A stretch of DNA of 64,000 nucleotides, taken from Psychrobacter sp. PG1 (GTDB lineage Bacteria > Pseudomonadota > Gammaproteobacteria > Pseudomonadales > Moraxellaceae). Positions 1 to 64,000 of this stretch are shown piece after piece; the first letter of the stretch is position 1, and each line of letters starts with the position of its first letter. A program made the position numbers and the translations under genes. The notes beneath the pieces are model-generated. The model did not search any database. It saw nothing but the letters and a program-made list of their open reading frames with translations, and was not told the origin of the DNA. The stretch spans positions 62,001 to 126,000 of the forward strand of contig NZ_JABUZG010000053.1 in NCBI RefSeq assembly GCF_014897815.1, given 5' to 3'.

Positions 1-306
1 AGTGACTTCGCCATCTTGTTGACCCAAATGCACACCAACGCCGAGCTTGGCAGCCAATTTAATATTGTCATTGATGACGACTGGTACGTTGTACGCTTTC
101 GCCAACTCAACTATTTGTCTAGCCTCTTCGTATAGACGAGACTCACCATCAGGTAGCGCCAGTATCTGCTTGCGACGAATTTGTAATAGCGCGATGAATC
201 CTGTTGCTAGTGCTGCTTCTAATTTGCGATACAGTAGCGCAAACTCATCGTCATTGGTCAGTAAATATAATTTTGGCGCTGATATAACAGTCGGTGTTTG
301 GGTCAT
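1..306 (-). CDS. thiE: Thiamine-phosphate synthase, N-terminal part (cut by window edge)
   Basis: The reverse strand reads an open frame from an ATG at 306 to the window edge, 102 codons with no stop. It contains QIRRK (residues 42-46), VPVVINDN (74-81) and GVHLGQQDG (91-99). These match the beta strands of ThiE/TenI-fold proteins that bind the pyrimidine pyrophosphate and thiazole phosphate. ThiE joins the two halves of thiamine in the cytoplasm. The C-terminal half lies outside the window, so I cannot exclude a TenI-like paralogue or a longer fusion. A small inverted-repeat element (320-408) sits directly upstream, between this gene and pbpG, so it may carry or displace the promoter. Confidence 0.82.
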   Translation of the reverse strand, partial: MTQTPTVISAPKLYLLTNDDEFALLYRKLEAALATGFIALLQIRRKQILALPDGESRLYEEARQIVELAKAYNVPVVINDNIKLAAKLGVGVHLGQQDGEVT

Positions 307-319
307 ATTATTTTTCCTA

Positions 320-408
320 GAGTGTGTCCTCATTTTAAAAATGGAGATAAAAATGAGATAATTTTTTAGCCCATGTAGAAGTCCATTGATTAAATTAAAG
401 ACACACCT
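320..408. repeat. Short MITE-like element, copy A
   Basis: The 89 bp between TA dinucleotides at 318-319 and 409-410 have imperfect inverted ends (GAGTGTGTCC on the left, AGGTGTGTCT on the reverse of the right). The interior shares TCCTCATTTTAAAAAT, GAGATAA and TTTAGCCCATGTAGA with the longer element at 2637-2794, read on the opposite strand. It therefore looks like an internally deleted copy of the same non-autonomous element. It encodes nothing. TA flanks would fit a TA-targeting transposase; that is inference. Confidence 0.7.
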
Positions 409-423
409 TAAATTCAACACAAT

Positions 424-456
424 AAAAAGGCTGTTATATCGAATAACAGCCTTTTT
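424..456 (-). terminator. Rho-independent terminator after pbpG
   Basis: A perfect 14-bp stem (AAAAAGGCTGTTAT and its complement) closes a 5-nt loop and gives a T run on the reverse strand, 22 nt past the pbpG stop codon. It has A/T runs on both sides and could act in both directions. Confidence 0.85.
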
Positions 457-477
457 ATAAATGCTAAAACAGTAAAG

Positions 478-1566
478 TTATACCGTGCGGCGTGTCGCTA
501 GACTGTTTAGAATATTTTTGGCATCACCCCAACGTGTGGCTGAGCTGTTCGCTCCTAAGATGACAATAATTGCTGGGCGGTTATTCACACGCGTTTCCAT
601 GACCACACAACGACCAGCTTCATTGATAAAACCTGTTTTTGAGATACCAATTGGATAATCACCGGCACGAACCAAGCTACTGGTGTTATTGGCTTTATAA
701 GTACGGTTACCACTTGAGTAGTTAGAAACATAAAAGTCATAGCTCTTGGTAGTCGAGAAACGACGAATCACGTCATAGTTACCCGCCGCGCGAACCATTT
801 TAACCAAGTCATTTGATGAAGCGACGTTGCGCTTATCAAGACCCGTTGGATCACCAAAGAAAGCCGTGGTCATACCCAGATCTTGAGCTTTACGATTCAT
901 GGCACGTATAAAGGCAGTATAGCCACCTGGATAATTACGCGCTAAACTCTTTGCTGCTGGATTTTCTGATTTCATCAGTGCCATCAGCAACATCTCAGCA
1001 CGATTCAAACGATCGCCTGATTTAAGGTTAGAGCTGGCACGCTTAGGGCCGACGAAATCTTCTGGATCGAGTGTGAGTTCTTCACGCATATCGAGACCAG
1101 CATCCAATACGACCATAGCCGTCATCACTTTAGAGATACTGGCCATTGGGCGCGCAATGTCAGCATCTTTTTCATAAATAGATTCGCCCGTTTCAGCATC
1201 GATGACCGCGACACTACGCGAATCAGTGCTGATCGGTATCATGTTACTGCTACCAAATGAGCCACGATACGTTGTATTGTAGCTATTACTGCTATTGTAA
1301 CTGTTATTACTACTACCGAAGCTATTGGCGTTGGTGATACTGGTCGTACCATTGCCACTATCAACTTTCTTGATAGCTGAGCCTTTGGATTTATACATAA
1401 TATTGCGTGCTTCAGACAAACTATCGGCACCGCCCCAACTCATGCGAGCACTAGAGCTAGTGTCGGCGCTACCATTAATAGTAAGTGCCGCTTGTGCAAC
1501 ACTGCCCAAACTCAATGAAATCATAGCAGCGATTAATTGCTGTTTGGTTAATGGTAGTTGCTTCAT
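478..1566 (-). CDS. pbpG: D-alanyl-D-alanine endopeptidase (PBP7 type)
   Basis: 362 aa. A signal peptide (residues 1 to about 27, ending SVAQAA) is followed by a Ser/Asn/Tyr-rich linker (about 70-110) and an S11 peptidase domain. The catalytic motifs are visible: SISK at 143-146, SEN at 200-202 and KTG at 310-312. Family members cleave D-Ala-mDAP cross-links of peptidoglycan in the periplasm. The start at 1566 is chosen over the upstream ATG at 1584 because an AGGAGG-like ribosome site lies just before it. The low-complexity linker is longer than in E. coli PbpG and would hold the domain away from its signal sequence. Confidence 0.9.
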   Translation of the reverse strand: MKQLPLTKQQLIAAMISLSLGSVAQAALTINGSADTSSSARMSWGGADSLSEARNIMYKSKGSAIKKVDSGNGTTSITNANSFGSSNNSYNSSNSYNTTYRGSFGSSNMIPISTDSRSVAVIDAETGESIYEKDADIARPMASISKVMTAMVVLDAGLDMREELTLDPEDFVGPKRASSNLKSGDRLNRAEMLLMALMKSENPAAKSLARNYPGGYTAFIRAMNRKAQDLGMTTAFFGDPTGLDKRNVASSNDLVKMVRAAGNYDVIRRFSTTKSYDFYVSNYSSGNRTYKANNTSSLVRAGDYPIGISKTGFINEAGRCVVMETRVNNRPAIIVILGANSSATRWGDAKNILNSLATRRTV

Positions 1567-1993
1567 TATGCCTCCTGCTGTCACGATGCTGTTAATTAGA
1601 GAATCAGTTACATACTAACCAATAGCAACAACGTACGTAGCGTTTATGAATGGGTTTATAAGTACTCGTATAGAGTTTTTGTATTTTTAGTGTATCATGG
1701 TTTGCATTTAAGTTTAATGTATCAAGCTGATTTAATAATTTATTTTGGTGTAATTCAAATTTTACTACAACCACTTTATATTACAGAAACATTGACTCAC
1801 ATTTCAGCAATATATCTTAACTTTGAACACTGTAATTATTCGTTTTCTGTTATATTAAACAATAGTATCTATCTAAAAGATTAGCAATATTTTATTTTTT
1901 TCAAAAACTAAAAAAACGACTCTAATGATTTTATTTTTTGTCATTTAGCGTCAATAAAAGCCTTCATTCTGACACACAACAAAGAGTATCGTT
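1567..1993. other. Intergenic region between pbpG and the response regulator
   Basis: These 427 bp are very AT-rich and separate two divergently transcribed genes, so they must hold both promoters. An open frame at 1690-1884 has no ribosome site and no recognisable protein features, and I do not call it. I see no RNA gene or repeat here. Confidence 0.5.
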
Positions 1994-2629
1994 ATGATTA
2001 AAGTACTGGTAGTAGATGATCATGATTTGGTGAGAATGGGTATTAGCCGCATGTTGTCAGATAGTATCGATATCGAAGTAATCGGCGAAGCGGACAGCGG
2101 TGACATGGCCATAAAATTGGCCAAACAATTACGCCCTGATGTGGTTTTGCTTGATGTCAATATGCCTAATATTGGTGGGCTTGAAGCAACCAAACGCTTA
2201 ATTCAGCTGGATATGGGTATCAAAATATTAGCCGTCAGTAGTATGTCAGCGCAGCCGTATCCTTCGATGCTTATCAAAGCGGGGGTCAATGGCTATATTA
2301 CGAAGGGCACGCCGCTCGATGAGATGATTCGCGCTGTCAAAAAAATCTATCAAGGTGGTCGTTATTTTAGCCAAGATGTCGCTGAGCAACTGGCTGATGT
2401 TTTGCTGTCAGATAATGCCAACTCACCTTTTGACTTACTGAGTGATCGCGAAAAACAGGTGGCAATGATGGTCGTTAACTGTCAAAGCCCACAGCAAATC
2501 GCTGACCAACTATTTGTGAGTGTCAAAACCATCAACACTTACCGCTATCGTATTTATGAAAAAGTTGGGGTTGATAGCGATGTGAAGTTAACACATTTGG
2601 CCATTCGTCATGGTCTAATTCAGCCATAA
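1994..2629 (+). CDS. uvrY: LuxR-family response regulator, GacA/UvrY-like
   Basis: 211 aa, the length of GacA/UvrY. The receiver domain (1-120) has the acidic pocket DD at 8-9, phospho-acceptor D54 in LLDVNMP and K104. A LuxR-type helix-turn-helix follows at about 145-208 (LSDREKQVA ... VSVKTINTYRYRIYEK). Relatives are activated by the BarA/GacS sensor kinase and switch on small RNAs that titrate CsrA/RsmA; no cognate kinase lies beside it here. The next genes are the PilS/PilR pair, but a mobile element separates them, so an operon is unlikely. The assignment to GacA rather than another NarL-type regulator rests on overall similarity. Confidence 0.82.
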   Translation: MIKVLVVDDHDLVRMGISRMLSDSIDIEVIGEADSGDMAIKLAKQLRPDVVLLDVNMPNIGGLEATKRLIQLDMGIKILAVSSMSAQPYPSMLIKAGVNGYITKGTPLDEMIRAVKKIYQGGRYFSQDVAEQLADVLLSDNANSPFDLLSDREKQVAMMVVNCQSPQQIADQLFVSVKTINTYRYRIYEKVGVDSDVKLTHLAIRHGLIQP

Positions 2630-2636
2630 CTCATTA

Positions 2637-2794
2637 AGGCGTGTCCTCAGTTCAATTGATGGACATCTACATGGGCTAAAAATGGCTAAATTTTATCAAG
2701 TATCGTCAAATATCCTGATATTAATGGCGATATCTTCCTTGTTTGATTGTAATTTATCTCATTTTATCTCTATTTTTAAAATGAGGACACGCCC
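2637..2794. repeat. MITE-like element, copy B, with perfect terminal inverted repeats
   Basis: The 158-bp element lies between TA dinucleotides (2635-2636 and 2795-2796). Its ends read GGCGTGTCCTCA at 2638-2649 and the exact complement at 2782-2793. No protein is encoded. Its interior shares long blocks with copy A at 320-408 in opposite orientation. It fills almost the whole gap between the response regulator and pilS, so it may supply the pilS promoter or a terminator. Confidence 0.8.
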
Positions 2795-2824
2795 TAGCAA
2801 CTGTTACCTTATTGCGGTCAATCT

Positions 2825-4618
2825 ATGAAGCCTGCTACTAATATCGTCTCTGCTGTTACTCACTACTTGCATCGTGATGACACGCTATCTCCACCTCAAT
2901 TGCGCAGGTTGGGGCTTATTTATAGCAGTTACCGCTTTGCTGTTAGTCTGTTTTCTCTACTGATGGTGTATATCACCGCTCACTCTGACAACAGCCTCTC
3001 TCTACCAAGCTTTTTACAACAAACAACGCTTAGCTTTTATTTCCTACTTAGTCTTATTTTACTTGGCTTATTTTATGTCGTTAATCAGCAAATGCGGCGG
3101 CAGTTAGCCTTTGGTTTAGTATTGGACGTCATTATATTAAGCTTATTACTATATACAGCGGGTGCGCCTGATTTACAGTTGACCATGTTATATATGGTGG
3201 TGGTCGCAGCGAGTTTTATGTTGCTACACGGCTCACAAGCCTTAATTATTACCCTACTCGCTATTATTTTTGTCATTTATCAGCAATTCTTTTATGCCAT
3301 TGCCAATAGCATGAGCTTAGCAAATTTAGGGGACGCATTGCTCATGTCAGCCAGCTTTTTGGCGGTTGGTGGTTTGAGCTGGTCCATCTCACAGCGTTTG
3401 GTACAACTTGAGAAAGTAGCAGCGAGTCACGCTAAAGAAGTTGAACGATTAAACGTCATCAACCAAGAAGTCATCACGCAAATGGTTAATGGTGTCATCG
3501 TCATCGATAAACAGCATATCGTTTTAGCAAACCTTGCCGCTCACCAATTACTTAGCCTTTCGCCCACCCCTTCCGCATCATTGCATAACACTTCTATTGA
3601 TACAAAAGATACTCGGAACAATACTCGCAGTGCACTCTTATCTAACTTTCAGCAGCAGCTTGGTCAACAACACACGCAGCTATTTAAAGCCTGTTTGTCA
3701 GTAGCGGCTGGCCAATCACGCACCTTTATTTATGATTTGCCTGCAGTCGCAAACGCTTCCATATTCGGTAAACTGCGCGTACAAATTATTCCATTAAAAG
3801 ATGACAGTAAATTGATAATGTTAGAGGACTTACGCCGCGAGCAAGCCAGCGCCCAACAATTGAAGCTGGCTTCTTTAGGGCAATTGACAGCGAGCATCGC
3901 CCATGAAATAAGGAATCCTTTGGCAGCGATATCACAAGCCAGCCAATTATTAATGGAGGATGTTATAGAAGCCAATCTAGAAGTCGATACAGCAGATAAT
4001 ACGATAACGCCGACTATCTCAAATGACGATATGGCAGCGAATCATGAGCTTTATCAAATGATATTTTCACAAACAAAACGTGTGAATCGTATTATCGAAG
4101 ATGTACTAAAACTGTCGCGCCAGCAAACCGCAAACCAGCAGGCGATTATATTGGCAGACTGGATGCCAACATTTTTAGATAACTACTTTCAAGGACACGA
4201 TATTTTTCTACACGTAAAAACACAACCGACCATATCATTCGACACGCATCAACTAGAGCAAGTCTTAATCAATTTAATTAACAATGGCTTGCGCTACAGT
4301 AGCTACGCCCACCCTCATGCCTATGTGGAAATCGAGATTTATTGTGCGGATAACGATGTTATAATTGATATATTGGATGCTGGTCGCGGGGTTAGCACCA
4401 AAGATTTAGAACATTTGTTTAATCCATTTTTTACGACAGATCAAGCAGGGACAGGCTTAGGACTGTATTTATCACAAGCTTTTTGTGAGGCCAACCAAAC
4501 TCGTTTGCTTTATATTCCTGAACATGAGAAAACCTGTTTTCGCTTGATAGCACCTGCTATTGGCGCTGATACTTATGTAAATAAAACTGAACATAATGTT
4601 AATACCACTATTTTATAA
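2825..4618 (+). CDS. pilS: Two-component sensor kinase PilS
   Basis: 597 aa inner-membrane histidine kinase. About six hydrophobic segments occupy residues 25-190, then a linker/PAS-like region, a HisKA domain with H360 in IAHEIRNP, and a HATPase domain with N-box LINLINNG, G1 box DAGRGVS and G2 box GTGLGLYLS. PilS senses pilin levels in the membrane and phosphorylates PilR, which drives type IV pilin transcription with sigma-54. The gene lies 100 bp before pilR on the same strand. A 40-residue polar stretch (about 385-420) inside HisKA, between the H-box helix and the second helix, is longer than usual. Confidence 0.88.
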   Translation: MKPATNIVSAVTHYLHRDDTLSPPQLRRLGLIYSSYRFAVSLFSLLMVYITAHSDNSLSLPSFLQQTTLSFYFLLSLILLGLFYVVNQQMRRQLAFGLVLDVIILSLLLYTAGAPDLQLTMLYMVVVAASFMLLHGSQALIITLLAIIFVIYQQFFYAIANSMSLANLGDALLMSASFLAVGGLSWSISQRLVQLEKVAASHAKEVERLNVINQEVITQMVNGVIVIDKQHIVLANLAAHQLLSLSPTPSASLHNTSIDTKDTRNNTRSALLSNFQQQLGQQHTQLFKACLSVAAGQSRTFIYDLPAVANASIFGKLRVQIIPLKDDSKLIMLEDLRREQASAQQLKLASLGQLTASIAHEIRNPLAAISQASQLLMEDVIEANLEVDTADNTITPTISNDDMAANHELYQMIFSQTKRVNRIIEDVLKLSRQQTANQQAIILADWMPTFLDNYFQGHDIFLHVKTQPTISFDTHQLEQVLINLINNGLRYSSYAHPHAYVEIEIYCADNDVIIDILDAGRGVSTKDLEHLFNPFFTTDQAGTGLGLYLSQAFCEANQTRLLYIPEHEKTCFRLIAPAIGADTYVNKTEHNVNTTIL

Positions 4619-4718
4619 ATATTAACGTTACCAAGTATTAACATACTATGGAATACTTTGCCACTAAGGCCTCTTGGTTTTTACCATTTTATAGCTATTG
4701 AATACGATGAGATGATGT

Positions 4719-6431
4719 ATGACAACAACCGCGCTAGTCGTTGATGACGAAGTGGATCTATGCCGATTGATGCAAATTACTTTGACCAAAATGGGCATTA
4801 AAAGTGATGTAGCATATACTCTGTCACAAGCAAGATCATACTGGCAAGACAATGATTACGATTTCTGTCTGACCGATTTAAAGCTGCCTGATGGGTCAGG
4901 ACTAGAGTTGGTAAAAGAAATCAGCAATAGCTCTAGTACCCCCATTGCCGTGATTACTGCTCATGGCAGTATGGATCTCGCCATTGAGGCATTGAAGCTT
5001 GGTGCTTTCGACTTTGTTAATAAACCTCTTGAGTTACCGCGCCTACGTCAACTGGTGCAAAATGCTTTAAAAGTTATTCATCAAGATAATGAAGCAAAAA
5101 CCACAGCTGAATGCTCACCTGAACAAAAACTGTTAGACAGTAGACTCATTGGTGATTCTGCTGTGATGCATCCGCTGAAAAATACTATTTTAAAATTGGC
5201 ACGCTCACAAGCACCCGTATTTTTGTCAGGTGCTTCGGGTACTGGTAAAGAAGTGGTTGCCCGATTGATTCATGATTTAAGCCCACGCCGTGATGGTAGC
5301 TTTGTGCCAGTAAACTGTGGAGCAATACCATCAGAGCTGATGGAATCAGAGTTTTTTGGTCATAAAAAAGGTAGTTTTACAGGGGCTGTCGCTGACAAGC
5401 AAGGGCTGTTTCAGCAGGCCAATGGCGGCACGTTATTTTTAGACGAGGTAGCAGACTTGCCTTTGGCCATGCAGGTAAAACTACTGCGTGCCATTCAAGA
5501 GAAAACGGTGAGAGCCATTGGTGATACCAAAGAGGTTCCTGTAGATATTCGTATCTTGTCCGCCACCCACAAAAATTTAAACCAACTGGTACAGGATGGG
5601 GCATTTCGACAAGATTTATACTACCGTATCAATGTGATTGAATTAAAACTGCCAACGCTCAATGCGCGTCGTGATGACATTCCTGTATTAGCAAAGCACT
5701 TTTTAGCATTAATTGCTGATGAATGGCAGTTAGAGAACCCTCCAACACTTACCATCGAGGCTTGTGAGCGTTTGCAAGATCATAACTTTGCGGGCAATGT
5801 CCGTGAACTACGTAACGTCCTTGAACGTGCCGTCACCCTAGCAGAGACGCCGTACATTGACATCAGCCATTTGGGTTTGCCTGATATTGATATGACTCAT
5901 CACCGTGCAGCCTCTCAAGATCAGAGTGAGCCAGCAGTTATTGATAAAACTCAACATTCTGAACGTCAAATAAACAACCAAATGGTCGCTCAATCGATAG
6001 AAAATAGAGAAAAAGTCATTCAATCTATGGATGAGACTATAGCGCCACAGGTCAAGCAAGTGACGACCAACTTGCACCCTTATCGTACTAACGCTCAGCA
6101 CTACCCTTCTATGATACAGCGTTCAGAAAGTCATCATGCAGAAAGCCCAAACCATACAGCCCGTCACAATCACGAAGAATCTGTCACTCATCGATCTATT
6201 CTGCAAGAAAGTGATGAAAAAGCAATTCTAAGCAAATTAAAGGATGGTCAGTTACCCTCTCAAGGGTTGGAACACTACCTACAAGAACAAGAAAAACAGT
6301 TGATTATTACCGCGCTAAAACAAACGGCTTGGAATAAAACGCAAGCAGCTGAACTACTAGGTACCACTTTTCGCTCGTTACGCTATCGCATGAAAAAACT
6401 AGAGATAGCTGAGGATCAATTCGAGCCATAG
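4719..6431 (+). CDS. pilR: Sigma-54-dependent response regulator PilR
   Basis: 570 aa. The receiver domain (1-120) has D10/D11 and phospho-acceptor D53. The AAA+ sigma-54 activation domain (about 140-380) has Walker A GASGTGKE and the sigma-54 contact loop at 218-223, here GSFTGA instead of the usual GAFTGA. A Fis-type helix-turn-helix ends the protein (about 530-565). Between the AAA+ and DNA-binding domains there is a 130-residue polar insert rich in His, Ser, Gln and Glu, which makes the protein roughly 120 residues longer than usual PilR. It is paired with pilS just upstream. PilR activates pilA. Confidence 0.88.
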   Translation: MTTTALVVDDEVDLCRLMQITLTKMGIKSDVAYTLSQARSYWQDNDYDFCLTDLKLPDGSGLELVKEISNSSSTPIAVITAHGSMDLAIEALKLGAFDFVNKPLELPRLRQLVQNALKVIHQDNEAKTTAECSPEQKLLDSRLIGDSAVMHPLKNTILKLARSQAPVFLSGASGTGKEVVARLIHDLSPRRDGSFVPVNCGAIPSELMESEFFGHKKGSFTGAVADKQGLFQQANGGTLFLDEVADLPLAMQVKLLRAIQEKTVRAIGDTKEVPVDIRILSATHKNLNQLVQDGAFRQDLYYRINVIELKLPTLNARRDDIPVLAKHFLALIADEWQLENPPTLTIEACERLQDHNFAGNVRELRNVLERAVTLAETPYIDISHLGLPDIDMTHHRAASQDQSEPAVIDKTQHSERQINNQMVAQSIENREKVIQSMDETIAPQVKQVTTNLHPYRTNAQHYPSMIQRSESHHAESPNHTARHNHEESVTHRSILQESDEKAILSKLKDGQLPSQGLEHYLQEQEKQLIITALKQTAWNKTQAAELLGTTFRSLRYRMKKLEIAEDQFEP

Positions 6432-6509
6432 CATTCGCCATTTTTGAATAACGATAAATGATGATATTTTAACGTTAATACATCGCGATAGCCTATCTTT
6501 AAGCGAGCT

Positions 6510-8012
6510 TTACTGAACCCTATTGCCTGCCACTGCTTTATCGACTTTGGCAGGTTTTCGGACAAAACGAATGCCCGAATCAAGTGCTTTTGTTTTTAGT
6601 AAAGCAAGCGCTTGCTGCTCCCATGTACTTTCACTTCCTGACAAGGTCATATCAGGCTCTACACCGATTCCATCGATCTTATTGCCTGACGCTGTCATAT
6701 AGTTGGCGACGGTGAGTTTGACAGCCTGCTCATCATTCAATGGGATGACCGACTGTACAGACCCTTTACCATAGCTGACTTCACCAACGATTGTGGCACG
6801 TTTTTGTGCTTGTAAGCTACTGGCCAGCACCTCTGCCGCTGACGCCGAATAGCGATTTTGCAACACCACCACTGGCAATGATTCAAGTATCGCCAGACCT
6901 TGAGTTGATAGCGTACGCGTATCACTTTGACGACCCTTTACTTGTACCACATCAGTGTCGCTCATAAACAAACTGGCTACGCTCACCGCCGACGTTAGCA
7001 CCCCGCCTGGATTATCACGCATATCTAGCAAGATACCTGTGATAGGTGCGTCTAGATCTATCAAGCCCTCCAAGAGTTTTTCACGGCTATTATTTTGAAA
7101 GGCAGGTAACTTAATAACAGCAACACCGTCAATGAGACTTGCCTCGACCGTTTGAGGGTGGCTGTTATTACGCTGCAAGGTCGTGGTATGTTTGCGGCGA
7201 CCAGCTTTTGAGGTGACAACATCTACTTGCGTACCCGCAATCCCTGTCAAAAGTTGCTCGATATCGTTACTTTCTTTTTCTTCATCAAGTTTGAAATCAC
7301 CGACTTGATGTAAATAATCGCCAACCGCAATGCCCTTTTTATCTGCAGGCGATGCATCAATAACTTCTGTAATCACCCAATAGCCATCTGTAGGCTGATA
7401 ATTGACTTTGATACCGACGTCACCCACATCACCTTCGGTAAAGGCACGCAAGTTTTCATAAGCCTCAGCATCTAAAAATTCAGCATGACTATCTAGCTTA
7501 GTCAACATACCACTCAACGCATTATTGAACAGCTCTTCATCATTGACCGCATCTACATATTCACGGCGTACCAAATCCACTACCGCAACAAACGTCTTGA
7601 GCGTTTCTGGAGAAATGGCATTCAATGATACTTGCGCAACCTCAGGTGGAATACTGACATCGATCTCATTCGTGTCATCGGTCAAGGCACTCTCATCTGC
7701 GACACTGTCTATCGAATCGTCAACTTGGTCGGCCGACTCAAGCATATCAGCGACATCTGATAAATTATTAGTGTCATCTTCTATGGCTATCTCATCGTTA
7801 TTTAAGCTAATCAGTTGTAGACTGGCGGTGGGATTATTGATGGTCGCATTAGCTGGTGACCTCGCTGCTTGTGCGTACATACTAGCAGTGCTGAGCCCAA
7901 GCAGACCTATCATCAATGCAGGTTTAAACATAGTCGGCGCAGTGAATACCTTCATTGCTTGTTTGCCCAATCGCTTCGTCACTGGTAAGCGCATAAAATA
8001 AATAGAACGCAT
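6510..8012 (-). CDS. ctpA: C-terminal processing peptidase (S41 family)
   Basis: 500 aa. An N-terminal hydrophobic segment or signal (about 30-50) is followed by an Asp/Glu-rich linker (70-120), a PDZ domain (about 190-280) and the S41 protease core. The Ser/Lys dyad is visible: S391 in YSASAAE and K416 in SYGKGSVQ. These proteases trim periplasmic and outer-membrane proteins and peptidoglycan hydrolases from their C-termini. The start at 8012 is the first ATG; internal ATGs at 7994 and 7955 would still leave the signal segment, so the exact start is open. The gene is convergent with pilR. No murein activator gene (EnvC type) lies next to it, unlike many relatives. Confidence 0.85.
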   Translation of the reverse strand: MRSIYFMRLPVTKRLGKQAMKVFTAPTMFKPALMIGLLGLSTASMYAQAARSPANATINNPTASLQLISLNNDEIAIEDDTNNLSDVADMLESADQVDDSIDSVADESALTDDTNEIDVSIPPEVAQVSLNAISPETLKTFVAVVDLVRREYVDAVNDEELFNNALSGMLTKLDSHAEFLDAEAYENLRAFTEGDVGDVGIKVNYQPTDGYWVITEVIDASPADKKGIAVGDYLHQVGDFKLDEEKESNDIEQLLTGIAGTQVDVVTSKAGRRKHTTTLQRNNSHPQTVEASLIDGVAVIKLPAFQNNSREKLLEGLIDLDAPITGILLDMRDNPGGVLTSAVSVASLFMSDTDVVQVKGRQSDTRTLSTQGLAILESLPVVVLQNRYSASAAEVLASSLQAQKRATIVGEVSYGKGSVQSVIPLNDEQAVKLTVANYMTASGNKIDGIGVEPDMTLSGSESTWEQQALALLKTKALDSGIRFVRKPAKVDKAVAGNRVQ

Positions 8013-8365
8013 AAGAGAACTCGTTTAATAATAGAATTATTTTTATAGATATATGGATGAATATTTATCTCATAAGATAGCACCAAGAGCCAGTCTAAGA
8101 CTAGGAGAGTATTGCAAGTAACATTTACGATAACTGATATGATTTCATCAAATGATGAGTAGCGGTGTCAAGTTTGTTTAGCAGGCGAAATATCATGCTG
8201 GCCCTTATTTTTCTCACTATCCAAACATTTAAAGATAAATAAAGTCAGTCAAATATCTCTTAAAAAACAGATCAAAAAAAGGAGAGACAATCAATATCTC
8301 TCCTCCTTTCTATTACTTCTAACAACACTAGTAAGTTGTCAATATAATAGTATTAAGTGCCTGAC
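8013..8365. other. Intergenic region between gpmI and ctpA
   Basis: 353 bp, AT-rich. It contains the gpmI terminator (8274-8303) and must contain the ctpA promoter. I see no further gene or repeat. Confidence 0.5.
8274..8303 (-). terminator. Terminator after gpmI
   Basis: A 7-bp stem (GGAGAGA with TCTCTCC) is followed on the reverse strand by seven T residues, 63 nt past the gpmI stop codon. Confidence 0.75.
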
Positions 8366-10024
8366 TTACAACGCTGGAACCAGTAAGCTTTCGCCCGTCA
8401 TTTCAGCAGGCTGCTCAATATCCATCAGCGCCAAAATAGTCGGTGCGACATCGCTCAACTTACCACGACTACGTACTTGTAAGTTTTTTTCACCCACGTA
8501 AATGAGCGGTACATGCTCAGTGGTATGTTGAGTATGTACTTGACCGCTTTCGTAATCTTGCATCTGCTCACAGTTGCCATGATCTGCCGTGATAAGCATA
8601 TCACCGCCAGCAGCGCGTACCGCTGACTCAATACGGCCAACACAGACATCTAGTGCCTCTACTGCTTTTACAGCCGCATCAAAAATTCCCGTATGACCTA
8701 CCATATCACCATTGGCATAGTTGACAATTAACACGTCATATTTGCCTGATTCAATGGCAGCCACTAATTTATCGGTCACTTCAGGCGCACTCATCTCTGG
8801 TTTCAGATCATAAGTCGCCACATCTGGAGAGGGTACGAGAATACGTGTCTCGCCCTCATACTCTTCTTCACGACCACCGCTAAAGAAAAACGTCACATGC
8901 GCGTATTTTTCGGTTTCAGCGATACGCAGCTGAGTTTTACCATTGTTTTGCAAATATTCGCCAAGTGTATTGGTCAACGACGTGGGATAATAAGCAACGC
9001 TAGTTTTGGGATTGTCTGCTAAAACGTCAGAATATTTGGTCAGCATCACAAATGCCGCAAGTTTTGGCTGCTTATTGCGGGCAAACCCTGAAAACTCATG
9101 ATCTGGCAAGACAAAAGCTTGCGCCAGCTCACGGGCACGGTCAGCACGGAAGTTCATAAAAATAAGCGCGTCATTGTCATCAACGGTATAAGGCACTTCA
9201 TCACGGCCAATGACTACGGTCGGGTTAATAAATTCATCGGTTTCGCGTGCCTTATAAGCAGCTTGTACTGCGCCATCTGCACGCGTAGACAGACGATCGG
9301 CTTTACCTTCAGTGATAAGCTCATAGGCTTTTTGCACGCGATCCCAGCGATTGTCACGATCCATTGCATAATAGCGCCCAATGATACTGGCAATCTGTAC
9401 GCGGCCGCCTTCATAATGAGCATTAAGCTTATTGATATGATCCCGCAGACGATTAATATACTTATCTGCTGATTTAGGTGGGGTGTCGCGTCCGTCTAAA
9501 AAACAATGTACAAAGACATTTTTGGCGCCGTGCACTAACGCAGAGTGGCACATCGCTTCGATGTGATCTTGATGAGAGTGGACGCCACCATCTGACAGCA
9601 AACCCATGATATGGACGTTACCACCCAACTCGTTCGCGGCTTTAACCGCCTTGACTAAGGCTTCGTTTTTATAAAACTCACGATTGGCCACTTCACTTGA
9701 GATACGAGTCGAATCTTGATACAGAACGCGACCCGCGCCTAAGTTCATGTGCCCAACTTCTGAATTGCCAAACTGCCCATCTGGCAAACCAACATCTTCT
9801 CCAGAAGCCGATATCAATCCATGCGGATATTGCTGATAAATCCTATCCAAATTTGGCATATTGGCGGCAGCAATCGCATTATCCTTATCGTCTTCACGAT
9901 GCCCAAAACCATCTAATATCATTAAGACATGCGGCACTTTTTTATTTTGATCGCCATCCTGCTTGCTATTGAGCTGAGCCTGATTATCATCGATAAATGC
10001 TGATTGTTGCTGGGTATTGGTCAT
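8366..10024 (-). CDS. gpmI: 2,3-bisphosphoglycerate-independent phosphoglycerate mutase
   Basis: 552 aa. The metal site starts with LMILDGFG (D38) and the phospho-serine nucleophile is S88 in GNSEVGH; the C-terminal metal ligands appear in ADHGNCEQM and [10 protein letters not shown]. The enzyme interconverts 3- and 2-phosphoglycerate in glycolysis and gluconeogenesis using manganese. A good ribosome site (GAGGAG) precedes the ATG at 10024. The family is usually about 510-515 aa; here about 29 extra residues rich in Gln, Asn and Asp precede the core. Confidence 0.95.
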
Positions 10025-10278
10025 GGATTACCGCTCCTCAAGTGAATGAACGCCTATAATGCTATATTAGGATGTTTAAAGCCCTCTATATTAACACACA
10101 TCTTAAAATAGCTGAAAAATCGTCATTTTACGCCCACTCTTAAGCGTTTAAAGCATACTTATTTAAAGCATATCTATCAGTAGAAAAGGCGGTTAAAACT
10201 TAATAGCAATAATGCCACTCTCTAAATCTACGTATCAATCTGTAAATCATACTTGCAATCATTCAAACCATTCGTTAA

Positions 10279-10284
10279 TATAAT
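10279..10284 (+). promoter_or_regulatory. -10 box of the 6S RNA gene
   Basis: A perfect TATAAT lies 7 nt before the predicted RNA start. A TTGCAA at 10253-10258 could be the -35 element but its 20-nt spacing is too long, so only the -10 is proposed. Confidence 0.5.
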
Positions 10285-10289
10285 TATAT

Positions 10290-10476
10290 TCTGAAGTGTT
10301 GGCTAGTAGATGTTTATTCCCTGAGCCGATAATGCTTTACCAGGATGTGGTACCTATTGCTTCATTGTGTATGCCTGCACCGCTTGCGGTGTATCAGGAA
10401 ACCTGCAGAGGCAGTGACGCATCCGCCCTGAACTTCACGGTTCATGGGTCACCATCTTACAGCGGCACTTCGGTTG
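10290..10476 (+). ncRNA. ssrS: 6S RNA
   Basis: The sequence carries hallmarks of gammaproteobacterial 6S RNA. CCCTGAGCCGATAAT occurs near the 5' end, as in E. coli, and GAACTTCACGGTTCATGGGT followed by TTACAGCGGCA occurs near the 3' end. The ends pair as a closing stem (CTGAAGTG with CACTTCGG). The RNA mimics an open promoter and holds sigma-70 RNA polymerase in stationary phase. An open reading frame across it has no protein character. The usual neighbour, a 5-formyltetrahydrofolate cyclo-ligase gene, is absent; fxsA comes next on the other strand. Ends are approximate. Confidence 0.92.
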
Positions 10477-10554
10477 TTCTATTCGGTTAATTATTATCTT
10501 ATTTATATTCGGTAGGTTTACTTATCAACTCATAAAGACTTAGTAATAACCATT

Positions 10555-10590
10555 AAAAAGCCCCTTTTATCATTGATGAAAGGGGCTTTT
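10555..10590. terminator. Bidirectional terminator between 6S RNA and fxsA
   Basis: AAAAGCCCCTTT pairs with AAAGGGGCTTTT around an 11-nt loop, with A and T runs on the two sides. It lies 24 nt past the fxsA stop and 80 nt past the 6S RNA. Confidence 0.85.
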
Positions 10591-10613
10591 CTTATGCTTG
10601 CCTATTAATTTAA

Positions 10614-11234
10614 CTATTCATCATTAGCAGATTTGGTGATTTTTTTCACATCCTTGGGAATGGTTTTTGCTGTCCCATCAATCGTTGTATGCTGTTTAAA
10701 CCCATCGCCAAACGGGTTTTGTTGTTGACCGAACGGATTTTGATTATTCATACCACCAGCACCGCCGAATGGGTTTTGACCGCCCATGCCACCAAACGGA
10801 TTTTGTCCGCCGCCCATCTGTCCACCCATTTGCTTGGCCATCATTTCCATCATTTTTTGCTGATTATTCATGACATAATTATTAGCAAAGTCTTTGAGCT
10901 TCTTTTGCACGGGTGGCAATATCACCAATAATGCGAGCAAATCGCTCAGCACACCTGGAATGAGTAGCAAAATACCAGCCGCTGCCATGGCCACACTTTT
11001 CATCATGGTTGATTCTTGCGGACGCATTGATGGGTTCATCATGCCACCTGCTTTCATTTGCTGCGCCATTGGATTGAGGGCAGCCATCCCTTTACGCAAG
11101 AGGGAGATACCGATGACTGCGGCGATAATAAACCACATAAATACCCACCAACCACTCATAAACTGAGCAAGCAAATACCAAAGTAGCATTTCGATAATAA
11201 ACCAAACAATGGCAATACCAACTATCTGACCCAT
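10614..11234 (-). CDS. fxsA: FxsA-family membrane protein with NPFG repeats
   Basis: 206 aa from the ATG at 11234, chosen because AGGACGA precedes it and because MGQIVGIAIV then aligns with the start of the family; an ATG at 11282 would add 16 residues. Three hydrophobic segments lie at about 3-25, 29-46 and 82-107. FxsA is an inner-membrane protein whose overexpression relieves phage T7 exclusion by F plasmids; its normal job is unknown. The C-terminal tail is longer than usual and Gly/Gln/Met-rich, with four NPFG units at 145, 154, 166 and 173. The gene stands alone, facing the 6S RNA. Confidence 0.85.
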   Translation of the reverse strand: MGQIVGIAIVWFIIEMLLWYLLAQFMSGWWVFMWFIIAAVIGISLLRKGMAALNPMAQQMKAGGMMNPSMRPQESTMMKSVAMAAAGILLLIPGVLSDLLALLVILPPVQKKLKDFANNYVMNNQQKMMEMMAKQMGGQMGGGQNPFGGMGGQNPFGGAGGMNNQNPFGQQQNPFGDGFKQHTTIDGTAKTIPKDVKKITKSANDE

Positions 11235-11488
11235 AAAGTGTCGTCCTATAAAATAAAAACCAATAAATTGAGCGCCATGCAAATTAAGATGGCTAACATA
11301 TGATGTATATGGGGATTGATTGCTATACTATCAAACTTAAGGCTGATTTTTAAGCCATATAGTCGGTACAATATAATTTGGATACAAGGAAGATGAGCAA
11401 AAGCACTACGAGTAGTAGGCTGAGCGAGTCTGACACCGTATCCAACTTATATAGGATTGAAAATAAAATGTAAGCAAGATGGAATATT

Positions 11489-12073
11489 ATGGCAATTATT
11501 ATTGGAATTGATCCTGGTTCGCGCATGACCGGTTATGGCATCGTCCAACAGACGGGCGACAAACTCACCTATATCGATGCAGGTACCATACGTACCGACA
11601 CCAAAGAGATGCCTGAACGTCTAAAGCGCATCTTTAATGGCTTAACGCGCATCACACAGCATCATTTGAAATATGCTGATGAGCCTATCTATACGGCTAT
11701 TGAGCAAGTGTTTATGGCAGAAAACCCTGACTCAGCGTTGAAACTTGGGCAAGCGCGAGGTGCTGCTATTGCCGCCATGGTTGCTCTAGATTTAGAAGTA
11801 TCGGAATATACCGCGCGCCAGATTAAGCAAGCCGTTTGCGGTTATGGCGCAGCGGCAAAAGAGCAAGTGCAAGAGATGGTCTGCCGTATACTATCTTTGG
11901 ATGTCGTGCCGCAACAAGATGCCGCCGATGGTCTTGCCTGCGCCATCTGTCATGCGCATTCAAGCCATTCCATGAATAAATTAATATTAAACAGTGCCAT
12001 GCGTGGGCGCGGTGCGTCTAAGAAAAAAGGTCGCTGGCGTTTAACAGAAGAAGATCTGGGGAACTTGCGTTAA
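11489..12073 (+). CDS. ruvC: Crossover junction endodeoxyribonuclease RuvC
   Basis: 194 aa. [12 protein letters not shown] at the start holds catalytic D8; E72 in AIEQVF and the acidic cluster in QQDAADGLA supply the other metal ligands. RuvC resolves Holliday junctions together with RuvAB; ruvA and ruvB are not next to it here. The family is about 170-175 aa; the extra residues are a basic C-terminal tail (KKKGRWR). The ATG follows a weak ribosome site. Confidence 0.93.
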
Positions 12074-12095
12074 GAACGCTTATAACACAAGCATA

Positions 12096-12126
12096 AAAAA
12101 CACGCGTTCGAATGCCGCGTGTTTTT
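12096..12126. terminator. Bidirectional terminator, ruvC / META lipoprotein
   Basis: AAAAACACGCG and its exact complement surround a 9-nt loop, 23 nt past the ruvC stop codon and 77 nt past the stop of the convergent gene. Confidence 0.85.
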
Positions 12127-12202
12127 CGAACTGTCTAAGTTATTTACACTATCGTTTTGCTATAAAATCGCTTTACTATAAAAATGCAACGGCTTAAACC
12201 GA

Positions 12203-13192
12203 CTACTCTGCGACGGCACTTTCAATCACTGCATCCAACACATAAGCATATTCTTCGCCTTCTATACTATTGCTATCGTCACTGTCTAATGGGTAACGCT
12301 GCAGACGTAATACTTCATCATGCATGCCATCATGCTGATAACCATCGATTTCACCCGTAAAGACTGCCCACTTACCTTCGCTCGTTTTAATACCTTGGTC
12401 ATCATAGGTAATGGGTTTCACTTGTAGACACATCTCAGAGCCATTATCGGTGCAAGGTATCATTTTCGAGCTTACTGCCCAAAATACGGTCTCACCTTTA
12501 CTATTATACTTGGCTTGTGAGGTAAGCCTACCTTCCCAAATCAACGTTGCTCCGACACTAGTAACTTGGGTTAATATTGGCTTATCACTCTTGAGACTAT
12601 CATCCTGAGAGTTATTGTCTTTAGCGTCGCCATCTTTGGTACTGTTAGCTTTCATTAATGTTAACTGGCTTTCACCTTGCATCAGCTGATTTAAACTATT
12701 TTCAGCCTTATCAAGCTCGCCACAAGACATTTTCGTACTCATACCCTCTTCAATAGTCAAAGTATGACCTTGCAATTGGTAGCCGGCGCTCATGGTATTA
12801 CAGCCAACGCTATAACTTAACGTATTCTCACCTTGGTATTGATTAAAAGACAAGCGCACTTGGTCTTTAATATCCGTCAGCATGTTTAATGGCTGTGCGC
12901 CTTTATCCGTTACAGACATCAATGTCCAACGATAACGTGAAAGATTGGCAATCATTTTCTCTTCATCGCTCATCTTATCCATCTGAGTCTCATCCGTTAC
13001 TGCATCAGCATTCATATCTATGCCATCATCATTTATTGCATCAGCGCTTGTCTGAGTGCCTTCTTGTACGTCACTTTCATTGGGTAAAGAGGCATCTTGG
13101 CAGGCACTTAAAAAAACACTTAGTGCCAACAAACTTGGTAGTAAAGTGAATCGAATTGGCCGTTTTTTAACAGATGAGGTCATAGCAGTCAT
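12203..13192 (-). CDS. META-domain lipoprotein (HslJ-like)
   Basis: 329 aa. The N-terminus has KKR, a hydrophobic stretch and a lipobox LSAC with C31, so it should be a lipoprotein. After an acidic linker (35-85) comes a META domain (about 88-195; WTLMSV, VGCNTMSAGYQLQG, SCGE), the fold of the heat-shock protein HslJ. The C-terminal part (about 215-325) resembles the COG3650-type domain often found with META (IPCTDNG, VFTGEIDGY). Function is unknown; HslJ has been linked to novobiocin tolerance. A second ATG at 13183 is better spaced from AAGG and may be the real start. Confidence 0.75.
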   Translation of the reverse strand: MTAMTSSVKKRPIRFTLLPSLLALSVFLSACQDASLPNESDVQEGTQTSADAINDDGIDMNADAVTDETQMDKMSDEEKMIANLSRYRWTLMSVTDKGAQPLNMLTDIKDQVRLSFNQYQGENTLSYSVGCNTMSAGYQLQGHTLTIEEGMSTKMSCGELDKAENSLNQLMQGESQLTLMKANSTKDGDAKDNNSQDDSLKSDKPILTQVTSVGATLIWEGRLTSQAKYNSKGETVFWAVSSKMIPCTDNGSEMCLQVKPITYDDQGIKTSEGKWAVFTGEIDGYQHDGMHDEVLRLQRYPLDSDDSNSIEGEEYAYVLDAVIESAVAE

Positions 13193-13477
13193 ACCTTGTG
13201 GTTATCCCTTTTTTAAGTCAAAGTATTTAAAAAATCAGGTTAAATATTTAACAATAAGGGGCTGATGATATCCACTTAATTAAAGCGTCACAATTCACCA
13301 CTATAGCGCCGTTGATTACCATGGTTGTAACAAAGTGTTTATTTTTATGGATTCATCGTAACTGCTATTTTAATATTTAAAAGTACTACAAAAAATCAAT
13401 GGTCTCAGATAATCGAAAATTTCCTCAATTATTCAAGACCATCAATGATGTCACCTTTTTAATTTTTCGCGCTAGTC

Positions 13478-14140
13478 TTACTCGTTTGTATGAGCAATTT
13501 TGGCTTTTGCCATATTTTTAATACTGAAACGCTCATTCATCATTTGATAAAAACGCGCAAGATTTTCGCCCTGCTCATTCGGATTTACGTTAAGGACTTT
13601 ACCAAAATCCAAACCGAGATATAGGACGATATCAGCAAAGCTTAATTGTTCACCGACCAAATACTCACGACCTTCTAAAATATTTTCAAAATAAGCAAGG
13701 GCTTTAACAGCTCGTGCAACAGATGGCGCGACAAACTCTGGGACTTGCTCAACGCGTTGGGCTTTGGACGGATGGCTGTGCTGGAAAGCCAGCATAAAGT
13801 TATATAATACCTCAAACTCAGCAATGCGGCGCATAGCGCACACTTGCGCACGTTGTATCACATCATTCCCCATCACCGAGCGCTCACCATAGACACGGTC
13901 GAGATACTCACATACAGCCTGCGAATCATTGAGTACCGTGCCATCACCTAGTGTTAGAACTGGCACGGTCTGCATTGGATTTATTTTGGTGAACTCGTCT
14001 GACATTTGCTCATTGGCAGCAAAATCAATGTCAATCACGTCCACATCATCCATATCATCGACATCGATACCTTTTGATGCTAACAAAATAAGGGCTTTAC
14101 GTGGATTGGGTGCAGTACGGGTGACGTATAGTTTTTTCAT
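13478..14140 (-). CDS. Glutathione S-transferase family protein
   Basis: 220 aa. The thioredoxin-like N-terminal domain (1-85) carries MQTVPVL with the cis-proline and the glutathione-contact pair in NDSQAVCEYLD; the all-helical C-terminal domain carries LSFADIVLYL. No catalytic Ser or Cys is obvious in the TRTAPNPRK loop, so S10 or T8 is a guess. A strong AAGGAG precedes the start at 14140. The substrate cannot be told from sequence. It lies near the peroxiredoxin gene on the same strand but with its own spacing. Confidence 0.8.
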   Translation of the reverse strand: MKKLYVTRTAPNPRKALILLASKGIDVDDMDDVDVIDIDFAANEQMSDEFTKINPMQTVPVLTLGDGTVLNDSQAVCEYLDRVYGERSVMGNDVIQRAQVCAMRRIAEFEVLYNFMLAFQHSHPSKAQRVEQVPEFVAPSVARAVKALAYFENILEGREYLVGEQLSFADIVLYLGLDFGKVLNVNPNEQGENLARFYQMMNERFSIKNMAKAKIAHTNE

Positions 14141-14317
14141 AGCAAACTCCTTGTAAGATTGGACAAAAGCGACTCAACGCTATCTGGTTTTATTATGGTT
14201 ATTACGCTGTTGATGATAGATAAAGACTGGCCATCCTTTATACAACAGTTATATCCTACTCTGCTCATCATAGCAAAGCCTTATTAGGCTTGCTTTTTTG
14301 ATCAGAGACTAAACAAC

Positions 14318-14349
14318 AAAAAGCCCCACAACGTTACGTCATGAGGCTT
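14318..14349 (-). terminator. Probable terminator after the peroxiredoxin gene
   Basis: AAGCC-C-CA pairs with TG-A-GGCTT with one mismatch, followed by a T run on the reverse strand, just past the stop at 14375. Confidence 0.55.
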
Positions 14350-14374
14350 CATTTCATTCATCCAATCATGCTAC

Positions 14375-15013
14375 TTATTTATTTGGTGCAGGCGTGGTAC
14401 GTAAATAAGGCTTAATTTCTGTATAACCTTTAGGGTATTTAGCCGTAATATCTTCGTTTTTGACACTTGGTGGAATGATGACATCATCACCGTCTTTCCA
14501 GTCAACTGGCGTCGCAATGTTATATTCATCAGACAGTTGCAAAGCATCAATGACACGGATAATCTCATCAAAATTACGACCACAGCTTGCAGGATAAGTC
14601 AGCGTTAAGCGGATTTTTTTATTTGGATCAATAATGAAGACACTGCGTACCGTATGCGTGCTATCTGCATTTGGATGCATCATGTCGTATAGCTCAGCGA
14701 CTTCTTTGTTCGGATCAGCAATGATTGGAAAATTTAGCTCAGTACCTTGAGTCTCACCAATATCTTTTGCCCACGCATGATGGTCATCGATACCATCAAC
14801 AGAGATACAGATTGGCTTGACACCACGCTTTTGAAATTCGCCATTCAGTGCCGCAGCACGACCAAGCTCAGTAGTACATACTGGCGTAAAATCAGCTGGA
14901 TGGGAGAAAAAAACGACCCAATTATCGCCTGCCCACTCGTGAAAATTGATATTACCCTCTGTGGTTGCAGCGTCAAAATTCGGTGCGGTATCGCCTAAAC
15001 GTAAATGTGCCAT
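14375..15013 (-). CDS. 1-Cys type peroxiredoxin (Prx6 subfamily)
   Basis: 212 aa from the ATG at 15013, chosen because AAGGAA stands just upstream; an in-frame ATG at 15046 would add 11 residues. The peroxidatic cysteine is C46 in FTPVCTTELG and the C-terminal extension (from about 160) has the Prx6 pattern (PVDWKDGDDVIIPP, FPKGY-like YPKGYTEIKPYLR). These cytoplasmic enzymes reduce peroxides. No reductase partner is adjacent, though glutaredoxin and GST genes occur nearby. Confidence 0.92.
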   Translation of the reverse strand: MAHLRLGDTAPNFDAATTEGNINFHEWAGDNWVVFFSHPADFTPVCTTELGRAAALNGEFQKRGVKPICISVDGIDDHHAWAKDIGETQGTELNFPIIADPNKEVAELYDMMHPNADSTHTVRSVFIIDPNKKIRLTLTYPASCGRNFDEIIRVIDALQLSDEYNIATPVDWKDGDDVIIPPSVKNEDITAKYPKGYTEIKPYLRTTPAPNK

Positions 15014-15253
15014 GCTTAATTCCTTAGCTATGTTAGTGATGAGCACTAATATCCAAAGATATTCACGTGCTCTATTATTATCAACGTACTTCTTATTATC
15101 AATGTGCCCTGTCAGATATTACACAATAACTCAAAGCACGTCAGCAAAAATTCTATTTTATCTTAGCAAACTGGTTATGACTGTCTTGTGAAGGATTGTA
15201 ATGCGGTTATTCTGTTTATTACTAGGTAACTTAGCATACACTTAGCGAATGAA

Positions 15254-16015
15254 TCAAATCACCATTCCAGAATCCCATAAACAAAAATCACCGAATTTAC
15301 CTTTTTTACTAGTACCACCTGCTGCACGCCCAGCATCTGTTAGTGTAAGTTCACCTTCTTGCTCTTGTAAATATCCCGCTGCAAGCAACTTATCATTTAA
15401 CTCTTGTGTCTTAAAACCCAACTCTTTGGCAAGCTTCGCCGTCGTTAATTTAGAGTAATTAGGCGTTGCCGCTTCTGTAGCAGTAGGTGCGACCGTTGTC
15501 TTAGCATTATTGCTGGGCATTGTATGACTGGCAGTAGCAGTATTATCAGTCCTACCATCAGATTCAGTCACTTTTTCAAGCGACATGCGCACTTCATCGC
15601 TGATACGAATAATGCGCTGTGCCTCCTCATAAGTATCGGCATATAGTTTGGCATCTTCATTACGATAAATCAGCACGCCCATTTCATTATTATTGACTTG
15701 GCTAAATTCATAAAGGTTCAAACTGGTAATGATGCATTCGTTTTCATTGAGGTAGCACTTCGCATGCAAATTTTTGCAAAAGCTGGTACGAATAAAGGTC
15801 AGGTTTTTAAGCCAGTTTATCTCTTCTGGGTGTAAATCATTCTTGCCATAAACGATTCTAATATCAATTTTGAGACGATTACGATCTTCTAGCAACTCTT
15901 TAATACGCTCATTCAGCTTTAGATAGGGACTGATGATAATCAACCTATCAGACGCATTTTTAATCAATTCTTCTAAATGGTAAGTCGTGCCACTACTGTT
16001 TAAAAATTTTGCCAT
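15254..16015 (-). CDS. PLD-like (HKD-fold) protein with C-terminal helix-turn-helix-like domain
   Basis: 253 aa from the ATG at 16015, preceded by GAGG; an ATG at 16063 would add 16 residues. The N-terminal half is a phospholipase D-like fold with a single HxK motif: H84 and K86 in NLHAKCYL, then SLN at 98-100. The usual Asp of the HKD motif is replaced by Glu/Asn. After a Thr/Ala-rich linker (165-195) the C-terminus (about 200-245; KLAKELGFKTQELNDKL, LTDAGRAAGG) looks like the small winged-helix domain of phage antirepressors. Single-HKD proteins of this type include nucleases that work as dimers. Its biological role is not known. Confidence 0.7.
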   Translation of the reverse strand: MAKFLNSSGTTYHLEELIKNASDRLIIISPYLKLNERIKELLEDRNRLKIDIRIVYGKNDLHPEEINWLKNLTFIRTSFCKNLHAKCYLNENECIITSLNLYEFSQVNNNEMGVLIYRNEDAKLYADTYEEAQRIIRISDEVRMSLEKVTESDGRTDNTATASHTMPSNNAKTTVAPTATEAATPNYSKLTTAKLAKELGFKTQELNDKLLAAGYLQEQEGELTLTDAGRAAGGTSKKGKFGDFCLWDSGMVI

Positions 16016-16061
16016 TATTATTTCCTCAAATCTTACGATCAATCCCTTTATAATCATGCAC

Positions 16062-16095
16062 AAAAAAGCCCATCCCTAGCGTACTAGAAATGGGC
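16062..16095 (-). terminator. Terminator after glnS
   Basis: GCCCAT (16068-16073) pairs with ATGGGC (16090-16095); six T residues follow on the reverse strand. It lies 67 nt past the glnS stop and upstream of the PLD-like gene. Confidence 0.7.
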
Positions 16096-16161
16096 AAGCT
16101 TGAAAACCACTATTGTTCAGTAATTTTTCAGATAAATACTAATGCCGCTGATAGTGTTACA

Positions 16162-17901
16162 TTAAGCTGGCTTATAGCTGTCACGCAAGCTCACGATTTG
16201 GTTGAATATCGGTTTATCAGTGCTGTGGTCTTCGCTATCAGAGATAAAGTAACCTTCACGCTCAAACTGGAAGCGTGTGCCAGCATCCGCATTTGCCAAT
16301 GACGGTTCAACTACAGCATTGAGTTCAGTCAACGAGTCAGGATTTAATGCTTGATGGACGTCAGCGACGCCACTTGGGTCTTCGACACTAAATAACTGCT
16401 CATACATGCGCACCGTTGCTGGGATGCCTTGGCTAGCTGATACCCAATGAATCACGCCTTTAACCTTACGACCTTCAGGATTTTGACCCAAAGTCGCCGG
16501 ATCAATCGTCGCTTTTAGTTCAACGACATTACCTGCGTCATCTAGTACATGTTCGGTCACTGCCAACACATAGGTGTTACGCAGACGAATTTCTGGCTTT
16601 TCTGGTGATAGACGCTTATAACCTGCTGGCGGCTCAATTTCGTAATCGCCTTGATCGATATAGAGAGTCTCAGTGAATGGAATCTCACGCTCACCCATGT
16701 CGACATTAGGATGTTTTGGCTGCGTGAGCCATAAGGTTTGCGAAGCATCATCAAAGCGAGCGTTGACGCTGTCCGCTTTTTGCGATTCCCAACTGCTGAC
16801 CGCTTCGGCAAAGTTGGTAATGATCACTTTTAATGGCTTAAGCACTGCCATACCACGACCTGTGGTCGTCTCTAATGATTGGCGAATACTAAATTCTAAT
16901 AAGCGAAAGTCAACGACGCTGTCTACTTTGGTTACACCAACACGCTCACAGAAATCACGTAAACCCTCTGGTGTGTAACCACGGCGACGCATGCCAGCGA
17001 TCGTCGGCATACGCGGATCATCCCAACCACTAACGATATTTTCGTCAACCAACTGTTTAAGCTTACGCTTGCTGGTCAAGGTATGATCGACATTTAAGCG
17101 GCTAAATTCATACTGGTGCGGTGGTACATCAAAGCCAATTTTGTCAATGACCCAATCATAAAATGGACGATGATCTTCAAATTCCAGCGTACACAATGAA
17201 TGGGTAATGCCTTCGAGTGCATCAGAGAGCGGGTGGGCAAAATCATACATCGGATAGATACACCATTTATCACCCGTTTGGTGATGCGCTTGATGCATGA
17301 CGCGATAGATGACAGGGTCACGCATATTCATGTTTGGGCTTGCCATATCAATCTTGGCGCGCAACACGGCTTTGCCTTCAGTATATTTGCCTTCTTTCAT
17401 GTCATTAAAGAGGCTCAAGTTTTCTTCAACACTGGCAGAACGATGTGGTGACGCTGTGCCTGCCTCATTGAATGAGCCTCGGTTTTCTTTAATTTGCTCA
17501 GGTGACTGCAAGTCTACATAAGCATCACCCTGTTTAATCAACTGCAAAGCCCACGCATACAACTGGTCAAAGTAGCCTGACGCATGGTGCGCCTCTCCTG
17601 CCCACTCAAATCCAAGCCATTTCACATCGTTCTCGATGTTGTCGATGAAATCTTGTTTTTCTGCGGTAGGGTTAGTGTCATCAAAACGCAGGTTACAAAC
17701 ACCACCAAACTCTTCGGCCACGCCAAAGTTTAGGCAGATAGATTTTACATGCCCCAAGTGCAAGTAGCCGTTTGGCTCTGGCGGAAAGCGCGTCACGATT
17801 TGTGGGTATTTTTGCGCCTTGACATCGTCACGAATGATATTGCGAATAAAATCGTTTTTTTGTTCGTCTTTTTGTGCATTGTTGCTTGAGTGCTCACTCA
17901 T
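16162..17901 (-). CDS. glnS: Glutaminyl-tRNA synthetase
   Basis: 579 aa class I synthetase. The ATP-binding motifs are PPEPNGYLHLGH (about 41-52, the HIGH signature) and LTSKRKL (the KMSKS counterpart). The anticodon-binding beta barrels follow to the C-terminus. A ribosome site AGGAG precedes the ATG at 17901. The length is close to E. coli GlnS (554 aa). It charges tRNA-Gln directly in the cytoplasm. Confidence 0.96.
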   Translation of the reverse strand: MSEHSSNNAQKDEQKNDFIRNIIRDDVKAQKYPQIVTRFPPEPNGYLHLGHVKSICLNFGVAEEFGGVCNLRFDDTNPTAEKQDFIDNIENDVKWLGFEWAGEAHHASGYFDQLYAWALQLIKQGDAYVDLQSPEQIKENRGSFNEAGTASPHRSASVEENLSLFNDMKEGKYTEGKAVLRAKIDMASPNMNMRDPVIYRVMHQAHHQTGDKWCIYPMYDFAHPLSDALEGITHSLCTLEFEDHRPFYDWVIDKIGFDVPPHQYEFSRLNVDHTLTSKRKLKQLVDENIVSGWDDPRMPTIAGMRRRGYTPEGLRDFCERVGVTKVDSVVDFRLLEFSIRQSLETTTGRGMAVLKPLKVIITNFAEAVSSWESQKADSVNARFDDASQTLWLTQPKHPNVDMGEREIPFTETLYIDQGDYEIEPPAGYKRLSPEKPEIRLRNTYVLAVTEHVLDDAGNVVELKATIDPATLGQNPEGRKVKGVIHWVSASQGIPATVRMYEQLFSVEDPSGVADVHQALNPDSLTELNAVVEPSLANADAGTRFQFEREGYFISDSEDHSTDKPIFNQIVSLRDSYKPA

Positions 17902-18174
17902 CGGGCATTGCTCCTAACGCAAATTGTCAGTTCATGCTACGTGCCATCACGCAGCATGGAAAATTCAAACCAAATCATTAAAAACAAGTTATTAAAAATG
18001 ATAATAAAAAGCTAAAGTTGCGTTATTCTATCAGCTTTTGCGAACGCATTAACAGCCTGATACATGACACGAGATAAAAAAGCCGTTAGACTAGCCATAA
18101 CTTTTTAACCACCAACTTTTTAGCCACCACTTAACAGCGTCATTTTAGGCGCTGCAATCAAAGAGGAATATCAC

Positions 18175-18690
18175 ATGGTAGACATGCCACCAGTAGTAGA
18201 ACTAGACACCAATATGGGTGCGATCGTTATCGAACTCAATGAAGAAAAAGCACCAAAGACAGTAGAAAACTTTTTAAACTATGTAAAATCTGGTCATTAT
18301 GACGGTACGATTTTCCATCGCATCATTGACGGCTTTATGATTCAAGGCGGCGGAATGGACGCTGAAATGAATGAAAAAGCGACCAATGCTCCAGTTGAAA
18401 ACGAAGCAGACAACGGTCTAAAAAACGATGCTGGTACGATTGCGATGGCGCGTACGCAAGATCCGCATTCAGCAACCAGCCAGTTTTTCGTTAACGTAAA
18501 AGACAACGACTTCTTAAACCATTCTGGCAAAAACATGCAAGGTTGGGGCTACACCGTATTTGGTAAAGTAACCAGCGGTATGGATGTCATCGAAAAAATG
18601 CGCGGCGTACCTACTGGTCGTTTCGGCATGCATGCTGATGTGCCAAAAGAGCCAGTGGTTATCAAATCAGCGACTATTATCACTAAGTAA
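18175..18690 (+). CDS. ppiB: Peptidyl-prolyl cis-trans isomerase B (cyclophilin)
   Basis: 171 aa, no signal peptide, so cytoplasmic. Cyclophilin core motifs [30 protein letters not shown] and VFGKV are all present, including the catalytic Arg (in FHRII) and the QGG and SQFF substrate pocket. GAGGAAT precedes the ATG. It is followed on the same strand by lpxH, 115 bp later; the same pair is neighbours in many gammaproteobacteria. Confidence 0.95.
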
Positions 18691-18805
18691 CTGCTACTAA
18701 ATAACGGTTTCTCATTAATCATTCTTCAATAGTTATTACTCAGTAGCGATGAGTCTGTAAAAGCTTATGAGTCGTTACTGTTTAAAATTACGAGGATAAA
18801 GATAA

Positions 18806-19660
18806 ATGCAAAGTTTTGAGCACCTAATTACCACCAGCCCTCATGAGGTGCGGCAAGTATTGATTAGCGATTTGCATTTATCGCCTGAAGAGCCTGCCTT
18901 AGTGCAGGCTTTTTTGGCGCTGCTTGATGATTGCCTTGCTTTGCCTGTGCTCAAGCGCTTATTTATCTTAGGTGATTGGTTTGAAGTTTGGCTCGGTGAT
19001 GATTTTTATTTGTCTTTATCCGACGAGGAACGACAAAGTCATTGGCTCACTCCGCTTATCGTCAAATTAAAAAGACTACGGGTAGCTGGCTGCGAGATTT
19101 TGGTCATGCATGGCAACCGTGATTTTTTGTTAGGTCAGCCATTCTGCAATCTATTTGGTGGCGAGCTTATTTACGAGCCGTATACTTTGACTGTCGGTCA
19201 GCAAAATTATCGTCTAGAGCACGGTGATGCTTTGTGTACTGATGATAAAAAATATCAGTTTTTTCGCAAAATCATGCGTAATCGGTTAACCCAATGGTAT
19301 TTGCTCAATAAACCACTAGAAAAACGCTTGGCTATCGCAGATAAAATGCGTAAAAGAAGCCAGCAGAACAACGCCAATAAAGCGGCGCATATCATGGATG
19401 TGAACGATGAAGCCGTGCATCAAGCCATCAGCGATAGCGATGCTTTATTGCATGGACATACCCATCGTCCAGCTATTCATCAGGCTACCACTGATAAAAA
19501 ACGCTACGTGCTCGGCGACTGGCGATTGCTCGATAGCAATATTCGCCAGCCAAAAGTAAGTGCGGTGATTGGTGCAGTGACAGGCGACGAGCAATCAAAT
19601 GACAGTTTTAATAGTAATGCTGCTGAATTTAGATTGATTGAATTTAAATCGCTCATTTAA
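18806..19660 (+). CDS. lpxH: UDP-2,3-diacylglucosamine pyrophosphatase
   Basis: 284 aa metallophosphoesterase. The metal ligands appear as SDLHLS (D22, H24), GDWFEVWLGDD, MHGNRDF, LEHGDALCTDD and LHGHTHRPA. LpxH cleaves UDP-2,3-diacylglucosamine to lipid X at the inner face of the membrane, a step of lipid A synthesis. It is about 40 residues longer than E. coli LpxH (240 aa), mostly by a C-terminal extension after LGDW. A GAGGA ribosome site precedes the ATG. Confidence 0.93.
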   Translation: MQSFEHLITTSPHEVRQVLISDLHLSPEEPALVQAFLALLDDCLALPVLKRLFILGDWFEVWLGDDFYLSLSDEERQSHWLTPLIVKLKRLRVAGCEILVMHGNRDFLLGQPFCNLFGGELIYEPYTLTVGQQNYRLEHGDALCTDDKKYQFFRKIMRNRLTQWYLLNKPLEKRLAIADKMRKRSQQNNANKAAHIMDVNDEAVHQAISDSDALLHGHTHRPAIHQATTDKKRYVLGDWRLLDSNIRQPKVSAVIGAVTGDEQSNDSFNSNAAEFRLIEFKSLI

Positions 19661-19690
19661 TATCATTTTTTTTGAGCGCCTCTGAACAAT

Positions 19691-19726
19691 AAAAAAGGTC
19701 TGTTGATAATTCAACAGACCTTTTTT
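19691..19726. terminator. Bidirectional terminator, lpxH / orn
   Basis: A perfect 16-bp stem (AAAAAAGGTCTGTTGA and its complement) with a 4-nt loop sits between the two convergent genes. Confidence 0.9.
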
Positions 19727-19793
19727 ACTATAAATGACACTGCATGATTGACACGAATTTAAGTGTCAAACTATTGATCGCTCAACTCTTACT

Positions 19794-20381
19794 TTACGGT
19801 ATTAATTTAAAGAAATGCTGGCGATAATGCTTTAATTCACGAATAGAATCACGGATGTCATCTAACGCTAGGTGACTGCCACCTTTTTCAAAGTTTCTGA
19901 GAATATCAGGACGCCAGCGGAAGCAAAGCTCTTTAATTGACGAGACATCCAGATTGCGATAATGGAAGAATTTTTCTAATTCCGGCATTTGACGCGCCAT
20001 AAAGCGGCGATCTTGACAGATGGAATTGCCGCACATTGGCGACTTACCACTATCGACCCATTTATTGAGAAACTTAATCGTCTCAGCTTCAGCCTCTGCC
20101 AATGTCACGGTACTACGGCGGACACGGTCGACCAATCCTGACTGACCATGCTGCTTGGTATTCCAATCATCCATTTTATTTAACGTTTGATCCGATACTT
20201 TTATAGCGAACACTGGCCCTTCGGCAAGGACATTTAAATCTTCATCAGTGACAACGGTAGCAATCTCGATAATCTCGTCATTCAAGGTATCCAGTCCGGT
20301 CATTTCTAGGTCAATCCATACCAGCCCTTTTTTGCCTTGGTTTCTGATTTTAATCTTGTTGGGGTGGTCACCGGTACTCAT
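19794..20381 (-). CDS. orn: Oligoribonuclease
   Basis: 195 aa from the ATG at 20381, which follows AGGAT; an upstream ATG at 20399 would add 6 residues. DEDDh exonuclease motifs: WIDLEMTGL (D24, E26), [11 protein letters not shown] and [11 protein letters not shown]. Orn degrades di- to pentanucleotides, including pGpG from c-di-GMP turnover. It is divergent from rsgA, the same pairing seen in Pseudomonas and E. coli. Confidence 0.95.
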
Positions 20382-20601
20382 AAAATATCCTATGGTCAAT
20401 AAAGTTTAGAACAACTTTGGAGCAATATTAATTAGATAAATCGCCTGTTAATGTTCATCGCTAAGTAGCAAAACGTTGCATCTACTGATTTATAACCCTT
20501 AAAACGTTACAAAATCTCTGTCTGCAGCAGGCGCTTTAGGCTGTATGTTATCAAACTTTCACGCTACACTTAGCAATATTTTTTTAATAGGTTCAAAACC
20601 C

Positions 20602-21705
20602 ATGGCATTAATTCGGCAACGCAAACTGACTAAGCAACAGATTCGTCGCATCGACAAACAACAGCTGGCAAGTCAAGACAGCATCGATGACAGTTTGATG
20701 GATGGCGTGGTCATGGCGCATTATGGCAAGCAGTTGGAAGTACAAGTGACCAGCTTGCCTGCGGTGATACCCGTGCAACCGGAGATTGCACCCGATGATC
20801 CTGAGCCGTTTTGGCAAGAGCTGGCATTAGGCGATATTTGGCGTTGTCATGTGCGTACCAACTTACCGATGCTAGCTGCTGGCGACCAAGTACGCTGGAG
20901 TGCCGATCCTAACACGGGCTTTGGACGTATTGAATCGGTCAAGCCGCGTACCTCTCTGGTCTCGCGTCCTGATCGTTATCATAAACTTAAACCTGTCGCC
21001 GCCAATGTCGATATTTTAGCGATTGTATTTGCGCCGCTACCTGCTGCCGCGCCAACCCTCATCGATCGTTATTTGGTCGTCTGTCATCATGCTGGCGTAA
21101 AGCCGCTGTTGGTGCTTAATAAAGCCGATTTATTGGCAGAAGAAAACGGCGTCGATACCAAAGAATTATTGGCACAATATGCTTCTCTCGGTTATGAGAG
21201 CGTCTTGACCTCAGTCGATTGCCCTGAAAACGTCGCGGATAGCGATGAGCAAGAAGGGCTGGATGAATTAAAACGTTATATCGATAAAAAACTGGTTATT
21301 TTTGCGGGACAATCTGGTGTCGGTAAAAGCAGTTTAATCAATGCACTACTACCTGAATCGGCACAAAGCGTCAATATCATCTCTGATAACTCAAAACTTG
21401 GTCAACACACCACCACCACCAGTCGCTTATTACCATTTAATCCAGCCGACTTGACCCAAGGCGGTATCGTCGATACGCCAGGTATCCGCGAGTACGGCAT
21501 TTGGCATCTCACACCCGATGATATCATTTCAGGATTTGTGGAACTTGCACCCTTATCTGGCAACTGTCAGTTCCGTGATTGTCGTCATACTCACAACAGC
21601 AAAGGCTGCGCACTATGGCAAGCGGTTGCTGACGGCGTGGTATTGCAGCGCCGTGTGGAAAACCTCGTGACTTTAAGAGAAGAGGCTGATACTAAGCCCT
21701 ATTAA
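20602..21705 (+). CDS. rsgA: Ribosome small-subunit-dependent GTPase A
   Basis: 367 aa from the ATG at 20602; an in-frame ATG at 20545 lies within the AT-rich leader. The protein has the circularly permuted GTPase order: an OB domain, then NKADL (G4), then the P-loop GQSGVGKSS (about 236-244), then DTPG (G3). A C-terminal zinc knuckle follows (CQFRDCRHTHNSKGC). RsgA checks the decoding centre in late 30S assembly. Its start has only a weak ribosome site (AGGTT). Confidence 0.94.
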   Translation: MALIRQRKLTKQQIRRIDKQQLASQDSIDDSLMDGVVMAHYGKQLEVQVTSLPAVIPVQPEIAPDDPEPFWQELALGDIWRCHVRTNLPMLAAGDQVRWSADPNTGFGRIESVKPRTSLVSRPDRYHKLKPVAANVDILAIVFAPLPAAAPTLIDRYLVVCHHAGVKPLLVLNKADLLAEENGVDTKELLAQYASLGYESVLTSVDCPENVADSDEQEGLDELKRYIDKKLVIFAGQSGVGKSSLINALLPESAQSVNIISDNSKLGQHTTTTSRLLPFNPADLTQGGIVDTPGIREYGIWHLTPDDIISGFVELAPLSGNCQFRDCRHTHNSKGCALWQAVADGVVLQRRVENLVTLREEADTKPY

Positions 21706-21878
21706 TACGGGCAGTATTAATATTGGCAGTATTAGTATCCGCCTTATAGCTCGTTAATCGCTTGGTTGACCATCGCCCGTTTACTATGGATGGTCTAATC
21801 GGTATAATAGCGCCTTGTTCAATATCGTTAGGCTGTCTTCTCAGCTTAACCGAACACTTATTTTTTTGGAGGTATGGT

Positions 21879-22334
21879 TTGGATCGTGCGCTGGAATTTG
21901 TGGGCAACCACCCGTTTTTATTTGGTATATTAGCCGTACTTGCCGTGCTATTTTTTACGATTGAAAACAAACGTAGTGGCAGAAAAATATCGCCCAATAC
22001 CTTAGGTATGATGGTTAACTCGCAAAACGCGCAGCTAATCGATATTCGTGCCAAAAAGAAGTTTGAGACCGGTTACATTCAAGGCAGCCGTAACATACCG
22101 TTCACCGAGCTCAAAGACCGCTTAGAAGAAATCCGTGCAATTGAGCAGCCAGTGATTATCATTTGTGATATGGGTGTGCAAGCAGGCGCGGCTATTCAGA
22201 TGATCGGCAAGGACAGTGTCTATCGCTTAGAAGGTGGTATCGGCGGCTGGCAAGCAGCGGGCATGCCATTAGTTGGTTTAAAAGACGCAAAGCCTAAAAA
22301 TAAAGGCAAAGCCAAACCAAGTCTACATAAGTAG
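21879..22334 (+). CDS. Membrane-anchored rhodanese-like sulfurtransferase (YibN type)
   Basis: 151 aa from a TTG start at 21879. That start is chosen because a perfect GGAGG lies 6 nt upstream and because LDRALEFVGNHPF then matches the usual start of the family; an in-frame ATG at 21762 would add 39 residues that match nothing and lack a ribosome site. A membrane helix lies at about 11-28, then a rhodanese domain (40-135) with the active cysteine C96 in ICDMGVQAG. The Lys-rich tail (KPKNKGKAKP) is cytoplasmic. In many proteobacteria this gene precedes grxC and secB, as here. Confidence 0.85.
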   Translation: MDRALEFVGNHPFLFGILAVLAVLFFTIENKRSGRKISPNTLGMMVNSQNAQLIDIRAKKKFETGYIQGSRNIPFTELKDRLEEIRAIEQPVIIICDMGVQAGAAIQMIGKDSVYRLEGGIGGWQAAGMPLVGLKDAKPKNKGKAKPSLHK

Positions 22335-22411
22335 TCCGCTATACTGATGTTTAAAAATATTTAGCCCGTATCAATTGATATATGATTGAGGGGCGTTGAA
22401 TATTTATAAAT

Positions 22412-22443
22412 AAAAAAGACACCTTATCGATAGGTGTTTTTTT
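22412..22443 (+). terminator. Terminator after the rhodanese gene
   Basis: ACACCT and AGGTGT close a 7-nt loop and are followed by a run of seven or more T residues. Confidence 0.75.
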
Positions 22444-22639
22444 GTTTGTGGCATTTGTGCTACCGTCAGAGCTTTTATACTCAAGCATCTTGAATTTGCT
22501 CTGTTCATCCCCACTTTAATAACGAGCATTACCGAATCTATCTTCAATTTACTTGCTGGTAACGGATTATAAGAATTTTTATCAAATAATTATTTATAAT
22601 AAAACGATTACCTTCTAAACTTATAAATAAGGATTTACC

Positions 22640-22903
22640 ATGACTGTCGCTGTTAAAGTTTACACCACCCCTATCTGCCCATATTGCTCAAACGCCAAAC
22701 AACTCTTAAAAACTAAAGGCGTTGACTACGAAGAAATTGGCATGCACGATATGAGCCGCGAAGAGCGTCAAGAATTAATGAAAAAAACCAATAACTATCG
22801 CACTGTGCCACAGATTTTCGTCGGTGAGACCTTTGTCGGTGGTTTTGATGAACTCAATCAAATGAACCAACAAGGCAAACTTGACGAGCTATTAGCAGGT
22901 TAA
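22640..22903 (+). CDS. grxC: Glutaredoxin 3
   Basis: 87 aa with the dithiol active site CPYC at 13-16, the cis-proline motif TVPQIF and the glutathione-binding GGFDEL. It reduces disulfides with glutathione in the cytoplasm. AAGGA precedes the ATG. It lies between the rhodanese and secB genes, a common gammaproteobacterial order. Confidence 0.95.
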   Translation: MTVAVKVYTTPICPYCSNAKQLLKTKGVDYEEIGMHDMSREERQELMKKTNNYRTVPQIFVGETFVGGFDELNQMNQQGKLDELLAG

Positions 22904-23071
22904 TCTGCTACTTTTCGTTGCTGTCTGTCTTTGCCTGTGCAATGATAGACAGCGGCAAAGATAAAAGAGAGTAATAAAAACATCCAGATTTTGTCTCGAT
23001 TTACATTACAATGAACTTTTATTAAAATGACAGTTTGTCCAACTATTTGAATAACTTTTAGAGGATTTATC

Positions 23072-23524
23072 ATGGCTGAAGAACAAGCACAACCACAATT
23101 AGCGCTAGAGCGTATCTACGTAAAAGACATGTCACTTGAAGTCCCAGGCGCTAGTGTGTTCACCAAAGAGTGGAACCCAGAGCTTGATATCAATTTGTCT
23201 AGCAACGCTGAAAAACTGGATGATGATCATTATCAAGTCATTTTAACGGTGAGCGTTACAGCAAAAAATGCGGAAGAAGCGGCATTTATCGCTGAAGTGC
23301 ATCAAGCGGGTATCTTCTTATTAAAAGATATTCCAGAAGACCAAATCGGTCAAATCTTAGGTGCATACTGCCCGAACGTTTTGTTCCCGTATGCTCGTGA
23401 AGTCATCAGCGACATCGTAACGCGTGGTAGCTTCCCGCAGTTATTGCTAGCCCCTGTCAACTTTGACCAAGCTTACGCACAAAGCCAGCAACAAGCACAA
23501 GTTGATGCTGAAGGTAATGCATAA
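23072..23524 (+). CDS. secB: Protein-export chaperone SecB
   Basis: 150 aa, the usual length. Family motifs include [16 protein letters not shown] at the start, the acidic SecA-contact strand and [15 protein letters not shown]. SecB keeps preproteins unfolded and passes them to SecA. A GAGGA ribosome site precedes the ATG. Confidence 0.96.
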
Positions 23525-23569
23525 GTTTTAAGCAAAAATTTGCTAGCTTTATTCACAGTATATTTTGAT

Positions 23570-23607
23570 AAAAAAGCCGTTTACTCATCACGAGTGAGCG
23601 GCTTTTT
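23570..23607 (+). terminator. Terminator after secB
   Basis: AAAAAGCCGTTTACTC pairs with GAGTGAGCGGCTTTTT with few mismatches, followed by T residues, 45 nt past the secB stop. Confidence 0.85.
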
Positions 23608-23704
23608 TGTGGATGCTGTTTAAGCGCTTACTCAAAAGAATCGTTGAGCAATGAGAGTTCTACTGAGTAATATTGTGAGACAGACAGTTAAAACCATCAG
23701 ACAT

Positions 23705-23730
23705 AAAAAAACCCTGCTAACAAACAGGGT
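23705..23730 (-). terminator. Terminator after adk
   Basis: ACCCTG and CAGGGT form the stem and seven T residues follow on the reverse strand, 36 nt past the adk stop. Confidence 0.75.
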
Positions 23731-23765
23731 CTTCAATCTCATCATCAATTATTCAAAATCGATGA

Positions 23766-24494
<729 letters not shown>

Positions 24495-24642
24495 TTACCT
24501 TGTGGCTTGGCAAAGCTCAAGTATTTTCATTATTTGCAGTGATAAGTTGTCATGACTTATCTGTTCATATAATGCTGTTGCGCGCTGCTGTATCGGACAA
24601 CAGCGCTTACGTCAGAGGTGCTGACAACAACAGATATAAATA

Positions 24643-25923
24643 CTATGGAATTTGTTGATTAATTTCAACATTGACCTGATTTTGTTCCGCACTAATTACC
24701 ACAGGATTACCTGACAAATCCCCTGACTCTGCACTGGCAGTACCACTATGGCTGATACGAGCGATGACAGCCAACTGAACTTTATCCGCTCTCGCCGATT
24801 TCAAAGTACGTTCAGGCATCATGGCATCCAAATCGCTTAGGCTAATGCTGGCTTCACCTTGCTTGATAACACTGATCGGCAAACGTTTGGCAGCAAATGG
24901 TGGTCCACCATTGACATCACGTATGGCGACAAATAACACATCGTCGGCTTTAACTAACGGCAGCAGGCTAGCATTAATCGTAACAGTCACTTCAACACCT
25001 TCAGAGGCTTGCTGTTGCTGAGCGGTGACATTAGCACTTAGCTCATCTAAACTCGCCAATGCTTTGGTATGATCACCAGGTTTAGCCGCAATACTGTCAC
25101 GTAGACGCTTAATCCAGCCTTGTGCTTGATCAAAATTACTACTCCGTGCCTCACCCATTGCCATGAGCATTTGCGCGCCCTCATGCTCTGGATTTTTAGC
25201 CAACACGTCTTGTAGCACTCGGCGACTATTAGCGTCTAATTGGCCTTTATTGGCAAAGAAGCTAATCTGTGCATAAGTGGTTGCAATCTCTTCATTGTCT
25301 GGTGACAAACGATAAGCACGCGATAAGGCTTCAATTGCGGAGTCAGTGGCTTCTAATGATAAGAATAATTCTGATAAACGCATCCAGCGATCTGGATCAT
25401 CAGCGTGACGATAGACATTGGTTTGCATGGCACTAATCAGCTGTTGACCATCTTCAATCGCCCAAGCAGGCGGCTGATCAATCTTACCCGTTAATAAGTC
25501 ATCAGCCACTTGACCGACTTTGTCTTCAGCTGCCCAAAGCTCGAACACAGGCGTACGATCGCCGACCATCAAATACGCCATCGCCGCGAGGACTGGCACC
25601 CAGACAGTAATAATCAATCGGCTTTTGATGCCAGGCGCGACCATCGGTGTGACTTCACGCTGAGCATCCAATAACTGGCGTTCAAGCTCCAGTTTTTGGT
25701 TCTGGTAATGGCTGTCATCGATAGTGCCATTGTCTTTATCTGTTTTTAGTTCTGCTAGACGCTCACGGAACACAGCAACGTTGATATCCAACAGCTGATT
25801 GTCCATAGGCTTTTCTGGCGAGCGTGATGCTCGCAGCCAAGGCATGATAGTAATAACAGCGAGTATTAGGGCGATGAGTAAGCTTAGAGCAATAAATAAG
25901 CCCACAGTAGAGAATATGGTCAT
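24643..25923 (-). CDS. ccmI: Cytochrome c maturation protein CcmI
   Basis: 426 aa. Two membrane helices (about 7-30 and 104-122) flank a coiled-coil loop (about 45-95); a TPR region (about 160-300) follows and a beta-rich C-terminal domain (VTVTINASLLPLV ... VNVEINQQIP) ends the protein. CcmI carries apocytochrome c to the CcmF-CcmH haem ligation complex. Its ATG overlaps the ccmH stop by 4 bp (ATGA). It is the last gene of the ccmF-G-H-I unit. Confidence 0.9.
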   Translation of the reverse strand: MTIFSTVGLFIALSLLIALILAVITIMPWLRASRSPEKPMDNQLLDINVAVFRERLAELKTDKDNGTIDDSHYQNQKLELERQLLDAQREVTPMVAPGIKSRLIITVWVPVLAAMAYLMVGDRTPVFELWAAEDKVGQVADDLLTGKIDQPPAWAIEDGQQLISAMQTNVYRHADDPDRWMRLSELFLSLEATDSAIEALSRAYRLSPDNEEIATTYAQISFFANKGQLDANSRRVLQDVLAKNPEHEGAQMLMAMGEARSSNFDQAQGWIKRLRDSIAAKPGDHTKALASLDELSANVTAQQQQASEGVEVTVTINASLLPLVKADDVLFVAIRDVNGGPPFAAKRLPISVIKQGEASISLSDLDAMMPERTLKSARADKVQLAVIARISHSGTASAESGDLSGNPVVISAEQNQVNVEINQQIP

Positions 25924-26483
25924 TTTTTGTCCTTGAGGCTTGTAATATCATGGTCGTTTTTGTCATCGCTCGAAGCACGTGATAACAGACGATCAATCTC
26001 GGCTTTTTCAGCAGCAGATAGAGCAGCAGCCGTACTATTGACCGTTACCCCGCTTTCACCACTAGCGACAAGCTGACGTCGTTTGCTTTGCCAGAACCAG
26101 CCTATGAGTAAACTGATGAGTAATAGTGGCGGAAAAAACCACAAAATCCACGTTGATGGCCGGACAGGCGGCTTATAAGTGATGAAATCGCCATAACGTT
26201 CCTGCATATAAGCACGAATCTCGCCATCACTACGACCATCTTTTATCAAATCATAGGTTTTTTGCTTTAGATCTTGGGCAATGGGCGCATCCGATCCTGC
26301 AAGATTTTGGTTTTGACATTTAGGGCAACGCAGCTCTTCGATGAGACCACGATATTGGGCTTCTTGCTGCACAGAATCAAAGTCATAGACCTCAATAGCA
26401 GCATAGCTTGCCATACTTATTAGACAAGCTATTAATAGGCTCGCGACTTTTAACGTAACGGCTGTTATTTTATTGGCTATCAT
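25920..26483 (-). CDS. ccmH: Cytochrome c maturation protein CcmH
   Basis: 187 aa. Signal peptide (1-28), thiol-disulfide motif LRCPKCQNQ with C53 and C56, and one membrane helix (about 108-130). It reduces apocytochrome haem-binding cysteines in the periplasm. The start codon overlaps the ccmG stop by 4 bp, indicating translational coupling. The C-terminal tail past the helix is about 40 residues, somewhat longer than usual. Confidence 0.93.
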   Translation of the reverse strand: MIANKITAVTLKVASLLIACLISMASYAAIEVYDFDSVQQEAQYRGLIEELRCPKCQNQNLAGSDAPIAQDLKQKTYDLIKDGRSDGEIRAYMQERYGDFITYKPPVRPSTWILWFFPPLLLISLLIGWFWQSKRRQLVASGESGVTVNSTAAALSAAEKAEIDRLLSRASSDDKNDHDITSLKDKK

Positions 26484-27139
26484 TTACACGCCTCCGCAAC
26501 CTGAGTCGGATCTGGACTGACGTTGTTATTATTGGCTTCATTGAGCACCATCAAGCAGGGCGTGATACGGCTTTGCCAGTTGCTTTCATTGATCTCACCA
26601 ATGATGTGCTGACGAATAATACCATTACCATCGACTACGAAAGTCTCAGGTGCACCCGTCAAACCTAAGTCCAAAGCAAACTGACCAGATAAATCCTGAA
26701 TGGACATCGAGAACGGATCGCCACCTCGGTTTAAGTAGCCTAGGGCATCACCAATATCATCTTTATAGTTGACCCCGACCAGATTGACACCGCGCTCCTC
26801 TAGTTGCATAAGAAAAGGATGCTCAATAATACAAGTTGGGCACCAAGAGCCCCAAATGTTCATCAAAAAGGGCTTATCAGGCAGATTCTCATTGGTCATG
26901 ATACGACTGGTATCTGATAATAAAGGCAGCTCAAAAGCGGGCACTGGGCGCTCAAGTGCCGTATTGGTAACAATATCCGTCGGCTTACCCAAACGCAGAT
27001 ATAGCATGATGATTAAGCCAATGAAAACGATCAGTGGAATCAAAAACCATAGCTTAAGTTGCTTTTTGTTCATGGTTTTCGTGCCACCTACCTTATCTTG
27101 CTTTGCATTTTGATCAGGGGATTGCTTTGATGTGCTCAT
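26480..27139 (-). CDS. ccmG: Thiol:disulfide interchange protein CcmG/DsbE
   Basis: 219 aa. A membrane anchor lies at about 29-48 and a thioredoxin fold follows, with active site WGSWCPTC (C100, C103) and the CcmG insert GVNYKDD and TGAPETFV. It keeps the c-type cytochrome thiols reduced. The first ATG is 1 nt past the ccmF stop. A second ATG at 27073 would give a more typical N-terminus (MNKKQLKLW), so the first 22 residues are uncertain. Confidence 0.92.
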   Translation of the reverse strand: MSTSKQSPDQNAKQDKVGGTKTMNKKQLKLWFLIPLIVFIGLIIMLYLRLGKPTDIVTNTALERPVPAFELPLLSDTSRIMTNENLPDKPFLMNIWGSWCPTCIIEHPFLMQLEERGVNLVGVNYKDDIGDALGYLNRGGDPFSMSIQDLSGQFALDLGLTGAPETFVVDGNGIIRQHIIGEINESNWQSRITPCLMVLNEANNNNVSPDPTQVAEACK

Positions 27140-27140
27140 A

Positions 27141-29171
27141 TTAATTATCCCCTGTCTTTAATGCTGACGCATCCAAATCGGCGACAGTGGTAAAGCCTGC
27201 TTTATTCGCCGCAATTTGTGCAGGTGTCTTGGTTTTCTTAATACGATACCGATGATCAAGAATACTCAATACTGCACCAAACGCCATAATCAGAGCGCCT
27301 AGCCATATCCAGCGGATAAGCGGTTTCACATAAATACGTACTGCCCATTCATTGCTATCTTCGGCGATAGGTTCGCCCAGTGCCACGTAAACATCACGCA
27401 TGAGGCTAGCATCAATCGCGGCTTCTGTGACTGGCATCATACTAATGATGTAATTACGTTTTTCAGGATACAGAGTAGTCACAGCACGGCCATCTTTGCT
27501 GATTTCAACCTCAGCTTGGGTGGCATCAAAGTTACTGCCTTTGACTTCACGAAAGCCTTTAACGGTAAAGTCATAGCCTTGGACATGAACACTATCGTTT
27601 GGTCCAAGCGCGACATCACGTTCAATACTTAACGTACTGGTAAATGCGACGCCGATGACGGCAATAATGACACCAATATGAGCAGTCTGTTGACCCCAAT
27701 AGCTCAGACGTAACTGGCGTAACCCTTTAACAAAATTGGGTGCGTTTTTGGTTTTGTCTTTGAAATCAACCACCATCCATAGCAGTACCCAAAAACTGAC
27801 CGCCAAGGTAACGCCAATATTAAGCATCGCAGACGGGCTCACAAAATACGTGATAACTGCCGCAAGCACTAAACTACTGGCGGCAATGACCATACCAGCG
27901 CCCAATAGCGGACGGCTGTCTTTTTTCCAGCGAATGTTCGAGCCCATACCCATTGCCACTAATATCAGCCACGTTAGCGGTACAAATAGCGCATTAAAGT
28001 AAGGAGGGCCGACAGACACCTGACCTAAATTAAAGGAGTCAGCAATGATAGGATACAGCGTGCCGAGTAATACGACCAAAGTCGAAATCAAAATAATAAC
28101 GTTGTTAATGACTAAAAATGACTCGCGTGAGATCAGTTGATACTGACTTTCGACCGTTAAACGCCAACCACGTACCGCAAACATCAACAAGCCACCGCCG
28201 ATGATCACACCGAGAATGACTAGAATGACCAGACCACGCGTTGGGTCAGCGGCAAACGAATGCACCGAGGTAATAACGCCAGAACGCACGAGAAAGGTGC
28301 CCAATAGACTGAGTGCGAAAGCAAAAATCGCCAGCATAATCGTCCATGCTTTAAAGACACCACGTTTTTCTGTAACGGCAAGCGAATGTAACAGCGCAGT
28401 ACCAGCCAGCCATGGCATCAATGAAGCGTTCTCTACTGGATCCCAAAACCACCAACCACCCCAGCCAAGCTCGTAATAGGCCCACCATGAGCCAAGCGCG
28501 ATACCAACGGTCAAAAAGCCCCAAGCCGCCAATGCCCACGGACGCGACCAGCGTGTCCACACTGCATCTAAACGACCTTCCCACAATGCCGCCATACAAA
28601 AGGCAAACGGCACGACCAAACCCACATAACCCATATACAGCATCGGTGGGTGGATAATCAAACCGAAATCTTGTAGCACAGGATTTAGATCCGCACCATC
28701 AACAGGTAAGTTTGGCAATGTACGATCAAATGGCGACGAGGTAAAAATCAGCATCGCGAGCATCATCATCTGCACGCCAGCCAAAATTACCAACACTCGC
28801 GCACGCATAGACAGTGGCAAACCACGGCTAAAGTAAGAGACCAGCGCACACCAAGTAGCCATGATGGTCATCCAAAGCAGCAATGAACCCTCATGACCAC
28901 CCCAAGTTGCCGACAGCTTATAATACCAAGGCAACAGCGTATTAGAATGCTGAGTGACATAGACTAGGCTGAAGTCATTATAATAAAAGCCTGCCATCAG
29001 CGCGGCAAATGATGTGATCATGGCAGCAAATTGTGCCCACGCCAGACTTGGTGCCAAACGCTGCCACGCAACGTGGTCACGCATGATACCGACGGTTGGT
29101 AATACCACCTGCAAAATCGCCAATATAAAGGCGGCTAGCAAGGCAAAATAACCCAATTCTGTGATTAACAT
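27141..29171 (-). CDS. ccmF: Haem lyase subunit CcmF
   Basis: 676 aa with about 15 hydrophobic segments. The haem-handling WWD domain reads WGGWWFWDPVENASLMPW (about 235-255), and conserved periplasmic histidines occur nearby. A large periplasmic domain precedes the last helix. CcmF attaches haem to apocytochrome c and opens this four-gene operon. The upstream partners ccmABCDE are not in the window; a MITE-like element lies just upstream of ccmF, so its promoter region may have been remodelled. Confidence 0.95.
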   Translation of the reverse strand: MLITELGYFALLAAFILAILQVVLPTVGIMRDHVAWQRLAPSLAWAQFAAMITSFAALMAGFYYNDFSLVYVTQHSNTLLPWYYKLSATWGGHEGSLLLWMTIMATWCALVSYFSRGLPLSMRARVLVILAGVQMMMLAMLIFTSSPFDRTLPNLPVDGADLNPVLQDFGLIIHPPMLYMGYVGLVVPFAFCMAALWEGRLDAVWTRWSRPWALAAWGFLTVGIALGSWWAYYELGWGGWWFWDPVENASLMPWLAGTALLHSLAVTEKRGVFKAWTIMLAIFAFALSLLGTFLVRSGVITSVHSFAADPTRGLVILVILGVIIGGGLLMFAVRGWRLTVESQYQLISRESFLVINNVIILISTLVVLLGTLYPIIADSFNLGQVSVGPPYFNALFVPLTWLILVAMGMGSNIRWKKDSRPLLGAGMVIAASSLVLAAVITYFVSPSAMLNIGVTLAVSFWVLLWMVVDFKDKTKNAPNFVKGLRQLRLSYWGQQTAHIGVIIAVIGVAFTSTLSIERDVALGPNDSVHVQGYDFTVKGFREVKGSNFDATQAEVEISKDGRAVTTLYPEKRNYIISMMPVTEAAIDASLMRDVYVALGEPIAEDSNEWAVRIYVKPLIRWIWLGALIMAFGAVLSILDHRYRIKKTKTPAQIAANKAGFTTVADLDASALKTGDN

Positions 29172-29290
29172 ACGGTCTAACCTTGTTTACCTTAATACGG
29201 TCATTGTTTATTTTAGGGATTGGTTTTTTAGGATATTCGAAAGTATCCAGTAATCGTTACTACGAGTATTTATACTGCTGGTCTTTATCA

Positions 29291-29516
29291 GGGCGTATTA
29301 AACATTCACAAATAGGCACTGCTGATTGCGAAAACTGTTCTAGACAAAGCGTAAAACGACAGTAATGCTCGTGCCTTAACTAGGTTTATAACGCACTGCT
29401 CATATAGATCTGGGAGGCAGTTTTCACATCAGCTCGAAGAGACAGGACTCTTTTTTACCATTTCATGGTTAAAAAATAGTCTCTGTCAGTGCCATGGTCG
29501 AATATTCAACACGCCC
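29291..29516. repeat. MITE-like element with imperfect 17-bp terminal inverted repeats
   Basis: The left end reads GGGCGTATTAAACATTC and the reverse of the right end reads GGGCGTGTTGAATATTC, 14 of 17 identical. The 226-bp interior has no protein and contains a strong hairpin near 29440-29490 (GACAGGACT... with AGTCTCTGTC). No clear target duplication is seen. It lies in the 481-bp gap (29172-29652) between ccmF and the DUF445 gene, both on the reverse strand. Apart from this element and a terminator, the gap holds nothing I recognise. Confidence 0.6.
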
Positions 29517-29532
29517 TAGTATTATTTATTAT

Positions 29533-29567
29533 AAAAGCGCCATTAGCCATTGCAGCTGAGGGCGCTT
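29533..29567 (-). terminator. Possible terminator after the DUF445 gene
   Basis: AAGCGCC and GGCGCTT form a 7-bp stem with a long 19-nt loop; TTTTATAATAA follows on the reverse strand. Confidence 0.45.
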
Positions 29568-29652
29568 ACAGCAAGGTACATTAGCGTCAACTTGTCACGT
29601 TTCTGTATCCACTCTGTATGCGATGTGTATAAAGGACATAAAAAATGCGTCA

Positions 29653-30987
29653 TTACTGAATCGCAGGAAAAAACACTAAGACCAGATGCAACCAGCCTGC
29701 TAAAAACCCTGTCAAACCACCCAACACGATTAATGTCATTTCATCTTCACGAAAAGCGGGACGTAATAAGTTCTGAAACTCATCTGGCGTCAGCGCGCGA
29801 ATACGGTCACGAAACAGCCCAAATATTTTACTGGCACGGCTTTCATTGAGCTCAGGATCTCGCAATGGCACCATTGTCGCAACAATTGACTTATCAATGA
29901 TGGTGTTTTTTAGCTGTCCATATTCGCGGCGACCCAAGCCTAGGCGCAGTGTCGTACTAATCACTGGCGACTCTAGCACTTTATATAAATGCGACTTCAT
30001 CAACTCACGCGTTTGCGCAGCACGGTCGCCATACATCATCTCATTCATGATGTTCTCAAGCGTCACCAAATCTTTTACGACAATCTCAGCAAAAACCTCA
30101 GAAACCTCCTCTTGGCGTTTCATAAAACCGCCTTGCAAACGGTACTGGGCGATATGTGGTAATTGCGGTCTAATAAAGGGAAAGCGACTCTGGACGGCAA
30201 AAAACTTCACATAAGGAATAAATCGCGGCTCTACAGGATTAAACACCATCCAAATAGCAATCCAATTGGTAAGAAAACCCCAAATAGCGGCAAAAAACGG
30301 CACTGTCCAATGCTGCGGCACCACCAAAAATATAAACATTTGGATAATACCGAAGACCAAACCAATCAAAGCACTGATATGCCAAATAAAATCGATCTCT
30401 TTTTGACCAACCTTCAAAAACATATTGACCATTAAACGACGATCACTTTCCATCGTGTTAACAATCATTTTGCGCATATCAACCAAGTCTTCGACGTTAT
30501 GGGTCAAGTCAGTCACCAAAGACTGCATGATATTGGGCAGCTCTTGATGCGCTTGAGCATAGACACGGCGCTTCAACGCATAAGGCAGATTACCCCACAG
30601 CGCTGGCGAATGGTCCAACATAATTTCATCAATCAATGCTTCAAGGTTTTTGTCCACGGTATCCGTGATAAATACCGCCATCTGCTCAGGTTCCATCGCC
30701 TGAAAGAACTCATCAAGCGAACCAAGCTTTGATAGCGTTTGATCCACGATAACGCCTGATATCTTGCCAGCCTTTCGTGGGACGATACCTTGCCAGCCAA
30801 TACCCGGCAACCCAAAAAACGGGAAGTTTGGAATACGAATACCCCGAAACTTAATCGGATAGAACAGCATTTTAAGCGCCATCCACACGTGTATCCATGT
30901 GACAAATGCGGTCACAGGCGGAATAGTCAGCATGGCAAAAAACTCTGGGTGTTCAGCTATTGTCTGCCACAATGAAGTTGCATCCAT
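29653..30987 (-). CDS. DUF445 family membrane protein
   Basis: 444 aa. Membrane segments occur near both ends (about 18-40, 205-250 and 420-440), with a mostly helical soluble part between them. The family signature (FHPIKFRG-like FYPIKFRGI, IPHIAQYR) and domain length match DUF445/YheB-type proteins. Function is unknown; some relatives affect membrane or envelope integrity. Upstream (31077-31091) there is a palindrome resembling a Fur site. Confidence 0.75.
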   Translation of the reverse strand: MDATSLWQTIAEHPEFFAMLTIPPVTAFVTWIHVWMALKMLFYPIKFRGIRIPNFPFFGLPGIGWQGIVPRKAGKISGVIVDQTLSKLGSLDEFFQAMEPEQMAVFITDTVDKNLEALIDEIMLDHSPALWGNLPYALKRRVYAQAHQELPNIMQSLVTDLTHNVEDLVDMRKMIVNTMESDRRLMVNMFLKVGQKEIDFIWHISALIGLVFGIIQMFIFLVVPQHWTVPFFAAIWGFLTNWIAIWMVFNPVEPRFIPYVKFFAVQSRFPFIRPQLPHIAQYRLQGGFMKRQEEVSEVFAEIVVKDLVTLENIMNEMMYGDRAAQTRELMKSHLYKVLESPVISTTLRLGLGRREYGQLKNTIIDKSIVATMVPLRDPELNESRASKIFGLFRDRIRALTPDEFQNLLRPAFREDEMTLIVLGGLTGFLAGWLHLVLVFFPAIQ

Positions 30988-31465
30988 GACTTATCTTGCC
31001 CCTGACAGGTTAATTGTCGTCGCTAATTAAAAAGGATTAGCAAATTAGAACGCTTAACAAAAAGCCGCTCTGCCCATGATAATTATTATCAAATAAATCG
31101 CCTGATTTTAGCATACTTGCCATTCATTAGCACACGTCGAGCCTAGGTAAGTTGTGACTAGGGATGACACGTTTTACTATTACTTTCGATAGTAACAATA
31201 TTAATATCATCTACAGGCGCTTTAGATAATAACGACCACAAAATAAATGGCGGTGTACTGCGGCGGCTCATTTGTTCTGTTATAATTTGTGATTGTATGA
31301 CCGCACATCGCTGTATATAGATTGAGGGATTATTATTTCAACTCATATCAGTCCATGTAATTGAAATTCTTATTATTATCCTTTATGCTCGCCGCACTTT
31401 GATGAACGACCCTGCCCTTTTACTCTCTTTTATTGACTCACTGACCGTTTGGGCTCTTACTTTCT
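30988..31465. promoter_or_regulatory. Divergent promoter region, DUF445 gene / mrdA
   Basis: 478 bp without a gene. It contains GATAATTATTATC at 31078-31090, a palindrome like the core of a Fur box, and a TATAAT at 31281-31286 that could be the -10 box of the mrdA transcript. Neither is proven. Confidence 0.4.
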
Positions 31466-33451
31466 ATGAATAAACCGCTAACCCCCAATACTGAACAGGT
31501 CAATCGTGTTTTCACCAGTCGTATTATTATCCTTGGAATTCTGATATTTATTGGATTGAGCGGCTTGATCGTGCGTTATGGTTACCTGCAAGTCTATGCG
31601 CACGATAAGTATACGACGCAAGCAGACAATAACCGTATTAAGCTGATCTCTGCACCGCCCAGCCGCGGCTATATTTATGATCGCAATGGGATCATACTGG
31701 CAGACAACCAGCCCGTATTTACGGCCATGTTAAGCCCTGATGAAGTCGAAAATCCAGAGCGTACGCTAAATTTGCTTGCGCCTATTTTTGAGCTAACAGA
31801 TGAGAATATTACCGATATTTTAGCGCGACTGAGTAAAAGCAAAAACGATCCTGTGACCATCAAAATTGACTTAACCGATGCCCAATTGGCGCAGTTTAGT
31901 GAGCGCAAACCCTTTTTTCGCGGTGTGACCATTCAAAGCAAGCTGACACGTTCATACCCTTATGACGAGCTATTTGCACACGTCATCGGCTATGTTGGGC
32001 GTATCAATGATAAAGAAACCAAACGCATTGACAAAGATCGCTACGCTGGCACTGACCTTATCGGTAAAATCGGTATCGAAGATTATTACGAGGATATATT
32101 GCTAGGGCAACCGGGTTATCAGTCGGTAGAAACCGATGCTCTTGGCAATATTTTGCGTCAATTAGACACTAAACCACCCGTAGCTGGTAATGACATTACG
32201 CTGAGCTTAGATTATGGCTTACAGCAAGTCGCCCAGCAGCAGCTAGACGGTCGTCGCGGCGCTATCGTGGCAATCGATCCAAAAAATGGCGATGTATTGG
32301 CGTTTGTCAGTAATCCAAGCTATGACCCCAACCCTTTTATCTCAGGCATCTCCTTTAAGGATTATGGCAATCTGCGTGAAGATCTGGATCAGCCGCTCTA
32401 TAATCGTGCGCTACAAGGGATGTATCCTCCTGCCTCCACTATTAAGCCTTTTGAAGGCTTAGGCGGCATTCATTATGGGCTGCGTAATTGGGAAACCACT
32501 ATCTATGATCCCGGTTATTTTAGCTTACCGGGAGACTCACATCGATTCCGTGACTGGAAGCGCGGTGGTCACGGGTCAGTAGATCTTAAAAAATCAATTA
32601 TGATGTCGGTGGATACCTATTATTATAAATTGGCCTATGAGATGGGCATCCAGCGCCTACACGATTGGATGACACGCTTTGGATTTGGTGAGCCGACAGG
32701 CATTGATTTGCCCAATGAAAAATCAGGAATTATGCCATCACCGAAATGGAAAAAAGACACCTATGGTAAAGGCTGGTTGCCGGGTGAAACCATCTCAGTC
32801 AGTATCGGGCAGGGTTATTTCTTAGCCACACCATTACAGATTGCCAATGCAACCGCCATGACAGCGAATAAAGGCTATCACATTACTCCGCATCTACTAA
32901 AAAGTAGCGATGGTGCAGCACAAGTTAACGTAATCACTAAACCAGATGGTAAAATTGACTACAATGGCAAACCCTCTGACTGGTTACGTATGCATGATGC
33001 GATGGAAGATACAGTCAAAAGGGGGACTGGACGTGGGATTTATACGCCGCGCTATCGTATTGCGGGCAAAACAGGTACTGCGCAAGTCAAGTCCATTGCG
33101 CAAGGCAAACGTTATGATAAATCTGCCATAGACAAACGTCACTGGGATCATGCTTGGTTCAATGGTTTTGCACCCGTAGAAAATCCTGAGATTGCGCTTG
33201 CCGTATTGGTCGAAAATGGCGGTGGCGGTAGTAAAGTCGCTGCACCGATAGGTCGCGCACTATTTGACTACTGGATATTACAGCGCAAAAACGACCCTAT
33301 CTTGCCACCAACGGCTGATCAACTAAAAGTCATCAAACGCCAAAAAGCTTTTGAAAAATTGATGCGTGATGCCCAGCGTGAAAAAGAAGAAAAAGCGCTA
33401 GAAGAAAAGGCAGAGGCGGAAGCAGCTACGGCCACTACGACCTCTGAGTAA
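31466..33451 (+). CDS. mrdA: Penicillin-binding protein 2 (peptidoglycan transpeptidase of elongation)
   Basis: 661 aa. One membrane helix (about 20-42), a dimerisation/pedestal domain, then the transpeptidase domain with STIK at 324-327, SVD in MMSVDTYYYKL and KTG at 535-537 (GKTGTAQV). PBP2 works with RodA in lateral wall growth and keeps the rod shape. The C-terminal tail is a charged Lys/Glu/Ala coil. rodA is not adjacent. rsmD follows 36 bp later, so the two may be cotranscribed. Confidence 0.94.
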   Translation: MNKPLTPNTEQVNRVFTSRIIILGILIFIGLSGLIVRYGYLQVYAHDKYTTQADNNRIKLISAPPSRGYIYDRNGIILADNQPVFTAMLSPDEVENPERTLNLLAPIFELTDENITDILARLSKSKNDPVTIKIDLTDAQLAQFSERKPFFRGVTIQSKLTRSYPYDELFAHVIGYVGRINDKETKRIDKDRYAGTDLIGKIGIEDYYEDILLGQPGYQSVETDALGNILRQLDTKPPVAGNDITLSLDYGLQQVAQQQLDGRRGAIVAIDPKNGDVLAFVSNPSYDPNPFISGISFKDYGNLREDLDQPLYNRALQGMYPPASTIKPFEGLGGIHYGLRNWETTIYDPGYFSLPGDSHRFRDWKRGGHGSVDLKKSIMMSVDTYYYKLAYEMGIQRLHDWMTRFGFGEPTGIDLPNEKSGIMPSPKWKKDTYGKGWLPGETISVSIGQGYFLATPLQIANATAMTANKGYHITPHLLKSSDGAAQVNVITKPDGKIDYNGKPSDWLRMHDAMEDTVKRGTGRGIYTPRYRIAGKTGTAQVKSIAQGKRYDKSAIDKRHWDHAWFNGFAPVENPEIALAVLVENGGGGSKVAAPIGRALFDYWILQRKNDPILPPTADQLKVIKRQKAFEKLMRDAQREKEEKALEEKAEAEAATATTTSE

Positions 33452-33487
33452 AAATACGCTAAACGAGATACGGTACATATAAATATT

Positions 33488-34174
33488 ATGAAAAAATCTA
33501 TAAGCAGCCGCGAGCATAGGAACAATCATAAGAGCAAAAATATAGCTGCGGGCGACGTGCGGATCATTGGTGGTCAGTTTAAACGCCGTGTTGTACGGTT
33601 TATCGACGCAGAGGGTCTACGTCCGACCCCAGATCGCTTGCGAGAGACGCTGTTTAGCTGGCTACTTCCTGATATTCATGGCGCTTATGTGCTTGATAGC
33701 TGTGCCGGTAGCGGTGTCTTAGGTTTTGAAGCACTGTCTCGTGGTGCCGCGCATACCACCTTTATCGAAATAAATCCTGCGCAAAGTAATATGCTACGTC
33801 AAAGTGCTGAACAGTTGCATCTGAGCACTGATACCCATCAAATTATCCAAGGCACTGCAGAGAGAGTATTGATGCAAGAGCAGATTGTTCCGCGCCCTTT
33901 TAATATTGTATTTATCGATCCACCGTATGCTCAAGATCTGTGGCAACCTATTTTAATGGCATTGATTACCCAGTCATTAATTGATAGTGAAACCCTGATT
34001 TATCTAGAAGCGGATAAAGATTTAGAGAGCCAATTGAAGCAACTGGAAGAGACGCTTAATAAAAATCCAGATATCCAATCAGGTACTATTCAGCAAATAA
34101 TCCGCTTTGAATGTGTCAAACAGACCAAGGTTGGACAAGTTGTTGCTGGACTTTATCGTTTATCATCGTCATAA
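33488..34174 (+). CDS. rsmD: 16S rRNA (guanine(966)-N2)-methyltransferase
   Basis: 228 aa. The family start RIIGGQFKRR and LRPTPDRLRETLFSWL are followed by the SAM-binding DSCAGSGVLGFEA and the catalytic DPPYA. RsmD methylates G966 of 16S rRNA. The start codon lies 36 bp after mrdA; the ribosome site is weak. Confidence 0.94.
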   Translation: MKKSISSREHRNNHKSKNIAAGDVRIIGGQFKRRVVRFIDAEGLRPTPDRLRETLFSWLLPDIHGAYVLDSCAGSGVLGFEALSRGAAHTTFIEINPAQSNMLRQSAEQLHLSTDTHQIIQGTAERVLMQEQIVPRPFNIVFIDPPYAQDLWQPILMALITQSLIDSETLIYLEADKDLESQLKQLEETLNKNPDIQSGTIQQIIRFECVKQTKVGQVVAGLYRLSSS

Positions 34175-34285
34175 TTGTCGGGTTAATGCCTGCCATTAAC
34201 AAATTTTACAAATGTTTAGAACCGCTAAAAACTGGCCAACGCTGCAGTTTAATGTATATAAGGCGAAAATAAACCCCAATGCAGC

Positions 34286-34314
34286 TTGCAAGCGTAGGCA
34301 CTACTGCTTATAAT
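34286..34314 (+). promoter_or_regulatory. Sigma-70 promoter of rplM-rpsI
   Basis: TTGCAA at 34286-34291 and a perfect TATAAT at 34309-34314 are separated by 17 nt. Transcription would start near 34321, giving a leader of about 65 nt with a short GAGAG/CTCTC stem before rplM. Confidence 0.8.
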
Positions 34315-34384
34315 GTGCAGTCTGTTTTTTGAGAGCCCCGTTCCCAGCTAAACTCTCAACGAATTCTAATTTTAAGGTTTTATC

Positions 34385-34813
34385 ATGAAAACACTTAGTG
34401 CAAAACCAGCTGAAGTGACCCATGACTGGTATGTCGTAGATGCTGACGGCAAAACCCTTGGTCGCTTAGCCACTCAAATCGCTAGTCGCTTACGTGGCAA
34501 GCATAAGCCTTCTTTTACGCCGCACGTTGACACTGGTGACTTCATTGTTGTCATCAATGCTGATAAAATCACGGTAACGGGTAAAAAAGCGCAAGATAAA
34601 AAATACTATCGTCACAGTGGCTACCCAGGTGGTATCAAGGAAACCAACTTCAGTAAGTTGCTTGCACATAAGCCTGAAGATGTTCTACACAAAGCAGTTA
34701 AGGGTATGCTTCCAAAGGGCCCTCTTGGCTATGCGATGATCAAGAAGCTGAAGCTATATGCGGGTACTGAACATCCACATACTGCACAGCAACCTAAAGA
34801 ACTAGACATCTAA
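34385..34813 (+). CDS. rplM: 50S ribosomal protein L13
   Basis: 142 aa, the exact length of the family. Start [11 protein letters not shown], then [27 protein letters not shown] and MLPKGPLG are all typical. Ten bp separate it from rpsI, and the pair forms the standard L13-S9 operon. Confidence 0.98.
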
Positions 34814-34823
34814 GGATATACTT

Positions 34824-35210
34824 ATGGAACGCAATTACGGAACTGGTCGCCGCAAGACGTCTACTGCTCGTGTCTTTTTAGCTAAAGGTACTGGTAGCAT
34901 CGTTGTTAACGGTAAGCCACTTGATGAGTATTTTAGCCGTGAAACTTCACGTATGGTTGTTCGTCAGCCTCTAGAATTACTTGACTCACCTACTGCTTAT
35001 GACCTTTACATCACTGTAAAAGGTGGCGGTATTAGTGGTCAAGCTGGCGCAATCCGTCACGGCATCACGCGTGCATTGATTGAGCTAAACGAAGCCAACA
35101 AACCTGCACTAAAAGCAGCTGGCTTTGTTACTCGTGACTCACGTCAAGTTGAACGTAAGAAATTGGGTCTACGTAAAGCACGTAAACGTCCACAATTCTC
35201 GAAACGTTAA
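34824..35210 (+). CDS. rpsI: 30S ribosomal protein S9
   Basis: 128 aa. [14 protein letters not shown] at the start and the basic C-terminus [18 protein letters not shown], which reaches the decoding site, identify S9. Codon use is strongly biased, as expected for a highly expressed gene. Confidence 0.98.
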
Positions 35211-35293
35211 TCAAAGCTATCTCTTATCTTTTTGCGGCTGTTGTCTTTATCTCAGAGCGACAGTCATAATATTAAAGAAAAGAGTAGATTTGC

Positions 35294-35332
35294 AAAACCT
35301 TATAAGCTGTTCGCAGCTTATAAGGTTTTTTT
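35294..35332 (+). terminator. Terminator after rpsI
   Basis: A 16-bp stem AAAACCTTATAAGCTG with its complement, a 4-nt loop and a T run, 84 nt past rpsI. Confidence 0.9.
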
Positions 35333-35441
35333 ATGGCTGATGACTTTTGCATTTGCTCGTGATTTTGTGCGTAAACCACCTTGCAAAGCAATGCTGACTA
35401 CCCCATCATGATGATAACTTTTCATTATTAGTAACAATTTT

Positions 35442-36533
35442 ATGAAAGCGCCTGAACAATACGACCCCAGCAAACCATCTGCCAAAAGCAGCCTGCCACT
35501 GCCAAGTACACAGCAGCCTGCTAAGTCCCCAACGATACCTGCTGGCATGCCAACGATTACCCAAAATCATAAGCGCACAGCACCCATAGAAAAAAAGCCT
35601 TTTCAATGGCAGTTTTTGTTGCCTAAATATTGGGGCATTTGGCTATTGGCAGCAATGATCTTACCCATCATATATTTGCCGCTACGATGGCAGTTTTGGC
35701 TGGGACGTCAGCTGGGCATACTTATCTATAAAATAGCAGGCTCACGTCGGCGTGATACGCTTATCAATTTGAAACTGGCTTTTCCAGAAAAACCAGACGT
35801 CGAGCGCGAATTGATGGCAAAACAAGTCTTTGTCAATCAGGGCATTGGTGTTTTTGAAACCTTATGCGCTTGGTATCGTCCAAATGTTTTTACTCGTACC
35901 GTTTCAATTTCAGGATTACAGCACGTTATCAATGCACAGAATGAGGGTCGTCCTGTTATTTTACTGGGCGCTCATTATACGATGCTTGATCTGGGCGGCA
36001 TGCTCTGTACGCAATTTTTTCCGATGGATGGGATGTATCGACCGCAGAATAACGCGCTACTTGATTGGTTTGTTTATAATGGTCGTGCCAGTATTCTTAG
36101 CAAGCAAATAGCCAGTCGTGACATGCGCAGTTTTGTTGAATCAATTAAAGCCGGTCACGTGATTTGGTACTCACCTGACCAAGATTATGGTCTAAAACAA
36201 GGCGTCATGGCACCATTCTTTGGTGTGCCAGCAGCGACTATTACAGCATCACGGCGCATGGCAAAATTGGGCGACAAGGCACATCCACCCGCATTAATGG
36301 CGCTGCATACTTACCGGCAGACACCAGACAGTTTACCCAAAGGCAAACGCCCGCACTATCATCTAACGATTACCCCAGAAATTCAAAACTATCCAAGTAA
36401 CGATGAATTGGCTGATGCGATGCGAGTCAATGAGTTGCTAGAGGGGTTGATTCGTATTGATCCCACTCAGTGGATGTGGTTCCATCGTCGTTTCAAAAAT
36501 GGTCCTGATGGTCGTACTGATATCTATAAGTAA
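35442..36533 (+). CDS. Lipid A biosynthesis (lauroyl/myristoyl) acyltransferase
   Basis: 363 aa. After a Pro/Ser-rich N-terminus (1-50) and a membrane helix (about 63-83) comes the LpxL/LpxM acyltransferase domain, with the catalytic H-x4-D in GAHYTMLDLGG and conserved WYSPDQDYG. The enzyme adds secondary acyl chains to lipid A at the inner membrane. Whether it is LpxL or LpxM cannot be told here. The N-terminal extension before the helix is longer than usual; an internal ATG near 35550 could be an alternative start. Confidence 0.88.
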   Translation: MKAPEQYDPSKPSAKSSLPLPSTQQPAKSPTIPAGMPTITQNHKRTAPIEKKPFQWQFLLPKYWGIWLLAAMILPIIYLPLRWQFWLGRQLGILIYKIAGSRRRDTLINLKLAFPEKPDVERELMAKQVFVNQGIGVFETLCAWYRPNVFTRTVSISGLQHVINAQNEGRPVILLGAHYTMLDLGGMLCTQFFPMDGMYRPQNNALLDWFVYNGRASILSKQIASRDMRSFVESIKAGHVIWYSPDQDYGLKQGVMAPFFGVPAATITASRRMAKLGDKAHPPALMALHTYRQTPDSLPKGKRPHYHLTITPEIQNYPSNDELADAMRVNELLEGLIRIDPTQWMWFHRRFKNGPDGRTDIYK

Positions 36534-36688
36534 GCGTGTATTGCTACGAAAGATCGCCAGAAAATTTGCTATACTTTGCAGCTTATATTTTTTATATTAC
36601 CTACATATAAATAACAATGAATTTATAATAAATTGAAAAACAAAACTTTTATAAATAAAACCTTGATGAACCAAATAATGGATTTACC

Positions 36689-37774
36689 ATGAATAACACT
36701 CATATTTCTGACAACCAAGCTCCTGATCACTCAACGCAAGCCAAGCGTATTTTGACGGGCATCAAACCGACGGGTACCTTACATTTAGGAAATTACGTTG
36801 GCGCGATTCGTCCAGCCATTCAGTCTATCCAAAACAGTGATGACGAAGCATTCTTTTTTTTAGCAGATTACCATGGCATTATCGGCTGTTATGATCCTGC
36901 TATTATTCATGAATCGACCAAAGCCATTGCAGCGACTTGGCTTGCCTGTGGACTTGATCCTGAGCGCGTCACTTTTTACCGTCAATCAGATGTGCCGGAA
37001 ATACCAGAGCTTGCTTGGATTTTGAACTGCTCATGTGCCAAAGGTTTAATGAATCGTGCTCATGCTTATAAAGCAGCTGTTGATATTAATATGAAAAAAG
37101 AAGACGTCGATCCTGATCAAGGTATCAACATGGGATTGTTTGGCTACCCTGTACTCATGGCAGCAGATATCTTGATGTTTAATGCCACACATGTGCCTGT
37201 CGGTCGCGACCAAATTCAGCATGTTGAAATGGCACGTGATATTGCTGGTACCTTTAATCATCGCTATAAAACGCTCTTTACCTTACCATTTGCCGTTGTA
37301 GATGACGATATCCCATTACTAACGGGTTTGGATGGTCGCAAGATGAGTAAGAGCTATGGCAACACCATTCCGCTATTTGGTGATTCTAATCCACAAGTTA
37401 GCGCCGAAAAGCAGATGCATAAGGCCATCATGAAAATTGTGACCAACTCACAATTACCTGCTGAGCCAAAAGACCCTGACGACTCGGCTATTTTTGAGAT
37501 TTATAAAGCCTTTGCGACCCCTGCTGAGATTGCCGATATGCGCGCGCAGTTTGCTGCTGGTATTGGCTGGGGCGATGCCAAGCAAGCCCTGTTTGAGAAA
37601 ATAAATACGGAAATAGCACCCTTCCGCGCGCGTTATGAGCATCTTATGGCTAACCCAAAAGAGCTAGAAGAAATCTTACAAATGGGTGCAGAAAAAGCCC
37701 GTCGTCATAGCCGTAAGCAACTAGATAAAGCGCGTCGTGCCATTGGTATCCGTCCACTTGCCAAACTTAAATAA
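36689..37774 (+). CDS. trpS: Tryptophanyl-tRNA synthetase
   Basis: 361 aa class I synthetase. The HIGH-like motif is [12 protein letters not shown] and the KMSKS motif is present exactly ([10 protein letters not shown]). Tryptophan-site motifs ([15 protein letters not shown]) are visible. A short polar N-terminal extension (1-18) precedes the core. scpA follows 35 bp downstream. Confidence 0.95.
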
Positions 37775-37809
37775 TCATTTGATTATGTTAACCAAGATGG
37801 ATACTAAGC

Positions 37810-38739
37810 GTGCAGACTGAGCTAAAAAATGAACAAGCGGCTTTACCAAAAGCCGCTCTTCTTTTAACTGTGCCTCAAGCCTCTGATTCTTTAGATATTA
37901 AGCGCGCGCACGACGGCTCAGTTATCAATGATATGTCTTTACGCATTTACCAGACATCCGTACAACATCTACCAGAAGATCTCTATGTGCCGCCGCAAGC
38001 CTTTGCCATTTGGCTTGAGCAGTTTGCCGGACCATTAGACTTTTTATTATATTTGGTCAAAAAAAATAATGTTGATCTGACCCAAATGCCGATACTACCC
38101 ATAACTGAGCAGTATTTGGCTTACATCAGCGAATTAGATACCGAGCATTTTGAATTGGCAGGCGATTATCTGTTGATGGCGTCCACGTTGATTGCCATTA
38201 AAACCGAGCTGTTGCTGCCCAAACCTGAAACTCCGAGCGATGAGCGTGATCCAAAAGCAGAACTGATTGAGCGCCTTGAAGAATATGCGCAAATCAAAGT
38301 AGCCAGTCAACGCTTAGATAATCTGGTGCGTCTTGAGCGTGATGTGTTTTTAGCCATGGTCAGTATGCCCGGTCAAGACGTCATGAATGCGGAATTACCT
38401 AGCTATTCGCCAAACCTTTTGATTGACAGCTTATTTAAAATGCAACTGCAGCCCGATTATCAAATGCATACCATTAAAGTCGACGCTGTTCCCCTTGCTG
38501 ATCGTATTGCCAGTATTAGCCGACAGCTCAGTACGGATGGTGAGCACTCTTTTTATGAGCTACTAGATAAAACACAAGGTAAAATAGGTGTGGTTGTCAG
38601 CTTCGTCGCCATACTAGAGCTGATAAAACGACAGTTGGTTGGTATCGTAAATACTGAGTTAGAAAGTCACCCTACCACTGACAATAATGATGCTGAAGAC
38701 AGTCATATTAAACCCTTAACGTTACAGTGGTTGGCATAG
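37810..38739 (+). CDS. scpA: Segregation and condensation protein A
   Basis: 309 aa from a GTG start; a later ATG at 37933 (MSLRIYQTS) is an alternative. The kleisin signature FAGPLDFLLYLVKKNNVDLTQ lies near residue 75, followed by the helix YLLMASTLIAIKTELLLP. The C-terminal winged helix is at about 235-280. ScpA bridges the two SMC heads and binds ScpB, encoded next. smc itself is elsewhere. Confidence 0.9.
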   Translation: MQTELKNEQAALPKAALLLTVPQASDSLDIKRAHDGSVINDMSLRIYQTSVQHLPEDLYVPPQAFAIWLEQFAGPLDFLLYLVKKNNVDLTQMPILPITEQYLAYISELDTEHFELAGDYLLMASTLIAIKTELLLPKPETPSDERDPKAELIERLEEYAQIKVASQRLDNLVRLERDVFLAMVSMPGQDVMNAELPSYSPNLLIDSLFKMQLQPDYQMHTIKVDAVPLADRIASISRQLSTDGEHSFYELLDKTQGKIGVVVSFVAILELIKRQLVGIVNTELESHPTTDNNDAEDSHIKPLTLQWLA

Positions 38740-38806
38740 TTATTATCGACCTGTCTATTCCTATAAATATCGATACACATTATCATTTAAAAAGAGTCGC
38801 TTTCTA

Positions 38807-39421
38807 ATGACAGATACTGACAATACCAAGCAAGATTATGACAAACCACCCTCATTATCTAGCGCTTTACTGTCATTGACCGATGAGCAGCGACAGCATC
38901 TAGAAGACTTAAGCAAGCATATCGAAGTGCTATTACATGCGTCCGAAGCGCCCCTCACCGCCACTGTCTTAAGAAAACACCTGTCTTTAACGGCTAAAGA
39001 GCTAACACAGGCTTTGGCGCTACTAAGACAGCGCTTGGATATGGGCGTACTAAGCTTGCACGAAACTGCCAGCGGTTATCGACTGCAAATCGCGAATAAC
39101 TATAGTGCATTAATTCAACGCGTCTTCCCGCAGCGCCAAGAACGCCTGAGCCAAGCCTTACTTGAGACGCTTAGTGTGATTGCTTACAAGCAGCCAGTGA
39201 CTCGTAGCGACATAGAGCACGTGCGCGGTGTCACGCTATCGAGCAATATACTGCGTCAGTTGTTCGATAAAGGCTGGATTGAAGAGAAGGGCTACAAGGA
39301 AACCTTGGGTCGCCCAGCATTGCTACATACCACGCCACAATTTTTAGATGCCTTTGGACTGAGTGAGTTGAGCGAGTTACCACCGATGCCAGATATCAGC
39401 GCCATCAAAGCGATGTCTTAA
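38807..39421 (+). CDS. scpB: Segregation and condensation protein B
   Basis: 204 aa with two winged-helix domains. The signature LLETLSVIAYKQPVTRSDIEHVRG lies at about 126-149, followed by LGRPALLHTTPQFLDAFGL. It dimerises on ScpA in the condensin complex. It is 67 bp past scpA and probably in the same transcript. Confidence 0.93.
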   Translation: MTDTDNTKQDYDKPPSLSSALLSLTDEQRQHLEDLSKHIEVLLHASEAPLTATVLRKHLSLTAKELTQALALLRQRLDMGVLSLHETASGYRLQIANNYSALIQRVFPQRQERLSQALLETLSVIAYKQPVTRSDIEHVRGVTLSSNILRQLFDKGWIEEKGYKETLGRPALLHTTPQFLDAFGLSELSELPPMPDISAIKAMS

Positions 39422-39512
39422 GCCTTTAGAGCGTGAAGCCTTTAAAAAGCGTTAAGCAATTAAAACATAGTATAGAAAAGATTTAGCATTATTCTCCAGA
39501 GAATCTTTATTC

Positions 39513-39549
39513 AAAAAAAAAGACAGATCGCATAGGATCTGTCTTTTTT
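39513..39549. terminator. Bidirectional terminator, scpB / lolA
   Basis: AGACAGATC and its exact complement around a 6-nt loop, with A and T runs on both sides, between the convergent genes. Confidence 0.88.
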
Positions 39550-39606
39550 ATTTAATCAATAAAGCCGTTGATTAGCCATTAATAATTGGCTCTTGCTAAC
39601 GGCCTA

Positions 39607-40296
39607 TTATTGATTGATAACATCAACGCCTTTTGGTGGCGTAAACTTAAACTGACTGCTACTGATGCTTGGGTTTAGTTTGATACTACTGAATTTGATG
39701 GAAGTGGTTTGACCAAGGCTGTCATTTAGCACCATCATTACTGGCTTCCCACCACTAAAACTCATTGATAAGCTCTTAAAGCTGGCACTGTCTGATTTTG
39801 GGTACAGCACGTAGTAATTTTTATTGTCATATGGCTGGGTAATTTTAAAATTCTTGTCAATTTGGCTTGGGTCGCCTGATAACAGCAGTGCTGGTGTATT
39901 GCCAACTTGGCTGTCAACGTTTTGCTTGGTCGCTTGCTCTAAATCCTTGTCATAAACCCACATGGAGTTACCATTAGCGACGATCAGTTGCTGTGATGGC
40001 GACTTTGTTTCCCAGCGGAAATTATTTGGGCGTTGTACACTCATCGTACCCGTAAAAGTACCACTGTTGGCACCTTTGGTCGTTTGGCTAAAGTTAGCCG
40101 TCATGCTTTTGGTATTTGTCAGCAGCTTGTTTAAACGTTTGGCAGCGGTCAAATTATCAGCTGGTGCAGCAGTAGCTGATTGTGTCAATACCATCATCGG
40201 GGCTGCAACACCAAGCGATGTCATTAATACACCAGCTAAAGCACCGTTCATCATTTTTTGTTTTAAAGTTGTTTTGTTGGTTAATAAAGTCATCAT
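39607..40296 (-). CDS. lolA: Outer-membrane lipoprotein carrier protein LolA
   Basis: 229 aa. A signal peptide (1 to about 43, ending ATAAPA) and a LolA beta-barrel-like fold with MTANFSQTTKG, RPNNFRWETKSP and MWVYDKDLEQ. LolA ferries lipoproteins from LolCDE to the outer membrane. GAGAGGA precedes two adjacent ATGs; the first is used. The signal region is long but ordinary. Confidence 0.92.
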   Translation of the reverse strand: MMTLLTNKTTLKQKMMNGALAGVLMTSLGVAAPMMVLTQSATAAPADNLTAAKRLNKLLTNTKSMTANFSQTTKGANSGTFTGTMSVQRPNNFRWETKSPSQQLIVANGNSMWVYDKDLEQATKQNVDSQVGNTPALLLSGDPSQIDKNFKITQPYDNKNYYVLYPKSDSASFKSLSMSFSGGKPVMMVLNDSLGQTTSIKFSSIKLNPSISSSQFKFTPPKGVDVINQ

Positions 40297-40660
40297 AAAT
40301 CCTCTCTAAAAATGCATAATCGCTTAAAAATTGTCGCTTTAAAATAAGACATCTTATTAAAATTTTTGTTTTCCATAAATGTTTATCTAGCAACCATAAA
40401 ACGGGTGCTTATAAACAATGACAACAGTGTGCCAGTTTTTTTATTACACGCCTAGTCATGATTTGCAATCTTTACTACCGCTGCCATACACGCTTGTAAC
40501 TACTCTTTTGAGCATTTTTGTGATCATAAGTGGCTACACAATCGTAAAGCGCATGGATGGTGAGTTTTTTGACTATTCATTATTTTCTAACGTTATTTAC
40601 TAATATTGTTTAGCAGCATAAAGCCAATTTAGCATCCTTAACCCCTACGAAAATAACTAA

Positions 40661-40698
40661 AAAAAAGCCCCTACTACCAAACGGTAATAGAGGCTTTT
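40661..40698 (-). terminator. Terminator after rpmA
   Basis: AAAAGCC-CCTACTACC pairs with GGTAATAGAGGCTTTT with mismatches; a T run follows on the reverse strand. Confidence 0.8.
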
Positions 40699-40746
40699 AG
40701 TCATCGGATTATTTTAGTCTTTGACTAAAATAACCTAGATGGGCAA

Positions 40747-41004
40747 TTATGCGCTTTCAACCATTACATAACGACGGTTGAACTTACCTTTGGTCGCAAA
40801 CTTTACTACACCGTCATTCAGTGCAAATAAAGTATGATCACGACCCATGCCAACGCCTTCGCCTGCGTGGAATTCTGTACCACGTTGACGAACGATGATG
40901 TTACCAGCTGTGATAGCTTGGCCACCAAAGATTTTAACGCCTAGCATTTTTGGGTTTGAATCACGACCATTACGGCTTGAACCGGCAGCTTTCTTATGTG
41001 CCAT
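40747..41004 (-). CDS. rpmA: 50S ribosomal protein L27
   Basis: 85 aa, the family length, starting [16 protein letters not shown] and containing [20 protein letters not shown]. The N-terminal tail reaches the peptidyl-transferase centre. It follows rplU at 91 bp in the usual L21-L27 operon, divergent from ispB. Confidence 0.98.
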
Positions 41005-41095
41005 GGGAAAATCTCCTTGTTAATTTGACTTATCGCTGATGCGATAACTCTTAAGCATTTAGTGCACTATTTAGCAGTAATTGCTAAGTGGATAA

Positions 41096-41407
41096 TTAGG
41101 CATTAATAGCTTTGATTTTTAACAAGGTATACCATTGGCGGTGACCTTGCTCTTTGTGATAATGCTTACGACGGTTGTGCTTAACGATACGAATTTTTTC
41201 GCCGCGACCATGTTCAACCACTTCAACTTCAACGCTAGCACCTTCAACGATAGGCTGACCGATTTTGACAGTCTCGCCGTCAACAATCATCAACACATCT
41301 TCGAATTTAATTGTTGCGCCAGTTTCTGCTTTTAGTAGTTCAACTTTAAGCAACTCATCGACAACTACACGGTGCTGTTTACCACCAGTTTTGATTACTG
41401 CGTACAT
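41096..41407 (-). CDS. rplU: 50S ribosomal protein L21
   Basis: 103 aa. [14 protein letters not shown] at the start and [16 protein letters not shown] near the end are diagnostic. First gene of the rplU-rpmA operon. Confidence 0.98.
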
Positions 41408-41958
41408 TGTATGACTCCGTTTAACCCGTGTGCCGTGGCTGATGTTATACCAACGCTTTTACGACGAACACGACAGGGAAAAATTAAAGGCAAGATTTTA
41501 CGGCTTTTTGCTCATAAAAGCAAGCCGTCTATCTCACTTGTTTAACTGGTTTTTGTAAGGCAGTTACACGAATAACCACCTCACTTTTTATTATATCTAC
41601 TGCTGATTAAGAGCGCATCCAAGATGCTACTCCAACAAAAAAACACTATATAATAATAGCGGCTATTATAACTTATATAATCAGCGACTTACAGCCTTTT
41701 ATACATCTCTTAAACGACCTTAAATGTCACCGATAAATGACCATTAATTCTAGTGAAATTTCAGCCAATTTTTACAGTTTTTATGTCAATTTCTATATAT
41801 AGTAAATCTTATGCAAAAGATAGGCGCGATGTTTTAGGCACGTTTTAACCCACAATCTAAAGGCATAGCTATGCTATTATAGAAAATAATGCCTGACCTA
41901 TCTATAAAACTAAGGCTATAAAAAATTCTCTTTATTCTTATTAATATGACTATTTATT
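41408..41958. promoter_or_regulatory. Divergent region between rplU and ispB
   Basis: 551 bp with no gene. It must carry the promoters of rplU-rpmA and ispB. The second half is very AT-rich. No repeat or RNA gene was recognised. Confidence 0.5.
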
Positions 41959-42984
41959 ATGACCAGCATCCCTTCACATAAAACAGATTCAATGACTCAA
42001 TCAACGCCTAATTATGCTGATATTCAAAGTATCGTGGCGGATGATTTTGAGATTATGGACAAGCAAGTATTCGGTAATCTTAATTCCAAAGTTCAGCTGG
42101 TAATGAGCGTCTCGCAGCATGTAATCAATGCTGGTGGCAAACGTATGCGCCCGCTGATTACCTTGTTATGTGCACGCATGTTTGAGGACAAGCCCTCAGA
42201 AAAAGCCATGCATCTAGCCGCTATTACTGAAATGCTGCATACAGCGACCTTGGTTCATGACGATGTGATTGATGAGTCAGGACAGCGCCGTGGTAAGCCA
42301 ACTGCTAATGCCACTTGGGATAATGCCACCGCGGTACTAGTCGGTGACTATCTGATTGCTCGCGCCTTTAATTTATTAGTTGGCTTCCAAAGCTTACCAC
42401 TGTTGCAAGTATTCTCAGATGGCACCTGCGATATCGCTGAAGGCGAAGTATTGCAGCTCCAGCATCAGCACAACCCTGCCGCGACAGAAGAGGACTACTT
42501 GCGCATTATTGACGGTAAAACCTCGCGGCTGTTTATGATGGCGACTCAAGGCGCTGCAATTTTACAAGACAGAATAGAGTATATGCAGGCTTTAGGCGAT
42601 TTTGGTCAGCACTTTGGCAATGCTTTTCAAATTATCGATGATGTGCTCGACTATAGTGGTGATAGTGAGGTAATGGGCAAAAACCTAGGAGACGACCTCG
42701 CTGAAGGTAAGCCAACCCTACCGACCATCAAAGCGCTTGAGCTGCTAAAAGATAGCGACATCAAAGGCTATGAGCAGTTGCGTGTCGCTGTACAAACTGG
42801 GAAGACACCGAACGCTGAGCAGCTTATTGAGTTAGTGCGCCGCTCAGGATCATTAGATTACTGTAAGCAGCGGGCTTGGGAAGAAACCAAGCTGGCGCAA
42901 CAAGCACTGAGTACGTTACCTGACAATCGTTATCGCACAGGCTTATATCAATTGACTGAATTGGCTAGCGCACGCTTGCTGTAG
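41959..42984 (+). CDS. ispB: Octaprenyl-diphosphate synthase
   Basis: 341 aa trans-prenyltransferase. GGKRMRPL binds the diphosphate, the first Asp-rich motif is LVHDDVIDESGQRRG and the second is QIIDDVLDYSG. It builds the ubiquinone side chain. The chain length (C40) is assumed from the usual neighbour relation to rplU-rpmA, which is conserved here. An internal ATG at 41992 is a possible alternative start. Confidence 0.92.
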   Translation: MTSIPSHKTDSMTQSTPNYADIQSIVADDFEIMDKQVFGNLNSKVQLVMSVSQHVINAGGKRMRPLITLLCARMFEDKPSEKAMHLAAITEMLHTATLVHDDVIDESGQRRGKPTANATWDNATAVLVGDYLIARAFNLLVGFQSLPLLQVFSDGTCDIAEGEVLQLQHQHNPAATEEDYLRIIDGKTSRLFMMATQGAAILQDRIEYMQALGDFGQHFGNAFQIIDDVLDYSGDSEVMGKNLGDDLAEGKPTLPTIKALELLKDSDIKGYEQLRVAVQTGKTPNAEQLIELVRRSGSLDYCKQRAWEETKLAQQALSTLPDNRYRTGLYQLTELASARLL

Positions 42985-43604
42985 TCAGTATCGTCATAAC
43001 AGTTGTCAATACTTGCGGATAGTAGCCATTAGCTGTTGATAAAGACCATTAATGAGTAATTGTGTTAATGGTCACAGTTAATAGTTGCTAAAGTTTTTGT
43101 TTTGTTGGCAAACCTTATTTATCATTCATTAAAGACCTTACAATCTATATGGTTATGCTATTTTCACAAAAGTTTACAATTATTTCTCATTGACCGTTGT
43201 ATGACTGTACATTAGCTGTTAATGAAGATGGCGCTTGCCATGACAGCATTTAATGCATTCACAAAAGCTGATATTACGATTTCTAACCATAAATCCTGCG
43301 ATCAACTACTTGACTGTGGGGTTATCCCGATAGTTTATAATTACTCGTTAACTTTACTAATCAAGGTTGTGGTTTGGCTACAGCTTTGATGCTTAAGATT
43401 CTTACACCGATACTTGATACTTATATCGCTATTAGAGGTTCTAATAGTGATGTTTGGCTAAATTCATATTATTAAGAACAAATTTAGCCGAGAAAGTAAA
43501 GATCATTAGAATCAATACTCATTTTTATATTCAATACGCTTAGATTTATTGATAAACTTTTTATACTGTCATTACTTATTTTATACCTATTGCCGAGGAC
43601 ATTG
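42985..43604. other. Long upstream region of the efflux operon
   Basis: 620 bp without a gene. It is AT-rich; I see no TetR, MarR or LysR-type regulator gene as is common next to acrAB operons, and no clear repeat or terminator. It presumably carries the efflux promoter. Confidence 0.45.
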
Positions 43605-45002
43605 ATGAAGCACTCTACTCTTGCGCTTGTAATAGCATCTGTACTATCTGGAGCTGTACTGATTGGCTGTGACAAAAACGAGGACGCCGCTGGCGCAGAT
43701 GCCGCACAGCAGCAGATGCCGCCTGCGGTTGTTAACGTCCAGACTGTCACGCTCGATACTGTACCCCAAGTACAGACTTTTTCTGGACGTACCACGGCTT
43801 ATCAGACTGCCGACGTCCGCCCACAAGTTAATGGCGTTATTGACGAAGTATTGTTCCGTGAAGGCGGCAACGTCAAAAAAGGCCAGCCACTTTATCGTAT
43901 CAATACTGATAACTACGCTTCTTCTGTCACCAGTGGTCAAGCAGCAGTGCAACAAGCACAAGCAAATTACCAGACAGCACAAGCAAATAATGCCAATGCA
44001 AAAGCCGAGCTAGCCAGCCGTCAAGCATCATTAGCACAAGCGCAAAATGATTTACAGCGCTTACAAGGCTTGGTCAGCATCGACGCCATCTCAAAGCAGC
44101 AGTATGAGCAGGCACAAACACAAGTACGTACTGCACAAGCAGCGGTACAAAGTGCGGCCGCCGCTGTTGGACAGACACAAGCAGGCATCGAAAGTGCAAA
44201 AGCAGGCATTCAGACTGCTCAAGCGGGGTTAGATGCTAGTAATCTAGATCTTAACCGTACCATCGTACGTGCCCCGCTATCGGGTCGTACTGACCGTTCT
44301 AGTGTCACCGCTGGTACTTTGGTCAGCGCAGGTCAGGCTGATCCGCTGGTGACTATCTCACGCTTGGACCCTATCTATGTTGATATCAGTCAATCATCCT
44401 CTGAGCTATTAAAACTGCGTCAGCAAATCGCTGAAGGCAAAGCACAAGCAGGAATGAACTCGGTTGAGTTGGTATTAGAAGATGGCTCAGTCTACCCAGC
44501 ACGCGGCAAGCTCGCTTTATCTGAAGCAAAGGTTGATGAATCAACAGGCGCTGTGACCTTGCGTGCTATTTTCCCTAACAGCAATAACATCTTGCTGCCT
44601 GGTATGTATGTGACGGCACGTTTGACACAGAGCGTGATTACCAATGCTGCATTGGTACCGCAAAGCGCCGTAATGCGTACACCGAAAAGTGAGACGCAAG
44701 TTTACATCGTTGATGAAAATAATAAAATCCAAGTACGTCCTGTCACTATTAATGGCACTTATAAAGGCCAGTGGGTTGTCACTGACGGCTTACAAGCAGG
44801 GGACAAGATAGTTGTTATCGGCGGCTCAAAAGTTAAGCCTGAACAAGAGGTGGTCGTTAAGCCATTAGAGAATCCAAACCCAGCACCAGCTAAAGAAGGT
44901 GCCTCTAATGCCCAGACGCCGCCGCCAGCTGCTAAAGCGATGGATAAGCCAGCTAGCAAAGATGCCACTGCTCAGAAACCAGCAGAGTCTACCGCTAACT
45001 AA
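43605..45002 (+). CDS. RND efflux periplasmic adaptor (AcrA/MexA family)
   Basis: 465 aa lipoprotein from the ATG at 43605, preceded by GAGGAC; a TTG further upstream is not needed. The lipobox VLIGC gives C22 as lipidated residue. The barrel-sandwich half (RPQVNGVIDEVLFREGGNVKKGQPL) is followed by a long coiled-coil hairpin rich in Ala and Gln (about 100-215), then lipoyl, beta-barrel and membrane-proximal domains. The C-terminus has a Pro/Ala/Lys-rich tail (about 425-465). It links the pump AcrB-like protein to the outer-membrane channel encoded next. Confidence 0.93.
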   Translation: MKHSTLALVIASVLSGAVLIGCDKNEDAAGADAAQQQMPPAVVNVQTVTLDTVPQVQTFSGRTTAYQTADVRPQVNGVIDEVLFREGGNVKKGQPLYRINTDNYASSVTSGQAAVQQAQANYQTAQANNANAKAELASRQASLAQAQNDLQRLQGLVSIDAISKQQYEQAQTQVRTAQAAVQSAAAAVGQTQAGIESAKAGIQTAQAGLDASNLDLNRTIVRAPLSGRTDRSSVTAGTLVSAGQADPLVTISRLDPIYVDISQSSSELLKLRQQIAEGKAQAGMNSVELVLEDGSVYPARGKLALSEAKVDESTGAVTLRAIFPNSNNILLPGMYVTARLTQSVITNAALVPQSAVMRTPKSETQVYIVDENNKIQVRPVTINGTYKGQWVVTDGLQAGDKIVVIGGSKVKPEQEVVVKPLENPNPAPAKEGASNAQTPPPAAKAMDKPASKDATAQKPAESTAN

Positions 45003-45036
45003 TTCCATTCAAAGATAGGAAGACTAGGAATATACT

Positions 45037-48000
45037 ATGTCACGTTTTTTTATTAATCGCCCTATTTTTGCATGGGTTATGGCTATTTTAGTCATGCTCA
45101 TCGGGGTGATATCGGTCATTAACTTACCGATTGAGCAGTATCCACGTATTGCACCACCGACGATTTCAGTCAGCGCAAGCTATCCTGGTGCTAATGCTCA
45201 GACGGTTGAAGATTCAGTCGTTCAGATTATTGAGCAACGCATGAAGGGTCTTGATGGTCTGATGTATATGTCGTCATCGAGCTCCTCGAATGGTGCTGCA
45301 TCCATTACGCTCACTTTCGAAAATGGTACAGATTCTGATACTGCACAGGTACAGGTGCAGAACAAACTCCAAGCCGCCATGAGCTCACTACCTGAGTCGG
45401 TACAGCGTCAAGGCGTCAACGTTAATAAATCCTCTAGCAGCTTTTTAATGGTGCAAGGTTTTATTTCTGAAGATGGCAGCATGGATCGTGCGGATATCGC
45501 CGATTATGTCAACTCAAACGTTGTTGACCAGTTAAGCCGTGTGGAAGGTGTTGGTGAAGTACAAGTTTTCGGTTCTGCTTATGCCATGCGCATTTGGTTA
45601 GATCCGGCGCGCTTACGTAGCTATAACATGGTGCCAGCGGATGTGGTTGAGGCAGTACGTGCACAAAACGCCCAAGTATCTGCCGGTCAGCTAGGTCAAG
45701 CACCTGCTGATACCAGTCAACAGGTTATCAATGCGACTGTCACGGTTCAAAGCTACCTACAAACGCCTGATGAATTTAAAAACATTCTATTAAAAACGGA
45801 TACCGCTGGCGCAAAAGTGCGTTTAGGTGATGTGGCAGAAGTTGAGATTGGTAGTGCAGACTACGGCGTAGTGTCGCTATACAATGGTAAAGAAGCAGCT
45901 GGTCTTGGTATTTCATTGGCGGGTGGCGCAAACGCACTGGAAACTCGTGAAGCTGTTGGGGCTCGTATGGCAGAGCTGGAAGCAAACTTCCCAGCAGGTC
46001 TAACATCCGTTATCCCTTATGACACCACACCATTTGTGCGCTTGTCTATCGAACAAGTGGTTATGACACTGCTTGAGGCAATTGTTCTCGTATTTATCGT
46101 CATGTTCGTTTTCTTACAGAACTGGCGTGCGACCATCATTCCTACTCTTGCCGTACCTGTCGTACTACTTGGCACCTTCGCTGTACTTTACATCGCTGGT
46201 TTTAGTATTAACGTCTTGACCATGTTTGCCATGGTACTATCCATCGGTCTGTTGGTCGATGATGCGATCGTCGTTGTCGAAAACGTCGAGCGTATCTTGG
46301 AAGAAGATCCTGATATCTCTATTAAGGATGCTACCGTACAATCGATGGGCGAGATTAGTAAAATCGTTATTGGTATTGCGCTGATTCTATCTGCCGTATT
46401 CGTACCGATGGCATTCTTCGGTGGCTCAACAGGTGTGATTTATCGTCAGTTCTCTATCACCTTGATTACCAGTATGGTGCTATCAGCCTTAGTAGCGCTT
46501 ATCTTTACCCCTGCCCTTTGTGTGACCTTACTCAAGCGTAGCAAGAGCCATGATAAAGGCAATACAGAAGAGCAAAAAGGCTTCTTTGGTTGGTTTAACC
46601 GCTCGTTTTATAAAGTCAGTCGTAGTTACGAGAATTTAGTTGGCAAAAGTTTCCGCTTGAAGTGGCTATACTTAATTCTTTATGCTGCCATTATCGGTAT
46701 TATGGCAGTGGTATTCTTACGTATTCCCGGCTCGTTCTTACCAGAAGAAGATCAAGGTATTATGTTTACCTTGGTTCAGTTACCTGCTGGTGCGACGCTT
46801 GATGAAACGCAAGAAGTGCTCGATAAAGTCAGTGATTATTACAGTACCCAAGAAGGCGATAATATCGCTTCAGTCTTTACGATCGCAGGTTTCAGTTTTG
46901 CAGGACAAGGGCAGAATATGGGACTGGCCTTTGTACGTTTATCGGATTGGGCTGATCGTCCCGGTGAAGAAAACACTGCACAGGCTGTCGCTGATCGCGC
47001 CATGGGTTACTTCTTTACCCAACTAAATGAAGCACAAGTATTTGCGATTGTACCGCCAGCCATTACCGAACTTGGTAACGCCAGTGGTTTTGACTTAATG
47101 ATTCAAGACACCGGTAACCTTGGACATGAGGGTCTACTCGAAGCACGTAATATGCTGCTTGGCATGGCTGCGCAAAACGACAAAGTCGCAGGCGTTCGTC
47201 CAAATGGTCAAGAAGATGCACCGCAGTTAAAAGTGAATATTAATCAAGAGCAGGCCGCTGCTTATGGCTTATCACTTGCTAGTATTAATAGCGTTATTTC
47301 TACCGCTTGGGGCTCAAGTTATATTAATGACTTCGTCGATCGCGGGCGTATTAAACGCGTCTTTGTTCAAGGTGAACCAAGCAGCCGCACTAACCCTGAA
47401 GATATTGCTAAATGGTATGTACGCAACGATGTAGGTGAAATGATTTCATTTGATGCGTTTTCTAGCAGCGAATGGCAATCTGGCTCACCGCGTCTGACCC
47501 GTTATAACAGCTTACCATCGATGAATATTCAAGGTAGTGCTGCACCCGGTCTAAGTACGGGTGAAGCGATGAGTTCAATGGAAGCAATGATGGAGAATCT
47601 GCCCGAAGGTGTGGGCTATGAGTGGACGGGTATGTCACTTGAAGAGCAAAAGTCAGGTGCTCAAGCGCCGATGCTATACGCGCTTTCAATCTTGGTGGTA
47701 TTCTTATGTCTAGCAGCCTTGTATGAAAGCTGGTCTATCCCCTTCTCTGTGCTATTGGTCATTCCACTTGGGGTATTAGGTGCAGTCATCTTTACTTGGC
47801 TACGTGGCTTTAATAACGATATTTATTTGCAGGTAGGTCTACTCACAGTCGTTGGTCTATCCGCTAAAAATGCTATCTTGATCATTGAGTTTGCAAAAGA
47901 GCACCAAGAGGAAGGCTATAGTCTGAGAGAAGCCGTCATGACAGCCGCGCGTCAACGTTTGCGCCCGATTATCATGACCTCGCTTGCCTTTGGACTGGGT

Positions 48001-48267
48001 GTTGTGCCATTATTTATCGCCACAGGTCCTGGTTCAGGCAGTCAAAATGCCATCGGTACCAGTGTACTAGGTGGCGTCGTGACCGCGACATTGTTAGGTA
48101 TCTTCTTTATTCCCATGTTTTATATTTGGGTACGTAGTATGTTCCCGTACAAATACGAGAATAATAAACCAAACGATAAAGATGATGATAATAGTACGCC
48201 TGACCCGAAAAACCCAACGCCTTCTGAGAATTATCAGCCTGCAAGCTTTGGAGACAATACACAATGA
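45037..48267 (+). CDS. RND multidrug efflux transporter (AcrB/MexB family, HAE1)
   Basis: 1076 aa with 12 membrane helices in the classic 1+5+1+5 pattern and two large periplasmic loops. The proton-relay aspartates D408 and D409 lie in [31 protein letters not shown] sequence marks helix 11-12. It exports drugs, bile salts or solvents by proton antiport. The C-terminal tail (about 1040-1076) is Asn/Asp/Pro-rich. The stop overlaps the next start by 4 bp. Substrate range is not readable. Confidence 0.95.
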
Positions 48268-50075
48268 GTGTTCAGAAAACATATAACACCAACTCAGCAG
48301 CGGTAGCAAACATTGCTATCACTGCGCAACCAGCGGGCTCACATATGCGCAGAAATGCTGGTCGCCTAATCGGCTTGACCGTTTTAGCGATGAGCATGGC
48401 TGCTTGTAACACGATTCCAAAAGCAGATATGCGCCCTGTGCTTGCTGAGCCAAATATCCCTATCGAACAAACCTATGGGGCATTCGATAAAGAAACGGTT
48501 AGTAGCGCTGATCAAGCAAGTATTGCGGGTCAACGCTGGCAGAATTTTTATAGCGATGAGCGTTTAAAGGGCTTGATTGCTTTAGGGTTAGAGAACAACA
48601 AAGATTTTGAAAGTGCTCGTTTAGCAATCGAGAAAGCACGCGCACAGTATCAAATTACCGATCTTAATGATCTACCAGCGATTAATGGTAATGGTGGATA
48701 CACGCGTCAAGCACAAAATAGAACCGACAAAAACCCCAATAGTAGTTATAACGTCAACCTAGGGTTGGCTAATTACGAGTTGGACTTTTGGGGCAAAATT
48801 GCTAGCTTAAAAGATCAAGCGCTACAGAATTTCTTAGCCACTACAGCGGCCAAAGATTCGACCCAAATCAGCTTGATTAGTAATATCGCTCAGAGCTATG
48901 CCAACTTGAGCTATAGCTTAGCGCAGTTAAAGCTGGCAGAAGCGACGGTTGAGAGTCGTGAAAAGTCCCTGTTTATCGCTGATAAACGCTTTGAAGCAGG
49001 CATTGATCCGAAGCTGCCATCTTTGCAAGCCAGTGCGTCATTAGAAAATGCCAAACTTGCTGTCCTACGGGCACAAAGCAGCATTTTAAAATCACGTAAC
49101 GCCTTACAGTTCTTGGTGGGTGGACCGATTCCAACCAATCTAATTCCAACACCAGCAGTCAGCAACATCACTAGCCAGCAGATATTTAGTGCAGGCTTAC
49201 CAAGTGAGTTGCTACGTTATCGCCCAGATGTACTGCAAGCAGAATACAACCTAAAAGCCGCTGGAGCCAATATCGAAGTGGCACGAGCGTCTTATTTCCC
49301 GTCTATCAGCTTAGCAAGTAGCATTGGGGTTAGTAGCGGCAGTTTAGATGACTTATTCAAAAGCGGCGCTGTCGGTTGGTCGTTTGGCCCAAGCATTAGC
49401 GTGCCTATCTTTGACGCTGGTCGCTTAGACGCCAATTACGATGTGGCTAAAATTGAGCGTGAACAAACGCTCACAGGCTACGAGAAATCGATCCAAACCG
49501 CATTCCGTGAAGTGTCAGACGTACTCGCGACACGAGCCACGCTGGGTGAGCAGCTCGAAGCACAATACCGTCTACAAGATAACTTTGAACAAACATTCCA
49601 GATAGCAGATGCACGCTTTAAAGCAGGTATTGCCAACTATCTAGATGTGTTAGATGCACAGCGTTCATTGTTCTCAACGCAGCAAGGTATTTTGGATTTA
49701 GAGCTACAAAAAATTGTGAGCCAAGTCGAGCTATACCAAGTGCTGGGTGGCGGTGCTAATTTGGATGTACCAACGGAGATTCCTGTACCGCATAAAAACT
49801 TAGTGCAACTAGTGAATCTACCGGCCAATAGTAATAAAGCAAAAGCGGCGAATGCTATCGATGCGGCTAGCTCAGCGCGGGTTGCTTCTGCACAAGAAGC
49901 AAACGCCATTAAACAAGCGCAACCATCGGAAACGGCTACCTTTGAGCCGACCGCTGTCGTTGACGTCAATAATGATGGCAAAAAAGATGCTGCCGTAGGA
50001 GTCGTTACCAAACAGACGACGTATAACGAAACCAGTGTTGAGCAAGTACCGGTCACGCAGATCGTTGAGCCTTAA
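48264..50075 (+). CDS. Outer-membrane efflux channel (OprM/NodT family) with C-terminal extension
   Basis: 603 aa. The signal peptide ends in a lipobox with C48 (SMAAC). The two OEP repeats of the TolC-like barrel and helical tunnel occupy about 90-500. Usual family members are about 480 aa; the extra 100 residues at the C-terminus are Ala/Ser/Gln-rich and include DVNNDGKKD at about 567-575, which has the spacing of an EF-hand-like calcium loop. An internal ATG giving [10 protein letters not shown] is a plausible alternative start. Third gene of the efflux operon, translationally coupled to the transporter. Confidence 0.9.
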
Positions 50076-50128
50076 ATACTGATAAATAGTGTGAGGTGAT
50101 TTCCTTCACATTGATAGTCGATAAGTAC

Positions 50129-50159
50129 AAAAAGCCCTACCGACTTGGTAGGGCTTTTT
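50129..50159 (+). terminator. Terminator of the efflux operon
   Basis: AAAAAGCCCTACC and its complement close a 5-nt loop; a T-rich tail follows. Confidence 0.88.
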
Positions 50160-50307
50160 GCTTTTTTAAGGCGCTTTTAGTTATAGTAGGGAAATTAGCT
50201 TACACATACTTTTATCCACTTATTAATGTCCGTGATATAAAAAAACATATGCTTCAAAACAGCTTATTTAATCAAGCTGATAAATAACAATGACTAAAAT
50301 CTAATGA

Positions 50308-51324
<1,017 letters not shown>

Positions 51325-51361
51325 TATAAATTAAGCAGCTTTTTATTTATACCGTCAATTC

Positions 51362-51400
51362 ATCGCGCCAACTGTGATCAATCAGCTGGCGCGATTTTTT
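51362..51400 (+). terminator. Terminator after hemB
   Basis: ATCGCGCCA and TGGCGCGAT form the stem, extended by a second pairing of CTG with CAG; six T residues follow. Confidence 0.85.
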
Positions 51401-51430
51401 ATTGGTCTTATTTTAATACCTCAATAGAAC

Positions 51431-52408
51431 TTATAAACGTGTACGCTCGTGTGGCTCATTAAAATCAAGCACTGGACCAATAGGAATGATACGCGTGGGA
51501 TTGATATTGGCATGGCTAGTATAATAATGCTGCTTAATATGCTCGATGCTTACCGTCTCTGCAATACCTCGCACTTGATATAAATCACGCAAATAACCCC
51601 AAAGATTGGGATAATCAACAATACGGCGAATATTACATTTAAAGTGTCCGACATATACCGCATCAAAACGCACCAGCGTAGTAAACAAGCGCCAATCCGC
51701 CTCAGTAATCGTATTACCTAGCAAATAACGCTGGTCTGTCAAACGTGCCTCTAGCGTCTCTAATACATCGAATAGCTCCGTCACCGCTTCTTCATAAGCC
51801 TCTTGTGTGGTCGAAAATCCTGCTTTATAAACGCCATTATTGACCGTAGAATAAACGAGCTCATTAACTGCATTAATTTCTGCTAATAACTCGGTTGGTA
51901 AAAAATTACCTGCTAGTGCCCCAACCTCATCAAAAGCTGAGTTAAACATACGAATGATCTCAGAGGACTCATTACTGACGATGGTATTGGTTTTTTTGTC
52001 CCATAATACGGGCACCGTCACCCGTCCTGTATAGTCAGGCTTTGCCGCCGTATAAATCTCATATAAGTAATTAGCATTTACAATAGGATCAGCAATCACG
52101 CCCTCGCCCTCTGCAAACGTCCAGCCCTTATCGCCCATAAATGGATGCACCACTGACAGCGAAATCAGGTCTTGCAAACGCTTTAGCTGACGGTAAATAA
52201 TGGTACGATGTGCCCAAGGACATGCAAGCGAGATATATAAATGATAGCGATCAGCTTCGGCTTTAAAACCGCCAACACCTGATGAGCCTGCGCTGCCATC
52301 GACCGTGACCCAATTTCTAAAACCGGCATCTTCTCGCTCAAAACGTCCACCGCTCGCCTCTGTGTCATACCATTTGTCTTGCCATTGACCATCAACCAAT
52401 AGACCCAT
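51431..52408 (-). CDS. yqjG: Glutathionyl-hydroquinone reductase
   Basis: 325 aa. The catalytic cysteine is C63 in SLACPWAHRT, a GST-xi signature, followed by VHPFMGDKGW and the domain DPIVNANYLYEIY. The enzyme removes glutathione from glutathionyl-hydroquinones. The length matches the family. It is convergent with hemB and ends the core segment before the tRNA-Val island. Confidence 0.93.
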   Translation of the reverse strand: MGLLVDGQWQDKWYDTEASGGRFEREDAGFRNWVTVDGSAGSSGVGGFKAEADRYHLYISLACPWAHRTIIYRQLKRLQDLISLSVVHPFMGDKGWTFAEGEGVIADPIVNANYLYEIYTAAKPDYTGRVTVPVLWDKKTNTIVSNESSEIIRMFNSAFDEVGALAGNFLPTELLAEINAVNELVYSTVNNGVYKAGFSTTQEAYEEAVTELFDVLETLEARLTDQRYLLGNTITEADWRLFTTLVRFDAVYVGHFKCNIRRIVDYPNLWGYLRDLYQVRGIAETVSIEHIKQHYYTSHANINPTRIIPIGPVLDFNEPHERTRL

Positions 52409-52714
52409 AACACTCTCCTCAACATTCTATTTTGATATAACTTTTGTGAAATATGCATACTGTGAAGTCATTATCACTATCCTCACTTTATTTTGAGAAT
52501 GATACCAGTTATATACTGCCTAGCTATTAGGATTTGTAGTTCTACTGACAATAAAAAATAAACCAATTTCAATCACTATTTAATATAACTACATAAAAAA
52601 ATATTAAAAGTCACTTAATATAAAGTGTGATAATCATTATTATGCTAATAAAAAAATTTATTAGAAATAAAGCTTGCAAAGTCTCAAAAACTTGATAGAA
52701 TACTCAACCTAAAT
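52409..52714. promoter_or_regulatory. Region between yqjG and tRNA-Val
   Basis: 306 bp, AT-rich. It holds the tRNA promoter (52674-52701). A sequence TGATAATCATTATTATG at about 52628-52644 resembles a Fur box. No gene is seen. Confidence 0.45.
52674..52701 (+). promoter_or_regulatory. Promoter of tRNA-Val
   Basis: TTGCAA at 52674-52679 and TAGAAT at 52696-52701 with a 16-nt spacer, 13 nt before the mature tRNA. Confidence 0.7.
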
Positions 52715-52791
<77 letters not shown>

Positions 52792-52800
52792 GATTCGAAA

Positions 52801-52831
52801 AGCCCCAATCTTAAGATTGGGGCTTTTTTTT
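52801..52831 (+). terminator. Terminator after tRNA-Val
   Basis: AGCCCCAATC and its complement GATTGGGGCT flank a 2-nt turn and are followed by eight T residues. Confidence 0.9.
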
Positions 52832-53032
52832 GTCCGTGAAATATGGGCTGTAGCGGAAAAGGAAACTATACGTCGATTCAAATTACCTCTTTTCTCACTT
52901 TCAGCAAACATCATCAAAAAACGTGTGTGCCCAAATTGTGCCTAAGTTGCGCCTGCTATCTATTTCGCCTTTCTTTCAGAGTAGCACTTTTGACCTCTAC
53001 CCTAAACTATCTAAAGCAATCTCAAAATTGAT

Positions 53033-53257
53033 TTACTTCTCTTTATCTAGCGACTCGTTAGGTACATAAGTAAATAAATCACCTACTTCAATATCTAGTG
53101 CCTCACAAATTTTATCCATAGTGTCAAAATCTATTCTTGAAGTCTGTTCGTTATAGATCTTGTGCACTGTCGACTTACTAATTCCTGTCATCCTTATTAG
53201 ATCTGCCACCTTCATACGTCGTTCAGCTAGTAGCACTGGTAAATTACATAAAATCAT
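53033..53257 (-). CDS. XRE-family (Cro/CI-like) helix-turn-helix regulator
   Basis: 74 aa, almost only a helix-turn-helix domain (about 10-65): VADLIRMTGISKSTVHKIYNE is the recognition core and DTMDKICEALDIEVGDLF the closing helices. AAGGA precedes the ATG. It is divergent from the excisionase-like gene, with repeated AAGTACTT-type sites between them. It most likely represses the integration/excision genes of the island; that is inference from position. Confidence 0.8.
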   Translation of the reverse strand: MILCNLPVLLAERRMKVADLIRMTGISKSTVHKIYNEQTSRIDFDTMDKICEALDIEVGDLFTYVPNESLDKEK

Positions 53258-53281
53258 TAATAATTCCTTAATAGACTAAAA

Positions 53282-53341
53282 AAGTACTTGCATCAACTAA
53301 CAATAGCTAGTAAAGTACTTCTATCGAACAACAAATTACTT
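53282..53341. promoter_or_regulatory. Candidate operator sites for the XRE regulator
   Basis: AAGTACTT occurs at 53282-53289 and 53313-53320 and a near copy AATTACTT at 53334-53341, between the divergent regulator and excisionase-like genes. Start-to-start spacings are 31 and 21 bp, close to three and two helical turns, so all would face the same side of the helix. AAGTACTT is itself palindromic. Confidence 0.5.
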
Positions 53342-53407
53342 TTATAAAACTATTTGTTATCTCGATAAAACAACCTAGTTATTTAATTGGCTTACAGGGA
53401 ATTTATT

Positions 53408-53623
53408 ATGTCACATACCTACCTAACTACCCAAGAGCTTTCTGAGCTCATCAAATATAACCCTCGTACTATCCGTAATGAGCTCAAAGATAGCGTGCTT
53501 ATCGAAGGCATTCATTATATACGCCCATTCGGTGGTCGTAAAATTTTGTACATTTGGGAAGAGATTGAAAAAGATATGCGCACTGGCATTGCCGGTAGCG
53601 TCAATGCCATGGCACTACAATAA
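53408..53623 (+). CDS. Excisionase-like small protein
   Basis: 71 aa from the ATG at 53408, preceded by AGGGAA; an in-frame TTG at 53387 is unlikely. The sequence TTQELSELIKYNPRTIRNELKD followed by EGIHYIRPFGGRKILY has the shape of a MerR/excisionase-type winged helix. The gene ends 11 bp before the integrase, whose strong ribosome site lies in the gap. Role as directionality factor is inferred from size, fold and position. Confidence 0.65.
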   Translation: MSHTYLTTQELSELIKYNPRTIRNELKDSVLIEGIHYIRPFGGRKILYIWEEIEKDMRTGIAGSVNAMALQ

Positions 53624-53634
53624 GGAGGAATAGG

Positions 53635-54846
53635 ATGGCTAGTATTAGAACCCGTAGAGGGAGCAATATGCTATTTGTCGATTTTTATTACATGGGTATA
53701 CGCTGTCGGGAGACAACAAACCTAACAGACACACCAGCAAATCGCAAGAAGCTTGAAAAAGTGATTGAGAAGATGGAAGCAGAAATCATCTTAGGACTGT
53801 TCAACTACGCTAAGTACTTTCCAAAAAGTGATAAAGCGGCACAGATGGTAGCGTTAAACGACCGCAAGGAATGCATTAGTACCGATACGCCTTCTTTTGA
53901 ACAGTTTGCAGAATTATGGTTTGCTGAAAAAGAAATTGAATGGCGTGATACTTACAAGCGCAAAATAAAGGAGATTATTGATATGTACTTGATTGTTAAG
54001 TTTGGGACTAAGCCCATTCATCTCATAAAAAAGACAGATGTATTAGCCTTCCGTTCATCGCTCGCCAAAGTAACGTACGGAAAAGCTAACAAACATCTGT
54101 CAGCGGCACGCATCAATTCGATAATGGTACCTTTGGGTATGATACTAAAAGAAGCGGCTAAACGCTATAAATTTGATAATCCTTACTACGATATCAATGC
54201 GCTCAAGCAACCTAAAACGGATATCCAACCATTCACACTAAGTGAGGTTTGGACGTTTATTAATGGGGTGAGAGCAGACTATCGCAATTATTATCTGGTA
54301 CGTTTTTTTACAGGTATGCGTACGAGTGAGATTGATGGGTTAACGTGGGAGAACATTGACTTTAATCGACGTGAGATTGTGATCAAACAAGCTTATGTTA
54401 AAGGCAAAATTGTTCCTCCTAAAACTCAAGAGTCTTATCGTGCAATTCAAATGTCACCTTGGGTCTACGATGCTCTGAAGGAACAGCAGACCATCACTTA
54501 TAAGCGATCTGACTATGTGTTTTGCGCACATACGGGTGAGCCACTTGATTACAACAATGTGAATAAGCGTGTTTGGCACCCTACTCTTAAGGTTTTAGGT
54601 CTGAAGAAGCGCAATGCTTATCAGACCCGTCATACCGCAGCAACGCTATGGTTGGCTGCTGGCGAAAGTCCTGAATGGATTGCCAGTCAAATGGGACACT
54701 CTACAACCAAGATGCTGTTTAATACATATAGTCGCTATGTACCGAACATGACTCGACAGGATGGTAGTGCGTTTGAAGCATTGGTCAATCGCAGTCAGAT
54801 TGCTCAGGTATCTACCGATAAGGGGCCTCACAATGAAAATGATTGA
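53635..54846 (+). CDS. int: Tyrosine recombinase / phage-type integrase
   Basis: 403 aa. The N-terminal arm-binding domain (DUF3596-like; FVDFYYMGIRCRETTNL) is followed by a SAM-like core-binding domain (about 85-180) and the catalytic domain. Catalytic residues are R229 in TGMRTSEIDGL, R332 in YQTRHTAAT, the GH pair in SQMGHST and nucleophile Y365 in NTYSRY. The first histidine of the HxxR box is replaced by Tyr, a known variant. AAGGAGGA precedes the ATG. It lies 840 bp from tRNA-Val, which is presumably its target. Confidence 0.92.
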   Translation: MASIRTRRGSNMLFVDFYYMGIRCRETTNLTDTPANRKKLEKVIEKMEAEIILGLFNYAKYFPKSDKAAQMVALNDRKECISTDTPSFEQFAELWFAEKEIEWRDTYKRKIKEIIDMYLIVKFGTKPIHLIKKTDVLAFRSSLAKVTYGKANKHLSAARINSIMVPLGMILKEAAKRYKFDNPYYDINALKQPKTDIQPFTLSEVWTFINGVRADYRNYYLVRFFTGMRTSEIDGLTWENIDFNRREIVIKQAYVKGKIVPPKTQESYRAIQMSPWVYDALKEQQTITYKRSDYVFCAHTGEPLDYNNVNKRVWHPTLKVLGLKKRNAYQTRHTAATLWLAAGESPEWIASQMGHSTTKMLFNTYSRYVPNMTRQDGSAFEALVNRSQIAQVSTDKGPHNEND

Positions 54847-55123
54847 TTACGATAAACTGCATGCGACGTTTAAACCTAGTGGCTATGTCAGTAATGGCGC
54901 AGATAATATTGCTAACTACCTCATCTGTGAGCTCTGCATTCAGTCAGGTACTGGTTTGGCTAGGTTCCTAAGTATTGATAGTTGCTTTGATAATCATATG
55001 GCGCTGCGCATATGGGTTCAAATGCGCTTAGAGGCCAATCCTGACTATGTCGTTGATGATATGTGTAGTCAGCTACAGAGTAAGCTTTACGAGCTCCTAC
55101 CTCAAACTGGCTATGGATACTAA
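54833..55123 (+). CDS. Hypothetical protein, 96 aa, overlapping int
   Basis: I do not recognise this protein. The ATG at 54833 overlaps the int stop by 14 bp, suggesting coupled translation; a second ATG follows at 54839. The sequence is acidic and soluble with no membrane segment. It contains ICELCIQSGTGLARFL and ends in YGY. The next gene follows 10 bp later with a strong ribosome site, so int, this gene and the next probably form one transcript. Confidence 0.6.
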   Translation: MKMIDYDKLHATFKPSGYVSNGADNIANYLICELCIQSGTGLARFLSIDSCFDNHMALRIWVQMRLEANPDYVVDDMCSQLQSKLYELLPQTGYGY

Positions 55124-55133
55124 GGAGGGTATT

Positions 55134-55454
55134 ATGAGTATGAACTTCGTCTTTGATTCAGCTCTGGAGGATACAGCAAAGCGTCTGTGCTATGAGTATT
55201 GGTCCTATGCGTCGCCCAGTGATTATATAGCGCATTTAGAACTGCTTTGTTATGACCACAACACGGAGACTGATGTTTTATTTGCTACACTTGCAAAATG
55301 TCAGGTTTATTTAGATGACGTACACTGTGAGTACTGTGGTCGTCCCTATCAATTAGATGTCCCAGCAGATGTACCTTATGCAAGGAGATTAAATTCTTGG
55401 TTTTGTGAGGGGTGTATTAGCTTTTCTGGTGGACAGCTTATTGTAGACAGATAG
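55134..55454 (+). CDS. Hypothetical protein, 106 aa, with a zinc-ribbon-like CxxC pair
   Basis: From the ATG at 55134, directly after AAGGAGG. Earlier in-frame starts overlap the previous gene and lack such a site. The N-terminal half is helical and acidic. The C-terminal half has CEYC and CEGC, 31 residues apart, as in a zinc ribbon, which would fit nucleic-acid or protein binding. I know no named family. It ends the int transcript before a terminator at 55476. Confidence 0.62.
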   Translation: MSMNFVFDSALEDTAKRLCYEYWSYASPSDYIAHLELLCYDHNTETDVLFATLAKCQVYLDDVHCEYCGRPYQLDVPADVPYARRLNSWFCEGCISFSGGQLIVDR

Positions 55455-55475
55455 GTTTTTAGAAAAAATTTATTG

Positions 55476-55501
55476 CCAGACAACTTAGGTTGTCTGGTTT
55501 C
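55476..55501 (+). terminator. Terminator of the integrase operon
   Basis: CCAGACAAC and its complement GTTGTCTGG with a 4-nt loop, followed by a short T-rich tail; it separates the integrase transcript from cas1. Confidence 0.7.
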
Positions 55502-55630
55502 TTATTGCTTTTTAAAACTTTAACGACATCTGTTGTCGCTAATGTCCTTTTAAATATTGTTTTGTCAACAAAGTTTCGTTAAAGTGAATTCATATTCAAT
55601 TTTTTATCACTGTTAATAGACGGAACTATA

Positions 55631-56623
55631 ATGGCGAAACCCAATAATGCCTATACCGACAATAGCTTTGTCTCTTCAGATCTCAAAACCATTTTGCACT
55701 CCAAACGTGCAAATATCTACTACCTGTCGCATTGCCGAGTCATGCAAAAGAACGGACGTGTGTTATATCTTACTGAAGATGACAAAGCTAACCTCTATTA
55801 TAATATTCCTATCGCTAACACTACCTCCATTCTACTTGGTACAGGCACCTCCATTACTCAAGCGGCGATGCGCCTTCTATCACAAGCAGGCGTGTTAGTT
55901 GGCTTTTGCGGCGGTGGTGGTATGCCGTTATTTATGGGCACAGAGCGTGAGGTCTATGTTGAGTGGATGACTCCGCAAAGCGAGTATCGACCGACTGGAT
56001 ATATTCAAGGTTGGATGAGCTGGTGGTGGGATGATGATAAACGCCTTGCTGCAGCCAAGCAGTTGCAAATAGCTCGCGTTGCTTATCTGCAAGCGGTATG
56101 GAATAAAGACAGCGACCTTAAACGGTGGGGTTTTGACAGCAATATCGATGCGATACAGAAACTGCTCAATGATAATATTCAGCAAATCGATAAGCAGACA
56201 GAGGTTATGCATTTATTGCAATTGGAAGCCCGCCTGACCAAGCAACTGTATAAGCTAGCTGCCAAAAATACGGGTTATGATGGCTTTACCCGTGAGCACG
56301 ATGGTATCGATAAAGCTAACGGCTTCTTAAATCATGGCAACTATCTGGCGTACGGTCTCGGTGCCACGACCTCATGGACGCTTGGCATTCCGCACGGTTT
56401 TGCGGTGATGCATGGTAAGACACGGCGCGGTGCCTTGGTGTTCGATATTGCCGATATTATCAAGGACGCACTGGTGCTACCCCTCGCCTTTATCTGCGCT
56501 AGCGAAAACATGAGCGAGCAAGAGTTTCGTCAAGAGTGCATTAATATGTTTACCAAGCACAAAGCGCTGGATTATCAGTTTGAGGTGGTTAAACAGTTGG
56601 CGATGACTAAGTGGAAAGTGTAG
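55631..56623 (+). CDS. cas1: CRISPR-associated endonuclease Cas1, type I-F
   Basis: 330 aa. The beta-rich N-terminal domain (SKRANIYYLSHCRV, LYYNIPIANT) and the helical C-terminal domain follow the I-F subtype in length and sequence. The presumed metal ligands are kept: E199, H261 and D272/D275 (LEARL, HGFAVMHGKT, FDIAD). Cas1 integrates new spacers at the CRISPR leader with Cas2. The stop is 3 bp before the next start, as expected for cas1 and cas2-3 of type I-F. Nothing indicates decay in this gene itself. No csy genes or array are seen in the window. Confidence 0.93.
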   Translation: MAKPNNAYTDNSFVSSDLKTILHSKRANIYYLSHCRVMQKNGRVLYLTEDDKANLYYNIPIANTTSILLGTGTSITQAAMRLLSQAGVLVGFCGGGGMPLFMGTEREVYVEWMTPQSEYRPTGYIQGWMSWWWDDDKRLAAAKQLQIARVAYLQAVWNKDSDLKRWGFDSNIDAIQKLLNDNIQQIDKQTEVMHLLQLEARLTKQLYKLAAKNTGYDGFTREHDGIDKANGFLNHGNYLAYGLGATTSWTLGIPHGFAVMHGKTRRGALVFDIADIIKDALVLPLAFICASENMSEQEFRQECINMFTKHKALDYQFEVVKQLAMTKWKV

Positions 56624-56626
56624 AAA

Positions 56627-57577
56627 ATGATTGTTACCTTTGTCTCTCAATGTGAGAAGAAATCACTTAAGCGTACACGGCGTATCTTAGACTCCTTTGC
56701 TAACCGCATTGGTGATAACGTTTGGCAGACGGCTATTACTGAGGATGGGCTACAGACGGTTAAGCAGCTCTTGCGTAAGTCAGCGACCAAATCTACGGCG
56801 GTCAGCTGTCATCGTAATAAGACTCGTCAGCTGACGGAGTTGGTATGGATTGTGGGTAATAAGCGGCGGTTTAATGAGGTTGGTGTGGTTCCTGTGAACC
56901 GTACTAAGCGTAATATCTTACACAGTGAATGGGAGAATGATTGGACGTATGCCAGTAGTATCCAAATCATTGCTACCATTGCTGCGCTACTGCACGACAT
57001 TGGCAAATCAACGGTTGGTTTTCAAAAGAAACTCCTTGTCGGTAGTAAACAAGGCGACTCTTATCGGCATGAATGGATATCATTAAAACTGTTTGAGCTG
57101 ATGATTGGCGATTGCAGCACTGACGAAGCATGGCTTGACCATTTAATGAATTTAAATGAATGGTTAGAAAATAACAATATAGACAATCTACTATCTAATG
57201 CTAATAAAGATGTCGTCAATATAAAAGCTATGCCGCCCCTAGCACAGTGGGTTGCTTGGCTGATTGTCACTCATCACCGCCCCCCACTGTCAGCGGCGAT
57301 TAAAGCCCATGGTCAAGTAAATGTAAAAACTTACACTAATAAATTTATGCCCATGTTTCGTGCGGTTGCACACGATGATATAACATCATCGACAGTTAAA
57401 ATTGTCTGTGCAGGTCGCGATGAGACCGTGGTGGGCATTCATGCCGTCGGGTCAGATGTGGATGAAATTTTACAAGGATTTGCTTTGGCAATGAAAGTTG
57501 GTATTACTAAAGCAGATTTAGAAGAGACATTTACCATTCATCCAACAAGTGCAGAAGAATTTTTAAGTTTTAACTAA
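56627..57577 (+). pseudogene. Chimeric frame: Cas2-HD part of Cas2-3 fused to glutathione reductase tail
   Basis: 316 codons in one open frame. Residues 1-95 look like the Cas2 domain and about 100-220 like the HD nuclease domain of type I-F Cas2-3 (LLHDIGK with H123 and D124, YRHEW with H148, THHRPP with H216/H217). The SF2 helicase and all later domains, normally most of a protein of about 1,100 aa, are absent. From about residue 225 the sequence is the C-terminal interface domain of glutathione reductase: YTNKFMPMFRAV, GIHAVGSDVDEILQGFA and TIHPTSAEEF, with its catalytic His-Pro pair. The junction lies at about 57285-57317. The fusion is in frame with no stop. I infer a deletion joining two genes. 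Whether a protein is made is unknown. Confidence 0.85.
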
Positions 57578-57611
57578 GCGGATATAAAGTGAGTGAATAT
57601 TGAAAGTAAAT

Positions 57612-57643
57612 GAGGTTAGCCGTTATAAGCAACGTCTAACCTC
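57612..57643. terminator. Inverted repeat between convergent genes
   Basis: GAGGTTAG and CTAACCTC, extended inside by CGTT and AACG, form a strong hairpin 35 bp past the chimeric frame and 13 bp from the rclA-like stop. No long T run follows, so termination is likely but not certain. Confidence 0.55.
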
Positions 57644-57655
57644 GCTATAAAACAG

Positions 57656-58993
57656 TTAGTTGATAGCAGCAAACAAATCATTCAATGCTTCACTCATACT
57701 AGGGTGGGTAAAAATATGATCACGCACCTGCTGGTAGGTTAAGCCTTGACGGATTGCTAAATCCATAAAGTTAATCAATTCATGCGACTCGGCACACAAC
57801 AGTTGCACACCCAAGATTTTATCAGTTTTAGCATCTACTACGGCCTTAAGCAGCCCATCAGCTTGTTCTAAGATATTGGCTTTAGGAATAGTTGCTGCAT
57901 CTAGTGTGGCGGTTTTAATGTCATAACCTTTATCTTTTGCCATTTTTGCGGTCATACCGACATTAGCAAGTGGCGGATTGACAAACACCGCATAAGGGAA
58001 AGTACGGTCTTTGGTGGTGTAACTGCCATCGCCCAATACTTGGCTTTTAACTACACGATAATCATCGAGCGAAATATAGGTAAATTGGGGGCTGCCTGCC
58101 ACATCGCCCATCGCATAGATATTCGGCACGTTGGTTTGTAATTTTTCATTGACAGCAATATAACCTTTATCGGTAAGCTCAATGCCCGCTTTTTCAAGGT
58201 TTAGCCCTTCGGTATTGGCTCTGCGGCCTGTAGCAACCAAAATCGCATCGGCATGCAGTTCGCTATCAGCGGTGGTAATTGTGGCTTGCTGTCCACTATC
58301 GCTTATTTTTTTGATTTGCTGATTAGTTTTGACTGTAATATGCTGTTTTGCCATGATAGCGAGTAAAGTTTTGGTGATATCTTCATCTTCTCGTGGTAAA
58401 AAGGTATCGCCTGTTTCTAAAATCGTCACTTCACTGCCAAACCCTGCAAAAATAAAGGCAAACTCTAGCCCGATATAGCCACCACCAATAATAACGAGCT
58501 GTTTTGGTAAATCGGTTAGTTGCATGATACGGGTGCTGTCGTAGGCAAATTTGCTGTCTTTTAACCCATCAATCGGCGGCTGCCAGTTATACGCCCCTGT
58601 ATTGATGTAAATATAATCAGCAGTGATGGTCAATGTGTCAGTATCGGTGACGACCTGCACGGTTTTATTATCAATAAAACTGGCTTTGCCTGTAATCACT
58701 TCGGCATTATCTAGACTATCAACTTTCTCAAAGTTGGCATGATTAAGTTTATCAATTAAATCGTTCTTTTTGCTAACTGCTTGAGCAAGTGATGGTTGTA
58801 CGTCATGACCATAAGCTAAGAAGGCTAATTTTTTTGAGGGAATACAGCCAATATTGATACAGGTACCACCATACATGGTAGCGGACTGCTCCACTAAAAT
58901 CACGGATTTGCCTGTCTTGGCTAAAGCTTGTGCCAGAGTTTTACCTGCTTTGCCAAAGCCGATAATCAGATGTTCGATGTGTTTTATGGTCAC
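57656..58993 (-). CDS. rclA: RclA-like pyridine nucleotide-disulfide oxidoreductase
   Basis: 445 aa from a GTG start preceded by GAGGGG. The FAD-binding GFGKAGKTLA (12-21), the redox disulfide C45 and C50 in GGTCINIGCIPSKK, NAD-binding GGGYIGLEFA and the dimerisation domain ending FTHPSMSEAL are present. GFGKAGKTLA and MYGGTCINIGCIP match E. coli RclA, a hypothiocyanite reductase of the reactive-chlorine response, better than dihydrolipoamide dehydrogenase or mercuric reductase. No rclR, rclB or rclC is adjacent. It is convergent with the gor-tailed chimera; an IS982 element lies upstream. Confidence 0.85.
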   Translation of the reverse strand: MTIKHIEHLIIGFGKAGKTLAQALAKTGKSVILVEQSATMYGGTCINIGCIPSKKLAFLAYGHDVQPSLAQAVSKKNDLIDKLNHANFEKVDSLDNAEVITGKASFIDNKTVQVVTDTDTLTITADYIYINTGAYNWQPPIDGLKDSKFAYDSTRIMQLTDLPKQLVIIGGGYIGLEFAFIFAGFGSEVTILETGDTFLPREDEDITKTLLAIMAKQHITVKTNQQIKKISDSGQQATITTADSELHADAILVATGRRANTEGLNLEKAGIELTDKGYIAVNEKLQTNVPNIYAMGDVAGSPQFTYISLDDYRVVKSQVLGDGSYTTKDRTFPYAVFVNPPLANVGMTAKMAKDKGYDIKTATLDAATIPKANILEQADGLLKAVVDAKTDKILGVQLLCAESHELINFMDLAIRQGLTYQQVRDHIFTHPSMSEALNDLFAAIN

Positions 58994-59111
58994 TGTGAGC
59001 CCCTCTGTTTTTATGATTGATTATAAGTTTTATGATTAAATAGAACTTGCTCCATAGTGTAATGATATAGTAGAGATATGCAATTTTATTAATAAAATTT
59101 AACATATTAAT

Positions 59112-60093
59112 ACCCCACTCTCAACACTTTTAAGCGGGGTTGAAACAAAAAAGGCATGAACTTAAACTTTAATCAATGACCAAAAAGATTAGAGAACAAG
59201 CCATGCCCATCGACGAATTTATCATTAAAATCTATCTAATGGTAGATGACTACTACAAAAAGATTGTAACAAACCGGCTAAGACAAGGCGGATATGCACC
59301 AAAGCTAACCGACAGTGAAATTATTACCATGGAGATAGTGGGTGAGTTTTTACAGATGGACACCGACTCACAAATCCATCAGTATTTTAAACAGCATTGG
59401 CAAACATGGTTTCCACAAATAGGCTCATATCCCAACTTTGCCAAGCAGTGCGTCAATTTGTTACAGGTAAAAACTTTGATACAACAGCATATCGTTAAAC
59501 AGTATGGACAAGACAACATTCATTTTATCGATGGCTTTCCCATTCCTGTATGCCAATATGCCAGAGCGTATCGGTATAAAACCTTCAAATACGAAGGTAG
59601 TTATAGTTACTGCGCCTCAAAGCAACAAAAATATTTCGGCTTTGAAGGACATTTACTCATTAATCTATCGGGCATGATAACCAATTTTACCTTTGCCTCT
59701 GCCAGAATAGATGAAAGATTAGTGGCACCTGATATGCTTGATAATATCAAAGGCTTGTTAGGTGCAGATATGGGCTATATTAGCCCTGATTTATCTGAGT
59801 ATTGCTTTAAGCGATGTGTTGATTTGCAAACACCGCTTAGAAAAAATATGCCCGATAAACGACCAATCAGTGTACTTAATCGTCTTAAAAATGCTCGTCG
59901 CAATATTGAGACGGTGATTGGTCAGTTATCACAGCGGTTTAATATGCAAAAGGTGAGAGCGAGAGATTTATGGCATTTATCCCACAGATTTATGCGTAAA
60001 ATCTTGGCTCATAACTTCTGCTTTGTAATCAATAAACAGTTAGGTAATCCCCCACTTCAGTTTGAGTTGCTTATTTCAAGTTGAGAGTGGGGT
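59112..60093 (+). mobile_element. IS982-family insertion sequence
   Basis: 982 bp bounded by exact 14-bp inverted repeats, ACCCCACTCTCAAC at the left and its complement at the right. It contains one transposase gene. No clear target duplication is visible in the flanks, which suggests a deletion or recombination at one end. The right end cuts a serine-recombinase gene. Confidence 0.9.
59176..60084 (+). CDS. IS982-family transposase
   Basis: 302 aa DDE transposase. The first Asp lies in FIDGFPIPVC, the second in LLGADMGYIS and the Glu in RRNIETVIGQLS, with the family start YLMVDDYYKK. An internal ATG at 59203 (MPIDEFIIK) may be the true start. Full length, so it may be active. Confidence 0.9.
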   Translation: MTKKIREQAMPIDEFIIKIYLMVDDYYKKIVTNRLRQGGYAPKLTDSEIITMEIVGEFLQMDTDSQIHQYFKQHWQTWFPQIGSYPNFAKQCVNLLQVKTLIQQHIVKQYGQDNIHFIDGFPIPVCQYARAYRYKTFKYEGSYSYCASKQQKYFGFEGHLLINLSGMITNFTFASARIDERLVAPDMLDNIKGLLGADMGYISPDLSEYCFKRCVDLQTPLRKNMPDKRPISVLNRLKNARRNIETVIGQLSQRFNMQKVRARDLWHLSHRFMRKILAHNFCFVINKQLGNPPLQFELLISS

Positions 60094-60191
60094 TTATCAT
60101 CATAACTTGTACTGAAAGCCACCAAATCAGCTAATGCTCTGGTAGCGTCTTGATCCTTAGTGCTGGCTCTCACATAAATACGAACGGTCAT
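60094..60191 (-). pseudogene. Serine recombinase, first 32 codons (cut by IS982)
   Basis: On the reverse strand an ATG at 60191 begins MTVRIYVRASTKDQDATRAL, the N-terminal signature of resolvase/invertase-family serine recombinases with the nucleophile in YVRAST (S10). After 32 codons the frame enters the IS982 terminal repeat and stops soon after. Nothing similar continues on the far side of the IS, so the rest was deleted, not just interrupted. Confidence 0.8.
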
Positions 60192-60449
60192 AACGCTACC
60201 TCTATTACTTAGACTTAATAATTAATGTTCATTGATAACAGCAAGAGATTGCTATCATTTAATATCAGATACAAGTCTAATGATAGATAAATTATTATTT
60301 AAAGGTTTTATGTTTTAGGTATAGACTAATGATAAGGGGTTGAAGTGGCTCCGTTGAGGTATAAGTTGATGAAATGGTTGGACGCATTAAAAAAGATCCT
60401 GCTTTTTTTAATAAAGAACGTCCTATCCGTACATACCTAAATGATTAGT
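60192..60449. other. Region upstream of the recombinase remnant, possible res site
   Basis: AGTCTAATGATA at 60274-60285 and AGACTAATGATA at 60323-60334 are near-identical 12-mers 49 bp apart; TTAGACTTAATA near 60209 resembles them on the other strand. Such repeated motifs next to a resolvase gene fit resolution subsites. A short open stretch at about 60366-60450 on the plus strand has no recognisable family. No other gene is seen. Confidence 0.35.
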
Positions 60450-62194
60450 TTATTTTAGCACTTTGTTGATATTTTCAATGAGCTTAGTCCAATTGCTTAT
60501 CTCATCTTCTGTAAGGCTTGAAGCGTCATTACTCTTACACCATTTAATAAAATGTTTGGCTAAGTCATATTTTGAAAAGTTGGGAACTTGTGATTGAAAT
60601 ATACTCACAATACCTCTTGTGGACTGCGAATCTGCTATCGACTTACAGTCGATTGAATATTCTGTTTCTACGATTCTAACAAGTGTATCTCTCAATAAGT
60701 CTTCTATCTCTGGAGAAGTAACGTTTTGACAGTAGTCTTTAGTTCGAAGGATGTTTTTATTACCTAGAGTATATACCAAGCTATCTTGAGTAGCTGCCTG
60801 ATTTCCAGCACTATCAGAATCAAGTAAAGCTGCAATTTTCAAATTTTGAGCATGTAGTATGGTGGCGTAGTAGACTACTTTGCCAGCTGTATTAGCGAAA
60901 ACTAGAGAGATTTTATCGTTCAAGTCAGCTATTTTTTTTGCGCGTAAAAGTGCTGACGCTGCCTCTATATACCAGTAATCTGTTAGCCCCTCTAAAATTA
61001 GATTCTTCTTTTGCGTAAATAAGCTTTGAGCCAAATCGTATCCTAATGCTTCTTGGAGAGGGAGAAGAGCCGCTGGATCGCTTGAATTAATTGTATTATG
61101 TACTTTAGTACCATCACTACGATCTTTCATTTCCACAACTTTGACAATATTTAGTTCATCAGGCCCTACTAGAAATGGAGAGTGAGTGGTATAGATAGTT
61201 TGGTTTTGTTCCGCTAATCTTGATATTGTTGTTCTAAAATCTCGTTGCTTCAAAGCATGAAGGCTCATGCCTGGTTCATCTAGAAGAAGAATAGCATTTT
61301 TATGTTTATCCGCAGCTTCTGCAAAGAAAATTATAAAAAACGACACAAGCCATTGAAAACCCTCTGATCGTTGATCTAACTCAATATCGACACCCATATC
61401 GTCTTCTACAACAACTTTCAAGTACTGACCATCAGCTGTTACTCTTAGTTTATCGGCTTCTGGTCTGTTAGGGTTTGGCATCCATATTTTTCGAATTTCT
61501 CTCGTGAGATGAATGCTTGCCGCATTTAACAAATAACTCCTCCTATCTAGTTTGTCTTGGTAGTCCTTCAATGCTTTTGGATTATTAGCATTTGGGACTG
61601 GAGTATTACCAAAGTCAGATAGTTCTTTTACATCGAATCCTAGAAACTTTAAAAGACATAAGTTCCCATAATCATAATATTCATCATCTAACAAACCACT
61701 CTCTGACCTTTTGTATAAATGATCTAGGTTAATTAATGGTTTTACTTTTGAGTAATTATTGAAAAGAATAAAAACTGGCATTCTTGCATCCAGAGTGTCA
61801 AGGACTAGATCGGACGATTCACCAATCTTTGCTTTGGCTCTTAATTCTTCATGTCTCTTTTCTTCTTTAGTATTGTCTTCTTCAATAAGAGCATAATAAT
61901 TATCTAAAAAGCTAACCAAAGAACGGGATCTATCTCCTGATATCTCAGTAGAGTCTACCCATTCATTAACGATTGCATTTAAAATATTACTTGGCTTCTT
62001 CATTTGTTCATCTGGGTCTTCAACAAAATATTGCTTATCCAGATGTGATGCTAACCTTAATAAACCGCCTCTGATGTCTGAAAAATATATGGCTGACGGC
62101 CCATTTTCTATAGAGTGATAACTTTGATTATCAATAGCTCTTTCTACTTTATATATACAATCATGGAATGGCTTTGGAATAAGAGCTTTATCAG
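60450..62194 (-). pseudogene. OLD-type ATPase/TOPRIM nuclease, N-terminal part missing
   Basis: The remaining frame from the ATG at 62003 gives 517 aa. It has the ABC-type signature RSEGFQ (212-217), Walker B AILLLDEPG (D242, E243), switch histidine H274 in TTHSP and a C-terminal TOPRIM domain (E338 in LILEGLTD, D395/D397 in ALLDSDSAG). This is the layout of OLD-family anti-phage nucleases. A P-loop is absent. The frame stays open and protein-like for 63 more codons upstream (for example AIYFSDIRGGLLRL) until the IS3 end at 62195, where a stop appears. So the gene was longer and lost its ATP-binding start at the IS. Confidence 0.8.
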
Positions 62195-62233
62195 TGAACC
62201 GCCCCGACTATATCGGAGGCTGATCTACTTGAG

Positions 62234-63136
62234 TCAGGCAGCGATGCCTGACAGGGTTAAATTATCATAATACCGCTTTTCAAACTCAAAGGGTGACACA
62301 TATCCAATCGTGCTATGTAGACGCTTCTTGTTGAACCAATCCACCCATTCAAGGGTTGCAAGTTCAACATCGTTCACACCAGTCCAGTTCTGCTTTAAAT
62401 AATGAATCACCTCAGACTTGTAAAGCCCATTGACCGTTTCAGCCAATGCATTGTCGTATGAATCGCCTGTTGTACCAACAGAAGCAATCACGCCAGAGTC
62501 CGTCATCTTATCGGTATAGCGAATGGATAAATACTGAACCCCTCGATCACTGTGATGAATCACATCTTTGGGATAGTTTCTATCTGCTATTGCTTGATTT
62601 AACGCCGCCATCACCATATCTGTGTTCATACGATTAGATACTTTCCAGCCCACAATAGCGCGAGCAAATACATCGATGATAAAAGCGGTATAAACCCAGC
62701 CGCTCAATGTCTTGATATAAGTAAAATCTGCAACCCACAGCTGATTAGGACGATGGGCATTAAAGTTACGATTGACCAAGTCGTCAGCACGCTTTTGGTC
62801 GTCACGGCTGTTGGTGGTAATCTTACCCTTACCGCGCCAGACACCTTGTAAGCCGTGCTGACTCATTAAACGCTCGACGGTGCAGCGTGCGATATAAATG
62901 CCATCTGCCTTCATCTGCCGCCAGACTTTGCGAGCATCATAGCGGCATTTGCTGTCCTGCCAGATGCGTTTAATCTCGCTGAGATAGTAGTCGTCATGCT
63001 GACTGCGCAGTGAACGCCTTTCAGGGCAGCACTCTAGGTCTTTAGTACGGTGATAGGTTGACGGGGCAATCGGTAGTACTCTACAAATCAGCTCGACCCC
63101 ATAACTACCTCTATAGTCATCAATAAACTGAACCAT
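62234..63136 (-). CDS. IS3-family transposase OrfB (catalytic)
   Basis: 300 aa with an HTH_21 domain (about 35-90) and an rve integrase core. DDE residues: D in WVADFTYIKT, D in IIHHSDRGVQY-like HHSDRGVQYLS and E in DNALAETVNG. Its ATG shares one base with the orfA stop (TAATG). The frame is also open upstream, so it is probably made as an OrfAB fusion by -1 frameshifting. Confidence 0.93.
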   Translation of the reverse strand: MVQFIDDYRGSYGVELICRVLPIAPSTYHRTKDLECCPERRSLRSQHDDYYLSEIKRIWQDSKCRYDARKVWRQMKADGIYIARCTVERLMSQHGLQGVWRGKGKITTNSRDDQKRADDLVNRNFNAHRPNQLWVADFTYIKTLSGWVYTAFIIDVFARAIVGWKVSNRMNTDMVMAALNQAIADRNYPKDVIHHSDRGVQYLSIRYTDKMTDSGVIASVGTTGDSYDNALAETVNGLYKSEVIHYLKQNWTGVNDVELATLEWVDWFNKKRLHSTIGYVSPFEFEKRYYDNLTLSGIAA

Positions 63137-63453
63137 TATCTGGGTGGACGGCCCTTCTCCGCCTGGGCGAAAAAAGCAGCAGCCTTACGTATAATCTCAT
63201 TGGCTTGCTTGAGCTCTTTGTTCTCGCGTTCAAGCGCTTTGATACGCTCTTTATCACTTTGCGCTTGCACCGATGCAGGAATAGTTTGATCGATGTGCTT
63301 TTTATGCCAGGATCGCAGTGTCTCAGGCGTACAGCCAATCTTTGACGCTATGGCTTGAATGGCTGACCATGTAGAAGGATAGTCGCTCGACGCTTCAATC
63401 AGCATGCGGACGGCGCGTTCTTTAATCTCAGGAGTGTAGGTTTGTCTTTTCAT
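63136..63453 (-). CDS. IS3-family transposase OrfA
   Basis: 105 aa with an N-terminal helix-turn-helix (KERAVRMLIEASSDYPSTWSA is its first part) and a C-terminal leucine-zipper coil (KERIKALERENKELKQANEI). The reading frame holds a TTTTTTC heptamer-like slip site at 63169-63175 (reverse strand), 30 nt before its stop. Confidence 0.92.
   Translation of the reverse strand: MKRQTYTPEIKERAVRMLIEASSDYPSTWSAIQAIASKIGCTPETLRSWHKKHIDQTIPASVQAQSDKERIKALERENKELKQANEIIRKAAAFFAQAEKGRPPR
63169..63175 (-). promoter_or_regulatory. Candidate -1 frameshift site of the IS3 element
   Basis: TTTTTTC on the reverse strand is in the phase T TTT TTC relative to orfA, a classic -1 slippery heptamer. The orfB frame is open from here through its ATG, so slippage would give an OrfAB fusion. 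Confidence 0.55.
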
Positions 63454-63503
63454 TGTCGTATTCTCTCAGAATGTTGAGTCTCCGACAATCCCGGGGCGGT
63501 TCA

Positions 63504-63612
63504 ATCCGTAACTGGACGTCTGCTCTGAATCGTTTTATGATTATGTTTGATGACCGTATCAGTAAGCATTTAATCTAAATGGCAGTTACACAGAATCTGG
63601 GATGGTCTCTGC
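63504..63612 (+). pseudogene. C-terminal end and right terminus of an IS256-family element
   Basis: Directly after the IS3 end, codons 63504-63578 read IRNWTSALNRFMIMFDDRI and end in SKHLI plus stop, the last residues typical of IS256-type (mutase) transposases. Immediately after, GTTACACAGAATCTGGGA resembles the right inverted repeat of that family. The remainder of the element is missing, cut by the IS3. Confidence 0.65.
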
Positions 63613-63979
63613 CTCATAGAAATGAAATAAAAATAGCGCCTGCAATGGGCGCTATTTTTATGAGTCTAGTAAGGGCTCATCAATCATATTTATAAATATT
63701 CACAGTTAGACATCAGGATCACTACCGCTTCATTGATTACTTTTCTTTTTATGCTCTATAAACATATATCACCATAAGGGCTCAACGATTAGTCCTGTAT
63801 ATAGTTTTAAGCAGATAACGACCACACTATTCTGATAGCGTACCCACCATAACCTCATCCAAAAACACCTGGCAATCTAAATTCACATCATTTTCAAAAA
63901 CTGATTATCCAAATCCAAGATTAAAGTTAAATGTATAGCAAACCTCAATAAGGGCGAATACTCGTAATTGGAGACTTCA
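63579..63979. other. Final intergenic region
   Basis: About 400 bp with the IS256-type terminus at its left, a terminator-like hairpin (63628-63659) and otherwise no gene I can support. A 27-codon open stretch on the reverse strand near 63835-63905 looks protein-like but is bounded by stops. Confidence 0.4.
63628..63659. terminator. Terminator-like hairpin
   Basis: AAAATAGCGCC and GGCGCTATTTTT close a 7-nt loop with A and T runs on both sides. Confidence 0.7.
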
Positions 63980-64000
63980 ATGTTACTATTTTTCTTTGAA
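63980..64000 (+). CDS. Possible start of a gene cut by the window edge
   Basis: An ATG at 63980 follows GGAGA with a 5-nt gap and opens MLLFFFE before the window ends. Only seven codons are visible, so the product cannot be named. Confidence 0.3.

Follow-up and report, generated by a model that had tools for sequence, protein, structure and literature searches.

How does a reading frame come to begin as a CRISPR protein and end as a redox enzyme? Within the window, the whole 64,000-nucleotide stretch of the Psychrobacter sp. PG1 contig analyzed here, the list of open reading frames and translations contains a frame encoding 316 residues (56627–57577, forward strand) that opens like type I-F Cas2-3 and closes like glutathione reductase. 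Such a frame could be a novel protein kept by its host, the trace of a recombination accident or an error of assembly. Below, the genome that contains the window is G000, Psychrobacter sp. FME13 is G001 and G097 is a relative of the same genus.

Composition of the chimeric reading frame

Profile searches of the kind proposed in the first-pass annotation bear out its description of the frame as a Cas2-3 front (residues 1–218) followed by a glutathione reductase interface domain (about 223–314). The Pfam profile of the I-F Cas2 domain, PF21384, matches residues 1–79 over its full length (1–79 of 79; 122.4 bits, cut-off 27; 8.8e-36), and the N-terminal Cas2 domain is therefore complete. The NCBIfam Cas3f profile TIGR02562 aligns to residues 1–236 with positions 1–245 of 1110 only (2.6e-85). 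At the other end, PF02852 (interface domain, Pfam) matches residues 225–312 with profile positions 22–106 of 110 (2.2e-21), and TIGR01421 (glutathione reductase, NCBIfam) matches residues 223–314 with positions 358–448 of 450 (9e-31). As had been claimed, the frame has neither the helicase nor the first part of gor. Neither full-length cut-off is reached, the chimera scoring 287.1 bits for TIGR02562 (cut-off 565.95; the protein of the relative G063 scores 1080.9) and 107 bits for TIGR01421 (cut-off 556.15). Searches against solved structures gave the same partition, with the I-F Cas2-3 structure 8flj matching residues 3–220 and glutathione reductases matching from residues 222–226 to 314. An AlphaFold2 prediction from the single chimera sequence was uninformative as to fold (mean pLDDT 34.6).

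Residues 1–218 resemble I-F Cas2-3 (TIGR02562; the intact G097 protein; PDB 5b7i and 8flj, which we take to be the Pseudomonas aeruginosa protein) in carrying the Cas2 domain, the linker and the beginning of the HD domain, whereas the chimera lacks the remainder of that domain, the helicase domains and the C-terminal region. No helicase match was obtained in the chimera; the intact relative yields PF22590 (80.6 bits) and a DEAD match below threshold. The HD domain is incomplete, being cut at residue 218 directly after THHR: LLHDIGK (121), RHEW (147) and THHR (215) are kept, and GDHNYS (339 in the intact G097 protein), the Asp of which is presumably the last metal-binding ligand of the domain, is lost. 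Among the HD motifs named by the first-pass annotation LLHDIGK is genuine, and "HHRPP" is a product of the join, since native cas3 reads HHRLPP. The Pfam profile for the Cas3 HD domain, PF18019, weakly matches residues 111–232 (26.9 bits, cut-off 23.1), scores the intact protein alike (23.1 bits) and covers only residues 111–230 there, so this match by itself does not reveal the truncation. In an excerpt of PMC13381967, RecA1 of the Pectobacterium protein begins at residue 385, which would place the HD region very roughly at 105–384; the chimera then retains ~114 of ~280 residues, so that roughly 60% of the HD domain is lost, as is the entire helicase.

The last ~90 residues resemble glutathione reductase (TIGR01421, PF02852), including TIHPTSAEEF near the end; unlike that enzyme, the chimera has no FAD domain, no NADPH domain and no redox-active disulphide. 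The interface domain itself lacks its first 21 profile positions.

The cas half lies in a nearly unchanged type I-F island

The cas part of the frame differs from the intact cas2-3 gene of G097 (1,160 aa) at a single base (653/654 identical), a change that may have arisen in either lineage. This near-identity extends leftward across the island, with 5 differences in ~4,280 positions between 53000 and 57280, and then ends: in 500-base bins from 43000 to 52999, identity to G097 is about 66–86%. The edge is sharp and falls at a tRNA-Val gene (Table 1), the differences dropping from 14/51 (52650–52699) to 1/50 (52700–52749) and to 0 in the bins covering 52750–53299. An edge of near-identity at a tRNA gene, together with a tyrosine integrase, indicates a mobile island, of which the tRNA-Val gene would be the attachment site; a second copy of the tRNA 3′ end was not found on the part of the contig that was searched.

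Table 1 Features of the island, the join and the foreign block (window positions)
Feature	Position	Strand	Evidence and remarks
tRNA-Val (gac)	52715–52791	+	ARAGORN; left edge of near-identity to G097
Tyrosine integrase of island	53635–54846	+	PF00589 2.2e-18, PF12167 5.4e-22
cas1 (type I-F), apparently intact, 330 aa	55631–56623	+	TIGR03637 475.5 bits, cut-off 150
5′ part of cas2-3	56627–57280	+	Cas2 domain, linker, first HD part; codons 1–218
Join	57281–57288	+	8 bases CCCCCACT, matching neither flank
3′ tail of foreign glutathione reductase gene	57289–57577	+	Interface domain; TIGR01421 positions 358–448 of 450
Flavin oxidoreductase, related to RclA / MerA-type hypothiocyanous acid reductase	57656–58993	−	NF040477 545.9 bits (cut-off 740, not reached); full-length ORF
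IS982-family element	59112–60093	+	14-bp perfect terminal inverted repeats; transposase 59176–60084; NF033520 243.6 bits, cut-off 130
Fragment common to several Psychrobacter plasmids as "recombinase family protein"	60094–60334		Plasmid/genome matches
AAA ATPase gene, 5′ end cut by IS3 element	60450–62194	−	PF13175 7.3e-13, PF13304 1.7e-10
IS3-family element	62196–63503	−	Transposase 62234–63136; NF033516 302.1 bits, cut-off 160; ends read from sequence
Short repeated fragment, 98 bases	63504–63601		Copies in G000, G097, G001
Stretch collinear with G097 C46:1917–8330	63602–64000 (on to 70016, continuing past the window)	+	98.9% over ~6.4 kb

The chimeric frame starts three bases past the end of cas1. 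With cas1 intact this close upstream and a promoter-like site at 55604–55632, the chimera could possibly be expressed behind cas1; this site is one of 8 found in the promoter scan, compared with a mean of 6.2 in shuffled sequences. In G097, cas2-3 is followed by four ORFs of the size and order expected of csy1-csy2-csy3-cas6f and then by a CRISPR array. These ORFs were named by their likeness to proteins of G063, a genome in which all four Csy proteins are present and exceed the NCBIfam cut-offs.

The tail belongs to foreign mobile DNA

From the window alone, the shortest account of the chimera would be a simple in-frame deletion between cas3 and a neighboring resident gor. A second, full gor elsewhere in the genome, suggested as a check by the first-pass annotation, indeed exists (G000:C59:109789–111135; 693 bits, above cut-off). 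Because this gene stands intact on another contig and its product is only 44% identical to the tail, the resident gor is, on sequence grounds, not the source of the tail. Furthermore, csy genes and not gor lie to the right of cas3 in G063 and G097, the two relatives whose ORFs were listed, and 3.16 kb from the tail onward are identical to an unrelated context in Psychrobacter sp. FME13. We therefore regard a simple deletion as next to impossible.

The identity to FME13 covers positions 57289–60448, gor tail included, without a single mismatch over 3,160 bases (contig NZ_RRYV01000227.1; G001:C141; 3,270 bases in length). In FME13 the tail is not joined to cas3 and is preceded by a 55-base insertion-sequence end; as aligned, it is a truncated gor remnant with no cas gene attached. 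Because the tail and its neighbors are identical in another Psychrobacter species that has no cas gene at this place, the block would have moved recently between Psychrobacter lineages, in either direction. Other gor tails are far more distant, at about 45–56% identity in Colwellia, Idiomarina, Kangiella and others (best 80 of 542 confirmed matches), all 133 records matching the tail in a plasmid protein search are below 60% identity, and no relative was found in the viral collection.

The 55-base end occurs in many copies in FME13 and matches 15 of 105 genomes of the genus (E 0.001 or better), and was not found in G000. A copy of the insertion sequence in another genome encodes an IS3-family transposase (193.8 bits, cut-off 160). 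The gor tail of the window (57286–57290) starts ~3 bases from where the FME13 element ends (L040:50–62), and this IS3-family element may have been involved in mobilizing the block.

Beyond the tail, the block up to 63601 is built of cargo genes and insertion sequences (Table 1). The oxidoreductase gene at 57656–58993 could possibly be cargo selected against host-made oxidants. Part of the ATPase gene (61611–62194) is 100% identical to a second FME13 contig (G001:C107), where it is abutted by the same insertion-sequence end. The IS3-family element of the block contains an ALIL pseudoknot (RF01497, 63062–63178). The element lies at the ATPase gene (60450–63503), and the sequence shows no matching target duplication around it, so this segment might have been rearranged once more. 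By translation, the 98-base fragment that closes the block resembles the 3′ terminus of an IS256-family element. Plasmid searches returned no record covering 80% of the query (0/72 and 0/38; the best of the 38 covers 23%), the matches being insertion sequences, the recombinase fragment, gor genes and a distant oxidoreductase.

On the second FME13 contig, the same ATPase gene lies ~600 bases from a four-repeat array of I-F type (L209:3126–3333 and 3911–4792). A Cas2-3 relative was not found in the FME13 genome by protein search; the array there stands alone, next to an ATPase that may serve in defence (its PtuA match is weak, at 22.8 bits vs 500).

The join and its reading frame

All nine distinct native cas3 continuations printed (9/9) diverge from the window after 57280 and read HHRLPP. 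This comparison used the last 180 bases before the join; loci not aligned to the last 15 of these bases were dropped, as were identical repeats. Two local alignments overrun 57280, by 7 bases to 57287 (G091) and by 12 bases to 57292 (G013), and both are taken as chance. The FME13 copy first matches the window at 57289. With cas3 similarity ending at 57280 and the FME13 match beginning at 57289, the join is confined to 57281–57288, and not to the vicinity of 57285–57317 where it had been placed before. A source for its 8 bases, CCCCCACT, was found on neither the cas nor the FME13 side, and the left join contains no insertion sequence or long repeat.

The last 10 cas bases, TCATCACCGC (57271–57288 region), are identical to bases 3–12 of the type of I-F repeat present in G063 and FME13. 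With the G097 type the match shrinks to 7 bases, and the break falls exactly at the end of TCATCACCGC. This coincidence, noticed post hoc, may be due to chance. Microhomology to a CRISPR repeat was not adopted as the cause of the join: agreement with the nearest relative, G097, is limited to those 7 bases, and no repeat sequence follows the join.

Joins in the two other frames would give proteins of 230 or 224 aa, so that nothing beyond a one-in-three chance is needed for the frame to stay open. The first-pass annotation had given this same chance and had correctly described the frame as clean; where it took these features as a possible sign of retention, we disagree. The join is recent and both halves are nearly unchanged, which explains the clean frame and deprives it of any information on selection. 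More generally, a clean frame that runs through a fusion point does not indicate selection if both halves are nearly unchanged copies, and an in-frame fusion of this kind would mislead annotation.

The probable right-hand side of the island and the likely loss of CRISPR functions

Past the foreign block, from 63602 to 70016, the contig follows contig C46 of G097. The first ~5.4 kb contain 7 differences, and the kilobase after that contains 62. C46 opens with nine I-F repeats (89–596), ~1.3 kb before the matching stretch. Because the contig from 63602 onward matches this repeat-bearing contig, the right end of the same island probably survives beyond the block. The contig of G097 that carries cas2-3 (C12) continues for 19.4 kb beyond its array, and this stretch has no match to C46; one I-F repeat type is found on both contigs (C12:19425–27480 and C46:89–596), and the repeats of C46 belong either to one array divided between the two contigs or to a separate, second array. 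If C12 and C46 form one locus, the lost piece would amount to at least ~9.9 kb (C12:19425–27480 plus C46:89–1916).

Three adjacent genes lie to the right of the block (1030, 796 and 179 aa; L159:3–6013), the first of which has a weak tyrosine-recombinase match. Relatives of the two large genes (37–39% protein identity, opposite orientation) are located right of the array in G063, G099 and G091 (L161:14710–17627), and in these three genomes the recombinase relatives share a contig with cas3. The three-gene set is a possible second mobility module of these CRISPR islands.

In G000, the only TIGR02562 match is the chimera itself and no further piece of cas3 was found. Csy3 (TIGR02566), the one of the four Csy proteins searched for in this genome, was not found either. 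With up to 3 mismatches allowed, the I-F repeat, the one repeat type searched, occurs 0 times in G000, compared with 24 times in G097, 20 in G063 and 85 in G099. The G000 assembly comprises 3.49 Mb in 84 contigs and is rated 100% complete.

We also considered loss driven by spacers that target the incoming DNA. When 356 distinct spacers from the relatives' loci were compared ungapped with positions 57281–63601, the best match had 10 mismatches, equal to that of shuffled spacers, and this candidate was discarded. Against a wider stretch of the contig the best match had 8 mismatches for real and for shuffled spacers, and among the BLAST matches listed only short ones occurred (shuffled control, 312).

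Origin of the fusion

Taken as a whole, the chimera is very probably the scar of a recent replacement of most of the I-F island by foreign mobile DNA, and the fusion itself is most likely accidental. About 6.3 kb of foreign DNA (57281–63601) would have taken the place of the remainder of cas2-3, the csy genes and the array, with the right island end resuming at 63602. The block could have entered by insertion-sequence-related integration or by recombination; its left end was presumably attached to cas2-3 by end joining, to judge from the 8 bases CCCCCACT and the lack of an insertion sequence there. The frame would have been kept by chance, letting the ORF continue to the gor stop codon. The event is recent because 1 of 654 cas bases and 0 of 3,160 bases on the foreign side differ. 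The first-pass annotation had offered a very recent deletion scar as one reading: recency agrees with the near-unchanged halves, and the partner is foreign mobile DNA in place of a resident gor reached by deletion. Several points speak against the replacement: the 8 join bases are without a source, the right side rests on a separate contig of a relative, the recombinase genes right of the array in G063, G099 and G091 are distant from those past 63602 and oppositely oriented, and the start of the gor tail ~3 bases from the FME13 insertion sequence is a coincidence that replacement does not fully explain.

Alternatively, the island and a plasmid or other mobile block may have been misjoined at 57281–57288 during assembly. 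The assembly is a draft in 84 contigs, the join is found amid many mobile elements, the 8 bases CCCCCACT are odd, and the split of the G097 repeats over C12 and C46 indicates that such loci assemble badly. However, the left join offers neither an insertion sequence nor a long repeat, C46-like sequence resumes near-identically on the same contig at 63602, and a misjoin alone is insufficient to account for a 3.49-Mb, 100% complete assembly in which further cas3, csy3 and repeat sequences were not found. An assembly error is thus unlikely.

Following replacement, CRISPR immunity would likely have been lost, leaving an intact cas1 next to a chimeric pseudogene. The product, if made, would combine the Cas2 domain with ~114 residues of HD and a piece of the interface domain, and would be expected to have no nuclease, helicase or reductase activity. 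As a protein, the chimera is probably of no importance. The value of the case lies in the well-resolved disarming of a CRISPR island, which left an almost unchanged backbone to the left of the break and in which the foreign block can be traced to another Psychrobacter species at 100% identity.

The fusion as a possible working protein and the search for it elsewhere

The first-pass annotation had alternatively suggested that a short Cas2-HD protein with a dimerizing tail is kept. Stated fully, Cas1 would work with a Cas2-HD fragment dimerized by the gor tail, in adaptation or DNA binding. The open frame, the intact cas1 three bases upstream and the complete Cas2 domain fit this idea. The Cas2-Cas3 linker is complete too (residues 95–104 in the P. 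aeruginosa I-F Cas2-3, our comparison system, according to an excerpt of PMC12259127). The same excerpt describes the I-F Cas2 domain as the central homodimer of the Cas1-Cas2/3 integrase, and a second dimerization domain is therefore unneeded. The I-F repeat and csy3 that such a protein would serve were not found in G000. In addition, the HD domain breaks off at residue 218 after THHR, far short of residue 385, where RecA1 starts in the Pectobacterium protein (PMC13381967, excerpt), and the interface domain lacks its beginning as well as its FAD and NAD(P) partners. The layout is also absent among the 120 listed of 372 protein hits. The suggestion thus finds no support, and we consider a kept working protein very improbable. 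We know of no job for the chimera product without csy genes and array. A bolder version, in which the join created a new expressed partner for the intact Cas1 (Cas2, HD fragment and a second dimerization module) that is kept as an array-less Cas1-Cas2-like DNA-handling complex, is hardly credible.

In the protein search just mentioned, all of the 120 listed hits have PF21384 and none has PF02852. The widest cover, 83%, belongs to P0006, a fragment of cas3 that beyond residue 218 aligns weakly and with gaps. The first-pass annotation had proposed looking for the same junction in related genomes; apart from G000 itself, no genome was found to have a cas2-3::gor join, either among 57 compared by protein or among 105 Psychrobacter genomes compared by DNA, where each genome contributed 2 scored candidate regions. 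A full-text literature search returned no paper treating Cas2-3, glutathione reductase and CRISPR together; an excerpt of PMC13348360 reports a Psychrobacter draft genome with a putative I-F system.

Short Cas2-HD ORFs occur among the hits in Psychrobacter fozii (P0005, 276 aa), Acinetobacter marinus (P0013, 287 aa), Moraxella nasovis (P0017, 238 aa) and Moraxella lacunata (P0018, 249 aa), on contigs of 0.48–2.03 Mb. Like the chimera, they are Cas2-3 proteins that stop or change some way past the HHRLP motif; unlike it, they have different tails, none with PF02852. Their truncations may reflect frameshifts or recurrent breakage. A further protein of 214 aa (P0112) combines PF21384 with PF25583 and is another possible Cas2-domain fusion.
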